Shown: positions 1 to 64,000 of the stretch, one piece after another
How positions within the stretch are numbered: position 1 is the first letter of the stretch
Layout: every line of letters starts with the position of its first letter
Source: Pyrus communis
Taxonomy: Eukaryota; Streptophyta; Magnoliopsida; Rosales; Rosaceae
DNA length: 64,000 bases
Assembly: GCF_963583255.1 (NCBI RefSeq)
Contig: NC_084803.1
Coordinates: 19,045,428 to 19,109,427, forward strand
Reading direction: 5' to 3'
The notes under the pieces: model-generated
Told to the model about the DNA's origin: nothing
Seen by the model: the letters and a program-made list of their open reading frames with translations, nothing else
The model's database searches: none
Position numbers and translations under genes: made by a program

Positions 1-2523
1 CATCTCGAACTCGGTTGCTAGGTAACCTTTGAGCCTTGAGATTTCCTCTTTGTCATCACCCGTAACAATCATATCGTCCACATAGATGATAAGTGCCGTC
101 AATTTCCCCATTCGACGTTTCAAGAAAAAGTGTATGATCAGAATTGCTCTGCCTGAACCCATATTTCCTCATAGCCGTTCGAAACCTCCCAAACCATGCT
201 TGAGGTGATTGTTTCAACCCATACAACGCTTTATTCAACTTGCACACTACTCCGGGTTGTAAAACCAATGCATAACTAGGTGGAATATCTATATACACTT
301 CTTCTTTAAGATTACCATGTAAGAAAGAATTTTTCACATCAAATTGCTGTAATGGCCAATCTAAGTTGGCCGCCAATGAAAGCAATATTCTTACCGTATT
401 AATCTTGGCTAGTGGGGCAAATGTCTCTGTATAATCAACACCATACATCTGAGTGTATCCCTTGGCCACCAATCATGCTTTGTATCATTCAACAGACCCA
501 TTAGCTTTGTACTTGATGGTGTACACCCATCGACACCCAACTCTCTTCTTTCCTTGGGGAAGTGGAACTAAATCCCACATTTGATTTTTCTGGAGTGCAA
601 CCATTTCTTCCTCCATTGCCTTGGTCCATCGATCGTTAGATAGTGCCTCTTTCAATGAACTTGGTGTGCTATCATTGGATATTTGTTGTACAAAAGCTTT
701 GTCGGGTTCTGATAACTTCTGTGATGACACATAGTTGGCAATGAGGTATTTAGAGCCTTTCGTTGTGTCCGGTGAATATCGATTGGGTAGCTTTGCCCGG
801 TTGTGCCTGAAAGGTAATTGATAATTCAGAACAACGGTATCATCAACAAGGATAATAAAGCATACCTCAGGAATATTCTCAGAAGTAAGGCCATCTAGTG
901 GTACTATATTTGGAGATGAAGGGGGAGTAGTATCAGTAGAAGTATCAAAGTTGACAAGTGGCAGCACTGTTGCCGTGGGTGAGGACGGCATTGCCGTGCC
1001 TGCCGTTGATTTTATGGGCAGCACTACGGTTGCTGTTGGCTGAGCTGGTAACGCAGCCGCTATAGGCTCGGCTAGTGGCAGCGGAAGATCAATACTATCA
1101 TTCCAATCCTTCTCATTATGATGTCTCTTCCCCTAATGAGGAGGATTGGAAGAATCTGAAGGGTAATACATCTCAAAATCGGAAAAAGTGACATCCATAG
1201 TAACATACATTCGATAGGAAGGAGGGTGGTAACAACGGTACCCTTTTTTATGGAGTTCGTACCCCATAAAAATACAACGGAGAGCAAACGGTTCAAGTTT
1301 CGTCCATTGATTTTTATGAAGATGAACAAATGCAACACATCCAAAAACCCGAGGTGGGAGTACCAAAATCGACGGTAGATGCCCAAAAGTAGCAAGGACT
1401 TGTAAGGGAGTAAGAAAATTCAGGGCTTTGGATGGCAGACGGTTGATAAGATAAGTGGCGGTTTGAAGAGCAACATCCCAAGAAGAACGGGGAACAGACG
1501 CACCAATCAAGAGTGAGCGAGCCGTTTCTAAGAGATGACGATTTTGCGCTCAGCCACCCCGTTCTGTTGAGAAGTTTGAGGACAAGTAGTTTCGTGAAGA
1601 ATTCTGTGATTAGTTAAATAATGGAGAAATTCATTATTAACATATTCACCATCGTTATCAAAACGCAAAATCCGTATTGTAGTAGAAAACGGTGTCTGAA
1701 CCATGGTGTGGAAGGTCTTAAAAGCTGAAAAAACACATCATCTGTGTGCAATCGTCTATGAATGTTACAAACCATCGAATACCAGATGAAGTAGTAATTG
1801 GAGATGGTCCCTAAACATCCGAATGAATAAGACCAAAAGGAATAACACTTTTATTAGAATTCAGCGGATAAGAAACATGGTGACTCTTGGCGAGAATGCA
1901 AGTGTCACATTTAAAGTCTGAAACTGAACAACCAACAAATAAATCTGGAAACATATGCTGCAAATAACTGAAAGATGGATGACCCAAACGGTGATGCCAT
2001 AACAATGTCTCTTGTGATCAACAGCTCCTTGGGCGAGAGTGACCCGTCTTGTACTGGCATCATCCACAAAATAGAGATCCCCCATCTTAGTACCACGACC
2101 AATTATCTCATTCGTGAGAATATCCTGTATAAGACAAAACTTTGGATACATTAGCACACAACAGTTCAATTGTTCAGTAGCTTGGCCAGGAGACATCAAT
2201 TTATGATTTAGTGAAGGTACAAGTAATGTATGAGGCAAAGAGAGAGTGGGCGTAAGGCGCACGGTGCCAGCACCAGTTACCGGTGAGGTGACTCCATTAG
2301 CATTAGTAATACTACGTCGGAGTGGAACAGTATCACAAGCTAAATCAGTGGGATCATAAGTCATATGGTCTGTGCCACCAGAGTCAATGATCCATCCGGA
2401 TGGAGTAACATCACTATTCATATTAAAAACATAACCACAGTTACCTGAGGACTCCGGAGACATGTCGGAAGAACTTGAAACCGAAGGAGGATCATCTTGA
2501 GATATCAAAGATAATTGGGACAT
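1..2523 (-). pseudogene. pol of copia copy 1 (protease, integrase, partial RT), broken
   Basis: Protease is near 2330-2400 with an intact DSG active-site triad (WIIDSG). The HHCC pre-integrase motif (HHRLGHPS) sits in another frame near 1960-2005. The integrase core continues to about 1390, followed by a long Pro/Ser/Thr-rich linker. RT begins near 600 (MWDLVPLP, then CRWVYTIK) and reaches the window edge. A frameshift before HHRLGHPS and another in RT near 110 are shared with the copy at 8145-11926, so they predate the separation of the two copies. Confidence 0.9.
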
Positions 2524-2539
2524 AGAGGTGGCAAGATTG

Positions 2540-3660
2540 GCTTGCCCAAGCTTGGCTTACTTGTCTCGTTCCTGTTGTTTTTGAAGCTTCAACGGTTCCC
2601 ACCAGTCAGGATAGCCATGCAATTGGAAGCAACTATCACGACCATGCTTCTCACTATCGTAGTAAGTACAACCACCAGCCGGGATTAGTGGTTTAGGACG
2701 AGGAGGACGGGGACCCATGATGGGCCGTGAGGCCGGCCTAGCAGCAAAAAACAAGCCCTGTGCTAGGCTCGGGGCAGTAGTCTGGGGTTACAGTCTTGGG
2801 CTCAGTGCAAGTAACTTATCGGGGGCACGAGGACAAGGTGGAGCTACAGCTCGTGTGGCAGGCCGAGCCACCATGGCTGCCCCACTTAGCAGCTGTCCTT
2901 CGATATTCATCACAGCTTGTCGCATTCCCTCCCGGCAAACATAGGCAAAAGTTTGTTCGACGGAAGGAAGGGGCTCAGTTCGTAGAATATCACTATGAAT
3001 TTTATCAAACATCTTATCCAATCCTGCAAGCAAAGTGTACACACGATCCGTTTGAACTATTTTATTAAAAATTTCAATATCAGTACCGCACTTCATCGGA
3101 TTAGGTCAACGATAATCAATCTCCTGCCACAAAGATTGAAGATCACTATAGTATGTCTCCACTGGTCATCCATCTTGCCTCATGCGAGAGGCCTTGCAGG
3201 TAAGATCATAGACTTGAGATATATCGGAGCCGTCATAATACGTGTGAACAACCGCATCCCACACTTATTTTGCTGTCAGTAGTCGAAGAAAGTACCCAAT
3301 CAAATTGGGTTCCATAGAGTTGATGAGTCAACCCTTCACAATAGCGTTCTCTGTACAACATTTGGTGAAGGCCAGATCGTCAATAGGTGGTTGGGGATTA
3401 CTCCCAAACAAGTAGCCCAACTTGTCTTTTCCAGCAACAAACATCTTAACAATCTGAGACCAAACTCCATAATTGGCACCATTAAGTTTGATGCCAATCG
3501 AAGCAATAGACGAATCATGATGGACAATCTGTGTAACAACTTGCGGTATAGGTAGGGTAGGATTCATGGTAGGGTCGATTAGGGTAGTAGTGTTTAGTGT
3601 AGGAGTAGAATCGATTAGGATGTGGTTGTTTCCACCGTGGAGTGGTGGTAGGTTTTCCAT
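2540..3660 (-). pseudogene. gag of copia copy 1, broken
   Basis: The start codon at 3660 lies about 50 bases inside the primer site. The first 110 residues are open and include the conserved copia gag stretch with NYGVW (UBN2-type domain). The frame breaks near 3328 and resumes in pieces (2788-3096). A CCHC-like region rich in Pro precedes the GYPDWW motif near 2600. The frameshifts mean no complete nucleocapsid protein can be made. Confidence 0.85.
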
Positions 3661-3710
3661 GGGAGGGCCGAGTTTGTTTGAGGGAACGGGCAGAGCAGAA
3701 ATCCTAGGAT

Positions 3711-3726
3711 CTCTGCTTTGATACCA
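3711..3726 (-). promoter_or_regulatory. Primer binding site of copia copy 1
   Basis: Immediately inside the LTR the minus strand reads TGGTATCAAAGCAGAG, close to the TGGTATCAGAGC complement of plant initiator tRNA-Met used by many copia elements. Confidence 0.85.
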
Positions 3727-3912
3727 TGCTAATTAGAGCTTATCTTTGGGGCTTAATTTTCTGATATCATTCTTCTCACCAAGGAGGAAAATATATAATG
3801 TACAAGAGTGATTTACAAGGAAAGAAATAAACATCAAATAACCTAATTACAATCTGATCATAAGGACTCAAAAAGGTAACTAAACTAATTATAAAATGTC
3901 AACTCTCCAACA
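3727..3912 (-). repeat. 5' LTR of copia copy 1 (186 bp)
   Basis: On the minus strand it begins TGTTGGAGAG and ends TTAGCA, the canonical TG..CA ends. It has the same length as the 3' LTR at 11741-11926. The five bases outside it (3913-3917) read CCGTG on the minus strand, the target duplication. Confidence 0.95.
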
Positions 3913-3964
3913 CACGGATGTAGTCATTATCTACCAAACTGACCAAAAAGTAGCTGCTTTGCAC
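3913..3964 (-). pseudogene. MTHFR: MTHFR last exon, 5' part, interrupted by copia
   Basis: On the minus strand a splice acceptor (TTTTGCAG) at 3965 is followed by an open stretch encoding VQSSYFLVSLVDNDYI, the conserved C-terminus of plant methylenetetrahydrofolate reductase. The reading stops at the copia LTR (3912). The missing last codons are found at 11927-11954 on the opposite strand, after the 3' LTR of the other copia copy. MTHFR normally makes 5-methyltetrahydrofolate for methionine synthesis; this copy is a relic. Confidence 0.85.
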
Positions 3965-4267
3965 CTGCAAAAGTTGAGAACAAGATCGTGTCAATATTAC
4001 TAACTTAATTTCCATCGAAAGGTCGAGTGGAAAGGTGTCTAGGGTGGGGGGTCTCTGTGTAGTAAGCATACATTTCAACAATCAAATCATAAATATGTTA
4101 ACAATCAAAATCATAAATATGCTAATATGCAAGAAGAGACATTTCAACAATCAAATCATAAGTATTAAAGGTTTTTTATATGTAGCTCTTGGGACGATTA
4201 GCCCTACCATCAATTGCCAGGACGATTAGATATTTTCTTACGGGTGTATGTGTATTTGGGGGAGCAG
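3965..4267. other. Remnant intron or deleted part of MTHFR
   Basis: AT-rich sequence between the MTHFR internal fragment and its last exon. A short repeat (CAATCAAATCATAA-type) occurs three times at 4078-4160. No coding match was seen. Confidence 0.5.
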
Positions 4268-4800
4268 TTGTGTTGCATACCAGAAAATTGGACGAACATC
4301 TTCTTTAACACGGAATACATTTGCAGGGCGTCTCCAAGGTAATGGCCTTGATTTGGATTCTTCAATCAGATCAAGATTCTGCCAAAGTAGTTAGTACAAT
4401 TGTAAGGGGAACATATTTGGTGGTAAGTTTTAATCAAACAACTCATATTATTTTGATGTACATCTGAAGTCAAGTCAAACAGAAGAAGAAATATATGAAA
4501 ACAAAACCGTTAATATAGCCAATGCAGATTTTCTCCATGTTGAGAGCATAAAGACGCAATGTCCTAATACCATGAGCCAAAATCTTCTTGCACATCTCGG
4601 TTCCAAGGTGAATTCCGTATAATCTGACAGCTTCTTCATTGTCCTTGATAGGCTTCAAGGCAGCAGTAACCTTGGTTGGTATCTACAGTGTGCTATTTTC
4701 TTGTTTGTAAAGTGGGGTATGGAACCCTCGTAGTTATTAATGGGCATAATTCCAGGAACAATGGGACGAGTAATTCCAATTTGGCTACAGTTTTCCTCTC
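4268..4800 (-). pseudogene. MTHFR: MTHFR internal exon fragments
   Basis: Minus-strand segments match the MTHFR catalytic domain in order: QIGITRPIVPGIMPINNYEG (about 4735-4790), then [20 protein letters not shown] and [20 protein letters not shown] (4530-4660), then, after an apparent intron, [19 protein letters not shown] and KEDVRPIFW (4290-4380). The region between the first two is degenerate and out of frame. Most of the roughly 590-residue protein is absent: upstream sequence gives way to a repeat at 4800, and only about 300 bases separate this piece from the last exon. It is a truncated, internally deleted pseudogene. Confidence 0.85.
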
Positions 4801-5240
4801 GTAGGAGGCCTGCAAGTGATGAAAAAGCGAAAACAGAAAATGGACATTGTAACGCAATGTCTGAATCCAAAAATAAAAACAGATCAGGAAGCGGACACTA
4901 CGTTGAAGTGTCTGAATTCAAATATAAAGGGAAGCATGTAGTAGGCATGTGAATGATGAAAAAAAAATAATAATAAAATCAGGAAATGGACATAACAATG
5001 CAGCATTTGAATCCAACTATAAAAAACAGAATAAGAAAACGGACACTGCACGTGTTGATCTATTCCAAAATATAAAAAGTATGAGCAAGGAGGTGTCAAT
5101 TGAAGTGGGTGCTAGTTGTAGTGGCAAATTTTATAATTTTTTTCTTTTATAATTTAAATGCAAAATCACCCTAAATATAAAACAGTTGAGGGCCAACACT
5201 GCACTGCCGTATCTAACTATATCTTTATGTTAGGTTATTT
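4800..5240 (-). repeat. Repeat of palindromic modules, copy 1
   Basis: Four diverged modules each carry an imperfect palindrome of the form GACACTG-n5-CAGTGTC followed by TGAATCCAAA-type sequence (near 4843, 4894, 4988 and 5040). Read on the minus strand, the whole stretch aligns with 14331-14895, so the two copies lie in opposite orientation. It ends at 5240 in TATCTTTATG and an AT-rich tail shared with the other copy. There is no coding capacity. It is probably part of a non-autonomous transposon. Confidence 0.75.
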
Positions 5241-5822
5241 ATTTATTTTTTGAAAAATGGTAAAGTCCAAATAAAATTCTTAAGGACAGAGGAAAACTCC
5301 AAAAAAACTTTTAATGTATCAAAAGTGAAAGTACATGACTTTTCATTTGAGTAGACTAAAGAGAGACGCTTTCTTTTTCCTTTCCATGTTTAGTACGGGT
5401 TTCGTTTTAGAGGACTGTGAATAGTCAGAGTCATGTCAAATGACGTGTCTTGGTCGGTTGGTCTCCTATGTCTAAAATCAAAACAGCTGCGTTTCCCATG
5501 TTAATGAAAAATGACAAATTGTAGCTCGTGTCAAAAGATTAACCAACGGTTCAACATCCAGCTTAGAATTTGACATGAGCCTACAACTTGTCTATTTCAT
5601 AAACTGTATAGCCAGCTATTCGGATTTGGACATTGGCGGCCAACCTAAACTAATTAACCGACCAATGAAAACTAGAGGACTTTTACTTTTGAACAAATAC
5701 CCGTTGGTAAAGTTCCTACCTTTTGTGTCGCTCCATTAAAATATGAGTTTTATTGTCAACAGTTCTTATTGGTGCGTGATTTGTAAAAACTTTTATAAAT
5801 CCATACCAGTGGCAGTTGGCAG

Positions 5823-6015
5823 TTAAGTGACACATGTAAATCTTTCCAGCTCGGGATTGTGGGTATATCCTGACACTGGTGGTGAGAATAACCAATCTCT
5901 CCTAAACTTTATAGTTAACACAAATTCATCAATCAATTCATGTGCCAACCCTAAACAACCGGTTTTTGCATATAAATCAATCAAGGCAGTCTGTATGAAA
6001 AGGTTTTGCTCAAAC
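5823..6015 (-). pseudogene. PPR protein fragment (segment A)
   Basis: Minus-strand codons give FEQNLFIQTALIDLYAKTGC followed by LGLAHELIDE, a pentatricopeptide repeat helix pair. The upstream half of the repeat is replaced at 6016 by unrelated sequence from the other side of the deletion. The better preserved copy is at 15690-16110. PPR proteins bind organellar RNA; this is only a scrap. Confidence 0.75.
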
Positions 6016-7449
6016 CCAGTTGTACCAAGTGGCTCAACCTTTTTAAACATTCCAAACAAGTACCCAACCTTTTTAACTAGGGATTTGTCTACAAAATTAA
6101 TAGAAGGTCATGGAAGCATGGCCTCCACCAACTAATGTCACCACCACCCCCATCATGCCATCACCTCCAAACCCAATGCACAAGTACCAATTCCACCCTC
6201 AAACTCAGGCCTCCAACATCGAGAAGAAGGTCATGGTGCTTTCTGAAATGTTATGGACTGTCATGATGCAGTCATCACCATCTTCACGCCCACAAAGAAA
6301 AACTAAAAGCTTTACCAGCCAAAAATCGGCAAGTGAGGAAATCACATGAGCAAAATAAGCTCCTTGAAACCCTATCTGAATTCTTAACCCTGTTATTTGT
6401 TGGGAGATTGCCCTCCTAATGTAATTTCAATTTAGGTCCATTTTTTATTCAATTCATTACCGTTTGATCATTGGGTTCTATATTATACCATCTATGTTTG
6501 AAATTTAGATTTTGAGGCAACTAGTATTAATGTTGATCATGATATACCCAGTTGGTGAGTTTGGAATATAAAGGTTGGGATGGGGATTTGGTGGTCGTAG
6601 GTTGAGCTTGGACGTGGCAGGAGCTTGATATTTCCCAATCTTCATTTTTGTTTTCTATTGTATTTGTAAATTTGTTTTTTTTTTTTTTTTTCATCTTCAT
6701 ATCTTTTCTGAAGTTATTTTTATTATTATTTTAGTGTCCATATAAGTTAAAAAGTGGGATTCATTGTTGCCACATACACATTTAATGAAAAAATTAACTG
6801 GGGCTTAACGGATATGACATTTTCAATAGATTGAGTACTTATTTGGAATGTTTAAAAAAGTTGGGACCAATAAAAGATTGAGGGTCGTAGGTATTTAATC
6901 TAAAAAGTAGAATTTGTATTTTTCAAGGGAGAAAATAAAAGGAATCTCAATATTGATGCAAAATGCCAAAATATGTTTTTAAATAACAAAAAGCTACTAA
7001 ATACGTCTTTAGTCTAATAAGTGGTATTTATATCTAATATTGGAAGACCTCTCAACTGTGGATACTAAGGAATCAGAATCAAAACCTAACTTCTCAAGAG
7101 AAACTACATTACAATTTATCTTTTATAAACTACATCAGTTTTTCATTTTACTCCCTGCTAGCCTGGCCTTGTGGTCCTTAACCGGATTGAATCTTTCCAA
7201 AACTTGGCTGGAAGTCCTTGCTGAGGTATTTGAAATGGGTCGTAATGAACCCCCACCCCCCACCACGGGACCTTACCACTTCTCACCTGCAGCAGATTAA
7301 GCCCTATCAATTTCAAGATTTGAGTTTTTTTTTTTTGATGATAATGTTATTGAGTTAAATAACTTAAATTGTTAGTTGTTGAGATGAAAGGTAGGAGGAT
7401 CAGTGGGGATTGAACCCGACTGATGAGAAAAATATACATACGGTCGTAC

Positions 7450-7817
7450 CTGAACTTGTTAACAAGATGGATAAAAATAAGCACTTCTAGCTTGGCAACT
7501 TCATTTCCTGGACAGGTATGAAGGCCATTTCCAAATGGTATGAACGTGTTGGGTTTTACTCCAAGCTGTAATGCAATAAATCAAACCCAATTAATTAATT
7601 AGAAGCTCATTAGATTTTCAAATTTTACATGTTTAAACAATGAAGAATTGAAAGTATATTGATAAAGTAAACTGCAATTAGGGTTATGTGAACCCTTCCA
7701 TATATTACCTCAAATCTTGATGGATCGAATTTATGCGGATAAAAAAAAAATTCAGGATTATGATGAATGTTCCGAAACAAAGGCACTACTTTCCATCCCT
7801 ATGGGACCAAGTATCCT
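7450..7817 (-). pseudogene. CYP707A-like P450 fragment, two 3' exons (segment A)
   Basis: Exon 7450-7565 (minus) encodes the heme-binding region, with PFGNGLHTCPGNE including the Cys ligand, flanked by a CATTACAG acceptor and a GTACG donor. Exon about 7711-7817 carries the IPKGWKVVPL-type region, but the segment matching [10 protein letters not shown] is mutated to a run of A. One His codon of the HH pair is lost in frame relative to 21051-21169. All upstream exons are absent, because the duplicated segment ends in the next intron at 8144. Confidence 0.85.
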
Positions 7818-8252
7818 GTTGGACATGACAAAGGCAACTCAGTTAAATTAACATTTTCATATATAGCTAGGGCTTATTTCTTAATTTTCATTGTTTTTTC
7901 CTGCAAGGTGAACTTGTTCACTTAAGTTTCCCTTCGGAACTAACATTTTCATAGCCAGGGTATGAAAAGAACTGAGTTTGTGTGGCCTTTTATTAGAGTG
8001 GGGTTCTTTGAAATATGGGTCACTAGCTAGTCAGTGTACACTACCAGTACTATACAAAGGGCAAAGTGAGTTGGATCTTTCCCTTTCCAGGCGATATTAT
8101 TTATGTTTGTGCTATCAATCTCCAACAGTAAAGCTAGCCCTTCTCGTCCTAAACCACCCGTCCCGGCTGGTGGTTGTACTTACTACGGTAGTGAGAAGCA
8201 TGGCCATGATAATTACTTCTAATTACATGGCTATCCTGACTAGTGGGAACCG

Positions 8253-11200
8253 TTGAAGCTTCAGAAGCAACAGGAACGAGACAAGCAAGCCAATCTCGCC
8301 ACCTCCATGTCCCAATTATCTTTGATATCTCAAGATGATCCTCCTCCGGTTTCAAGTTCTTCCGACATGTCTCCGGAGTCCTCAGGTAACTATGGTTATG
8401 TTTTTAATATGAATAGTGATGTTACACGATTCGGATAGATCATTGACTTCGGTGCCACAAACCATATGACTTATGATCCCATTGATTTAGCTTGTGATAC
8501 TGTTCCACTCCGATGTAGTATTACTAATGCTAATGGAGTCACCTCACCGATAACTGGCGCTGGCACCGTGCGCCTCACGCCCTCTCTCTCTTTGCCTCAT
8601 ACATTACTTGTACCTTCACTAAATCATAAATTGATGTCTCCTGGCCAAGCTACTGAACAATTGAACTGTTGTGTGCTAATGTATCCAAAGTTTTGTCTTA
8701 TACAGGATATTCTCACGAATGAGATAATTGGTCGTGGTACTAAGATGGGGGATCTCTATTTTGTGGATGATGTCAGTACAGGATGGGTCACTCTCGCCCA
8801 AGGAGCTGTTGATCACAAGAGACATTGTTATGGCATCACCGTTTGGGTCATCCATCTTTCAGTTATTTGCAGCATATGTTTCCGGATTTATTTGTTGGTT
8901 GTTCAGTTTTTAGACTTTAAATGTGACACTTGCATACTCGCCAAGAGTCACCGTGTTTCTTATCCGCTGAATTCTAATAAAAGTGTTATTCCTTTTGGTC
9001 TTGTTCATTCGGATGTTTGGGGACCATCTCCAATTACTACTTCATCTGGTATTCGATGGTTTGTAACATTCATAGACGATTGCACACAGATGACGTGGTT
9101 ATATCTTCTTAAGCATAAAAGTGATGTTTTTTTGGCTTTTAAGACCTTCCACACCATGGTTCAGACACCGTTTTCTACTACAATACGGATTTTGCGTTCC
9201 GATAACGGTGGTGAATATGTTAATAATGAATTTTCCCATTATTTAACTAATCACGGAATTCTTCACGAAACTACTTGTCCTCAGACTCCTCAACAGAACG
9301 GGGTGGCTGAGCGCAAAAATCGTCATCTCTTAGAAACGGCTCGCTCACTCTTGATTGGCGCGTCTGTTCCCCGTTCTTCTTGGGATGTTGCTCCTCAAAC
9401 TGCCACTTATCTTATCAACCGTCTGCCATCCAAAGTCCTGGATTTTCTTACTCCCTTACAAGTCCTTGCTACTTTCGTGCATCTATCGTCGATTTTGGTA
9501 CTCCCACCTCGGTTTTTTGGATGTGTTGCATTTGTTCATCTTCATAAAAATCAAGGGACGAAACTTGAACCGTGTGCTTTCCGTTGTATTTTTATGGGGT
9601 ACGAACTCCATCAAAAAGGGTACCGTTGTTTCCATCCTCCTTCCCGTCGAATGTATGTTACTATGGATGTCACTTTTTCTGAGTCTGAGATGTATTACCC
9701 TTCAGATTTTTCCAATCATCCTCATCAGGGCAAGACACATCATAATGAGAAGGATTGGAATGATAGTATTGATCTTCCGCTGCCACTAGCCGAGCCTATA
9801 GCGGCTGTGTTACCAGCTCAGCCAACATCAGCCGTAGTGCTACCCATAGAATCAATGGCAGGCACGGCAATGTCGTCCTCACCCACGGCAACAGTGCTGC
9901 CACTTGTCAACTTTGATACTTCTACTGATACTACTCCCCCCTCATCTCCAAATATAGTACCACTAGATGACCTTACTCATGAGAATATTCCTGAGGTATG
10001 CTTTACTATCCCTGTTGATGATACCGTTGTTTTGAATTATCAATTACCTTTCAGGCACAACCGGGGAAAGCCACCCAATCGATATTCACCGGACACAACG
10101 AAAGGCTCTAAATACCTCATTGCCAACTATGTGTCATCACAGAAGTTATTAGAACCCGGCAAAGCTTTTGTACAACAAATATCCAATGATAGCATACCAA
10201 GTTCATTGAAGGAGGCACTATCTGACGATCGATGGACCAAGGCAATGGAGGAAGAAATGGCTACACTCTAGAAAAATCAAACGTGGGATTTAGTTCCACT
10301 TCCTCAAGGAAAGAAGAGAGTTGGGTGTCGATGGGTGAACACCATCAAGTACAAAGCTGATGGGTCTGTTGAACGATACAAAGCACGATTGGTGGTCAAG
10401 GGATACACTCAGATGTATGCTGTTGATTATACAAAGACATTTGCCCCGGTAGCCAAGATTAATACGGTAAGAGTATTACTTTCATTGGCGGCCAACTTAG
10501 ATTGGCCATTACAACAATTTGATGTGAAAAATTCTTTCTTACATGGTAATCTTAAAGAAGAAGTGTATATGGATATTCCACCTGGTTATGCATCGGTTTT
10601 ACAACCCGGAGTAGTGTGCAAGTTGAATAAAGCGTTGTATGGGTTGAAACAATCACCTCGAGCATGGTTTGGGAGGTTTCGGACGACTATGAGGAAATAT
10701 GGGTTCATGCAGAGCAATTCTGATCATACACTTTTTCTTGAAACGTCGAATGGGGAAATTGACGGCACTTATCATCTATGTGGACGATATGATTGTTACG
10801 GGTGATGACAAAGAGGAAATCTCAAGGCTCAAAGATTACCTAGCAACCAAGTTCGAGATGAAAGATCTAGGTGGTTTGAAATATTTCTTGGGGATAGAAG
10901 TCGCTCGATCTAAACAGGGTATATTTCTGTCTCAAAGAAAATATGTTCTAGACTTATTAACCGAAACCAGAATGCTTGATTGTAAACCGGCTGACACCCC
11001 TATAGTCCAAAATCACCACCTTGCCATGTACCCTGATCAAGTTCCCACTAACAGATATCGTTATCAAAGGTTAGTTGGGAGGTCAATTTATTTATCTCAC
11101 ACCAGGCCTGATATTGCATACGCAGTAAGTGTTGTTAGTCAATTTTTGCATTCTCTGAGTGAGGCACATATGGGTGCAGTTGAATGCATCCTACGATACC

Positions 11201-11733
11201 TGAAGTCCTCACCAGGTAGAGGCATTATGTTTTCCAAGAATGATCATTGTCGAATAGAGGGTTACACCGATGCAGATTGGGCAGGCAACGTTACTGATCG
11301 TCGGTCCACATCTGGTTACTTTACATTTGTGGGAGTAAACTTAGTGACTTGGCGAAGTAAGAAACAGAAAGTGGTTGCTTTATCAAGTGCAGAGGCGGAA
11401 TACAGGGGTATGACAAAAGGAGTATGTGAACTATTATGGCTTCGGAGGTTATTTGGTGAACTCGGGTATTCTTCGAATTCAGCCTCAGATTTATTTTGTG
11501 ATAATAAAGCAGCTATCGATATCTCACACAACCCAATTCAACATGATCGCACAAAGCACGTGGAAGTTGACAGACACTTCATTAAGGAGAAGTTGGATGG
11601 GAATATTATTCAATTCCTGTTTGTAAAGTCAGAGGATCAATTAGCGGATATCTTAACTAAAGCTATTGGAAGTCAAGCGTTCGACAACTCTCTTGTCAAG
11701 TTGGGCATGAACGACATTTATGCACCAACTTGA
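8253..11733 (+). pseudogene. copia copy 2 pol: protease, integrase, RT, RNase H, broken
   Basis: A TAG at 8437 replaces the Trp codon before the protease, and the active-site triad reads DFG instead of DSG. From 8466 a 601-codon frame is open. A frameshift near 8820, compensated near 8910, garbles the HHRLGHPS zinc motif. The integrase core (FIDDCTQMTW, SDNGGEY, ERKNRHLLETARSLL) is intact. A TAG at 10269 interrupts the RT entry. RT resumes, shifts frame near 10745 before YVDDMIVTGDD, then runs open through RNase H (ADWAGNVTDRRSTSGY, SSAEAEYR, DNKAAI) to 11733. It is dead as an autonomous element. Confidence 0.93.
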
Positions 11734-11740
11734 GGGGGAG
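11732..11740 (+). promoter_or_regulatory. Polypurine tract of copia copy 2
   Basis: GAGGGGGAG lies directly before the 3' LTR and overlaps the stop codon of pol, the normal position for the plus-strand primer. Confidence 0.85.
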
Positions 11741-11926
11741 TGTTGGAGAGTTGACCTTTTGTAATTAGTTTAGTTACCTTTTTGAGTCCTTATAATCAGA
11801 TTTTAATTAGGTTATTTGATGTTAATTTCTTTCCTTGTAAATCACTCTTGCACATTATATATTTTCCTCCTTGGTGAGAAGAATGATATCAGAAAATTAA
11901 GCCCCAAAGATAAGCTCTAATTAGCA
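11741..11926 (+). repeat. 3' LTR of copia copy 2 (186 bp)
   Basis: TGTTGGAGAG..TTAGCA ends. Same length as the LTR at 3727-3912, with six base differences (about 3%). Followed by the CCGTG target duplication (11927-11931). Confidence 0.95.
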
Positions 11927-11954
11927 CCGTGGTGATATTTTTGTTGATTTCTGA
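11927..11954 (+). pseudogene. MTHFR: Last codons of the copia-split MTHFR pseudogene
   Basis: Directly after the LTR the sequence CCGTGGTGATAT continues the reading frame that stops at 3913 on the other strand. With one CCGTG copy removed, NDYI is followed by R-G-D-I-F-V-D-F and TGA, close to the usual plant MTHFR end (NDYI-x-GD-hydrophobic-F). The sequence after 11954 is then the expected 3' untranslated region. The two halves of one exon are thus 8 kb apart and inverted. Confidence 0.8.
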
Positions 11955-12606
11955 ATGAGTTTTTTTGTCAACTCTTCCATTTCTTAAATCCCTTAAAAGT
12001 GGTGCTTTCGTTCCAAGTTGGATTATAAATTTAATGTCATTAACTTGTGTAATAATACCTCATTGGGATTTTTGATGTCCACCCTGTTTCATGCTACAAA
12101 TTGCATCTGCATTCGTGATTGATCAGTGCACCGGCATATATCATACTTCCACAGTGGATGGCTTAATGGATATGATCTAGTTTGTTGTTGTTTCGCTTTT
12201 CGTATGTAGTTGTGGCAATGTAATCTTTTTATTAATATATTTTATCTCCGCTCCTACATTGTTCTACTCGAAAGCCTCATCCAATCCTTCATTATTAAAA
12301 AAGAAAAATTGTTGTGAACTGTGTGGTAGGAGGAAGAAATGCACATGGAATGACATAAAATGTTAACCAAGACAGGAAAAAGACAACCTACTCAAAATTG
12401 TTTAGTTTTGTTTTCATGTTGTGTACGATTCCATCTGCATTTGTTCCGTATCCTACCCGTCACCTTTCCTATATCCTTATTCATCCCTCCCGTTTCATGT
12501 AAGCCTCTATTTCTAGCAAGAAAATAAAGACTAAAAACTAAAAATCTATTAGCTTCATTTTCCTTATAGCTTAATTGACTTTACCCATCACCTTTCCTAT
12601 ATTATT
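11955..12606. other. MTHFR 3' flank and unassigned AT-rich DNA
   Basis: The first 100-200 bases are probably former MTHFR 3' untranslated sequence. The rest is AT-rich with no coding match or terminal repeats that I can see. Confidence 0.5.
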
Positions 12607-13590
12607 GAGATGGTCCACACTATTTCTGGAACTATAACAAAATGACTCACACTATTTATGAAACTTAATCAAAATAACTCACACTATTTCTGGAACTATA
12701 ACAAAATGACTCACACTATTTATGAAACTTAATCAAAATAACACTATCGCAAACTAACCCACACTATTTCTGGAATTGTAACAAAATAACCCGCACTATT
12801 TATGAAACTGAATGAAAATAACCCACACTATTTTTAGAACTATAACAAAATAACCCACACTATTTATGAAATAGAATCAAAATAATGCACACTATTTCTA
12901 AAACTATAACAAAATAACTCACAATGTTTATAAAACTAAGCCAAAATAACTCACACTATTTATGAAACTATCGCAAACTAACCCACACTATTTATGGAAT
13001 AATAACAAAATAACGCACACTATTTATGAACCTGAATCAAAATAACTCACTATTTATGAAACTGAATCAAAATAACTCACTATTTATGAAACTGAATCAA
13101 AATAGCCCACATTATTTCTGGAACTATTGCAAACTAAACCACACTATTTCTGGAACTATAACAAAATAATTCACACTATTTATGAAACTGAATAAAAATA
13201 ACCTGCATTATTTCTGGAACTATAACAAAATAACCCACACTATTTATGAAACTAAATCAAAATAACCCACATTATTTTTGGAACTATAACAAAATAATTC
13301 ATACTATTTATGAAACTGAACCAAAGTAAGCCACACTATTTCTGGAAATATAGCAAGATAACCTGCATTATTTAAAACTAAACCAAAATAACTCACACTA
13401 TATTTGGAATTATAACAAAATAACTCGCACTATTTATGAAATTGAACCAAAATAACCCACACTATTTCTAGGACTATAGCAAAATAACCCACACTATTTA
13501 TGAAACTAAACCAAAATAACCTACACTATTTCTGAAACTATAGCAAAATAACCCATATTATTTATGAAACTGAATCAAAATAACTCACAT
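12607..13590 (+). repeat. 32-bp minisatellite with alternating monomers
   Basis: About 30 tandem units of 32 bp in two alternating types: CCCACACTATTTCTGGAAC.. and CCCACACTATTTATGAAAC.., both ending in CAAAATAA. They form a 64-bp higher-order unit. Units diverge by point changes and a few have small deletions. There is no open frame. Spacing is exact and there are no unique spacers, so this is a satellite and not a CRISPR-like array. Confidence 0.95.
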
Positions 13591-14330
13591 TTTTTTTTAA
13601 ATTTTATATAATATAATTAATTCCAAAATAAACTTTAAATTGTGAAAGTTATTGAACTAGGTATAAGAGTGATCATAAAAATGACCAACAGCTGCAAAAC
13701 CTCTGCAACCATATTCACTTGTTGAGGAATTTGATGAAGAAGATGCCAAATGTCTTGTATGACTGAAGCAAATCTCTATGGAATCTGAACATGTTTCTTT
13801 ATGCGGGTTTCCGGGAGGGGGTTGCCCATTCAGATGGGTAGGCGGGGCCCACTGGTTGTCCAGCTCGAGTTTACACCGCCACGTAGATATGCTGAGTTTA
13901 TCGCTGGCTTCGCTAAAATGGTGTTGGCGCGGCACAGCAAGTGGTTGACAGCGCAGCCTTTCTCATGCGAGTTTCCGTTTTCGCCTCAACGAGAGCTTGT
14001 CACGTGCACTCAACGGAAATAAGTCTTTTTTGGAGTTTTCCTCCGTCCTTACCTTGGATGACACCTTTGGATAGCATGAAATGTTGGTTGTCAACGTGTC
14101 GAAATCAACTGGCACGGGTTCGCCGTCAGATTGATGTCATGCTATCGTGGGGTGACTCAAAGTTACGAATAAATTCCAAACTCATATTTCACATAGTACA
14201 TCTCGGGTTCAATTTTTGAGCTAGTGAATCGTACAATGGCGACCATGGAGAGGCTAAAATGTCTCTGAGTCTTCTCGACTCCTGAAAAGGTGGACTGCAG
14301 TGACGAAAACACCAACTGGTCCCCTTTTTC
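13591..14330. other. No recognised gene; GC-richer patch
   Basis: 13790-14330 is more GC-rich than its surroundings. It has short open frames on both strands (minus 13657-13935, plus 13801-14022), but neither matches a family I know and neither has clear splice or start context. It may be an exon remnant. Confidence 0.4.
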
Positions 14331-14895
14331 TAAAAAAAATAAATAAATAACATAAAGATATAGTTAGATACTGTAGTGCAGTGTTGGCCCTCAAATGTAT
14401 TCTTATTTAGGGTGATTTTCCATTTAAAATATAAAAAAAATTACAAAATCTGTCACTACAACTGGCACCCACTTTAATTGACACTCAATTTCTCATACTT
14501 TTTTATATTTTGGAATAGGTCAACACGTGCAATGTCTATTTTCTGATTTTGTTTTTTACATTTGCATTTAGACGCTGCATTGCAGTGTCCATTTCATGAT
14601 TTCGTTTTTTTTCATCATTCACACGCCTACTAGATACTTGTTTTTATATTTGGATTCAGACACTTCAACGCAGTGTCCTCTTCCTAATCTATTTTTTATT
14701 TTTGGATTCAGACACTGCGTTACAGTGTCCATTTTCTGTTTTCGCTTTTTCATCACTTACACGCCTCCTACAAGCTATTTTTACATTTGAATTCAGACAC
14801 TGTACTGCAATGGTCGTTTTTTGGGTTTGTTTTTTACCTTCGGATTCAGACACTCACAAGCTAAAAATACGATTTTGCCTCATTTAAAAAAAAAA
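14331..14895 (+). repeat. Repeat of palindromic modules, copy 2
   Basis: Begins in an AAATAAATAAATAA tract and ATAAAGATATAGTTAG, then modules each with TTGGATTCAGACACTG..CAGTGTCC-type inverted repeats (about 14570, 14655, 14707, 14795, a partial one at 14848). A longer module with CTTTTTCATCACTTACACGC alternates with a shorter one. It is the reverse of 4800-5240. Non-coding. Confidence 0.8.
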
Positions 14896-15180
14896 AAAAA
14901 TTGCTTCTGAAAGATAAGTTTTAGTTATGGGCCATATACTCTACAAATAATCTTCTCAGCATAAGAGAATGATCGAACAACTATGTACACTCTCCTCGTT
15001 AAAGAGAAGAGTGACCACAACCAAAGATGAAGAAGGATATGATGAAGTAGACAAAAATAGTGTTGAAGTATGAATTAGACATGAGTTTAATCGTTATAGT
15101 GTACAAACACAAGACAATACTTTAAAGGCTCGTTTGATACATATAGTTAGATAGGAATGGAGAACTTCCCAATTGTATGT
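14896..15180. other. Unassigned DNA before duplicated segment B
   Basis: No gene or repeat recognised. Homology with segment A starts at 15181. Confidence 0.4.
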
Positions 15181-15882
15181 ATGTATCAAAAGTGAAAGTA
15201 CATGACTTTTCATTTGAGTAGACTAAAGAGAGACGCTTTCTTTTTCCTTTCCATGTTTAGTACGGGTTTCGTTTTAGAGGACTGCGAATGGTCAGAGTCA
15301 GGTCAAATGACGTGTCTTGGTCGGTTGGTCTCCTATGTCTAAAATCCAAACAGCTGCCTTTCCCATGTTAATGACAAATGACAAATTGTAGCTCGTGTCA
15401 AAAGATTAACCAACGGTTCAACATCCAGCTTAGAATTTGACATGAGCCTACAACTTGTCTATTTCATAAACTGTATAGCCAGCTATTCGGATTTGGACAT
15501 TGGCAACCAACCTAAACTAATTAACCGACCAATGAAAACTAGAGGACTTTTACTTTTGAACAAATAACCGTTGGTAAAGTTCCTACCTTTTGTGTCGCTC
15601 CATTAAAATATGAGTTTTATTGTCAACAGTTCTCGTTGGTGCATGATTTGTAAAATCTTTTATAAATCCATACCGGTGGCAGTTGGTAGTTAAGTGCCAC
15701 ATGTAAATCTTTTCAGCTCGAGGTTGTGGGTATATCCTGACACTGGTGGTGAGAATAACCAATCTCTCCTAAACTTTATAGTTAACACAAATTCATCAAT
15801 CAATTCATGTGCCAACCCTAAACAACCGGTTTTTGCATATAAATCAATCAAGGCAGTCTGTATGAAAAGGTTTTGCTCAAAC
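15181..15882. repeat. Duplicated segment B (left block)
   Basis: Near-identical to 5318-6015. Here the sequence continues without a break into PPR coding sequence to the right, so this locus keeps the original arrangement and segment A carries the deletion. Confidence 0.9.
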
Positions 15883-16110
15883 ACTGCTCTGATCACAACA
15901 CAATGAACCTCTTTGCCAGACCTAATCGCAGCGAGAGCCGCGCACGCCTTGATGAGGAATGGAAACGTGAAGTCATCAGAAGGGCAACCGGAAGCCCGGG
16001 AATGCAGGTTGACATACAAGAGGTCATGGTAGAAGCCGTGATTGCTAAGGTACCGGATTACCAGGTTCTGCAGGCCAAGCCCTGGCCTTTGGATTTGTTG
16101 GAGAGAGAGA
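15690..16110 (-). pseudogene. PPR protein remnant
   Basis: Minus strand, open from about 16110 to 15690. It encodes SNHGFYHDLLYVNLHS, then DDFTFPFLIKACAALAAIRS, GKEVHCVVIRA and FEQNLFIQTALIDLYAKTGC, typical consecutive pentatricopeptide repeats of a plant PLS/P-type protein. The 5' side meets a GA microsatellite (16096-16120) and no further repeats follow; the 3' side ends after about 330 codon-bases. Genuine PPR proteins have 400 or more residues, so this is a fragment. No ATG lies in frame at its 5' end. Confidence 0.8.
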
Positions 16111-16120
16111 GAGAGAGAGA

Positions 16121-17051
16121 GATGATATTTTATGAGTGCAAATATGAGAACCCAGATGAAAAACTGGACCTAACGAATTGGTCTACCAGAAAAAAAATCC
16201 TTAACAAGTCCTTGTACTATGAGAAGGAGGTGAGAGGCTTCGTGTCCTCGCACGTTTTGCAGAGTTTTAGTTGACGGAGGAAGTGGGTGGTTTTGGAGTT
16301 GATTGAATAATGTTTGTGTCTGACAAGAGAGAGAATTAACGGAGAAGAAGAAAGAGTATTGGATAGGCGGAGGAAGGAACTCATTACTCCATTAAGACTC
16401 TGAGATTGGAGCCCAAAGCTAGCCGTTAAGATTTGTATTTGGTCATCTGGGCTAACCTACTTTGGTCATCTGGGCAAACGGTCTAGCTCAACTGGCTCAA
16501 CCAACATGTGCAAAGGAAACGAGATACAACATGAGCCCTATAACAAAACCGACAATTGTCAACAGAAAATGATCTCCGAATATTTTGTAACCTAAAAAGT
16601 TTTAAGAGAATTTTTATTAACGCTCCAAAAATGCCATGCAACACCATTCTCTTCCTTTTTACACAGAAGTCGAGACAAGATGATATTTTATGAGTGCAAA
16701 TATCAGCTTCATTATATATTTGAGACTCGAGGTTAGCACAAGCAACGAGTGAGAAAGCGGAAATGAGTTACAATTACGGTGAGTCAAAACTTCGATTCCT
16801 TCCATTGTAACCAAAACAATAGTAATACCATCAATCATAATTAGCATTTTTCATGAACTAACATTTAAAATTTTACATAGTACCACCACCACACTCAACA
16901 CTAGGCACCATAGTTATGTTTAAGATTTACCATACTACAAAACATTCTCAAAGCAAAACGAAAAGGCTTTTGTTTAAAGTTATAAATCACACAATAATTC
17001 TACATGGATCACGACCTCGACATCACGCAGAAGGCTAAAAGCTTACAAGTT
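16121..17051. other. Centrin 3' flank, no other gene
   Basis: AT-rich. A 24-base string (GATGATATTTTATGAG..) occurs twice, at 16119 and 16679, suggesting a small local duplication. The part next to 17051 is presumably the centrin 3' untranslated region. Confidence 0.5.
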
Positions 17052-18714
17052 CTAATACCCGTATGCTGTTCTCTTCATCATCCTGATAAACTCATCAGCA
17101 TTAACTTCTCCATCACCTGTATATTTCAAGCCATAACCTCTAGGATCAGCGAAATTATAATCAACGATTACAAAGCAGTGGCACACAGGAGAAAAAGGTT
17201 GATGGCATCAAAAGGGGGGTGGTTTATCTTTTGATGATGGTTTATATATATTTATGCACTTACGATCTCGGTCTGCTTCCTCAATCATCTCTTGGATCTC
17301 TCTGTCAGTGAAGTTCTCACCCAGATCCTTTGCAATGTTTTTAATGTCTGCAGCAGATATCTTTCCCTGGATTCAAATCCGGAAAGAATGGGGTTAAGTA
17401 TTGACAGACTGAAACAACACAAGTATTTGAATTTAAGTATTCCAAACTGAAACAAAACTAATATTGAATAAGCAAAACAATACATTGCGATCTAGGTCGA
17501 TGAGCTGGAATGCTTTCATGAGTTCCTCCTTTGTGTCCCGTTCTCCAATTTTGGCTGTCATCATGTGTGCAAACTCATCAAAGTCGATAGCACCACTTCC
17601 ATCCTTGTCAACATCTGCAATCATTTGATTAATTTGCTGCAAAGAAACAACAGAGCAACATGTTAGCCATTCAGTCAACGTACCAAATATTGAATAACAA
17701 ATAGAAAGAAAATTACTAGGAATCTCAAGAAATTCAAATGATAAATATGTTCACCTCTTAACATACTATTAGTTTGTAATGAGGTTCCAGAGAACATGGC
17801 AAAAATGAAACAGCAAAAGCTAAACGTGTAGAAAAATCAACAGATAATCTAGAGGGCCAGAAAATAGAGACGCGCCTAACCATTTAGAGCCAAGCAAACA
17901 TACGGAAAAACTTAATTCCCAATCGGAAAATATTACTCAGTCTCACCACCAGGTTTTAATTTAAAGTTTTAAACCGTACACAGACAAATTAGAGATAATA
18001 ACATACGCAATACAATTTTAGGAAAACCATATTCAAACACACAAACACAAGCTTAACAAGTGAATGTATGTAGACGGTAAGTTACCTCTTCGGTCATCTC
18101 AAAACCGAGAGCCCTGTCACGAAAAAAATAAACAATCAGCTGTAAACATTTAGATGACTAAACAAATAATTAATCACAAAGCATGAGTTAAGAACTCATA
18201 CCTCATGGCAACATTCAGTTCCTTGGCATCAATGGTGCCTAAACAACACAATATGATCAACATAAAAAACCATGAATTTAATCAAACATTCTTATACAAA
18301 AAATGTAAGCCAATGACATCAAACCCTTCAAAAAATCTTAATCAAAATCGTAACTTTGCAGTACCTGAGCCATCGGTGTCGAATAACTCGAATGCCTCCT
18401 TAATCTCTTGCCTCTTTTGTTGAGTTAACCCATGATGTCTCCCTCTGGGTTTCTCCTTCCTAGATGCCCCTCTGTAAAGGCTAGTCTATCAACCCATTAC
18501 CAAATTCAGACAAACCAAGTCAATCAAAACCCTACCCAGCAACCAAAATCTATCAAATTGAAAGACCCATATCCATATTTTTCAAATTCCATCAATCGAT
18601 CAAATTAAATCGTTCAAAGTATGCAATTTTACCAAATAAGATTAACCAAAAAATGAGCTAAAGATGTTAAAAGATTGAAAATTGAGCTGGAAATTGCATT
18701 GAGAAGTATACCAT
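17052..18714 (-). CDS. CEN: Centrin (caltractin), 7 exons
   Basis: Exons on the minus strand: 18712-18714, 18365-18485, 18202-18238, 18086-18113, 17484-17636, 17264-17366, 17052-17116. All introns are GT..AG, total 510 bases including the stop, giving 169 residues, the usual centrin length. The protein starts [13 protein letters not shown]. It has four EF-hand loops: D37-E48 (DTDGSGTIDAKE), D73-E84 ([12 protein letters not shown]), D110-D121 (DLDRNGKISAAD) and D146-E157 ([12 protein letters not shown]). It ends KRTAYGY. Centrins are calmodulin-like calcium sensors linked to microtubule organisation and, in plants, nucleotide excision repair. The first coding exon holds only the ATG. The frame is intact with no odd residues. 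The duplicate locus at 5318-8144 has lost this gene. Confidence 0.96.
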
Positions 18715-19103
18715 TTAGCGACGCGTGAAGTATGAAAGTCGAAGAAAGTGTCTTTTATCTGGAGGAATTTGATGTTTCTTCGCCCGGAAGCTCTGAGGAG
18801 GTCACTGTTTGCAAATCAAATTTGGGAAGGGAATTTGGGTGTTTTGATACACCGACCGATTGGGCCAGGAAATTAATTTTTTAACGCGCCTAGTTGTAAA
18901 CTAGTAAGGTCAACTGACATTTTGGAGTTGACGGGTCGGGCCAGGTTTTACTCCAGTTTTAATGGGCTCAATATCATCATTATTTTATGTTTCCTCTTCT
19001 TTTACGGTGTGCTCTTTTATCTCTGTGCACGATCGAAATCCCAGTCATATAATAAAATTAAGTACCTATTTTTAGTGTCATTCTAAATTTGTCGCAACCT
19101 ATT
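18715..19103. other. Centrin 5' leader and promoter region
   Basis: The stretch upstream of the ATG (18715 to about 18800) should be the leader. I see no convincing TATA box. No other gene. Confidence 0.5.
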
Positions 19104-19252
19104 TTTTTGTTCTCTGTTTTTTGAACAAAAGATAGTATAGTGCTAGCGGAGTAGGCTAAGCTTCGCATTGGACTAGCTATAATAATACGGTTCAAATTCA
19201 TCTTTGGTAAGAATCGAACCTAAGACCTCTTAAGGAATATCACTAGATCGTA
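19104..19252 (-). mobile_element. tRNA-derived SINE (copy 1)
   Basis: On the minus strand, TACGATCTAGTGATATTCC (A-box-like region) is followed by CTTAGGTTCGATTCTTACC (B box GGTTCGATTC), a body ending in GCTAGCACTATACTATC and an A-rich tail. It matches the SINE at 62940-63106 but lacks about 15 bases between the boxes. Its 5' end at 19252 coincides with the start of the block shared with segment A. Confidence 0.8.
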
Positions 19253-21747
19253 GTACCAAGTGGCTCAACCGTTTTAAACATTCCAAACAAGTACCCAACC
19301 TTTTTAACTAGGGCATTGTCTACAAAATTAATAGATGGTCATGGAAGCATGGCCTCCACCAACTAATGCCACCACCACCCCCCATCATGCTATCACCTCC
19401 AAACCCAATGCACAAGTACCAATTCCACCCTCAAACTCAGGCCTCCAACATCGAGAAGAAGGTCATGGTGCTTTCCAAAATGGTATGGATTGCCATGATG
19501 CAGTCATCACCATCTTCACACCCACAAAGAAAAACTGAAAGCTTACGAGCCAAAAATCAGCAAGTGAGGAAATCACATGAGCAAAACAAGTTCCTTGAAA
19601 CTCTATCTGAATTCTTAACCCTCTTATTTGTTAGGAGATTGCCCTCCTAATGTAATTTCAATTTAGGTCCATTTTTTATTCAATTCATTACCGTTTGATC
19701 ATTGGGTTCTATATTATACCATCTATGTTTGAAATTTAGATTTTGAGGCAACTAGTATTAATGTTAATCATGATATACCTAGTTGGTGAGTTCGGAACAT
19801 AAAGGTTGGGATGGGGTTTTGGTGGTCATAGGTTGAGCTTGGACGTGGCAAGAGCTTGATATTTCCCAATCTTCATTTTTGTTTTCTATTGTATTTGTAA
19901 ATTTGTTTTTTTTTTTTTTTTTTTCATCTTCATATCTTTTCTGAAGTTTTTTTTTTTATTATTTTAGTGTCCATGTAAGTTAAAAAGTGGGATTCATTGT
20001 TGCCACATACACATTTAATGAAAAAATTAACTGGGGCTTAACGGATATGACATTTTCAATAGATTGAGTACTTATTTGGAATGTTTTAAAAAGTTGAGAC
20101 CAATAAAGGGTTGAGGGTCCTAGGTATTTAATCTAAAAAGTAGAATTTCTATTTTTCAAAGGGGAAAATAAAAGGAATCTCAATATTGATGCAAATATGT
20201 TTTTAAATAACAAAAAGCTACTAAATACGTCTTTAGTCTAATAAGTGGTATTTATATCTAATATTGGAAGACCTCTCAAGTGTGGATACTAAGGAATCAG
20301 AATCAACACCTAACTTCTCAAGAGAAACTACATTATAATTTATCTTTTATAAACTACATCAGTTTTTCATTTCCTCCCTGCTAGCCTGGCCTTGTGGTCC
20401 TTAACCGGATTGAATCTTTCCAAAACTTGGCTGGAAGTCCTTGCTGAGGTATTTGAAATGTGTCGTAATGAACCCCCACCCCCCACCACGGGACCTTACC
20501 ACTTCTCACCTGCAGCAGATTAAGGTCTGGTTTGGTACTAAGGTGATTCTGAAAACAGCTGGTATCAAAAAAAGTTGGGGAGCTATTTTTGTGTTTGGTA
20601 AACATTCAGCTTTAGTTTTTTTTCACAGTTTTGGGTGAAAAAAGCCAAAAACAAGAAGCTGCAAAACCCAGCTTTGAAAAACTGGCTTTTTTTTCACATC
20701 TGTTTTACATAAAAGTTTACTAAACACTATAATATTGCTTTTTTTTTTTTTCCAAAAGCACTTTTACAAAAAATTTTACCAAACACTTTGCTGCTTTATT
20801 TCACAGCTGCTTATTCTCACAGCACAGCAGAAGCAGCTTTTTTTTCAAAGCACAGCAATACCAAACCAGCCCTAAACCCTATCAATTTCAAGATTTGAGT
20901 TTTTTTTTTTTTTTTTTTTATTATTATTTTTTTTTTAAATGATAATGTTATTGAGTTAAATAACTTAAATTGTTAGTTGTTAAGATGAAAGGTAGGAGGA
21001 TCAGTAGGGATTGAACCCGACTGATGAGAAAAATATACATACAATCGTACCTGAACTTGTTAACAAGATGGTGGATAAAAATAAGCACTTCTAGCTTGGC
21101 AACTTCATTTCCTGGACAGGTATGAAGGCCATTTCCAAATGGTATGAACGTGTTGGGTTTTACTCCAAGCTGTGATGCAATAAATCAAACCCAATTAATT
21201 AATTAGAAGCTAATTAGATTTTCAAATTTTACATGTTTAAACAATGAAGAACTGGAAGTATATTGATAAAGTAAACTGCAATTAGGGTTATGTGAACCCT
21301 TCCATATATTACCTCAAATCTTGATGGATCGAATTTATGCGGATCAACAAAAATTTCAGGATTATGATGAATGTTCCGAAACAAAGGCAGTACTTTCCAT
21401 CCCTTTGGGATCAAGTATCCTGTTGGACATGACAAAGGCAACTCAGTTAAATTAACATTTTCATATATAGCTAGGGCTTATTTCTTAATTTTCATTGTTT
21501 TTTCCTGCAAGGTGAATTTGTTCACTTAAGTTTCCCTTCGGAACTAACATTTTCATAGCCAGGGTATGAAAAGAGCTGAGTTTGTTTGGCTTTTATTAGA
21601 GTGGGGTTCTTTGAAATATGGGTCACTAGCTAGTCAGTGTACACTACCAGTACTATACAAAGGGCAAAGTGAGTTGGATCTTTCCCTTTCCAGGCGATAT
21701 CATTTATGTTTGTGCTATCAATCTCCAACAGTAAAGCTAGCCCTTCT
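19253..21747. repeat. Duplicated segment C (right block)
   Basis: Near-identical to 6022-8144, apart from a 349-bp MITE (20524-20872), different T-tract lengths and small indels. 19253-20990 has no recognisable gene. Its right part includes two P450 exons and an intron. Confidence 0.9.
20524..20872. mobile_element. Tourist-like MITE (349 bp), TAA duplication
   Basis: Ends GGTCTGGTTTGGTA and TACCAAACCAGCCC are inverted repeats. TAA flanks both sides (20521-20523, 20873-20875). The same site in segment A (near 7298) holds a single TAA without the element, a clean empty site. A 3-bp TAA duplication is typical of PIF/Harbinger-derived Tourist MITEs. Confidence 0.9.
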
Positions 21748-22215
21748 ATTGTCCTTTGTCACGGCTCCGAGAAGAACTTATTCGTAGTGGGGATACCACC
21801 CCTCTATATTGCTACATCTTTGACGTGATGAGAGATTTATATACAAAAGGGCGGTATTTATGTTGCTTGTAGTTCCTTTGGTAAAAGAATTAATCAGATG
21901 ATCATTAAACCTACCTTTGTATTCAACATCTTCGACAGCTTCCCTAAAGGTGAATGAAATAATGCTTGCCATCCTCAAGCTCTCCTTCATAGCCTGCGAC
22001 AGAAATTCCAGTTTAGTTTCTCATTGACTTCGATACATTTTTGAAGAAGAATTTATTTGAGAAAGTCTTATAGGAACTACGGTTGTATACTAATGTTTTA
22101 TGTTTAATCAATAATGTAAAAATGTATCAAGTGAAAATCAGTGACAAATATGGATCCCACAGATGATCAACTGCGACCTATGATCATTTTATTATTGGTT
22201 TGTGTGGTACTACAT

Positions 22216-25200
22216 CAGCTATAGCATAATAATGATGATTTTTTTTGGTGTGAGCATTAGATTGGCACAATGCTGTTGAAACAAAGGTGTAGATAAGCCC
22301 TTTGTAAGTATGTCTGCAGACTGATCTGCTGAGGACATATGCTGAACTTGAAGATCTCCATGAGTGACTCTCTCATGTACAAAATGATAGTCTATTTCAA
22401 TATGTTTGGATGTAGCATGGAACACATGATTTGTAGATAGTGCAATAGTTGATATATTATCACAATATATCATGGGAGATGAATGTAAAGGTATGTGCAT
22501 ATCATAGAATAGTTGTCGAATTCAGTCAAGTTCAACAACAGTAATTGCTAGGGCGCGATACTTAGCTTCTATGGAAGATCGAGACACAGTGTGTTGTTTC
22601 TTATATTCCCACGAAATAGGGTTTGAACCAAGAAACACAACAAAATCTAAAGTTGATCTCCTATCATTTAGATCACATGCCCAATCTGCACCACTGTAAG
22701 ATTGTAGATGCAATGGTCCTGGTTTGAAATGAATACCATAGGTAGATGTTCCTTTGAGATATCGAATGATTCTCTTTACGACAATGACATGAGAGACCAT
22801 AGGATTATGCATAAACTGGCAAGCTTGATTAACTGCAAAAGCTATGTCAGGTTTCGTAAAAGTGAGATACTGAAGTGCACCAACAACACTCCTATATTAT
22901 GCAGGGCTGTGATAAAGTTGTCCATCATCCTTGAGTAACCTGATAGGGTAGACATGGTGTGCTACACGGTTTAGAGTCTTATAAATCCACTTTATCAACC
23001 AACTCAGTGATATACTTGGTCTGTGATACAAGCAAGCCTTCTGATGTATAATGAATCTACAATCCCAGAAAGAAATTCAACTGTCCCAAGTCTTTCATTT
23101 CAAATTCTCGAGTAAAAGCTTATATAACTTGACTGATTAATTGTGAACTACTACCGGTGAGAATAACATCATCAACATACAAGAGCAATAACATAGTCCC
23201 CCTTTGAATACTGTTGCATAAACAAGGAAGGATCTGCTGGAGAAACTTGAAAACTGAGACTTGGTAAAAAACTGGTAAATCTCTCATTCCAGGCTTTGGG
23301 AGCCTGTTTTAACCCATATAATGACTTCTGGAGCTTGCACACATAGTTTGAAGAATGTGCTGCACTCTCAAATCCTGGAGGTTGTGCCATATAGACTTCC
23401 TCTTGAAGTATGCCATGTAAAAAGGCATTTTTTACATCTAGCTACCTAAGAGACCATTGGAATTGAGCAACCAAGGCAAAAATAAGTTGTAGGTTTGACA
23501 ACATGACTGAATGTCTCCAGATAATCAACACCTTTTTCTTGGTTATACCCTTGTGCCACAAGTCTTGCCTTATACCTTGCCACATATCCATCTGCATTTT
23601 TCTTTATTTTGTAAATACATTTACATCCAACTAAGTTTTTATGAGGTGGTAAGGGAACTAAAGACCAAGTCTTTTGAGAGTAAAGAGGCCATTCTGAAAC
23701 TTGAGATGCGGCTTTGAATGTTTTGGGTTCTGAAACAATAGTAGCAGTAAAAGCTCTTTTTTTGAACACCTCATTCTTAGATCGAGTTTGCATAGGATGT
23801 ATATTCATTGGTATTGGTAGAACAACACTTAGTTGCTCTTGTTGAAAGTCAGGATCCATACGGATAGGGTGCTGTGTTGTGGAGCTAGTTGGAGGCAACT
23901 GATGTATTACAGGATCACAAGATATATGTGATGTATTAAGATTATTTGTGGGGAAAGAAACAAACTCTGGAGCACTAGATGCAACTATTTCCAAAGAATC
24001 TGAGGCTTTAGATGCAGACAATGAATCTGAGGCACTAAATGAATGCATAGTCAAGGAGTCTGTAGTTCGAGATGACAATGAATGAGATGAAGGTATAGAT
24101 GCCTAATTGGTTAATGTAATGACTAGAGTGAAATATGAGGAATGGATTGGAGTATGTGAGACATTCAATGGAGATGATGCGGAAACCAATTTTGACTGTT
24201 GAAACATACTTGAAGTGGAATATGGAAAGCTAGTTTCATCAAATAATACATGCCTAGACACATGAATTTTACCAATTGCAATGTTGAGATAGATAAACCC
24301 GTTATATTGACCTGCATACCCCAGAAACACACAATATGCAGTTTTAGACTAAAGTTTAGAAGTGTTTTAAGGTTTTAAAAGTGGAAAACATGCACACCCA
24401 AAGACTCTGAGATGTTTAATTTCAAGAACTGTGCTGTATAGTTTTTGAAATGGTGACTGCATAAGTAAAGAAGCACATGACATTAATCAAATAAGAAGCA
24501 GTAGCACATGCATGAAACCAGAATTGATTTGACAATTTTGCAGTTTGAAGAAGTGTAATTGTTGTTTCTACAAGATGTCTATGTCTTCTTTCTGCCAAAC
24601 CATTCTGTTCAGGTGTGTAAGGGCATGATTTTTGATGTAAAATACCATGATGTGATAGAAATTGTTGAAACTTAGTGCTTGTAAATTCACCACCCCCATT
24701 AGATTGGAAGACTTTAACTATAGCATAAAACTATATACACAGATAGGCATGAAAATGATTAAAAGTTGCAAACACTTCTGATTTATTTCTTAATGAAAAA
24801 ATTCATGTGTATCGAGTACAATCATCTATGAAGGTTACATAATACCTAAATCCTTTATATGAAGGTAAAGGGGCAGGTCCCCACTGTGTATTTTTTCTAA
24901 TGGTATTACAAATTTGTTTATAGGGAAAACAAATGGTAACTTCGTAAATTTCCCCTCTAAACATGGTGTACATATTGATGAACATGGATCTATTAATGCA
25001 AAAACTTGAGATTGATGTAGAATTGCAGAAGTGATTACATTTGATGTGTGTCCTAATCTTTTGTGCCATATGCTTGACTGAACTAGTTTTGCAAGAAAAC
25101 ATGAATGTGATGCAGGTAGGGTAAATGATTTCTTCTGTGACATGTTGAATGGTATAGGGTAATAAACAGCTCTACACAGCCCCTTGAGCAGGATCTTCCT

Positions 25201-26240
25201 TGTGGATTTGTCCTAAACCTAGAAACAAACATCATCACAAATGAATCTACACCTATTGTCTTTGCAGAGTTGATAAATGGATAACAGATGTTGTGAAAGT
25301 TTTGGAACATGTAATACATTCCTAAGTGTGAGAGAGTGTTGGGGAACTACTAATTTAGAAGTACCAATATTGGAAATACTCAAACCTGCACCACTTGCAG
25401 TGGTAATGGTGTATGTGCCCTAATATGGAGTAGATAGATCCAAATTTGCCAACTCAGATGTCATATGTGATGTAGCACCAGTGTTTGCAATCCAAAATTG
25501 TTCAGATAGTGGAGATGGTTGATGATTTGCATGCGTAGCAGAGAGATGAGCAGTTGGAGGTCTCCTTGATACGCAAAATTACCCATGTGATAACACTGAA
25601 CTGTTGTGTGCCCATATTTCCAGCAGATTTGACATTAAGTAGGAGAACACGAGGTTGGAGTAGTATGTGTTTGAAAACAGTATGCAGCAACATGTCCCTT
25701 TTTATTGCATATTTGACACGTAGGAATGTCAAATGGATGATCTGGGCAGTGAGATTGGCATGGTTTGGGAGTACCAAGAATGCTAGGATTACCATTTGAA
25801 ACTCTTAGACCAATATTGTATTGAAATCTCCCTCTGCCTTTGCCTCTGAAATTATTCCCTTTATAGCTTCTATAGTTATGATAACCACCATTGAAATTGT
25901 TATAAGACCCATTTCCATGACTGTGATTAACAGAACTTGAACCTCCATTTGGCTTGAATGACTGATCAGAAGAAAACCTTGGTTGATCTTGATCGAGAAA
26001 AAGAGTTTTCCCTTTATCGGACTGAATACCAGCAACCATGGCACTACCAAAAGACAATACAGAAGAACTGTCAAAAGATTGCTCAATGATAGCTTCTTAT
26101 GCCAATAGTTGAGACTGGAAATCTTTGAGAGATATGTCATTCTCTATTCCTCTGATCACACATCGAAACGTGTTGAAATCTGCAAGTAAACCTTTCAACG
26201 CAAGGATGATAATATCATCATCATCAAGATTATTTGTATT
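22216..26240 (-). mobile_element. Degenerate Ty1/copia element in P450 intron
   Basis: On the minus strand: gag C-terminal part (about 25760-26235, FNTFRCVIRGIEND), a zinc knuckle CQICNKKGHVAAYC (about 25690-25750), pre-integrase and integrase (24500-25300), a long linker, RT (22940-23620; [15 protein letters not shown]) and RNase H (22219-22812; DWACDLNDRRST, ADILTKGL). Many stops and shifts break it. No primer site or 3' LTR was found. It belongs to a different copia lineage from the pair at 1-11926. Confidence 0.9.
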
Positions 26241-26420
26241 GATTTACAATCCTCACTTGTATAGGTATTTTCAATCCCAATCTTACAGAGTAAGTAATCC
26301 TCCTTTTAACTAACTCCTCATGTCAACCAACTATCTCCTTATCCCAACTAACTATATCTCTAACAACTAAGATTCCAACTAATATACCAGCCTTTGTAAT
26401 CTCTTGACAAGTGGCATTGT
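26241..26420 (-). repeat. Probable 5' LTR remnant of the intronic copia
   Basis: Minus strand contains TGTTAGAGATATAGTTAGTT and runs to TACAAATAATC. Then, with no primer site, the sequence jumps into mid-gag (DDDIIILALKG). This looks like an LTR fused to gag by an internal deletion. Confidence 0.55.
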
Positions 26421-26891
26421 TTTAACCATTGATATCCTTCTCACTTGGATCACTATTTTCCACTTCATTCTTCTTACAGTGTTATCAATTCTTTTATATT
26501 ATTTTACGTGTAACCTAAATTAAAAACTTGTTGTACAATAATATTACATATACATAACACATAGAACACAAAACATTATATGACGTTGTTACTGTCACAC
26601 CCAAAACATTTACACACCCACGCGGTAAAAATGTTATATATACCTAATATTCTCTCGAAAAGTATATATGTACTTACAGTCTTACCCTGCTGGTAAGGGG
26701 CATATTTCTAGTCTGTGACCAACTCAGCAAATGGTTTCCTCCTCCATTTGATTCAAAGATTGTCTTCTGCTCCATCGATATATGGTAACTTCTGATTAAC
26801 ACATGAGGTTATGCAGGAGGCCATGCATGTTAATAAGAGTACGTAATCTATTTAGACAGACAAAAATGACGCACTTGTTAACATTCTCTAA

Positions 26892-27005
26892 TGTTGAAAA
26901 TGAATCTCACATTGATGGAAGGAGAGATCTTGCATAAGTTTATAAGTAAGTTGGGATACTCCTCATATTGCTAATTGGTTTATGGTGAAACCTAAACTTC
27001 CTTCT
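26892..27005 (+). repeat. Solo LTR of a TRIM family (in P450 intron)
   Basis: Begins TGTTGAAAATGAATCTCACA and follows the 5' LTR of the TRIM at 30315-30611 base by base with point changes (..TTTATAAGTAAGTTGGG.., ..CTCCTCATATTGC..). No second LTR or internal domain is nearby. Confidence 0.8.
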
Positions 27006-28082
27006 TCCTTCATCTAATATGTGGGTGTCACGTATAATGGTGAAATCCACCTCTATTAGAGACATTATTAGCAAATGTTATAATTTTGTGTGTTTAAATA
27101 GCATTATTGATGTTATAAATTCTGATCTCTATAGCTTCTCGAAGCTTTGAGTCATCGTGAACGTATTTGATCATCCAAGTTAGGAGACTGGCTGTGGTAT
27201 CCTGACCAGCAAACATTACCCCAATGATGTTGTCGACGATTTGATTGCGTTAGGATTCTCCCTTCTCATCCTTGAAGTCCAATAAACTTCCCAATAGATC
27301 TTTATGCACCAAACTCTTTTCTTTCTCTCTTTTATTAACTCACCAAGAATTAAGCTTATTCTTCTCCTTGCCTTCGCAAATGAATTTAAATTCCCATTGC
27401 CCACAAATATATTGTACAAGAATATTGAACATTAAAATAAAAGAGAGTAACTTAGTTTGATTAGTACCTTCTCGAACAGACTACGATAAGTAAACAGATA
27501 ATTGTTGATCGTCGCAAATTATTATGCTTACCAAAACCGATTTATTGTACAACAAGCCGGGGAGTTTTGTGGGGAAAGAATTGTAACCTTTGTCTAGAGT
27601 GTAGTAGTTTTCCTTGAGCATTTCTTTGTAGTGATTGTTTAAGTGACCAAAGATAAACAGGACAGCAACATCGAATGCGAACTGCATGCATGCCATGATT
27701 ATGAAGATGGTCAGTAATTAAATACCTAGAGATATTGAAGAGGTTATTAGTTCAAGCATCATCAATACTTATAAGTTATAACCCATTAATTAGTAAGGCT
27801 AGCTTAAAATTTCATATACATAAGTTACCCAAAAAAATAACCGTTAGTACGTAAACTCAAACTTATGTTAATAAAAAAAAAAATCATTTAAAAACTTTTG
27901 TACAAGGGAAAAACCACATCTTTTATAAATAAAACTTTGGCAGTAGAGGAGATATTTTATTACACATGCATAAATGTAACTTATGCATCCATTATTGATT
28001 TATACTTATGTGAATATATGTCATTTTAAAGTTCTTTGTTACAGACCAAATACGCATACAATATCAACACAGAAATATACAT

Positions 28083-28618
28083 ATGTATGTACCATACTTC
28101 ACTAATCCCGAAACTGTCAAACATCAGTCAACTTCATACCTTCAGAGACCCACTGAAGAAGTCGTGCTAAGGCACCCCTATCGAAGCACAAGAGTTTTTC
28201 TCCAACCAGGAGACCAATCACAACACGACATGTATCAACATCAGAAAAAAAAAAACTTCCCACTCCCACATCGACCGCGAGTGGAGGCTGGAGACTCTCC
28301 TCAACTATAAAAGAAGATCATCCTCCTACTGTTAATCCCTAATATCATTATTGTACTTAAACTCGTCATTGGAACCTAGTAATGGTGATTACGCTTGAAT
28401 CTATGTATTGTGTAAACTCTTTACTATTAATGAGAGCTCCTCTACCCCGTGGATGTAGCTAGCCAAACTTAGGGGGAACCACATACATCTTGTGTTTTCT
28501 TCCCTATCTCTATATGTTTACATATTATCATCACTAAGTGACCGGAGCAACCCAGCGAAGATCACAAACTTGACATTTTATGTTGTTCCAAAGTCTCATC
28601 GAATTTGTGCATCAACAA
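28083..28618 (+). repeat. LTR-like block, probably gypsy-type solo LTR (in P450 intron)
   Basis: Contains a TATA-like ACTATAAAAGAAG at 28303, a downstream leader with ATGAGAGCTCC, and ends near GTGCATCAACA, features of large plant gypsy LTRs. The left edge is uncertain and no paired LTR or coding domain was found. It sits between P450 exons 2 and 3. Confidence 0.5.
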
Positions 28619-29283
28619 CATATATAATCCAAACAATTAAGTTTTGTTAGCTGATAAAAAGCATTATTAAAAAAAACTTGAACTAGCCAACATTTTTTTA
28701 ACTCATAAAAGGTGTTAACGACATTGCCAGACCATGAGTCTAAGGTAGAAATGGTAACGGCTTCAATATCTGGGACCAAGTTTCTCATAACATCCAAGGA
28801 CAATGATCCTTGGACTAATCTTCTAATCTGTCCATGGTAGTCATGTTGGTGGAAGAAAAGTGCTGAGGGACCAATTAATCTCTCTTTGCTTTGAGGGTAT
28901 GTAGGTTTAAACAAGTGTGCCTGAGTCACCAGCACAAACCGCACAACCTCTGGGCTAGACAGCATCACACAAGGACTGCCAAGTATGTGAGTCTTGAAAA
29001 CTTCTCCATACCTAACATTAATTAAGATATTAAATTAAAATAATCCAGTCTTGGTAATCATGCATGCAGTGGATTTAATTACTTAATTACCTGTTGTGCC
29101 TAGTGGAAAAAAGGACATTAGGGTTTTGAGAGTATAGTTGCATGGTTTCACCTACATAGGGCCCATTGAACCTGGAGGTAGAGTTGCTGTAGGTTTCCAT
29201 GCTCTCATTTGTTTTGCAAGTAATAAGATGAATGAAAAAAGAGCAATAAGAAGAAAATAGTAGAGAGGTAAAACGATATACAT

Positions 29284-30022
29284 ATCGCTCTCTTTGATCG
29301 AAATAGCTTAGGAAATTAAATTCAGTAAGTTATTAAGGACATTGTGGCCTGTGAACATAGTTTTGCTTGTTTATACAGGAGTTGCAGGCAGGTAGTGACA
29401 ATATGTGATTAATTCGACTATTCTCTGCCACCCGATTTCAGTGGACAGTGGCTAGCTTGCCAGGCCAATGACTGATTGCCCTAGCTAGCTAGTTGCACAA
29501 CTTTTCGTCGTCCAATCCAACCCGCTATTTAACCTTTTCACAAGGGTTGCCGATGGTACGAGATTTACCATCAGGCACAGACCTAGCCACAAAAATTCTA
29601 GTGAGATGAGCCATAAAAGTAGAAGAAAAAAAAATTGAAGAAGCCACATAATACTGAAGAGAACAACGTACTTAGACTCTTGAAATTTTGAGAAACAAAA
29701 TACTATTTCTTCCTTATAACAAAATGTTAAATATTTAGGGTAAGAAATTTTACATCTTTTTTGCTAGAGTTATGTCCATGTCATGTACTTATTTTGTCAG
29801 ATCGCAAGCCTTGGTTACATGTACAACACGCGTGAAATTTTAATGTACGGAGTGCGCATTTGTTATCTATTTCACATGGGGTTCAGTATGTCATATTGCG
29901 AATCTAACCAACATGACGATCCAAGCTTCAAAATTTTAATATCAGGGCTAGCCTTAGTTGTCTTGTTCACGCCAAATGATCACTCATTGTTAACTAGTTA
30001 AAAATGAGTCGTGTTTTGGTTA
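29284..30022. other. P450 upstream flank, no gene
   Basis: AT-rich. No coding match; the short plus-strand frame at 29783-30001 resembles nothing known. Confidence 0.4.
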
Positions 30023-30149
30023 GGGGTGTGATATTCACACATCCCATTTTACTTTTCACACATCCTTCTAATTTTCGGCCGTCGGATCGGATGAATTGAG
30101 GAAAATCAACAGATAGAAATTAACAAGGAGTATGTGGATAGCACATCCC
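30023..30149. mobile_element. hAT-type MITE (127 bp), 8-bp duplication
   Basis: Starts GGGGTGTGATATTCACACA and ends in the inverted counterpart ..GTGGATAGCACATCCC. TTTGGTTA flanks it exactly on both sides (30015-30022, 30150-30157). An 8-bp duplication and short imperfect termini fit hAT-derived MITEs. Non-coding. Confidence 0.85.
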
Positions 30150-30314
30150 TTTGGTTAACCTATGAATGTCTAACCACACACTTATTTTACCAGATTACAA
30201 ATCTAGATGAGATGACACGACATGAATAAAAAAATTTAACTTCTGGACTAAGCTATATTGTTTACGTTGAATGAATTTACTATTGACTAGTTAAAATATG
30301 GGTTGAATTTTTGT

Positions 30315-30611
30315 TGTTGAGAAGGAATCCCACATTGATGGGAGGATGAACCTTACATGGGTTTATAAGTAAGTTGGGCTACTCCTCATGTTGCCAACTA
30401 GTTTTATGGTGGAACCTCAACTTCTTCATGGTATCAGAGCAGGTTGTCTCACATGTAAAGCCAAACAGACACACGTGACCCCGTTGTGTTGTCCACGTGT
30501 TAGGCTTGAAACTTCACCACACGTGAGGGGACGTGTTGAGAATGAATCCCACATTGATGGGAGGAATGACCTTTGTCAATTAGTTTTATGATGAAACCTA
30601 AACTTTTTTCA
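30315..30611 (+). mobile_element. TRIM retrotransposon (about 297 bp)
   Basis: 5' LTR 30315-30428 (TGTTGAGAAG..CTTCTTCA) is followed at once by TGGTATCAGAGCAGG, a tRNA-Met primer site. A short internal part carries GAGGGGACG (purine tract) before the 3' LTR 30534-30611, which has an internal deletion. There is no coding capacity, the definition of a TRIM; it must be moved by another element's enzymes. No clear target duplication was seen. Confidence 0.85.
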
Positions 30612-32098
30612 CGAAATTTGTTAGTCACGCATTAAAGAGCAAAGTAGTTTTCTTTCCTTATTTCTTGGGCTCTTAATTTTATACTAGTTGTATACTAGTA
30701 CAAGCCCACACACAAAGTGTGTGTGAAATATTTTACTTTTGTTTTTATAATTGAAGGAGAGAGGAAGATAGTGAGAGAGAACGTCGGAGTGGAGAAAGGG
30801 GAAGAGAGGTTTTTTTTTTTCTCCCTAAATTAGACATAATACAATCACCTGTAGGTGAGACTTAAATAAAAACTAGCAAAATTTTGTTTTGTGAAATTAC
30901 GTTATTGTCTTCAACTTTTTTGTTGTGATAAAAGACAAAAATGTCTTTTCACCATCTTTTAGTTGACAAAGAGAATTTCATTAATATGTGATTCAGATAT
31001 ATTTTAGACATTTTCTCAAGGCACTTATATTCTAGTCTTCAAGAACGGGGAGTAGAGAAAATGCATCATCTCTTCATCCGGTAAATGATAAAGCTAGGCT
31101 ACTTGACAAAGTTTTTGGAAAAAGATAAGCTCACACCACAAAGCGCGAGTACAAATTTTAGTCGCAAAGTGATCATGAAAACAATTCTCATATATACACA
31201 CACATTATTTAGCAAACAAATTTAGTAACTTAATTTAGAATTAACATTTACCTTTTGACAATTCAAATACTACAACAAGGTCAGGTCAACATTAGATGGA
31301 TTGAACCAAAGTACTAAAACTCTTTGTTCCACCCAGAAATTATGATTGATGTGCGGTTTGGTTTATATTGTTATCCAACTTGTTTAAGAATTAATCACTA
31401 CTACACTAGTTGCATACATAAGTTACATCAAAGCTTGTTACGAACAAAAGAAGTCTGTACAGTTCCATGAAAACAACAGACGTCGAAATACATACGCAAA
31501 AGGCTCATTTCCATCCACAACAAGTGGGCGTTTTTTCAGTACTGAGGAAATAGTTTGGCAACGCGCAATGAAATACCTAGTTATTGACAATTTATAGTCT
31601 TCTCTTTTTAATTGATGAATTACTTTGTTCTCGATTATCTTTTTCTCCTTTTCTTTTCTTTTTTTGCCAATAAGCTGTAAATGTCTTTTTTATTTGGTTT
31701 AAAATGTAGATTTTTTTCTTTTATCATGAAAAAAATTTCTACTAAACCTGTCCTAATGTCTTATTTTTCTTCCAACATTATAATCTTACTCATCATAAAA
31801 AGTTAAAAAGCTAAAATGCTATTTCTCCAACCACTATTATTCCTAAAGTAACTTCTTTTATATATATCTAAATTCTTTGAAGAAACGTTAGTAATAGTTC
31901 GCCAACTTTAACTCGATTGGAGAGGAAAAGGAAGAAAGAGAGAGAAAAGGGAGAGGGAGAAGAGAGCAAAACGGCCTAAGAGGGAGAGAGACACAGGGTG
32001 GGGGCAAGAGAAAAGTTGCTATAATGAATTAATTCATAAATAGGGTAAAAAGTCTTTTTCTTTCGAGATAAATATGTCATTAACAATTTTTTTAATAA
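30612..32098. other. Non-genic AT-rich DNA with a purine-rich tract
   Basis: No coding match. 31918-32010 is strongly purine-rich (GAGAGGAAAAGG-type). Nothing else could be assigned. Confidence 0.4.
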
Positions 32099-32379
32099 GA
32101 GCATCCCCAGCGTGGGGTTTTGCTCGGGGGTCGGGCTCCAAAACAATGGCCCGAGGGCCGGTGGAGATGCTCCAGCGTGCGGGAGGCCGAAGGCAGAGGG
32201 AGGCCCGAGGGCCAGGCCCGTGAGGGATTGCCAGGCCTTGAGCCCGAGCTGGGGCTGACGCCAGGGTGGCGTCAGCGCATTATTTTATTTTTTTTGTGTC
32301 AGGCGCGTGCACCCCACCCGCGCGTGGGGGCGCGTCGCCGACACAAAAAAAATTTAAAAAGGCAATTGTCAGTTACCGT

Positions 32380-32401
32380 TGGGAAGCCACGTGGCTTCCC
32401 A
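32380..32401. repeat. Perfect 22-bp palindrome centred on CCACGTGG
   Basis: The arm GGGAAGCCAC is followed by its exact complement GTGGCTTCCC, with one further T/A pair outside. It lies in the left subterminal part of the Harbinger element. Confidence 0.85.
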
Positions 32402-32717
32402 CGGTGCGTTAGATCTCAACGGTAAAAAAAAAAAAAAAAAAGTCAGATTTAATATCCACCGTTCGATCTGAGATCAACGATGGATATTAAAATGCTTTAT
32501 AAATTAAAAAATAAATGAAAAAATAGTTTTAAAATTTTGAAAAGTTACCGTTGTGACACGTGGCACAATCTGGAGCGTTGGAATTCAAATTTTTTTATAT
32601 CTAACGGCAGAGATTAATTAATTGAATAAAAATTTAAAACAAATTGTAAAAAATTCAAAAAAATTCAAAAAAATATCTGAAAAATCTGAAAAAAAATTGT
32701 AAAAAAAATTGTTTTTA

Positions 32718-32735
32718 CTTTTCTATAAATACCTT
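32718..32735 (+). promoter_or_regulatory. TATA box of Harbinger ORF1
   Basis: CTTTTCTATAAATACC lies about 110 bases before the ORF1 start at 32839, in a position and context typical of plant promoters. Confidence 0.6.
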
Positions 32736-32838
32736 CTCATTATCATCTACCTTACACAACAATTTCATATTTTCTCAACTACTTTCAATCACATTCCTTT
32801 CTTTGTCTCAAAGTTTGAATCCATTTTTTTTCAACAAA

Positions 32839-33584
32839 ATGACCACTGGTGCAGGTACGAATTGGTCGCTTATTGAAGATGTTGCGTTGTGTACTAGCTG
32901 GGTTGAAGTTACTCATAGTTCGCTTACGGGTAATGAGATGCAGTTGCGAGAAATGTGGAGTCTTATTCATACCAATTTTCTTGAGAAAATTGGTGGGAAA
33001 AGAACCAAAGAATCGATGTCCAGTCGTTGGAAATTACTTAGCCAATCGTTTAGTACGTGGAGAGACGCTTTGGCACAAGCTAGTAGTAATATTCGAAGTG
33101 GGGAAAATTACTCGGATCAGGTAACAATATATTATTTATTTGATACCCAAATTTACATTATAATTATTTGTTTGAATTATTTATTTGTTACATACTTACA
33201 TTATAATTATTTGTTTGTATTATTTATTTGTTACGTACAAAATTTATTATTTATTGTTACTTATTTGTTACATTATAATTATGTTGTTTGTATTATTTAT
33301 TTATTTGTTTGTTTGTATTATTTATTTACTAAACTTGGAACTCTAGCCCCATGTTATGATTAACATGACATATATATATATATATATATTTGCTAGTTAC
33401 TTATTTTCATTATTTACTAAACTTGAAGCCTTCTTACTTATTTTCATTATATTTGTTACTTATATATATATATATGTATATATTTGCTAGTTACTTATTT
33501 TCATTATAATTATTTATTTGTTACTTATTTTCATTATTTACTAAACTTGAAGCCTTCTTACTTATTTTCATTATATTTGTTACT

Positions 33585-33617
<33 letters not shown>

Positions 33618-33960
33618 TTGCTAGTTACTTATTTTCATTATAATTATTTATTTGTTACTTATTTTCAATATTTACTAAACTTGAAGCCTTCTTACTTATT
33701 TTCATTATATTTGTTACTTATATATATATGTATATATTTGCTAGTTTCTTATTTTCATTATAATTATTTATTTGTTACTTATTTTCAATATTTACTAAAC
33801 TTGAAGCCTTCTTACTTATTTTCATTATATTTGTTACTTATATATATATATATGTATATATTTGCTAGTTACTTATTTTCATTATAATTATTTATTTGTT
33901 ACTTATTTTCATTATTTACTAAACTTGAAGCCTTCTTACTTATTTTCATTATATTTGTTA

Positions 33961-34007
<47 letters not shown>

Positions 34008-34875
34008 TTGCTAGTTACTTATTTTCATTATAATTATTTATTTGTTACTTATTTTCATTATTTACTAAACTTGAAGCTTTCTTACTTATTTTCATTATAT
34101 TTGTTACTTATATATATATATATATGTATATATTTGCTAGTTACTTATTTTCATTATAATTATTTATTTGTTACTTATTTTTATTGTGTAGGAACTTCAA
34201 GCACAAGCTTGGTACGCTGCCAAAACCAAAAGCAAAAATAAATCATTCAACCGGTGGGAATGTTGGAATATTGTCAAAGATTGTCCTAAATTTAGAGTTG
34301 TGCCAGTCGGTCCAGAAGTGCACATGAACAGCACCCCTCTACACTCTACACCTGATCATGTTCATGAAGATGATGCAGAAGAAGTGCCCGAAACGCCCCT
34401 CCCTGAACGCGCGTCGGGTTCGACCCGTTTTCCAATTAGGCCTCAAGGTAAGAAGGCTTCAAAGAGAAAAGGGAGTGCTTCGAAGAACGATTATGCAAAG
34501 TTCATGGAAGAACTTACTCGCCAAGGTGAATTGACTTTGGCGAGGGACCTGGCGAAAGATGAGGCTGATAAGGCTAGAGAGGCATCAAAACAAGCAGCTG
34601 TTGAGAGAGAATTTTATGCTAATGAGAGAGAAAGAGAGCTACTTAGGCAAGAAAGGGAACATGTTAGAGAAGAAAGACGGACTCAACAAGATCGTGAGAT
34701 TATGAACATGTCTTTAGAAGGGAAGTCTCCAAATTCTAAATTTTTTTGGAAGTCAGAGAAAGCGGACGTTGTGCGAAGGAGGCATGCAAGAGAAGCAATA
34801 GCAAGTCAATGTGGTTCTAGCACCGCAAGAGAAGATCATCCTAGCACCACAAATTGGTTAAGTGATGATGAATAG
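32839..34875 (+). CDS. PIF/Harbinger ORF1, Myb/SANT-like DNA-binding protein (2 exons)
   Basis: Exons 32839-33120 and 34192-34875 are joined by GTAACA..TGTGTAG splice sites in phase 0, giving 321 residues. Residues 8-90 form a trihelix/SANT-like domain: NWSLIEDVALCTSWVEV, then REMWSLIHTNFLEKIGG and SSRWKLLSQSF. The second exon continues it (FNRWECWNIVKDCPKF). A basic, Ser-rich segment follows, then a long charged region (VEREFYANERERELLRQE) likely to be coiled coil. In this superfamily ORF1 binds the termini and helps import the transposase into the nucleus. I chose the ATG at 32839, because upstream in-frame codons lack an ATG. Plant annotation pipelines often misname such proteins. Confidence 0.85.
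33370..34187 (+). repeat. Minisatellite filling the ORF1 intron
   Basis: About six to seven tandem units of roughly 100-145 bp, each with TTGCTAGTTACTTATTTTCA, ATTTACTAAACTTGAAGCC and a variable (TA)n tract. Length differences come mostly from the TA tract. The array ends just before the splice acceptor. Confidence 0.9.
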
Positions 34876-35263
34876 AGTACTTTTTGTAATCGGAGCCCAT
34901 AATTTTCCAATCACTTTGGGTTGTAATTTATTATTTATTGTTTGTATTATTTATGTTGTTTCCAATTTCTTGAATATTTATTCAAATTAATTTGGTAAGT
35001 TATTTATTAAAAGTCCATTGTTCAAATTAAAAGTCCTTGTATAAAATAATTAAAAGTCCATCGTTCTAATTAAAAGTCCTTTACATAAACATAAACATAA
35101 AAAAAATACATAAACATAAACATAAACATACTAAGAATTACATATACTAAGAATTACATAAACATAAACATAAAAAAATTACATAAACATACCAAATAAT
35201 AAAACACACCAAATAAAATAACATAAACATACCAAATTAAAAAAAAAAACACACTAAATGAAC
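34876..35263. other. Spacer between convergent Harbinger genes
   Basis: AT-rich with repeated ACATAAACATAAA strings (35080-35230). It should hold the polyadenylation regions of both genes. Confidence 0.6.
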
Positions 35264-36676
35264 TTAATTATCTTCAGCTTGTTTCAATGCCCACTGGTGC
35301 TCTATCAAGTCAATTTGTCGGGCATTGTGCATGTCTGGCATTTGAAATGCAGTATATCGTTGAATGAGCCTTTCATTGTAACGTCCATCCCTTTGTAATG
35401 GCTCATGTTGCACGGGCTCATCGGTGGCGTCATGAGCACAATATATACGTGTTCTTGAATTGTTCATCGGGTCTGGCTCATATTCATCAACGGCTTCATA
35501 ATCGTACTCATCTTCCACAATCATGTTGTGAAGAATGATGCACGTCATCATGATGGATCGAAGCGACTCTACATCAAACAATCTGGCAGCACCCCTGACG
35601 ATCGCCCAGCGAGCTTGGAGGATACCGAAACAACGCTCCACATCCTTCCTGCACCCCTCTTGACAGCTTGCAAAGTGTTTTTCCTTTGCACTTCGCGGAT
35701 GTGGCACTGTTTTGACAAAGGTTGACCAACGTGGGTAGATGCCGTCAGCTAGGTAGTATGGCCCGTCGTACATACGTCCGTTGACCTCATACGTAACTTT
35801 TGGTGCCTTTCCTTGTAGGACATCGTTGAACACTGGGGATTGGGCAAGGACGTTGATGTCATTTTGAGCTCCCGGGACCCCGAAAAAGGCGTGCCAAATC
35901 CATGTATCAAAAGATGCCACCGCCTCCAGAATGATACTTTTTGCTCCTTTTCTGTCCTCGTAAGCACCTTGCCATGCACTTGGACAGTTTTTCCACGTCC
36001 AGTGCATACAATCAATGCTTCCAATCATCCCCGGAAAGCCACGCATCTCCGCCTTCTTCAACAGCCGCTCCAAGTCCATGTGTGTAGGTTTGCGGAGGTA
36101 CTCAGCGGTGTAGATAGATTCGATTGCTCCGCAAAACCTCATCAGGGACTCAAGAATGGTTGATTGCCCCATCCTCGTTATCTCATCCACTTGGTCTGCA
36201 GATGCTCCATATGCAAGCATCCGCAAGGCAGCAGTAATTTTTTGCTCAGGCAGTAGACCCATAGCACCAAAAGCATCTTTTTTTTGCACAAAATAAGAAT
36301 CATGGTTGCAAACAGCAATCATGATTTTGTTGAACAAATGTCGTTCCATTCTAAAACGACGTCTAAAGTACGTATCAGGGAATGCACTATTAGGAACAAA
36401 ATAATCATCCAAGAGTTCCATACCTCGTCGTTGCCTGCTTCTATCAAGGTTTCCGGAACGGCTGGGCCTGCAGATCTGAGCCGCAGCTTGGATGACTCGA
36501 CGGGAATGTGAGGCTCTGCCCCTTCTTACTTCGTCATTTCTCATTTGATGCTCATCATCCTCTTCCCTCTCATTTCTTACCCTCTGGTGATTGAAGATTG
36601 CTTCAGATTCGTTAAACAATTCTTCCTCTTCCTGATTGTATTCCCACATCATCCTTGAGGAAGAAGAAGACGACAT
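35264..36676 (-). CDS. PIF/Harbinger DDE transposase (470 aa)
   Basis: A single open exon from ATG to TAA. Residues 1-85 are acidic/basic and low in complexity. Residues 141-185 contain a helix-turn-helix-like region (PEQKITAALRMLAYG, then MGQSTILESLMRFC). The DDE_Tnp_4 catalytic domain spans about 215-385 with the triad at D222 (GSIDCMHW), D311 (YLADGIYPRW) and E347 (KDVERCFGILQARW). The conserved GAQNDINVL is at 269-277 and the ILHNMIVEDE end at 381-390. All expected catalytic residues are present and there is no frame break. It cuts and pastes the element at TWA sites with its ORF1 partner. Confidence 0.95.
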   Translation of the reverse strand: MSSSSSSRMMWEYNQEEEELFNESEAIFNHQRVRNEREEDDEHQMRNDEVRRGRASHSRRVIQAAAQICRPSRSGNLDRSRQRRGMELLDDYFVPNSAFPDTYFRRRFRMERHLFNKIMIAVCNHDSYFVQKKDAFGAMGLLPEQKITAALRMLAYGASADQVDEITRMGQSTILESLMRFCGAIESIYTAEYLRKPTHMDLERLLKKAEMRGFPGMIGSIDCMHWTWKNCPSAWQGAYEDRKGAKSIILEAVASFDTWIWHAFFGVPGAQNDINVLAQSPVFNDVLQGKAPKVTYEVNGRMYDGPYYLADGIYPRWSTFVKTVPHPRSAKEKHFASCQEGCRKDVERCFGILQARWAIVRGAARLFDVESLRSIMMTCIILHNMIVEDEYDYEAVDEYEPDPMNNSRTRIYCAHDATDEPVQHEPLQRDGRYNERLIQRYTAFQMPDMHNARQIDLIEHQWALKQAEDN

Positions 36677-36799
36677 TGAAAGAAAGAAACAGAAACTATG
36701 AATAATGATACAAATTTTTGTGAATAAGGAAGCAAAAACTATGAATAATGATAGAGATCTTGAGAATTTTGGTGTGAGATTTGTGAGGATGGATGGTGG

Positions 36800-36815
36800 A
36801 TTATATAGAGGATTC
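36800..36815 (-). promoter_or_regulatory. TATA-like box of Harbinger transposase
   Basis: Minus strand reads CCTCTATATAATCC about 130 bases before the transposase start. Confidence 0.5.
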
Positions 36816-36837
36816 AGAAATGATTAGGTTCTGCATA

Positions 36838-37110
36838 ATGCCACGTGGCATGTCGTCATTCGTTACAAATCTGATGGAAATCTATCCTCAAAGATTGTGA
36901 ACGGATTATGACACGTGGCATGCCGTCATTCGTTAAAAATCTGATGGAAATCTATCCTCAAAGATTGTGAACCGATTATGACACGTGGCGCGACGTGATT
37001 GGTTAATAATCTTATCAGAAATCCATCACCAATAATTGTATTATTTTGTATTATTTTGTATTATTTAATAATACTTCGGATAATGACACGTGGCGCAACG
37101 AGAACGATTA
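36838..37110. repeat. Subterminal repeats of Harbinger (right end)
   Basis: Four ACGTGGC-centred units start near 36841, 36911, 36981 and 37085. The first three are spaced 70 bp apart and share CGTCATTCGTTA and AATCTGATGGAAATC stretches. A related GACACGTGGCACA lies near the left end (32555). Candidates for ORF1 or transposase binding sites, or for host bZIP/bHLH G-box binding. Confidence 0.7.
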
Positions 37111-37316
37111 AAATTCTTATCCGATATTACAATTAAAATTATTTTGTATTATTTTATAATAAAAAAAAAATACTAATATTTTATTGCCTATTGCCAGGGC
37201 TATTGAAGTGTAACGGTGGAGATGCAAATTCTATTGCCAGGGCTACTTACTGTTCATTAGGTGGATTGAATAGTGTATTGCCAGGGGGGAGGGCTCCAAC
37301 GCTGGAGTTGCTCTAA

Positions 37317-38520
37317 GAGAGTGAAAAAAATATGATGAGGTAGGTTTAGCAGCATTTAAAAATTTATACGCTGCTTAGTATTATGATTTAATAGTGTTTC
37401 TCTTCACTTATAAGCGAAAAATATTAAGTCTAACTTTCATTAAAAACAAATTTGAACAAAACTATTATGATTAGTCCATTATAAAGTTTAATTGATTTGT
37501 GTTATTAAAAATAAAAAAGCAGTTCCAAACATTATACGTTGGGCGCCGACCGCAGCAGGTTGGACATAATATGGCGGTTTCCGACAAGTCTCATCGGAGG
37601 GCGTTAAGTCGGTGCTGCAGACAAGGAAAGTAGCAGAATGTGAGCCCATTCCAGCTGGACGGTCCCTGATAAGCTCGAGATATCAATCTCTAAGGTTTAG
37701 GTACATCAGGTGCCCGTCCCCGTCTGATTTTAAAATGAAGTATCCTTCATTGTAGTGCTGGAAAACTCGAATTATGGTTCTTCTAGCTAAGAGCCAAAGA
37801 GCTTTTGGACCGCATGTCAATTTAACACCATTGAGATGGATACAAATTTTATAGCAGGCCATGCATACAAACCATGAAACACTTCCAAAAAAGTTGAGAT
37901 GCAAAATATTCACGAGCATGTTCATGTAACGCTTATTACGTAACTTGTCCAATATTACTTATATTTGATAAACGGAGTTGGCTTTGCTCAAGATAGCCAT
38001 TTCTCTCACCCTCTCAAGCTCGTAAAGAAGCTCAATCCACAATGCTTATGAGATTTTTAATTATACTTTGCACTTCTCTAGTTTATGGTAATTGATATTT
38101 TGATCCTTGGTTTTTTAAATTGATACTTCACCTTCCTTTTTATTTTTTTATTTTTTTTCATCAAACTAGTTTACTTTCATCAAATAAAAAGACAAGTACA
38201 GGGAAAAAGAGAGTCCAAATGGCAGCCCACTACTTCCGAACAAGCCCAACAACAAAATTAAAATACAGTAGGTATGCCCAAAAGTGGCCAGGTTAATAAC
38301 AACCAAAAGACCCTAAAATTGAATGGAACCAACAACCACCAAATGCACCTCCATCGCAAGGCCACCACCAAGAGATCAAACCAACGAAACAAATGAATCA
38401 AAGGAAAATGGGGGTGGCAAGCCATCCACGAATTGAGCGCTCCCATATACTGACTCATCTATCAGTCTACCTGTCGATTTAACTTTATTTATACGATGTA
38501 ACACTCAATTGTCCTATACC
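37317..38520. other. Non-genic, one GC-richer patch
   Basis: 37540-37700 is GC-rich (GGGCGCCGACCGCAGCAGG-like) and followed by a minus-strand frame (37683-37952) that I cannot place. Possibly a retroelement remnant. Confidence 0.35.
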
Positions 38521-38523
38521 TTG

Positions 38524-38740
38524 GCCAGAATAGGATCATCTTTGTGGGGATCTGGATGATCAATCAATTGTGTCCGTTTATAGTACATCGTGCGGTTAAA
38601 AATCATTTTAAAATTTTAATTTAAAATTAAATATAAATAGTACCTAACGAAAACTAATCGCACGATGTATGATAAACGGATACGATTGATTGATTTCCGA
38701 ATCCCCATAAAGAGGATCTGGAGAGGATCTTGTCAACTTT
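38524..38740. mobile_element. Foldback MITE with long inverted arms
   Basis: The left arm (GGGGATCTGGATGATC.., GTCCGTTTATAGTACATCG) and right arm (CGATGTATGATAAACGGAT.., GATTTCCGAATCCCC) are complementary over about 65 bases, separated by about 60 AT-rich bases. No coding. Exact ends and target duplication are unclear. Confidence 0.75.
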
Positions 38741-38979
38741 GACCCGCTTGGAGTCATATTGATTTTACATTAAAAATTTGTTACATGGACAACTAATATT
38801 GTTTCTCAACACACTATTAGTTTTGAATTAGAATCTTTTATTCCATCAAACATTACTGGTTACAGTGATCAAATAAAGGTGATCTAAAATTTTGAAGCTT
38901 AAATTTATACAAAATCTTGTACAATTATTTTATTTATCATCTTTTACAGTGATCAAATTAGCACTCATTCCATCACTAA

Positions 38980-40764
38980 TCATACCTTATAAACTTCTCT
39001 AATGGCACCCAATACTCTATCTGCAGCATCAGCCCCAAATAATCTTGGAAAATTAGACCCCAAATCTATCTCAATAGTCTTCCTCTTGATCAAATCATCC
39101 CTCCTCTTCAAATATTCCCTCTCATCCTCTCCCACTTCTCTCTCCCCACAAGCACATTGATCCAACCAGATTCTCAGCACCTCCTTTGCAATGGGACTCA
39201 CATCATTTGCTATAATGTCCTCCAAGCCTTTTCCCTCCCCGCCACTCCCTGCTTCGATCCGAACCAAAATTGCAGTTGGAGACACTACGCTTCGGATGTA
39301 TAACGATGAAGAGAAGTAGGGTTTAACCTCAGCAAGTTTCTCAAGCTTTTGCCTGGGTGTGTCCAATTGGGTGTCTTGATAAAATGTTTGGAGGTAGTCA
39401 GGGTGGAGAACTAGGTCTTTTCTTGGAGGAAGGTCAAGGATGAGGACTAGGGATGTTGGGCTGCTCTGGATGAGCTCAAGTAGGAAATTTGGTGCATCTG
39501 TGGTTGGATTGAGATAGGATGACAGACTTGTAATGTTCAGTGCTCCACCTGTTGGTAGCTCACAGTGCAGCCAACTTCCTAACATGAAATCAACCTGAAA
39601 TATACAAATGTCAATGAAGAGTAAAACATGTAAGAGCCCATTTGATAACTATTTCGTTTTCAAAACTTTGGTTTTAATTTATTATGTTAGAAATGGAGGG
39701 AAAGTGTAGGGGAGAAACATGAATGAACAATGATGATGGAGATAGAAATGAAGGATAATATACGAAAACAAAAACGCGAAAGTGAAAATTGCTTTCGTAT
39801 TTTTCGTTTTTCGTTTTCATTTTGTATATCATTCCATATACATTTCTTCAATATCCTTCCATCTTCCATCCTCCTCCTTTCTTTTTTCAATACCCTTTCT
39901 CCCACAAACTTTCCCATCTAGAACACAGTAAAGGAAAAACAAAATAATTATCAAACGAGTTTCAGATTGATCGATATTTTGTTGACATCACACCAACATG
40001 CAATACATGTCGACAATTGATCGATATTTTGTTGATGCTATAATCCCACTAAGTCAATATTATTACGATATTGTATCAATAATTTATCAGATACTGTAAA
40101 TTGGCAATCAAGTCCTTCTAACACTCATAAAAAAAAAAAATTCAAGAGCAAGTAAATAGGTACGATTCTTTTACCACACATTTAGAATTTAATTATATTT
40201 AGAGCAAGTCCACTTTCTTCCCCAATAAAAAATGTAACAAACAATAAAAGAAACGAACCCAATTTACTCCTATAAATTTCTACCTCCAACCAACAATCCA
40301 TTGGGAGTTTGAAATCAAAAGCTAAAATCCCAATTGGCATCAAACCATTAATATCCACACTTTTATATTAATCAAGTGAAAATTATAAAGAAGAAACAGG
40401 GGTTCGAGAAAATTACAGGGGCGGAGGAGAGGCCTGATCTGATGTGGAGGGATGCATGGTTGGTACCACTCTCGTTCTGGTAGTACTGCACGTCGGGAGG
40501 GAGAGTACAAGGCAAGAGCTGCGAGCCAAGGCGCGTCTCTAACGTCAATACAAGATCGACCATGAGGTTCCTGTGTGGGGCCGACACGTAGGGGAAGTCT
40601 ATGAACTTTGTTTTGCTCCCTTGGCTGTGCGGGTCCATGGGAGATGATGCTGATGCGGAGGAGGCGCGGATGCAGGACGGGGAGAGAGGTGGAGAAGACA
40701 AGGGAGGAAGAGGAGGGCGAGGGAAAGCGGAGGAGTGTAAGACGTGGGGGAAGATAACAGCCAT
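38980..40764 (-). CDS. RCCR: Red chlorophyll catabolite reductase (RCCR/ACD2), 2 exons
   Basis: Exons 40417-40764 (116 codons) and 38980-39594 (204 codons plus TGA) are joined GT..AG in phase 0, 320 residues in total, the normal size. The first roughly 45 residues (rich in Ser, Pro and Ala: PPLPPLSSPPLSP) look like a chloroplast transit peptide. Conserved segments follow: FIDFPYVSAPHRNLMVDL, RLGSQLLPCTLPPDV, ASLHIRSG, VDFMLGSWLHCELPTG, ELIQSSPTSLVLILDLPPRK, LVLHPDYLQTFYQDTQLD and NFPRLFGADAADRV. RCCR reduces red chlorophyll catabolite to a fluorescent catabolite with ferredoxin, working with pheophorbide a oxygenase. Loss in Arabidopsis (acd2) causes cell death. Intact here; the intron carries a MITE. 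Confidence 0.96.
39631..39963. mobile_element. MITE in the RCCR intron
   Basis: Ends GAGCCCATTTGATAACTATT and, in reverse, ACTCGTTTGATAATTATT are inverted and both run into TTCGTTTTC-type sequence. The interior is self-complementary and AT-rich (GAAAGTGAAAATTG.. against ..TTTTCGTTTTCATTT). It does not touch the splice sites. Confidence 0.7.
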
Positions 40765-41177
40765 TCATTCACTGGGCAGCATAACAGTCACTAACCGACG
40801 CCATCATCTTCTCCTGTGATATTTCTGACAGCCATTGGGCATAGTGGGCTCATATACTTAAAACCCAGTTTGTATTTTCATACGGGCTTCACCACTATGG
40901 AATCGTTGATCCAAATGCACTTACGCATAAATGAAAACGGGTTCTTGTGGGCTGAAATAAATTTCAATCCCGAGACGCTACATGGTGAAATTACACTTTG
41001 GTGTTGTTTATTACAAAGAGATTGTCTCATACTAGATTAGTTTCAAGGGCTAAGTTAATTAGTTCGGCGTGGATTATGTTATTGTGTCACTCATGGAACT
41101 CGTGCAGCTAGTGTAAAGAATGCAACACGTGCAACTCGCATAAGCCACACAACTCGAAGCAGTTAGTGTTGAACCCT
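40765..41177. other. RCCR upstream region
   Basis: Promoter side of RCCR. No gene and no clear TATA box seen. Confidence 0.4.
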
Positions 41178-42034
41178 AGGGATGGCAACATTTCGGTTTG
41201 GGGATGGAAATGCTATATTCATCCTCATAACCACAAAAATGAACCATATCCATAACCGCAAATTAACCATCTGGGATTATCCATAACCATAGCCGTTGGA
41301 TAACGGATTCTCCATCGCTTAACAGTTATATCCATCCTTGTTAATATAAAAAATATATTCGTTCAGTTGACGCATTATAGTTTACTAGATATTAATTTCG
41401 TCATTAAACATTTGATGTTTACAATGATTCAATTAATGGATCTTGTTGGGTATAAAAATTAAAGCATTGAATTTAAAACATTGATGATGTTGGTTGGTCT
41501 TTGATATCTCCAATAAGCACCATTGAATTCTCATAGATTTTGATTCAAAACTTTTCAACCTTCCGACAAAGTGCAACTTTTTTGTTCTCAAGTGTTGGAG
41601 AGGAAAATTTCGGATACTCCAATTCTCCACCAACAAGTAATCTTGAACACGTTGAGAAGCCTTGGACACCATCTTCACTTGCCAACAATGCGAGCGGGGG
41701 GACCTGCAAGAAAACACTCCGACGCTCAAGTCATTCATTGTTTAAAATAATTGCAAGACATTGTCAAGCTATCAGATACTTCCCCTTTTTTTCCCCTAGG
41801 TTGGTGGGATTCTTGGCCTTTTATAGGCATTCAAGTCTTGGGCTCCAAGTCCCACTTTCCTTCTATTTCTCCATGTTCCATGGAGTGGGTATTATGTTAC
41901 TTGATTGTAGCTCCACTCCTCATGTTTGGTGTGCTAGTGGCTTATTTAGTGGAAGTGTTATTTTTGGCTCCTACATCAAGGTAATGGGTTGGGTGAATAA
42001 TGAACACACACACACACACACATACATACATACA

Positions 42035-42070
<36 letters not shown>

Positions 42071-42296
42071 TAATACTACTATATTATATATATATATATA
42101 TGTATGTATGTATTATATTATTTATTATTCGGATCGGATTTGGGTACGGGTACGGATTTAGGACTCCTATAACCATATCCAAAATTATAACCAAATAATA
42201 TTCACGGTTTTTTTCCATATCCAAAATATACCCAAATCCATTCTATTTGGACGGTTATCTACGGTTATCGGGTTTAACGGTTAAAATTGTCATCTT
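41178..42296. mobile_element. Long inverted-repeat element rich in ATAACC/GGTTAT strings
   Basis: Left end GGGATGGCAACATTTCGG and right end, in reverse, AAGATGACAATTTTAACCG are similar. Both subterminal parts consist of diverged CCATATCCATAACC-type strings and their complements. Open frames inside (for example plus 41540-42073) match no family. Probably a non-autonomous DNA transposon. Confidence 0.55.
42003..42072. repeat. Compound microsatellite (CA)n(CATA)n(TA)n
   Basis: About 9 CA units, then about 12 CATA units, then TA; a further TA/TATG run follows to 42110. Confidence 0.95.
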
Positions 42297-43327
42297 GATT
42301 AAACCCCCATGTTGCGTGAGTGAGTTAGGAAGATAGCACAACTCAAGCTAAAGAAACTTGAAGAAAATACTTGACATATGTACATTGGGACCAAGGTGGT
42401 CACAGGACCACCCAGAGTTTAGGAAATATACATGTAAAAGTGTTCAAAGAATTCTTTGAATGTTTGGTATTGTTCCTTTTATGCTCACAAAGTGTTTAAT
42501 GAAATGCTTCCTAAACATATCTCGACGGTACTCGGCAAATTGCCTCATGAGCACCAGATAAATTCTCACGATAGTTCTTGTCAGCACTTGGACCTAAAAT
42601 TACCTTTTACAATGACACCCCACCTCCTTCCGTTGTAAGCATAAACGATGTCTTAACTTTTCAACACGACTATAAGATTACTTGCTGAAAAATTAGAAGA
42701 TCAAAAGTTTGGGACAACAGGTATTCATAATTTAAAGAATTGAGAGAATGAGACAGAATCCTTCCCCAAACTTACCGTAGTTTATGATCAAGCAAGTTAA
42801 TAATGATTGTACACAAAATGTAAAATTGCAAATATTAAATTTTCCTAAGCGATGTAAATAAAAAAAGGAGACCATTTCAAAGTCTCATTTTCCAGCATTG
42901 TCCATACAAAACAAGTTTTTTTTTTTTAAATTTTTTCAAAAAAAAAAAGAAAGAACAACGGGTGACAAGCCACAGTTATCCATCTCTTCTGGATCTAGAG
43001 AATTTCATCCTACCCGTGATCACAGTCAAGCAGACTCACCAGCTCAGAGCATTGAATCCGGATCCTCCATACCTAACAAGGTTCAAAAACCCTATTCCTT
43101 ATTATAGCTACATAATAACACCGCCATATTCTTTGTCCTTCTATTGCAAATTTGCAACCCTTCTAGCATACCACCTAAGCACTTTGGTATTGCTCCATAT
43201 TTTATGCAAAATTAAAAGCATTTTCTACAAATTTTTCAAACTGCATGCGGGTATGTGCACAGTAGTTACCATGCACACCTCCCCAACCTTCCCGCTAGCT
43301 CCGCTTAGCTCGGCTTGCTCAGCTAGC
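42297..43327. other. HSFB1 3' flank, no other gene
   Basis: The open frames on the plus strand beyond 42960 run into and across the HSFB1 coding strand and are antisense shadows. The part next to 43327 is the expected 3' untranslated region. Confidence 0.5.
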
Positions 43328-45271
43328 CTAGTTGCACACCTTCCCGGTCCTCATCATCGGCGCGTGAAATTCCACCCCTCCCTTCATTCTCTTCGCGCGG
43401 GGCCCGCCGGCGCCGCCACCACCACCAACCCCCAATTTCTCATATCGCCCCGTTTTCTTCCCCTTCATTTTCTCCTCCCCTTTCATCCAAACGCCAAACA
43501 GCTTCAATCCCTCCTCCTCTTCTTCCTCATCATCGCCACCCTCCATATCCAGATCAAGACCATGATCGTCCGCTTCAAAATCATCGCCGCTAGGCCCACA
43601 GATTCCCTGCCCAATGATGCGGTTGATCTGATCGGGCTTCATCTTCATGTGCTCCACCAGAAACCCCACCAGCTCGTCGCACTGCTTCTTCGTCTGCGCC
43701 AGCTCCGAGTTCAGATTCTCGTTCTCCCGCTTCAGCTTCTCGTTCTCGTCGGATAAATCCGACACCTGGCTCGGCGCCGCCGTCTCCACCGACCCCGGGT
43801 TCTTCGAGTCCGGCGACGACGTCGACGTCGACGCCATCTCCTCCCCCGAGTTCGACGGTGTCGATGGTACTCCGGATTTTTCGCCGGGGGGTGCGTGCGC
43901 CGCCGTTGACGTCACAGATTTCCGGCGGCGGATCTGGGACAGGAGCTCCTTTTGCCCTCGCTGGAAGTTGTCGTTCGCGAACTCCCATTTGTCCGGCACG
44001 GTCTTTCGAAATCCCTGAAATTAAAGCAAAAGAAAAATATTTGGTAATTATTAACTAGATATATTTTTTTATGAAATAATTGAGTTAAGTTTAGAAAGTT
44101 TAATTTTCCGCCCTCGGATTTGGAAAATTGGAGACAGAAGGGCCCGGACTGCAAAACTTAGCCATTTCGACAAAAAAATAAAAAACTTTGACGTTGGGTT
44201 GCGGCCACAAGCGACGATTTAGAGTTCTAAAATGGGGTGTGATGTTTGGATGCTTCCATTGTGACTTTATCTTTGATTAATATATATTTCTTTGACACCC
44301 ATCAACCTTTTTTTTTTTTTTGTTGAACAAAAACTCAACTACAAAATTTTCTTTTCTCAAAAAGAATTATTAGCTGCAGTTTCCAGGTAAATAGGCTCAT
44401 CATTATTTTAGTTTATTCCTTGTCACAATTCGCCGATGATAAAAGTGTTTTTTTCCTTTTTTTTTGAAAAGGAAATGGTAATTTATTTACTATTGGAACA
44501 TTTGAACGATTTCCTCTTTTTTTATCTAACAAATAATATTATTTACATTAAAAAATGAGAGATTTACTTATTCTCAAAATGAACTAATAATAATGTGGTT
44601 CAAACGCTTTGATAAAAATCAATTCTAAAATTTTTCTCTTACAAATAAAAAGAAATATACATAGACTGTAATCATTTAATACTAAGTGACGAGAACTCTC
44701 GTTTTTTCTATGGGTTGACATGGAAGCCTTTTTATTAATTTTCAAGCAAACTTCACCAACCATTGAAGAAAAAAATAAAAAAGGAAAAGAAAACGAGAAT
44801 CTCTATGGAAATGATTCCATATTTCCAATGATCTTCAGTTTTGTCCTATACTTTGTTTTTCGAAATCATAAAAATAATTTTTCCTACACTTTGGGATTAT
44901 CTTCTGCCCTCCAAGGGTTTCAAGTAATTTATGAACTAATTAATAAGACATTTTTTATGCTAATATAATTTGAAAATAAATATAAGTAAACATGCAAGTG
45001 ATATAATTTGAAAATAAATATAAGTAAAAATACAAGCAAAAGAAAATATAATTTCGAAAAAACTTACATAGGTATTAAGCTGGCGGACGAAGCTTGAGAA
45101 ATTGTTGTGCTTGAAATATTTAGGTAACATGTCCCTCGCAAAATCCACTGTCTTCCAAACCACAAACGTCGTCCCACTTTCATTCCACGATATCACGTCA
45201 TCCGAGCTCGGATCATCCACAAGTTGATACGTTTTCATCAGAAACGGCGCCGGAACAGACCTTTGCGCCAT
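43328..45271 (-). CDS. HSFB1: Class B heat shock transcription factor HSFB1 (TBF1-like), 2 exons
   Basis: Exons 45068-45271 (68 codons) and 43328-44014 (228 codons plus TAG) with GTAAGT..TTTCAG sites, 296 residues. The single intron splits the DNA-binding domain after RQLNTY, as in all plant HSFs. The DNA-binding domain is residues 6-99 ([34 protein letters not shown]). The HR-A/B coiled coil is about 154-191, without the insertion of class A. The repressor motif LFGVWMKG is at 240-247, basic RAKRMK near 274-279, and the end is TGKVCN. An acidic run and a Gly run lie between. It binds heat shock elements as a trimer and acts as a repressor or co-activator. In Arabidopsis HSFB1/TBF1 also controls the growth-to-defence switch through its leader. 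Confidence 0.97.
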
Positions 45272-45406
45272 TATTTCCGATCGGAAAAAACCAGAAAAAA
45301 GAAACCAAAAAAACTTTCGCTATAACACTATGTAACTGATCTACAAACCCCACCCCCTTTTTTTGGTTTTGGGATTTAACTAAATTATGGGTTAGTTAAT
45401 TAGGAT

Positions 45407-45538
45407 TTAGGAGGAGGTATTAGGGCAACTAAAAAGGAGAAGGGCAGTGAGGAACTCCCAACCCCAGCAGTAAAAACCGGAAAGAAAGAAGCGAGAGAGA
45501 AGAGTGTTGGTTCGAGCTTTGCCTCTACCAGCTTCCAT
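45407..45538 (-). CDS. Conserved upstream ORF (43 aa) in the HSFB1 leader
   Basis: ATG at 45538, TAA at 45407-45409, 136 bases before the HSFB1 start. The peptide ends RFFLSGFYCWGWEFLTALLL followed by FSC, rich in aromatic residues. I recognise this as the type of the conserved peptide uORF of plant HSFB1/TBF1 genes. In Arabidopsis this uORF represses translation of the main ORF until stress relieves it. The ATG context (CCATGG) is good. Confidence 0.8.
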   Translation of the reverse strand: MEAGRGKARTNTLLSRFFLSGFYCWGWEFLTALLLFSCPNTSS

Positions 45539-45584
45539 GGCGGTGGTTGTGGTTGTTTGGAGGTGGAAGAAAGACCAAGATCAT
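45525..45584 (-). CDS. First upstream ORF (19 aa) in the HSFB1 leader
   Basis: ATG at 45584, stop TAG at 45525-45527. Encodes MILVFLPPP then a His/Asn-rich end. It overlaps the start of the larger uORF in another frame, so a ribosome translating it would bypass the second start unless scanning or reinitiation intervenes. Arabidopsis TBF1 also has two uORFs. Confidence 0.55.
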   Translation of the reverse strand: MILVFLPPPNNHNHRHGSW

Positions 45585-45664
45585 AATTCTCTTCTTTCAA
45601 TCCCTTCCTCAAGACTCAAAACAAACAGAAGTGCAACTTCTTTCTAGCGCGTTCGTGGGCATGG

Positions 45665-45674
45665 CTTTATAAAG
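45665..45674 (-). promoter_or_regulatory. TATA box of HSFB1
   Basis: Minus strand CTTTATAAAG about 80 bases before the first uORF. The transcript start would be near 45640, giving a leader of about 370 bases. Confidence 0.6.
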
Positions 45675-45675
45675 G

Positions 45676-48516
45676 AGAAGAACCCACAGAAAAATTGAAA
45701 GTGACGTGGCATCTAGAAATTCGTAGAAACAAAACTCTTTCTTTTTCATTATAAAATATAAAATATATATGGTAATTAATTATTTTTCATTTTTGGCTTT
45801 TGTCAGCGTTACGAACTTATCTTGTCAGACCAATTCGGGGTACATGCTCAACATTAACAAAAAAATTAATTTTTGAATTGCATTTTAGCTGTCTTTTTAT
45901 TTGTATTGTGAACAGTATGTGTCAAACTATAAATCTAACTAACCTCTCACGCTCTATGCTTGAAAAATTTAATATCCTAATAAGCGATAATTGTTTTACT
46001 CAAATAGAGTTAACTTGTCTAAAACATGTCGTGTTTTTACTAACCCATGAGATTCAGGTTAAAACATGAGTCATGTTTTTGTTAACCCGTTAAATATGTT
46101 ATTGACTCGTTAAAAAACAAATTAGTTCTATCTTTCTTATTTACAAAACATTTACTCTAAACTTCAATTGTACTCGGCTTTTTCTGATTTGATTCATTCA
46201 TATGATTTATTGGTTTAGGTAGAATCAACATCTTGTGTTTATATTTTTGAGTTCTAGTTTCGTATTGCTAAGACGCTTTAATTTTAAGTTATGTGTCACT
46301 CATATAAGGAAAAATTATGTTAATTCTCTTAAACCTACTTAAAGATCAGTTGGAATAACTAGAAACCCAATACGTCCATAGAGAAAAGCAAAAAGGAGCT
46401 CATCCTTCGCCGCCGTCCGCTGCTTTCAGGTTTGGAGTTGGCGACAACCCTTCTTAAAAATCTTTCTTGGTCTCTTCTTACACCTTTCGTTTACTTTTAT
46501 TTTGTGTCGAATTGCTTCCGTGAAACGTTGTTGTTGCCAAATAGTTGTTATCTTTTGACCCGCGCACATAACTAACACTATTTTTTTTTTTACTCCCATT
46601 TGCACTTTTGATATAAGTTTGGAGCCACAGGGCATGGAATTAGTCAGGTTGCTCCGGGTTAGAGTTTAGCCAGTTTGGTACATTCTCTTCGAGCTTCCGG
46701 GAGGATGTAGATTCCGTGACACTATTTTGTTCTTTTAATTTTGATTATGTTTAATAATTCCTAGATTCTCACTAGGAGTTGCTGGTTTTGATTTTTCTCT
46801 TTAGGAGAGGTGTTTCTTTTTATTTTCAGGTTAGATTTATGTATAATAGAAGTGAAGTTGTTTGATTTATTGGATCTACTTCACTTGGTGTTATGGAGTC
46901 ATGACAGAAATTAGATGATACGGCTAGACCTATGGATATTGTAATCTTATCCCAATGCATTTCAGAGATTTTATTTTTTTATTTATTTTATTTATTTTTT
47001 TTATTTCACATAATATCTATGAAATATGAGAATTAACAATTCCATTGATCCTTGTAATCCTGGGGTATCCAGTGAGCTGGGCTTTCAACAAAGTGCTTGA
47101 AGTCGACTTATTGGTTTGCAATTAATTAGTCATGATTATTGTATTACTTTTGAATCTAATTTGCAAGTACTGTTGTAGGGTTGAATTGTTGATGAATAAG
47201 TTTATGTAATGTTCCTTATTCAATAAATAAAGTATCGTACTTCTTTTCTAAAAATAGTTTTATGTGTCCAATTTGATATGCGATACTTAAAACGTCAAAG
47301 ATCTAAAGGACTATTCCATGAACTTTATCCAAACTAAGAACAAATCTAAATGTAAATTTTATAAACGAGATTTTCTCGAAAGTAATGTCTATTCTTTAAT
47401 TAATAGGAAAGTCATAGACGAGAATATTCTACGTTCTTTGAATGTTCTAATGTAACGGTTTCGTGAATAGTTTTTGTGCTCATTTTCTTTCCACTTTGTT
47501 CAATTAGAGAGTCGTGTTCGATGAACTAATTATTACACAATACAAACTACAAAAACATGACTCGATTGTTACGAGGTTATATGCAGAACAAGAATGACAT
47601 ATTTAGTGTTGGATTGCATTTTATCTGTCTTGTTTACATCAAATTTAGTGTGCCAGATTATAATTTGAATAAGATGATATTACAAGCTTAAAACTTAATG
47701 TCCGAGTGAGTCTTAGTTATCTTATTCAAATCGAGAAATAAAAAATATAAGGTTATTCACAACCGAGTGAATTCATTGTTAATCAGCTAAAAACGGTGGT
47801 ATTTTTGTTAACTTATATAATTTTTTGGTTTGTTATTTAAAAAGTCCTATGACATAGCATTGTGCGAAGAGGTCCATACATTAAACAAAACCCACCACAT
47901 GAACCCCACTTTAGTCGTGTTCAAAGATGAGATCGAGATTGGGACAAAGGGACCTTTTCTTTCTTGAAGAAAATGATGAAAGAGAGTTTGAGGGAGTTTG
48001 ATTTTAATATTTTTTTCTAATGGGAAATGGGTGGGAGTTCTTTTTGAGGGAAGCTTCTACTACATTTCTTAGAGTGTGGGTCTTCCTTTCTTTTTTTTTC
48101 TTTGTGTAAGCTGTGGAAGAAGAAAGAAGCATTTTGCCGAGAAGGACGGACACGAAGAACATGTTCAAACATTAGACTAATTATTGGCCACCTCAAGAGC
48201 CTTGTCTTTCCTCACCTACTGCTTTGAGACTTTGATTAATTTTGTATTTATTTTTTTTGATAAGCAAAACTTGATTAATTGCTTCTATTCTTCAATACTT
48301 ATTTCTTTTTCCTTTTTTCATTAACCTTGATTTTCTCAAGAAAAAATATACTCGGTAATAATCTATAAAATTAGGAAAATATTTGGTCAATCATATGCAC
48401 CAAATGTCAACTACATAGACTTATTACTTTGACCTTAATAATACACATAAATTTAGGCCTAGCAATTTCTTGCAAGAGCCATTAACGTAAGAACGAGACA
48501 AATATAATATGTATAG
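45676..48516. other. Non-genic DNA upstream of HSFB1
   Basis: AT-rich. 45800-46130 and 47500-47830 share strings about GTGTCAAACTATAAATCTAAC and AACCCGTTAA-type motifs, and resemble 29780-30000 and 52230-52580, so they may be old copies of one repeat family. 46380-46690 has a slightly GC-rich patch without a convincing frame. Confidence 0.35.
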
Positions 48517-49281
48517 CACTACTAGAAATTTGGCTATAAGCCACCCCTTTCATTTGGTGGCTATTGTCAAGTGTTGCCACTCAAATTGGTGGCAAACCTC
48601 TATGGCCACCAAGCACCCACTAAACTAGAGTGTGGCCTATGTAGAGGACTCTATTGTAACAATGGCTACCAATATTGCATTGGTGGGTATGTGAATAGTA
48701 CAACTGTTTTATATTTTATTATTATTTCTAAAATTCTCATTGTCCCTCTTATTAGTGGCTAGATTTGAGACTAACAATGCCACCCTAATTCACATTGGTG
48801 GCAAAGTTCAAAAATAATATTAAAAAAAAAAAAAAGGATGCCTCTAGGGGCACCCAGATTTGAATATAATATTTTTCTTTTTTTTTGGTGAGGAAACAAA
48901 TTGTAATATCTTTGATATAAGAATATACTACAAATTTGCATAACTGATCTTTTATACAATTTTGAACAAATGTTGGGACTCAAACTTTGAAAAGTGTTTG
49001 AACACTATTTCCAAAGAGCTTAAACATGTCATGCCAATCTTACATGTGAACTTCGCTATTGTTGAGAGAACTGACCCATTTAACTGCTGCATCAACGTTA
49101 TTTTTCTGAGCACAACCTACGGTAAAGGTTACAAGATACTTTGGCTTGACAAGTAAGTCCTACAAGTTCCACCTCAAAAAGAAAAGGCTAAGATTAGAGA
49201 ACAGGTTTGAAAAAATAATCCAATTCTTAAACAAAACAGGACGTGTTATTCATACTAAAGTTAAGAGTTGTAGATGCACAC

Positions 49282-49386
49282 CTCACTGGGCAAACCCCAT
49301 AGTCGGCGAAGATAGAAATCCGACTCAGATGCAATGATACCAGGCGCTAGGCTTTCAGTCCCTCGAGGATTAGTTGGAACCCAAAT
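49282..49386 (-). pseudogene. DUF707 exon fragment captured in the CACTA element
   Basis: Minus strand after AAAGCAG reads IWVPTNPRGTESLAPGII, then ASESDFYLRRLWGLPSE, ending at a GTGTGC donor. This is the start of the conserved DUF707 domain of plant proteins (ESLPPGIV..LRRLWG). Only one exon with its splice signals is present, so it is a captured fragment without function of its own. Confidence 0.75.
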
Positions 49387-50579
49387 CTGCTTTCCTCTCA
49401 AAATGGATAGAAGTCAGTGCCAGCGCAGATGAACAAATTATCCTATCCTACTCTCAATCTCCCAAACATCACCAACTAATGATCAAGGCAGCTGCAAAAC
49501 AGAAAATTAAAAAGTAAGTTCTAATTGAATTCATTTACATATACCCTACACCATTAAGACTTAGTAATAAACAAGAATGGAGTCGTGGCCTAAAATCAGC
49601 CAGTGCAGATGAACAAATTTCACCAGAGTAAATCCAACAAAATCACAAATCAATACAAGCATCTCTAAAGAATTCAAATAACCAAGAGATGGGTGAAGTG
49701 AGCCGATAAGAAACCAATCAGCAAAATTCAAATTCAACCTCAGCACAACACACACACGTACCAGCAAAATGAAAACAAAAATTTAAAGCTATTTCTCAAA
49801 ATGTTAACTCCAAAAGTTATACAACTCCATTCTTCATACGTAATGCTCGAGTCAAGAATTGATGATTACAAATGCCAAAGTAAGTTGCCGACCCTTAATT
49901 AACAAAAATTGTAGTAGCTCTCGGCAGCTATTCTTACCCTTTTGCAGCAGCCTTCTGTAGTACTCTCATTTTTCCTCAAGCATTTAGAGCATCTAGCAAA
50001 CATTTATCAAAACTGATTCAGAGATAAATTTAATTGTATCAACCAACTCAAAGAATACATAAACACAACGAAGAATTGATGACTACAAAGTGTTAACATT
50101 TGCACATACATCAGAAAGGGCATTATCGCTTGGATTTATCCTTTAAGAAAACCGACAACAACTGTAACGTAAACTACCAAACACCAAATTAAATACACGA
50201 ACATGACAACCCCAAACATAAACAAAATTCTATATGAATTCAAAATTGTGTTAGGGCTAAAGAACCCCAAACGTAAACAAAATCTCAAACCAATTAAAAA
50301 AAACTCAGGCCAACCCGTGCACTCCCTTTCCTTCCCCTCTTTTGTTGCCCCCATTCCATTAACTCTCTTCCCTCATAATTATATAAACAACAGCAGGAAA
50401 GATTAATTCGATAATGAAAAAAAAACATAACTTAAGAAAGAAAAAAAATCCAATTACGCATCAACTTCATTTTTATATAAAAGAGATGAAATTATTGGAG
50501 ATACAGAAGCTTGGTTAGAGTGCAGGAGCAAGACTGAATGAAATGATGAAACTTAAAAGAGAGATATTACATGGATCAA

Positions 50580-50690
50580 TCGTCATCATACGAAACATGG
50601 AAACTAGTCGTGCAGCCCCACAATAGTTGTAGAACTTGGCAGCGTATGGTGGATTGTCGGGTCCCAATTCATAGTACCTTAAATTGAATA
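50580..50690 (-). pseudogene. Possible second captured exon, unidentified
   Basis: Minus strand reads LRYYELGPDNPPYAAKFYNY, CGAARLVSMFRMMTIDP. The composition is that of a real protein exon and not a low-complexity frame, but I do not recognise the family. The region at 50970-51180 (minus, DNLEKVTLKDVRFKREK and RQQIQVNLGFLADLE) may be a further piece with stops. Confidence 0.45.
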
Positions 50691-51391
50691 CAGAAAAATA
50701 AAACATCAATCAAGTAAAGCTATCATTTCTAATTATCAATTATACCAACCAGTAGGAAATATAGAAGCGTAGTTATAACAGAGCAATTTCTCTCTCTCTC
50801 CCCTCAATATTTCCAGTCGACTGTGAAATCGAAAAATAGAACCCAAAATGCAGAAGCTCAAAGAAAAAAATAGAAAATAGAAAATAAAAAGGCATTAGAA
50901 AAGGTAAAGTCATTGAATTTTACACAAAATTACAGAGATCAAAACTCACACACAAATTAATTTCAGGATCAAACACTAAAGTACGAAACTTTACCTTTTC
51001 CCTCTTAAACCTGACATCTTTGAGAGTTACCTTTTCCAAGTTGTCGTACATCCTCAAGCCTTTGCGTTCATATGTGCTTTCTCAATTTTAGTGTAAACCT
51101 ACTCCAAATCAGCCAGAAAACCAAGATTGACTTGAATCTGCTGCCGAGGGGTCTTCATTGTTGCGACCCTATCCATGAACTTGTTGCAGTTGATTTTCGT
51201 CTTCTCCTCCCTCCCTCCGCCCTCTCTACAAACCGCATGCCTTCCCTTCATCGAATGCCTATCTTTCTCTCTCCCTCGCCCACTATCTCTCTTACTCTCT
51301 GTAAGCCGCATGCCTTCCCTTCACCAAATCCCACACTGAGCCGTCGATCCCATCGAAAGGGTTAGGGAGGAGGCGAGGAGTTGAGCTCAGG

Positions 51392-51393
<2 letters not shown>

Positions 51394-51456
<63 letters not shown>
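51394..51456. repeat. GA microsatellite in the CACTA element
   Basis: About 30 uninterrupted GA units. Confidence 0.95.
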
Positions 51457-51459
<3 letters not shown>

Positions 51460-51764
51460 GCTGGGTCGAAAATAGGGTTGTCCTACTTTGTATTTATTTG
51501 GGGGTGAAAGTAATGTAGAATAAGATTATTAAATGAGAAAAATAATATTTTTGACAAAAAAATAAGGAGAAGAAGACTGAAAAAGAAATAAGAAAACAGG
51601 TCCCAAAGTTAAAAAAAACATGTAAAAAGTCTTTGGTGTCAAAAAATTTATAGTTTGAGAGGTGTTATAAAGGTTAAAGCCACCAATAAAGGATGTTAGA
51701 AAGGTTAAAGCCACCAAAATTTGACAATGGTGACAATTTAATTCACAAATGCACAAAAAAGTAT

Positions 51765-52083
51765 TTTTAAGAAATAAAGCTATTTAACAGACACCAATCA
51801 TTCGCGGAACCGCTCGACTTCATCACTGATCAATGCAATAATGGCCAAGAGATGCGATTAGGGTCCAAGGCTCTGTCCTTCTATGGGTTTTGGCCTCTCT
51901 GTCTCCCTTTTGTATTTGACTTGCATTCGTAGATCCTGAGAAGCAATATATGTCCCAACTTTGAAAACAAAAATATTAACCAACATCACTTAGGCGCCAA
52001 CAAAATAAATAATGAAATTAAAAAGTAGAAGAAAAGTAATTTTAAGAAATAAAGTTAGTTAACAGATACCAATCATTGGTGGT
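51765..52083. repeat. Subterminal direct repeat in the CACTA element
   Basis: The string around TTTAAGAAATAAAG and ACCAATCATT occurs at 51765-51806 and again at 52038-52080 with few changes. Confidence 0.7.
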
Positions 52084-52228
52084 TGATTTTTTACGGCCAC
52101 TGATATCAGTGGCATCCCATTGTAAAGCCACCAAAAAATAGTAAGAGTAGCAACTTTATATCTATGGCCACCAATTGCAAAGGGTGGGCAAAATATGGTG
52201 TTTAATGAGCATAATTCTAGTAGTGTAG

Positions 52229-55018
52229 GGTCAACTTGTTAACAGATCGGGTTGTTATTGGATTGCGATGTTAACGAGTCAACTAGTTAAGGTAACATGT
52301 TTGACACGATCGGTTAAAATAACGGGGTTGACACGAAAGCAACACTAACACGACATAAAAGGCCCGTTTCTCAGGTTTACCCATTAGGCCTGAAGATTTT
52401 TTTGCACGACAAGTTAACCCACATGAAACAACATTAAAATAATGGGTTCCTAGTCACCCGTTAGCGGGTTTGGTCGTTATCAGGTTAACCTGTTAAGATA
52501 ATGGTTTTAACACGATATAACCCATTAAGATAACAAGTTTGATACATGATCACGATAAACGCAACCTGTTTATTAGGTCTAAAACTATCTGTGTAATAAA
52601 AATATGTACATTTAATTATCTCGACTAGGAAAATGATTTCACAAATCCTATCTCTTCATGCACTCTCCTATTTGTTTTTGTCCCGTAAGCATCTTTGATG
52701 CTTGTTGAATAAATTCTGCCTATAACTCATCATTGCTAATGTTTTTATAAATTATTGTCTTACATTATTATTGCCTCATATAAGTTCTCTACCTATTCAT
52801 TTGAAACAGTGGTTACAATCGCTTCGCTTAATTTGTTAGTTCCTAATCCTCCCTATCAATTAAAAATTTATGGTCTTAGACTAATATATCGCTACCTATA
52901 TTCTCTTTCTTCTTTCCTTTGTTTTTTTTTTTTTTTTGTCAGAAAACAAATACATATTACACAGTTACAGTGTTGCCACGCATTGTTGAGAAATGGATTT
53001 TATAACAATCCGGCCCAAACTACAAGGACGAGAGACTTAAAAGTTAATCTGAATATTTCAGATAGTTAATTCACTAGCTAGAGTATAAAATTATGTCAAG
53101 AATTAAGAATTTTAATCAATATTTAAATAATAATTCGATTATCAATAACTACATCATTCGGTTTACAAAGTTGTCTTCCTAATATTATCTTTATATCAAA
53201 TAGATTACCAAATACCTTTGACCTCTTGAACCATGCAATTTGATAATTAATTATCGGAGTATTAGTGAGACATCTTCTTTCTTAAGTTAAATAAATGCTG
53301 ACACGTCACTATAAGTAAGGAATTTTATCATGATTAGATAGATAGATACTGATCTTTATCAGGTTCATCTGTCTCAAATTGATTTGAGTGTGTACTGGGT
53401 GCAAACAACCTTATCAAGAGCCTAAGTAACTTCATTACCAAGTTAGAATGCAACGGATATATATTTTTTTTTAATCTTAAACCAGTACGAAATAAAATAG
53501 AAATGGATTTGCGGAATTAAAATTTAAAATAACTATACATATACTAACTAATCTTTGATCAACTGACAGTTGTCTCCAATGTTTGATTTACATAAAATTC
53601 AAGGATGATATATTATATAAGTTCAGTATCTAATTGTAATAGCGTAACTTTGTTGTGTTCCGCTAAAAGCAACTTTTTGTACTTCAATGTATCCTTTCTT
53701 TCTCTTATTCTCTTTCTAATAACTAGGATGCAACCATATGTACCGCTAAAAGAATGAAGTTCAGAATCTTTGCCCGCACATCACTTCTTTGTAATAGTTT
53801 TTGTTCTTGGTCTGAAGAACCTTCTGATCTCTTAGCAGATCATTTGCTCAAGAGGAGGGTCTCTTTTGTGTAACTGGTCTCTTTTACGTGTTTTTCTCTT
53901 CCAACTTTTGGTCTTTCAATGAAACTCTGCCCACTATGGGGAAATGTTCTGTATTGTATTTCTCTTCTCCGTTTGAAGGAATACAAGTTAAGTTACATGA
54001 TTGCCAGAACCATTAAAAAAAAAAAAAAAAAAAAACCAAAATTGTTAGGATAAGTCCAAAATTTAAAATTGGTGTAAACATTTGAATTCTAATTAAGAAC
54101 AAATTTTCAACACTTCACTTTATTTCCGGTATCAATCACGAGCAAAAAAAATCATCATTTAAAGAAGTTTTCTTCAATGAAATGTATTAAGTAGCAAAAT
54201 TAGAATTTTTTCGGGGAGAAGGTTGATGAAAATGACAGCCATGTTGCTCTGTGAATCACAACAAAGTTAAGTAGCTGTCACAACTTAATTAGAAATGAAG
54301 AAGCAGCCCAGCTTTCGTTTTCCAGGGTAGGCTAACGTGACGTGGACGAAGCGTCCCATATTCATATTTTCGTGCTTATACCATTGGAATTTAATCAGAT
54401 AATATTAATTTGCATCTATCTTCTCTTTGACCAAAGGACAAATGACAAAGTTTAAAGGAAGGACATATCTGAACATTTCTATATCTACTTTAAATAAGAG
54501 CTTAATAGAAATCACAAATGAGATTATTTTTGGAGGAAAATAGGATAAAAAATATATTGTCAATTGATTTTATGGTGAAATAACAATTTTTTTTATGGTA
54601 TTACAGGTTAACTCGTGTATGAAGCGTAAATGTCACATGCCTTTCATGTCATTCAATATATTGTTTATGTATATTGCTCACAACGCGTCAAGAAGTGTGT
54701 GTGTGGATGTGAAGAATGTGCTCAACTTCTTTTCAATTTCACGTCTCTCATTGTTCATCTACCTCTCTCAACTTTCTTCCATTCTCCATCTTTTCTTCTC
54801 TCTCTTTTTTTCTTAACAATGACATGTTGTGGGAAAAGCATGCTGTGCCTTTCCTTGTGTTAACACTTTATTATCTCTTGGTGCGTTTACACCTAATTGG
54901 TAAAGCTAATTATTTTGGGTTCGAGTCAAACAATATCGACCCCTTAAGTACTTTCGAAGATTTATCAAAAGCACAAAGAATAAGCAAGAATTAATAGGAT
55001 TTAAATTGTGAAAATACA
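52229..55018. other. Non-genic AT-rich DNA
   Basis: 52230-52580 contains many diverged GGTTAAC/ACACGA strings of an old repeat. 53640-53960 has retroelement-tail-like text, and a run of about 24 A lies near 54015. No open frame resembles a known protein. 54880-54960 has a weak B-box-like GGGTTCGAGTC but no convincing SINE structure. Confidence 0.4.
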
Positions 55019-55733
55019 GTGGGGGTGGAAAATTTTCCCAAAAATCCCGAACCGAACCGAAAAAATCCCAATCTCAAACCAAAAATTTCCCAAACCGAAA
55101 TTCCCGAAATTTTTGGGATGCTATCCCGAACCGATCCCAAAATTTCGGTATGGGATTCGGGATTGGCTTCTCAATATTTCGGGAATCCCATACCGAACCG
55201 AAAAAATATAATGTTAATTATTATATATATATTTATACATATATATTATTCTTTTATAATTGATGCTAGTAGTTTCTAATTCATGCTCTGCAACCTGGAA
55301 TGCCCTACACCTTGCATATTTTTCATGTTCTGTTTGATATTCATGTGGATTTTATTATTGCTGCTGCCATGGTTGATGATTTCAGAAGACTTGATTCTTT
55401 TGTCTCTCAACAGATTGCAAAAATGGTTTAATTAATTTGAATTTTGACTATGATAAAACCAGTCAGACATGCCAGTGTTCAATTAAATGGTAGTGTGAAT
55501 GAAATGAAATTCCTAGTTCATGAATGTGTTCTTAAATTATATATTTGAAGAACAATTCATAATTTCATATTTCAATTTGGGATTCCCGATTTGTCCTAAA
55601 ATCCCGAAAATATTTCGGGATTCCCGAAAATTTGGTTTGGGATTGGTCTTCAAATTCCCGTCCCAAAAAATTTTGGTTTGGGATTCGGGATACTAGTTTC
55701 GGTATGGTATCCCATACCGAACCACCCCTACAT
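55019..55733. mobile_element. Non-autonomous element with CCCGAACCGA-type arms
   Basis: The left part repeats AATCCCGAACCGAACCGAAAA strings (55040-55205), and the right part carries the complementary TTCGGGATTCCCGAAAATTT and CCATACCGAACC. Terminal GTGGGGGTGG and, in reverse, AGGGGTGG are inverted. The unrelated middle (55215-55560) has no gene. Confidence 0.65.
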
Positions 55734-56302
55734 ATTAGGTTTCTAAAAATTTCTCTATGTCAAACGTCCAAACTTTTTCGAGGAACTAGTTGTTTCCAAT
55801 TTAATCAGCGTGTTATTATTCAAACTGTCATAGCTTCCGTGGACACTAGTTTTTTCCTATTTTATTTTCGGTTGGAGTTTATTAATTTATTTAGATATTT
55901 AATTAGAGGTTTGATTTGAATTTGTATTAGGATCTAATTGGTATTTTGCACGTTAGGGTTTCTTAGGTTTTGGTCTTTATAAATATAACTTGTAGTTTAG
56001 TTTGAGAGGTTAAGTCAGTCAAGATGTAGATCTTAATTTGTAGTCGTCTTCGGCATTCTTCATTATAAACAATATTTCATAGTTTCATAGTAATTGTTCG
56101 TTTGTTATGCGTACTTTGATTTTTAACTTGGTATATTAGAGCAAGTTCGATCATTTTGAATTTAACCTGCTCTGGATGGGTATCAATTTATTTGTCCGTT
56201 TGTCGTTTTGTATCTATTAGTCGTAGTCTATTTTCTTGGTTTGGCTACCTTGTAGTAGTTAGAGTTTTGTTGTTTAAAAAAAAATTGAATCTGCTTTTTT
56301 TT
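55734..56302. other. No gene recognised
   Basis: AT-rich spacer between two transposon-derived repeats. Confidence 0.4.
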
Positions 56303-56980
56303 CTGAAGTCTCAACCGCGTCCAGCCGAGTCGTTGTCTATTTTTTAAGAGTAATGCTATTCATACCATGTTTTTGTACCATATTTTCATATCACCTTAGG
56401 TGACATTTGATGTGGATAACCACATTGTTTGAATTAATCAGATTTTTAAATTTAGTTCATTATTTAATAAACTAATAATTAAGAAAAACTAATTAATTAA
56501 ATGATGATTGTGGTATACGAGGAGTTTTTCTCCTTCATTTCCTTGGGTTTTGTAAATTTTTCAAATGATGTTGTTGTCCACATCAGATACCATCTAAGGT
56601 GGTATAGAAATAATCTGCTTTTTTTCTTCTGAAGTCTCAACTGTGTCCAGCCGAGTCGTTGTCTATTTTTTAAGAGTAATGCTATTCATACCATATTTTT
56701 ATACCATATTTTCATACCACCTTAGGTGACATTTGATGTGGATAACCACATTGTTTGAATTAATCAGATTTTTAAATTTAGTCCATTATTTAATAAACTA
56801 ATAATCAAGAAAAACTAGTTAATTAAATGATGATTGTGGTATACGAGGAGTCTTTCTCCTTCATTTCTTTGGGTTTTGCAAATTTTTCAAATGATGTGGC
56901 TGTCCACATTAGATGCCATCTAATGTGGTATAGAAATATGATATAAAAACATGGTATGAATAACATTACTCATTTTTTAA
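56303..56980. mobile_element. Mutator-type MITE, partly duplicated in tandem
   Basis: The outer ends at 56348 (GAGTAATGCTATTCATACC) and 56971 (reverse: GAGTAATGTTATTCATACC) are inverted repeats. The 9-bp ATTTTTTAA flanks them (56339-56347, 56972-56980), as for Mutator-like elements. Within, the left flank plus most of the element (from CTGAAGTCTCAACCGCGTCC at 56303) is repeated about 326 bp to the right, so a second left end lies near 56674. Confidence 0.85.
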
Positions 56981-57189
56981 TATGGTACATTTCCTTCTAG
57001 AGAGTACCTATCAGGTGGTTTTCCATGGTTCTGTCTAGGAGGTAACACATAAGTTTGTTTAGCAATTTCAGAGTTGATACCAACACTTCTTTCCAATGCA
57101 CTTATATCAAGAATATCCGTTGATCAATGGGTGAGTACTAAATGAGCGTGAAGCGTGTGGCGTGAGGCGTGAGGGGGATAGGCTTCAGT

Positions 57190-59775
57190 GGTGCATGATT
57201 CACTTGCATCAAGTTATTTTGGGCCGGTGTCTCCCACTTCTTCAATAAGCCAATTTGGGCTTGGCGGCGTCTCTGAGCCCACGTCACACTATCAGCGCTC
57301 CTGGCCTACTTCAGTCACATCGCTGTGGTTACATCCAGAGCTGGTATATCAAACCAGCCATGGTCTTCACGCATGGTCATCTCTATTTGAGGAATATGGA
57401 TGGGTTGATTACAATAGTTCATCAGATAAAGTTACGTCCATTGTAACATACATATGCTGTGTTGGTGGATGGTAACACTGATACCGTTTTTGTTGGGGAC
57501 TAAAGTTAGGACAAACACACTGCATTGCACACGGGTCAAGTTTGTTTTGTTGAATTTATGGAGGTAGATATAGGTTACGCAACAAAAAACTTTGGGTTCT
57601 AATTGTAGGGATGAAGACAGTGTGACATGATCTGCAAGTGCTACCAAAGAAGTTCGAAAAGAAAGAACTCGTGATGCCATGCAGTTCAGAAGGTGAATGA
57701 CATAAGTTACTGCATCATCTCAGAATGTTTTGGACGCACAAACCCCAATCAGAAAAAGACGAGTAATCTTTAGAATGTGCAAGTTCTTTCTTTTGGTCAC
57801 TCCATTTTGTTGCAGAGTTTGGAGACAAGTTGTCCCACGAAGAATGCAATTTTTTATTTTTTATTTTGAAAAATTGGGAATGTTGAGAATTACGATATTC
57901 GCCAACCTTTTTGGATTTGAAGACATTATCTAGAAGTGAATATTGATTGTAGATCATGCAATAAAATGTTTTGAAAATTGCCCTCATATCACTTTTAGTC
58001 ATGGTAGGGCAATCATCCACAAACGTTATATACCAGTGGATTCCATACTGAGTAGTAATATGAGATGACCCCCGCACATCATAATGAATCAACTCGAAAG
58101 GAACAATTTTTTTATTAAAACTCAAGGAATATGAAGCTCTATGGGTTTTAGCTAATGTGCAAATATTATGCTTTAGGGAAGAGTCTAAAATATTATGAAA
58201 TAAAAAGGGAAGTAACTTTCTCAAATAACCAAAAGATGCATGACCTAATTGACAATGTCATAACTGAATAGCCTCACCTTGCTATTATCACTACTTCGAC
58301 TTGATTAACACGGGTCAAGGGCTACATTATCCACATAGTAAAATCCCGTCCTTTTAGTACCACGCCTAATGATCACCTGACTTCGAATATCCTGAATCAA
58401 TAAAAAAGGGAACATTAGCACAACATAATCTAACTACTCGATGACTTGGCCATTGACAATAAATTATTCGAGAGTGCGGGAACAAGTGTATAGTTATGTA
58501 AAGAGAGAGTAGAGGTGAGTGCTTTAGAATCCAATCAAGTAATTGGAACAATACCCTAATTAGTCGTGACAACACTGCCCCATGGTGAGGATGTTATAGA
58601 TTTATTGAGGATTTGGTCATAGGTTATAAGGTTTCTAGCACCCGAATCAATGATCCAGCCCATATCTCGATTTGCATATGCAATTAAAGAAGTGATCATA
58701 TTACCTGTATCTTTAAACAAAATTATTTGAAGAGATCATGTTGAGAAGTGAAAGTTGTTCAGTTAAATCATCTCGATGCACTTCTTGCACCTGTCCCGCT
58801 AATGGAGTTCGGACAGCACTCCAGCTTGGTGAGTTAGGTCAACATTGGGCCCAACATGGCTAGCAGCTACGACTACAACTCTTGGCCCAATTTTTGCAAG
58901 TTTGGCATATGCGGGATTTTTGTGAGCCTTTCTGTTGTTCTACTTTCTTCTCTCCATGAACTAATCTAGATAACCATGGATTTCGAAACATGTTTCTTTC
59001 ATGTGACGAATTCCATTGTAGTGGCTGCACCATAGCTTATCATTTTCAACTTCATCCAAATCCCGCAGAGAATGCAGAGGTCCCGTTGAGGGAGACTTAC
59101 TAACCATGGTCATAGAAGAACTACTGTTAGCATTTTTACCGCCGAGCATAGTAGTTTGTCGTTGTGCTTCACGCTAAATGGTGTTGAAGCACTATTCTAT
59201 TACCAGGACCGACTTCATAGGAGGAATGTTGCTCTAAATTGGAACGAACACGTCATCAAGTTCTACGAGAAAATCATACACCCAATCTTTTTTAAGATCG
59301 TCTTTCAAGGTCTCCAAATCAGCAACATACACCATCTTATTTGGACGCCGTTTATCCATCTCCTACCACTTGTTTTTCAACTCTACTAAATAATGATTTA
59401 CTGGACGCCTGTTTTGCTTTGTCCTCGTTGCCTTGCATCAGAACTTGTAATATTGAGATTGATCAACCCCGTCATAAAACATTTGGGTGACACTATCCCA
59501 AATGTTCTTGGTTGTCCGCAATTCGATGAACATCCTAAGTGGATATAGATCTATGGTTTTCAGCAACCAAGCTCCTACAATTATGGCCTTGGTAAGCCAC
59601 TTCAAGTAACCATGTTTCGTCTCATCAACCATCGCAATGTGTCCATTAATCAAGTATCCAAGCTTGTTTAAGCCCGCAACATGAATCTCCATCATCCTCG
59701 ACCATACCTTGTAGTTCGTAGTTCGTATCATTCACCTTGAACCCAAACAATAAGCCATGGATGTTGGAAAACTCA
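57190..59775 (-). mobile_element. Degenerate Ty1/copia element (gag to integrase)
   Basis: Minus strand: gag (59438-59731; NYKVWSRMMEIHVAGLNKLG), a zinc-knuckle region (58961-59149; CSHYNGIRHMKETCFEIHGY), protease remnants, pre-integrase and integrase (57715-58224; CTLAKTHRASYSLSF, FVDDCPTMTKSD) and the integrase tail (57432-57680). Stops and shifts interrupt all of it. RT, RNase H and both LTRs are missing. The 5' side is cut by a gypsy LTR at 59776. Confidence 0.85.
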
Positions 59776-59873
59776 TGTAACGACCCGTCCCGAATTTTAC
59801 GGAACATGGTGATTTTGTCTTTCTAAAGTTATCGCCCTGGAAATGTGTGGTTCGTTTTGGTAAGTAAGGGTAG
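59776..59873 (+). repeat. Fragment of a gypsy LTR
   Basis: TGTAACGACCCGTCCCGAAT is a typical start of long plant Ty3/gypsy LTRs. It is cut after about 95 bases, where gypsy pol coding sequence begins. Confidence 0.6.
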
Positions 59874-60250
59874 TTGAGTCCTCGATATGTTAGTCTCTAC
59901 AAAATCACAAAGAGAATTGGCGTGGTTGCTTATAGATTGGAGTTACCACCAGAATTGTCACAAATACATGATGTATTTCAGGTTTCCATGCTTCAAAAGT
60001 ATGTACCAGATCCATCTCACGCTTTGCAGCCGCAACTGTTGGAAGTGAGTCAGGAGTACATGGGTTATGGAACCAATGGCGATTATTGACCGACAAGATA
60101 AAATGTTGAGAAACAAGGTCATTCCGTTGGTGAATGTGTTATGGAGGAACCACGCAGTCGAAGAGGCAACGTGCGAAACAGAAGAACTGATGAGGAGTCA
60201 ATATCTGCACCTGTTTACTTGAGGTAGTAAATTTTAGGGACGAAATTCTC
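59874..60250 (+). pseudogene. Ty3/gypsy pol C-terminus
   Basis: The frame SPRYVSLYKITKRIGVVAYR, LELPPELSQIHDVFQVSMLQ, KYVPDP, then after a frameshift MLRNKVIPLVNVLWRNHAVE, EATCETEELMRSQY, is the segment after the integrase core in plant gypsy elements. The upstream protease, RT, RNase H and integrase core are absent. Confidence 0.9.
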
Positions 60251-60261
60251 TTATGGGGGTA

Positions 60262-62550
60262 CATTGTGATACCTCGTCCTAAATTTGTAGTATTTTGTTG
60301 TTATCGAACATATGAAATTACAAAATTGCCCTTAAGGCATGAACGTTGACTTTGATTGACCGTCTTATCGAAATGCGTATGATTACCTTTCTTAGTTTAT
60401 TCTTATTGTACTCGTCACCACAAACGCGTAGGTACGAACGGATTTGAAATTTGAGTTATAGCAAAGTTTTTAAGTTTTGAAACGTCGAACGTTTTTTGGA
60501 TATTTTGTGTTTCGTTTTTAACGATCTTAATTTGCAAGCCAATGGGACCCATTTGGGATTCTTGCCCCCTTATCCCTTTCCCTATCCGTGAGTCGCCCCA
60601 TCCCCTTTTATTCTGAAAATCTCTCAGCTTTCTCTTATCTCTCACCTTTACTTTTCTCTCTTTCTATTTAGCTCTCCCGACTCCTTCTTCTATGTTCTCT
60701 TTCTCTCCCTTTCTCTCCAAGCTTCACTTACACGACAATGTCTACCACCTGGACGTCGTGATCTTGAAACCTCTGAGCCAAGGCATGGGTACTCCAACAG
60801 TGACAGAGCCACTGTTCATTCCCTTCCCCGACGAACTTCGACAGATTTTGTGACTTTTCCGACTTGAGTAAGTTCCTTGAAACCTTTTGGTTGTGTTTTA
60901 AGGTTAGATCAAGGCATGTTTTAAGTTGTATATGTTTGTTGGACGCATAAATAGCTCGGAGGAAGCTTTCCCTAGTTTTTTGCGAGAACCCTAGTCTTCC
61001 AGGCCCATTTTTTGGCCAACTCTGGCCACGACATGTCTCCAAATTGGTACAAATCTCTTCCTTTCATCCTAAGCTTCATTTCAATAGCTAGAACATTGAA
61101 AATGGTGAAGAAATGAGCTCGAACGGAGCTCTAGAACTTCTACCTAGATTCTGCCAGACCCACAACCTGAAATCGAGTTGACTTGACCCATAACCCTAAA
61201 ACCGGATCTAACCCAGAACCGAGCCCAACCCAACAAACCAGGCCCAACCCAATAATCCAATCCAACCCAGCAACTTAAAACCCAGATTTGACTCGTACCA
61301 ATTCCCAGATTCCATGGTTCGCGCATGGAGCACACATGCCTCTACTGGAGGTACTATGCTTTGCCACCATGCCAACGACTCTTTTGGCGACCAATCATGG
61401 CGCGTGAGGGAACCCAAGGTCCCCTCTTAGGTTTTCCGACGTCCTAAATCCGTTTATGACCTCCGTTTTTCCAAATTCAATCGTTTTAGTAGAGTTTAAT
61501 TAATTGGTCCCTTTATGTGCTTATGTGTGTTTGTTAGCAGCATTTCCGTCCTCTCTATTCGAACAGCTCTTCGACGACGGAGTTCTGTAAGTGGACCCTA
61601 CCAAAATGCATGATTTTATTACTAGAAATGCATACATGAAAAACATGATTTTAAGATTACGTTTTATGAAACATTTATGAGTAAATCGTATTTACACTTT
61701 ATGAAACATCATGTTTTATTGATTTTACGTTTACTGAGATATTTATGAACATGGATTTATAATATGATGTTTGAGATATTTAGCTCCGATGAGATATATT
61801 TTGGAAAGATTATGTTCATTATTTTTTGTGCTTACTTAGTGGTTATTCCTACTATGTGCCTACGGGCGAATGATATTTATATATAGCTTCGGTTAGAAGA
61901 TATTTATATATGGCTTTGGTCGGGCGATGTAGGGCCTTCAGGCGATTGTGATACCACTACTAAGCACACTTTATATGATATATGTTTTATGAAAGGTTTT
62001 ATCGCATGCTAGGGTTTTCGGAAAATATATTACTTATTATGCTATATGAGTTTTCTAAACTGAGGGTTAGTACGTTGAAAAATAACTGTTTTAGTATTAC
62101 ATACATATAAATTTGGTCCACTCTTTTTTTGTTTTGCTCCTCCTCAAGACCTAGGAATGAGGCATACGACCCGAGCTACGAGGCATTCCCATATTAGTGA
62201 ATTTGTGTCCTCCTCTCTACGTAGGACATCTCTTGTAATAGCACTTTCTATTATTCCTTCCGTTTGTACTCCTAATTAGTTGTATGCTTTGAACATGTCA
62301 TGCATTATCACTCTTTAATTGTTGGCAGTTGAATATTATATTTTATTAAGGTTTGTAATTGATAACTATATTGCATTGTTAAGCGCAAACTTTATTATGC
62401 ATGTTTTACATGTTCTCAACATATGCATTCATAAAATAGCTTACGTCACCCTCGGGTGTCAGCCGACACATGGCCATCGCGTTGTCCTTCGGACACTGAA
62501 ATCGGAGCATGTAAACTTGTTTGATGCAAAGGTCTGACCCAAGATCGGGG
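60262..62550 (+). repeat. Long LTR of a Ty3/gypsy element
   Basis: It follows the pol tail after GGGGGTACAT and begins TGTGATACCTCGTCC, related to the start at 59776. It contains no gene; frames on either strand are short. It ends near GACCCAAGATCGGGG (about 62550), but the right boundary is not certain and a matching left LTR is not in the window. Confidence 0.65.
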
Positions 62551-62939
62551 TAACAGCCTTGTCCTCAGCCATTGCAGCAACAAATTGGGGCTTTCGTGTA
62601 CAAGTTTGGGGCATGGGTTGTGGGTTGGCTACTTATAATTGCTTCTAAAGAGTTTCCTTTTGAGTCTCTGCCTCCACCTTGGTATACCGAGTATTTAGGA
62701 AGGTTCAGTGAGTGAGGAGTAAATTTCCTAGAGGAATTTCAGCTATTTTCCTAGAGGAATTTCGGCTATGGCTCTGGATTTGGATGTTGCAGATTGCTCT
62801 AACCCTCTCCTTAAGACCTCTATTTATAGTGGTCTAGTTACAATTAGGTTGGAGGCTTTGGACTCTAAGCCAAAGCCACTAAACCAAGCATATTCCCTAT
62901 CCTTTGATGGATAAATAATTAAAGATTTTACTGTCATTT
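62551..62939. other. Unassigned; short direct repeat
   Basis: TTCCTAGAGGAATTTC-G/A-GCTAT occurs twice in tandem at 62727 and 62749. A TATA-like CTATTTATAGTGG is at 62819. This may be part of another LTR. Confidence 0.35.
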
Positions 62940-63106
62940 AGTACTACGGTCTAGTGATATTCTTTTTCACTTGTAAATGAGAAGCCTTAGGTTCGATTCT
63001 TCACAAAGGCGAATTTGAACTATATTATTACTAGCCCATTGTGAGACTAAACCCACTCCTTGTGTAAATAATATAGTTTGTTAAAAAAACAAAAAAACAA
63101 AAAGAT
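62940..63106 (+). mobile_element. tRNA-derived SINE (copy 2)
   Basis: TACGGTCTAGTGATATTC (A-box region), CTTAGGTTCGATTC (B box) and the body GCGAATTTGAACTATATTAT, ending in an AAAAAAACAAAAAAAC tail. Same family as 19104-19252 and longer between the boxes. Confidence 0.8.
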
Positions 63107-64000
63107 TTTACCAAATCATAATCCACCCCCTATTTAGGTGGATTATAGGTGGTTTATATTGTTTTACTGAGTCAAATAAAACTAACAAAGATCTAGGGTT
63201 TGGTGTTGGGTATGAGTCTCTTGTCTCCAAGACTAACTAGGATTCAGTTTTAGGTTTGGTGTCCACAAGGGTTTCAAGTTGTCGGCTATAGTTTAGAAAA
63301 AGAGAGTGGCCGAAACTGCTTTGATGTCAAGATAATTTTTAGAGTTTAACTAGAAAACAGTACCCGCGCGTTGCTGTGAGATTACAAATCGTATGAAAAT
63401 TTATGCTTCAAATATATAAAAGATTGTGTCATAGAAGATTAATATCATTTATAAAAAAATTAGACTATTTACATGTAAAAAATGTAAGGAAATATTGTTT
63501 CAATCTAGCTACTACAATGAATTGAAAATTTAAGCAATCATACCCAATGTCGTGAGAATAAGGTCTTTTGGTAGAATAGCACTGGTTTTATGTTTGTTCC
63601 TCTTCACCATTGAAATTTCTTCTACAATAACTACAAATTTACAAAAGATACAAAACAATCATTGTTATTTTGACATATATGTAAGTAAGAGCAGGCAACA
63701 TTTGAAAACACAATCACCTAAATTTAAACTGAGTTAAATGTAAAGAGAATATAAATTTTTTCCTTACCAAACCAGGGAGCTGAAACATATGACTTAGAAT
63801 ACAATGACTGTCATATGCCTTGATCATTTGTAATGTACTTGCCACTGCCTCTTTGATCATCTCTTATGTAATAGCCCTCTGTAAAGATCCAAAACATGAG
63901 AACAATAGTTTAAACAATTTAGAAACAAATTGGAGCAGTTAACTTGAGTTTCAGGTTCAGCTAATAGAAAATTGTGGTGCAAACAAACTAAAAGCGGATC
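63107..64000. other. No gene recognised
   Basis: AT-rich. 63345-63385 (ACTAGAAAACAGTACCCGCGC) resembles text seen near some plant Helitron copies, but no ends could be found. Confidence 0.35.

What the first reader, a model, noticed from the sequence alone, without database searches (positions are those of the whole stretch)
1..11954. A copia-mediated inversion that splits one MTHFR exon between two strands
The 5' LTR of copia copy 1 (ending 3912) abuts the MTHFR C-terminal exon at NDYI. The 3' LTR of the oppositely oriented copy 2 (ending 11926) abuts the exact continuation of that exon, ending in TGA at 11954. Both junctions carry the same 5-bp sequence, CCGTG in element orientation. One copia insertion therefore made both junctions. 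The simplest account is later recombination between this element and an inverted second copy, flipping 3913-8144 and exchanging the element halves. A chance match of five bases plus continuation of an exon frame is very unlikely.
Basis: partly seen in the sequence, partly recalled or inferred. Interest (0 to 1): 0.85.

Follow-up and report, generated by a model that had tools for sequence, protein, structure and literature searches.

The report
Inverted duplication around a copia insertion
In an apple-tribe genome, a dead gene fragment carrying one jumping-gene insertion was copied backwards into its own neighbourhood, and this makes the interrupted exon look as if an inversion had split it between two strands.

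Summary
The observed junctions are real. The 5' LTR of copy 1 (ending 3912) meets the MTHFR last exon at NDYI. The 3' LTR of copy 2 (ending 11926) meets the rest of that exon. Both junctions carry CCGTG, so both descend from one copia insertion.

The inversion account fails its own test. DNA left of the window shows that copy 1's 3' LTR is also followed by CCGTG and the end of the same exon, on the same strand. Copy 1 is a complete insertion in an unsplit exon. Copy 2 with its exon end is an extra, backward copy.

The inverted match runs on past the element on both sides (-4057..2702 versus 8143..15178). Two direct copies of a cytochrome P450 block lie at 5314-8144 and 15181-21747. Segment order is A-N-P, then A inverted, then P again. 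This is the DUP-NML-INV/DUP architecture known from human genomic disorders. Transversion rates are homogeneous across segments (p = 0.72), so one event is the simplest reading, most likely replication with two template switches. The MTHFR copy is a pseudogene; a full-length MTHFR-like gene lies about 10 Mb away. A new member of a known kind, of modest interest.

The parts
1..2702 (-). Segment A, original copy (part inside the window; it continues left to -4057, contig C1:19041370): 3' part of copia copy 1. Left of the window follow its 3' LTR (-1047..-862), a second CCGTG, the MTHFR exon end and its downstream DNA
   Evidence: inner end read
2703..5313 (-). Segment N, present once: 5' 1.2 kb of copia copy 1, MTHFR pseudogene exons, and a repeat piece (4801-5260)
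   Evidence: No second copy in the window plus 20 kb to its left, apart from the older 4801-5260 repeat and the LTR; genome-wide, 3900-4200 gave two matches, itself and the full-length MTHFR-like gene at 82%
3727..3912 (-). 5' LTR of copia copy 1
3913..3917 (-). Target-site duplication CCGTG; its partner lies directly after copy 1's 3' LTR, left of the window (-1052..-1048)
3913..3964 (-). MTHFR last exon, 5' part (VQSSYFLVSLVDNDYIR)
4170..4795 (-). Other MTHFR pseudogene exons (about residues 207-333 plus a vestige of the next exon, to residue 342); residues from there to about 564 have no match
   Evidence: Pfam PF02219 and, weakly, PF21895
5314..8144 (-). Segment P, left copy: degenerate P450 exons; lacks 3.37 kb that the right copy has
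8143..8145 (.). Junction J1: P450 intron joined to copia interior (2 bp identical; 6 of 8 bases alike)
8143..15178 (+). Segment A, inverted copy: copia copy 2 without its 5' 1.2 kb, MTHFR exon end and downstream DNA
11741..11926 (+). 3' LTR of copia copy 2 (a duplicate of copy 1's 3' LTR)
11927..11954 (+). CCGTG and the end of the MTHFR exon ((R)GDIFVDF-stop), duplicate of the one left of the window
15174..15186 (.). Junction J2: outer end of the inverted A copy (15178) joined to the start of P (15181), with two bases (GT) between; both parents have TGTAT at the break
15181..21747 (-). Segment P, right copy, continuous with the P450 exon at 21900-22020 and with an open PPR-like reading frame across 15882

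Best explanation
A single copia element X inserted in the last exon of an already broken MTHFR copy, next to a P450 gene, making CCGTG repeats on both sides. Later one complex duplication took place. Replication (or repair synthesis) that had passed through A-N-P stopped inside a P450 intron and switched to the opposite strand inside X. It copied X's 3' part, the MTHFR exon end and 3.25 kb beyond it backwards, then switched back to the start of P and went on. The result is A-N-P / A-inverted / P: two duplicated segments on either side of a single-copy segment, one of them inverted between two direct copies of the other. Copy 2 and its exon end are by-products of that copying. Shown: the architecture, the TSD on both sides of copy 1, and transversion rates that do not differ between segments. 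Inferred: the replicative mechanism and that it was one event.
For: Copy 1 is flanked on both sides by CCGTG inside one MTHFR exon. The inverted match extends beyond both elements over -4057..2702 and 8143..15178, 285 differences at 6736 aligned sites. P is a direct repeat whose left copy keeps its link to N and whose right copy keeps its link to the next P450 exon, so only two new joins, J1 and J2, are needed. Transversions are 59 of 5919 sites in A (tandem array left out; 72 of 6736 with it) and 32 of 2792 in P, Fisher p = 0.57 and 0.75; heterogeneity over 10 sections p = 0.72. Between the copia internal region and P, transitions differ significantly only in CHG context (p = 0.005; CG p = 1.0, CHH p = 0.33), which fits methylation of the element. 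Differences between the copia copies show no excess at third codon positions (40/50/32 over 850 codons in pieces with a clear frame; 40/51/33 over 893), as for two copies of one dead element. The two 3' LTRs agree against the 5' LTR at 4 of 8 variable sites. The parents share 2 bp at J1 and TGTAT at J2.
Against: J1's exact identity is only 2 bp, and J2 holds two bases (or two GTAT units) that neither parent explains directly, so the join signatures are weak and fit end joining as well; no chance control was run for them. Total substitution (transitions included) differs between sections (1.5% to 5.8%, p = 0.0001), which I put down to methylation but did not prove. The LTR tree rests on 4 against 2 and 2 sites. 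No unrearranged allele or homoeologous locus could be examined: genome searches for it did not complete (last try).
Confidence: 0.7

Rival explanations
1. One reading: an independent, truncated second copia copy recombined with X and inverted 3913-8144, exchanging element halves.
For: Opposite orientation and CCGTG at both junctions.
Against: Copy 1's 3' flank is CCGTG plus the exon end on the same strand. The inverted identity runs 3.0-3.25 kb beyond the element ends. It would also need a separate P duplication that happens to end exactly at the element's truncation point.
Confidence: 0.02
2. Duplication as above but in the alternative order (A truncated / P-N-A all inverted / P), followed by one homologous flip between the two inverted arms that gave the present order.
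For: The arms are long and differ at 285 of 6736 aligned sites, a good substrate for flips; PMC6902434 names both orders as possible structures (passages).
Against: Needs one more event; the present order needs none. Not testable without other genomes.
Confidence: 0.12
3. Several separate break-and-join events (for example a tandem duplication, then an inversion with a deletion) made the same order without replicative switching.
For: J1 has 2 bp of exact identity and J2 has extra bases; end joining is common in plants (recalled).
Against: Needs several events of about the same age; transversion rates are homogeneous.
Confidence: 0.1
4. Assembly error, for instance two haplotypes joined head to tail.
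For: P copies differ by 3.0%, a value that haplotypes of an outcrossing tree could also show (inference).
Against: No N in the window or in the fetched stretches. The copies differ by structure as well as by substitutions (3.37-kb deletion, 349-bp insertion, array length). The sequences joined at J1 and J2 are alike over only a few bases, not over long overlaps.
Confidence: 0.06

Closest known systems
DUP-NML-INV/DUP complex rearrangements (human PLP1 and similar loci; MMBIR/FoSTeS)
   Same: Two duplicated segments separated by a copy-neutral one; the proximal segment can lie inverted between two direct copies of the distal one (PMC6902434, passages). Joins there often show microhomology (2-9 bp) or imperfect microhomeology; PMC2621351 (passages) gives 2-5 bp.
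   Different: Kilobase scale (2.6-7 kb segments), plant, found in an assembly rather than de novo; join signatures here are weak.
Inversion by ectopic recombination between inverted LTR retrotransposons
   Same: Opposite copia copies around an interval.
   Different: Flanks are not exchanged: copy 1 keeps matching target-site duplications, and the match extends beyond the elements.
Ty1/copia LTR retrotransposon
   Same: 186-bp LTRs TG...CA, 5-bp TSD, integrase before reverse transcriptase.
   Different: Both copies have broken reading frames; copy 2 lacks its 5' LTR and leader.

Membership tests
DUP-NML-INV/DUP complex rearrangement | Two duplicated segments separated by a single-copy segment | tested here: met
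   A and P twice, N once, within the window plus 20 kb to its left; genome-wide only 301 bases of N were tested
DUP-NML-INV/DUP complex rearrangement | One duplicated segment inverted between direct copies of the other | tested here: met
DUP-NML-INV/DUP complex rearrangement | Microhomology or microhomeology at both joins | tested here: inconclusive
   J1 2 bp exact, 6 of 8 alike; J2 TGTAT shared but with extra bases at the join; no control for chance was run
DUP-NML-INV/DUP complex rearrangement | Segments arose in one event | tested here: inconclusive
   Transversion rates do not differ, p = 0.57 and 0.72: consistent, not proof; total substitutions do differ (p = 0.0001)
DUP-NML-INV/DUP complex rearrangement | Replicative origin | not testable with these tools
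   Inference from architecture
Inversion by recombination between inverted copia copies | Flanks exchanged, so that each element has unlike flanks | tested here: not met
   Copy 1 has CCGTG and the same exon on both sides
Inversion by recombination between inverted copia copies | Homology between the two loci confined to the element | tested here: not met
   Identity continues 3.0-3.25 kb beyond
Ty1/copia LTR retrotransposon | LTRs with TG...CA ends and 5-bp target-site duplication | tested here: met
Ty1/copia LTR retrotransposon | copia-type gag, integrase, then RVT_2 reverse transcriptase | tested here: met
   PF14244 on copy 1; PF00665 followed by PF07727 on copy 2

The most novel reading that the evidence does not exclude
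The inverted arms (about 6.8 and 7.0 kb) around the 5.4-kb core recombine from time to time, so that the core stands in both orientations in wild populations: a flip-flop started by the duplication. A further reading not excluded is that transcripts across the arms make small RNAs that reach the full-length MTHFR-like gene, whose downstream DNA is 87% alike over 155 bases.
Probability: 0.12. Interest if true: 0.45.

Novelty: new member of a known kind. Interest (0 to 1): 0.25.

Why it matters
It shows how an inverted segmental duplication that contains a transposon can imitate a transposon-mediated inversion: matching target-site duplications on 'exchanged' halves and a split exon are not enough to prove an inversion unless the outer flanks are read. 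It is also a base-resolved plant example of a rearrangement class that the papers I saw describe in human patients; one library search for the class name together with Arabidopsis found no paper, which is a narrow test.

Tried and rejected
1. Inversion by recombination between two independent copia insertions: rejected by the left flank.

2. Dating the two copia copies by total divergence: set aside, because transitions in likely methylated contexts inflate it; transversions and contexts were compared instead.

3. Shared frame-breaking lesions in the pol region of both copies, seen in the translations and against a related apple protein, were first taken as the main sign of one dead ancestor. 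A defective parent element could explain them too, so I give them little weight. The flank beyond the elements settles the point.

4. My early idea that J2 lies in a terminal repeat of a small transposon with 10 bp of identity (not reported in a call) was dropped when the left parent sequence was read. J2 instead lies at the inner edge of a 187-bp inverted repeat.

5. Search for an unrearranged homoeologous locus: not answered.

6. Paper searches: none of the titles listed is about this locus. I read passages of three papers and only the listing for the others.

P starts at 5314 and A ends at 2702. The join at J2 has extra bases rather than a clean overlap. The insert in the right P copy is 349 bp. 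In one search the last 40 or so of 893 codons were counted in a frame that is probably not the coding one; without them the counts are 40/50/32 over 850 codons, p = 0.14 against equal shares. Confidence in the best explanation was lowered from 0.8 to 0.7 because of J2 and so that the odds add up to one.
Full report
Numbers below 1 count bases left of the window; window base x is contig C1 position 19045427 + x, and the window is C1:19045428-19109427 of a 487-Mb, 29-contig assembly. The host is of the apple tribe: a red chlorophyll catabolite reductase exon at 38980-39585 is 98% identical to a Malus baccata protein.

OBSERVATION. The coordinates given are right. The 5' LTR of copy 1 (3727-3912, minus strand) abuts CCGTG and the MTHFR last exon at NDYI. 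The 3' LTR of copy 2 (11741-11926) abuts CCGTG and the remainder of the exon, with TGA at 11952-11954. The full-length MTHFR-like gene of the same genome, at about C1:8.91 Mb, has the same exon uninterrupted, VDNDYINGDVFAVFADF-stop; whether that gene works was not tested. The window's version lacks three of those residues. It belongs to a pseudogene that keeps residues about 207-342 in pieces and the last exon, with no match between. DNA downstream of the stop at 11954 matches DNA downstream of the full-length gene in order. So the exon identity is not chance.

WHAT THE FINDING MISSED INSIDE THE WINDOW. A self-comparison showed that the interval between the two copia copies is itself a partial repeat: 5314-8144 is a direct copy of 15181-21747 (pieces 97.3%, 96.5% and 97.6% identical over 702, 1272 and 818 aligned sites). 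This block P holds P450 exons (Pfam PF00067). The left copy of P ends exactly where truncated copia copy 2 begins (8143-8145). The right copy runs on into the next P450 exon at 21900-22020. In the right copy a PPR-like reading frame (Pfam PPR_2 at E 0.002, below its cut-off) is open across 15882; in the left copy 3.37 kb there are missing and a few bases of filler stand instead. The right copy carries an extra 349-bp insert (20524-20872) between TAA repeats. The right copy therefore looks like the ancestral P450 side.

THE DECISIVE STRETCH. I fetched 20 kb left of the window. Copy 1's 3' LTR lies at -1047..-862. Read on the minus strand it is followed by CCGTG and then ATGATATTTTTGTTGATTTCTGA, the same exon end. 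Copy 1 is a complete insertion with matching target-site duplications in an unsplit exon. The inverted match does not stop at the elements: -4057..2702 matches 8143..15178 (the alignment was made from 2706 and 8139, four bases further in), with 285 differences at 6736 aligned sites and nine gaps of 8 bases or more. It ends 3.25 kb beyond copy 2's LTR.

ARCHITECTURE. Call A = -4057..2702, N = 2703..5313, P = 5314..8144. The order is A, N, P, A inverted (8143-15178), P again (15181-21747), then further P450 sequence. A and P are double, N is single, apart from an older dispersed repeat at 4801-5260 and the LTR. Genome-wide, the 301 bases at 3900-4200 gave two matches: themselves and the full-length MTHFR-like gene at 82%. 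The left copy of P keeps its link to N and the right copy keeps its link to the next P450 exon, so only two new joins are needed. J1 (8144) joins a P450 intron to copia interior, with 2 identical bases and 6 of 8 alike. At J2, A ends at 15178 and P begins at 15181 with GT between; both parents have TGTAT at the break, and the join reads as three GTAT units, so slippage is another way to see it. J2 lies at the inner edge of a 187-bp inverted repeat (13835-14021 against -4240..-4055), a place where a fork could stall (inference).

ONE EVENT? Transversions are 59 of 5919 sites in A with the 32-bp tandem array left out, 72 of 6736 with it, and 32 of 2792 in P: Fisher p = 0.57 and 0.75. Over 10 sections heterogeneity has p = 0.72. 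Against this, all substitutions together are heterogeneous (1.5% to 5.8%, p = 0.0001). Between the copia internal region and P, transitions differ significantly only in CHG context (p = 0.005; CG p = 1.0, CHH p = 0.33), which fits methylation of the element (known biology, not tested here). The copia copies differ without third-position excess (40/50/32 at codon positions 1/2/3 over 850 codons, p = 0.14 against equal shares; pN/pS 0.85, which included about 40 codons in a doubtful frame), as expected for two copies of one dead element. The 5' LTR of copy 1 differs from the 3' LTR of copy 2 at 6 of 186 sites, against 4.8 expected at copia rates and 4.4 at block rates. The three LTRs split 4/2/2, favouring the two 3' LTRs as closest; these are few sites. 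Both copies share frame-breaking lesions in the pol region. That fits one dead ancestor, but a defective parent would do as well.

MECHANISM. The same order, a proximal duplicated segment inverted between two direct copies of the distal one, is named as one of the structures of DUP-NML-INV/DUP in PMC6902434 (passages read), where template switching with microhomology or imperfect microhomeology is proposed. The MMBIR paper PMC2621351 (passages read) describes inverted duplications with 2-5 bp microhomology, and a second inverted switch that restores a viable chromosome. I think two template switches in one replicative event are most likely here (about 0.65 for the mechanism, 0.95 for the architecture). 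The join signatures are weak: 2 bp at J1, extra bases at J2. A plant review (PMC12073271, passages read) lists FoSTeS as a source of copy-number change; the word 'inverted' was not found in its main text. One search for the class name with Arabidopsis gave 0 papers.

WHAT REMAINS OPEN. Assembly error is unlikely: no N in the window or in fetched stretches, and the copies differ in structure. Reads were not available. An unrearranged homoeologous locus was sought, but the search tool did not complete (last try).

VERDICT. Real junctions; inversion interpretation refuted by its own test; an inverted segmental duplication of known architecture in a plant genome.

Noticed in passing
15883-19249 against 6016-6018: 3.37 kb with a PPR-like reading frame across its edge are present in the right P copy and missing from the left, where a few bases of filler stand instead: probably a later deletion.
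   Followed up: partly
20524-20872: 349-bp insert with inverted ends (GGTCTGGTTTGGTA / TACCAAACCAGCCC) between TAA repeats in the right P copy only; looks like a small Harbinger-type element (label recalled).
   Followed up: partly
12591-13620: 32-bp tandem array; the copy left of the window is about 200 bases shorter, so array length has changed since the duplication.
   Followed up: partly
13835-14021 and -4240..-4055 (L003): 187-bp inverted repeat whose inner edge coincides, within two bases, with the end of the duplicated segment (J2).
   Followed up: partly
4801-5260 and 14322-14771: Older inverted repeat pair (88% identical at aligned sites) on either side of the MTHFR pieces, with a further match at -3652..-3197 left of the window; family not identified.
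   Followed up: no
about 22300-26057, minus strand: A further copia-like element (extent by eye) just upstream of the P450 exon at 21900-22020 of the right copy (one search hit at 24476-24883; ORFs).
   Followed up: no
57421-58391, minus strand: Degenerate copia fragment with 39-54% identity to the apple relative of copies 1 and 2.
   Followed up: no
33379-34185 and 56288-56938: Tandem repeats with units of about 120-135 and 325 bp.
   Followed up: no
35264-36676, minus strand: Open 470-aa frame that resembles a HARBI1-type nuclease (label recalled, not searched).
   Followed up: no
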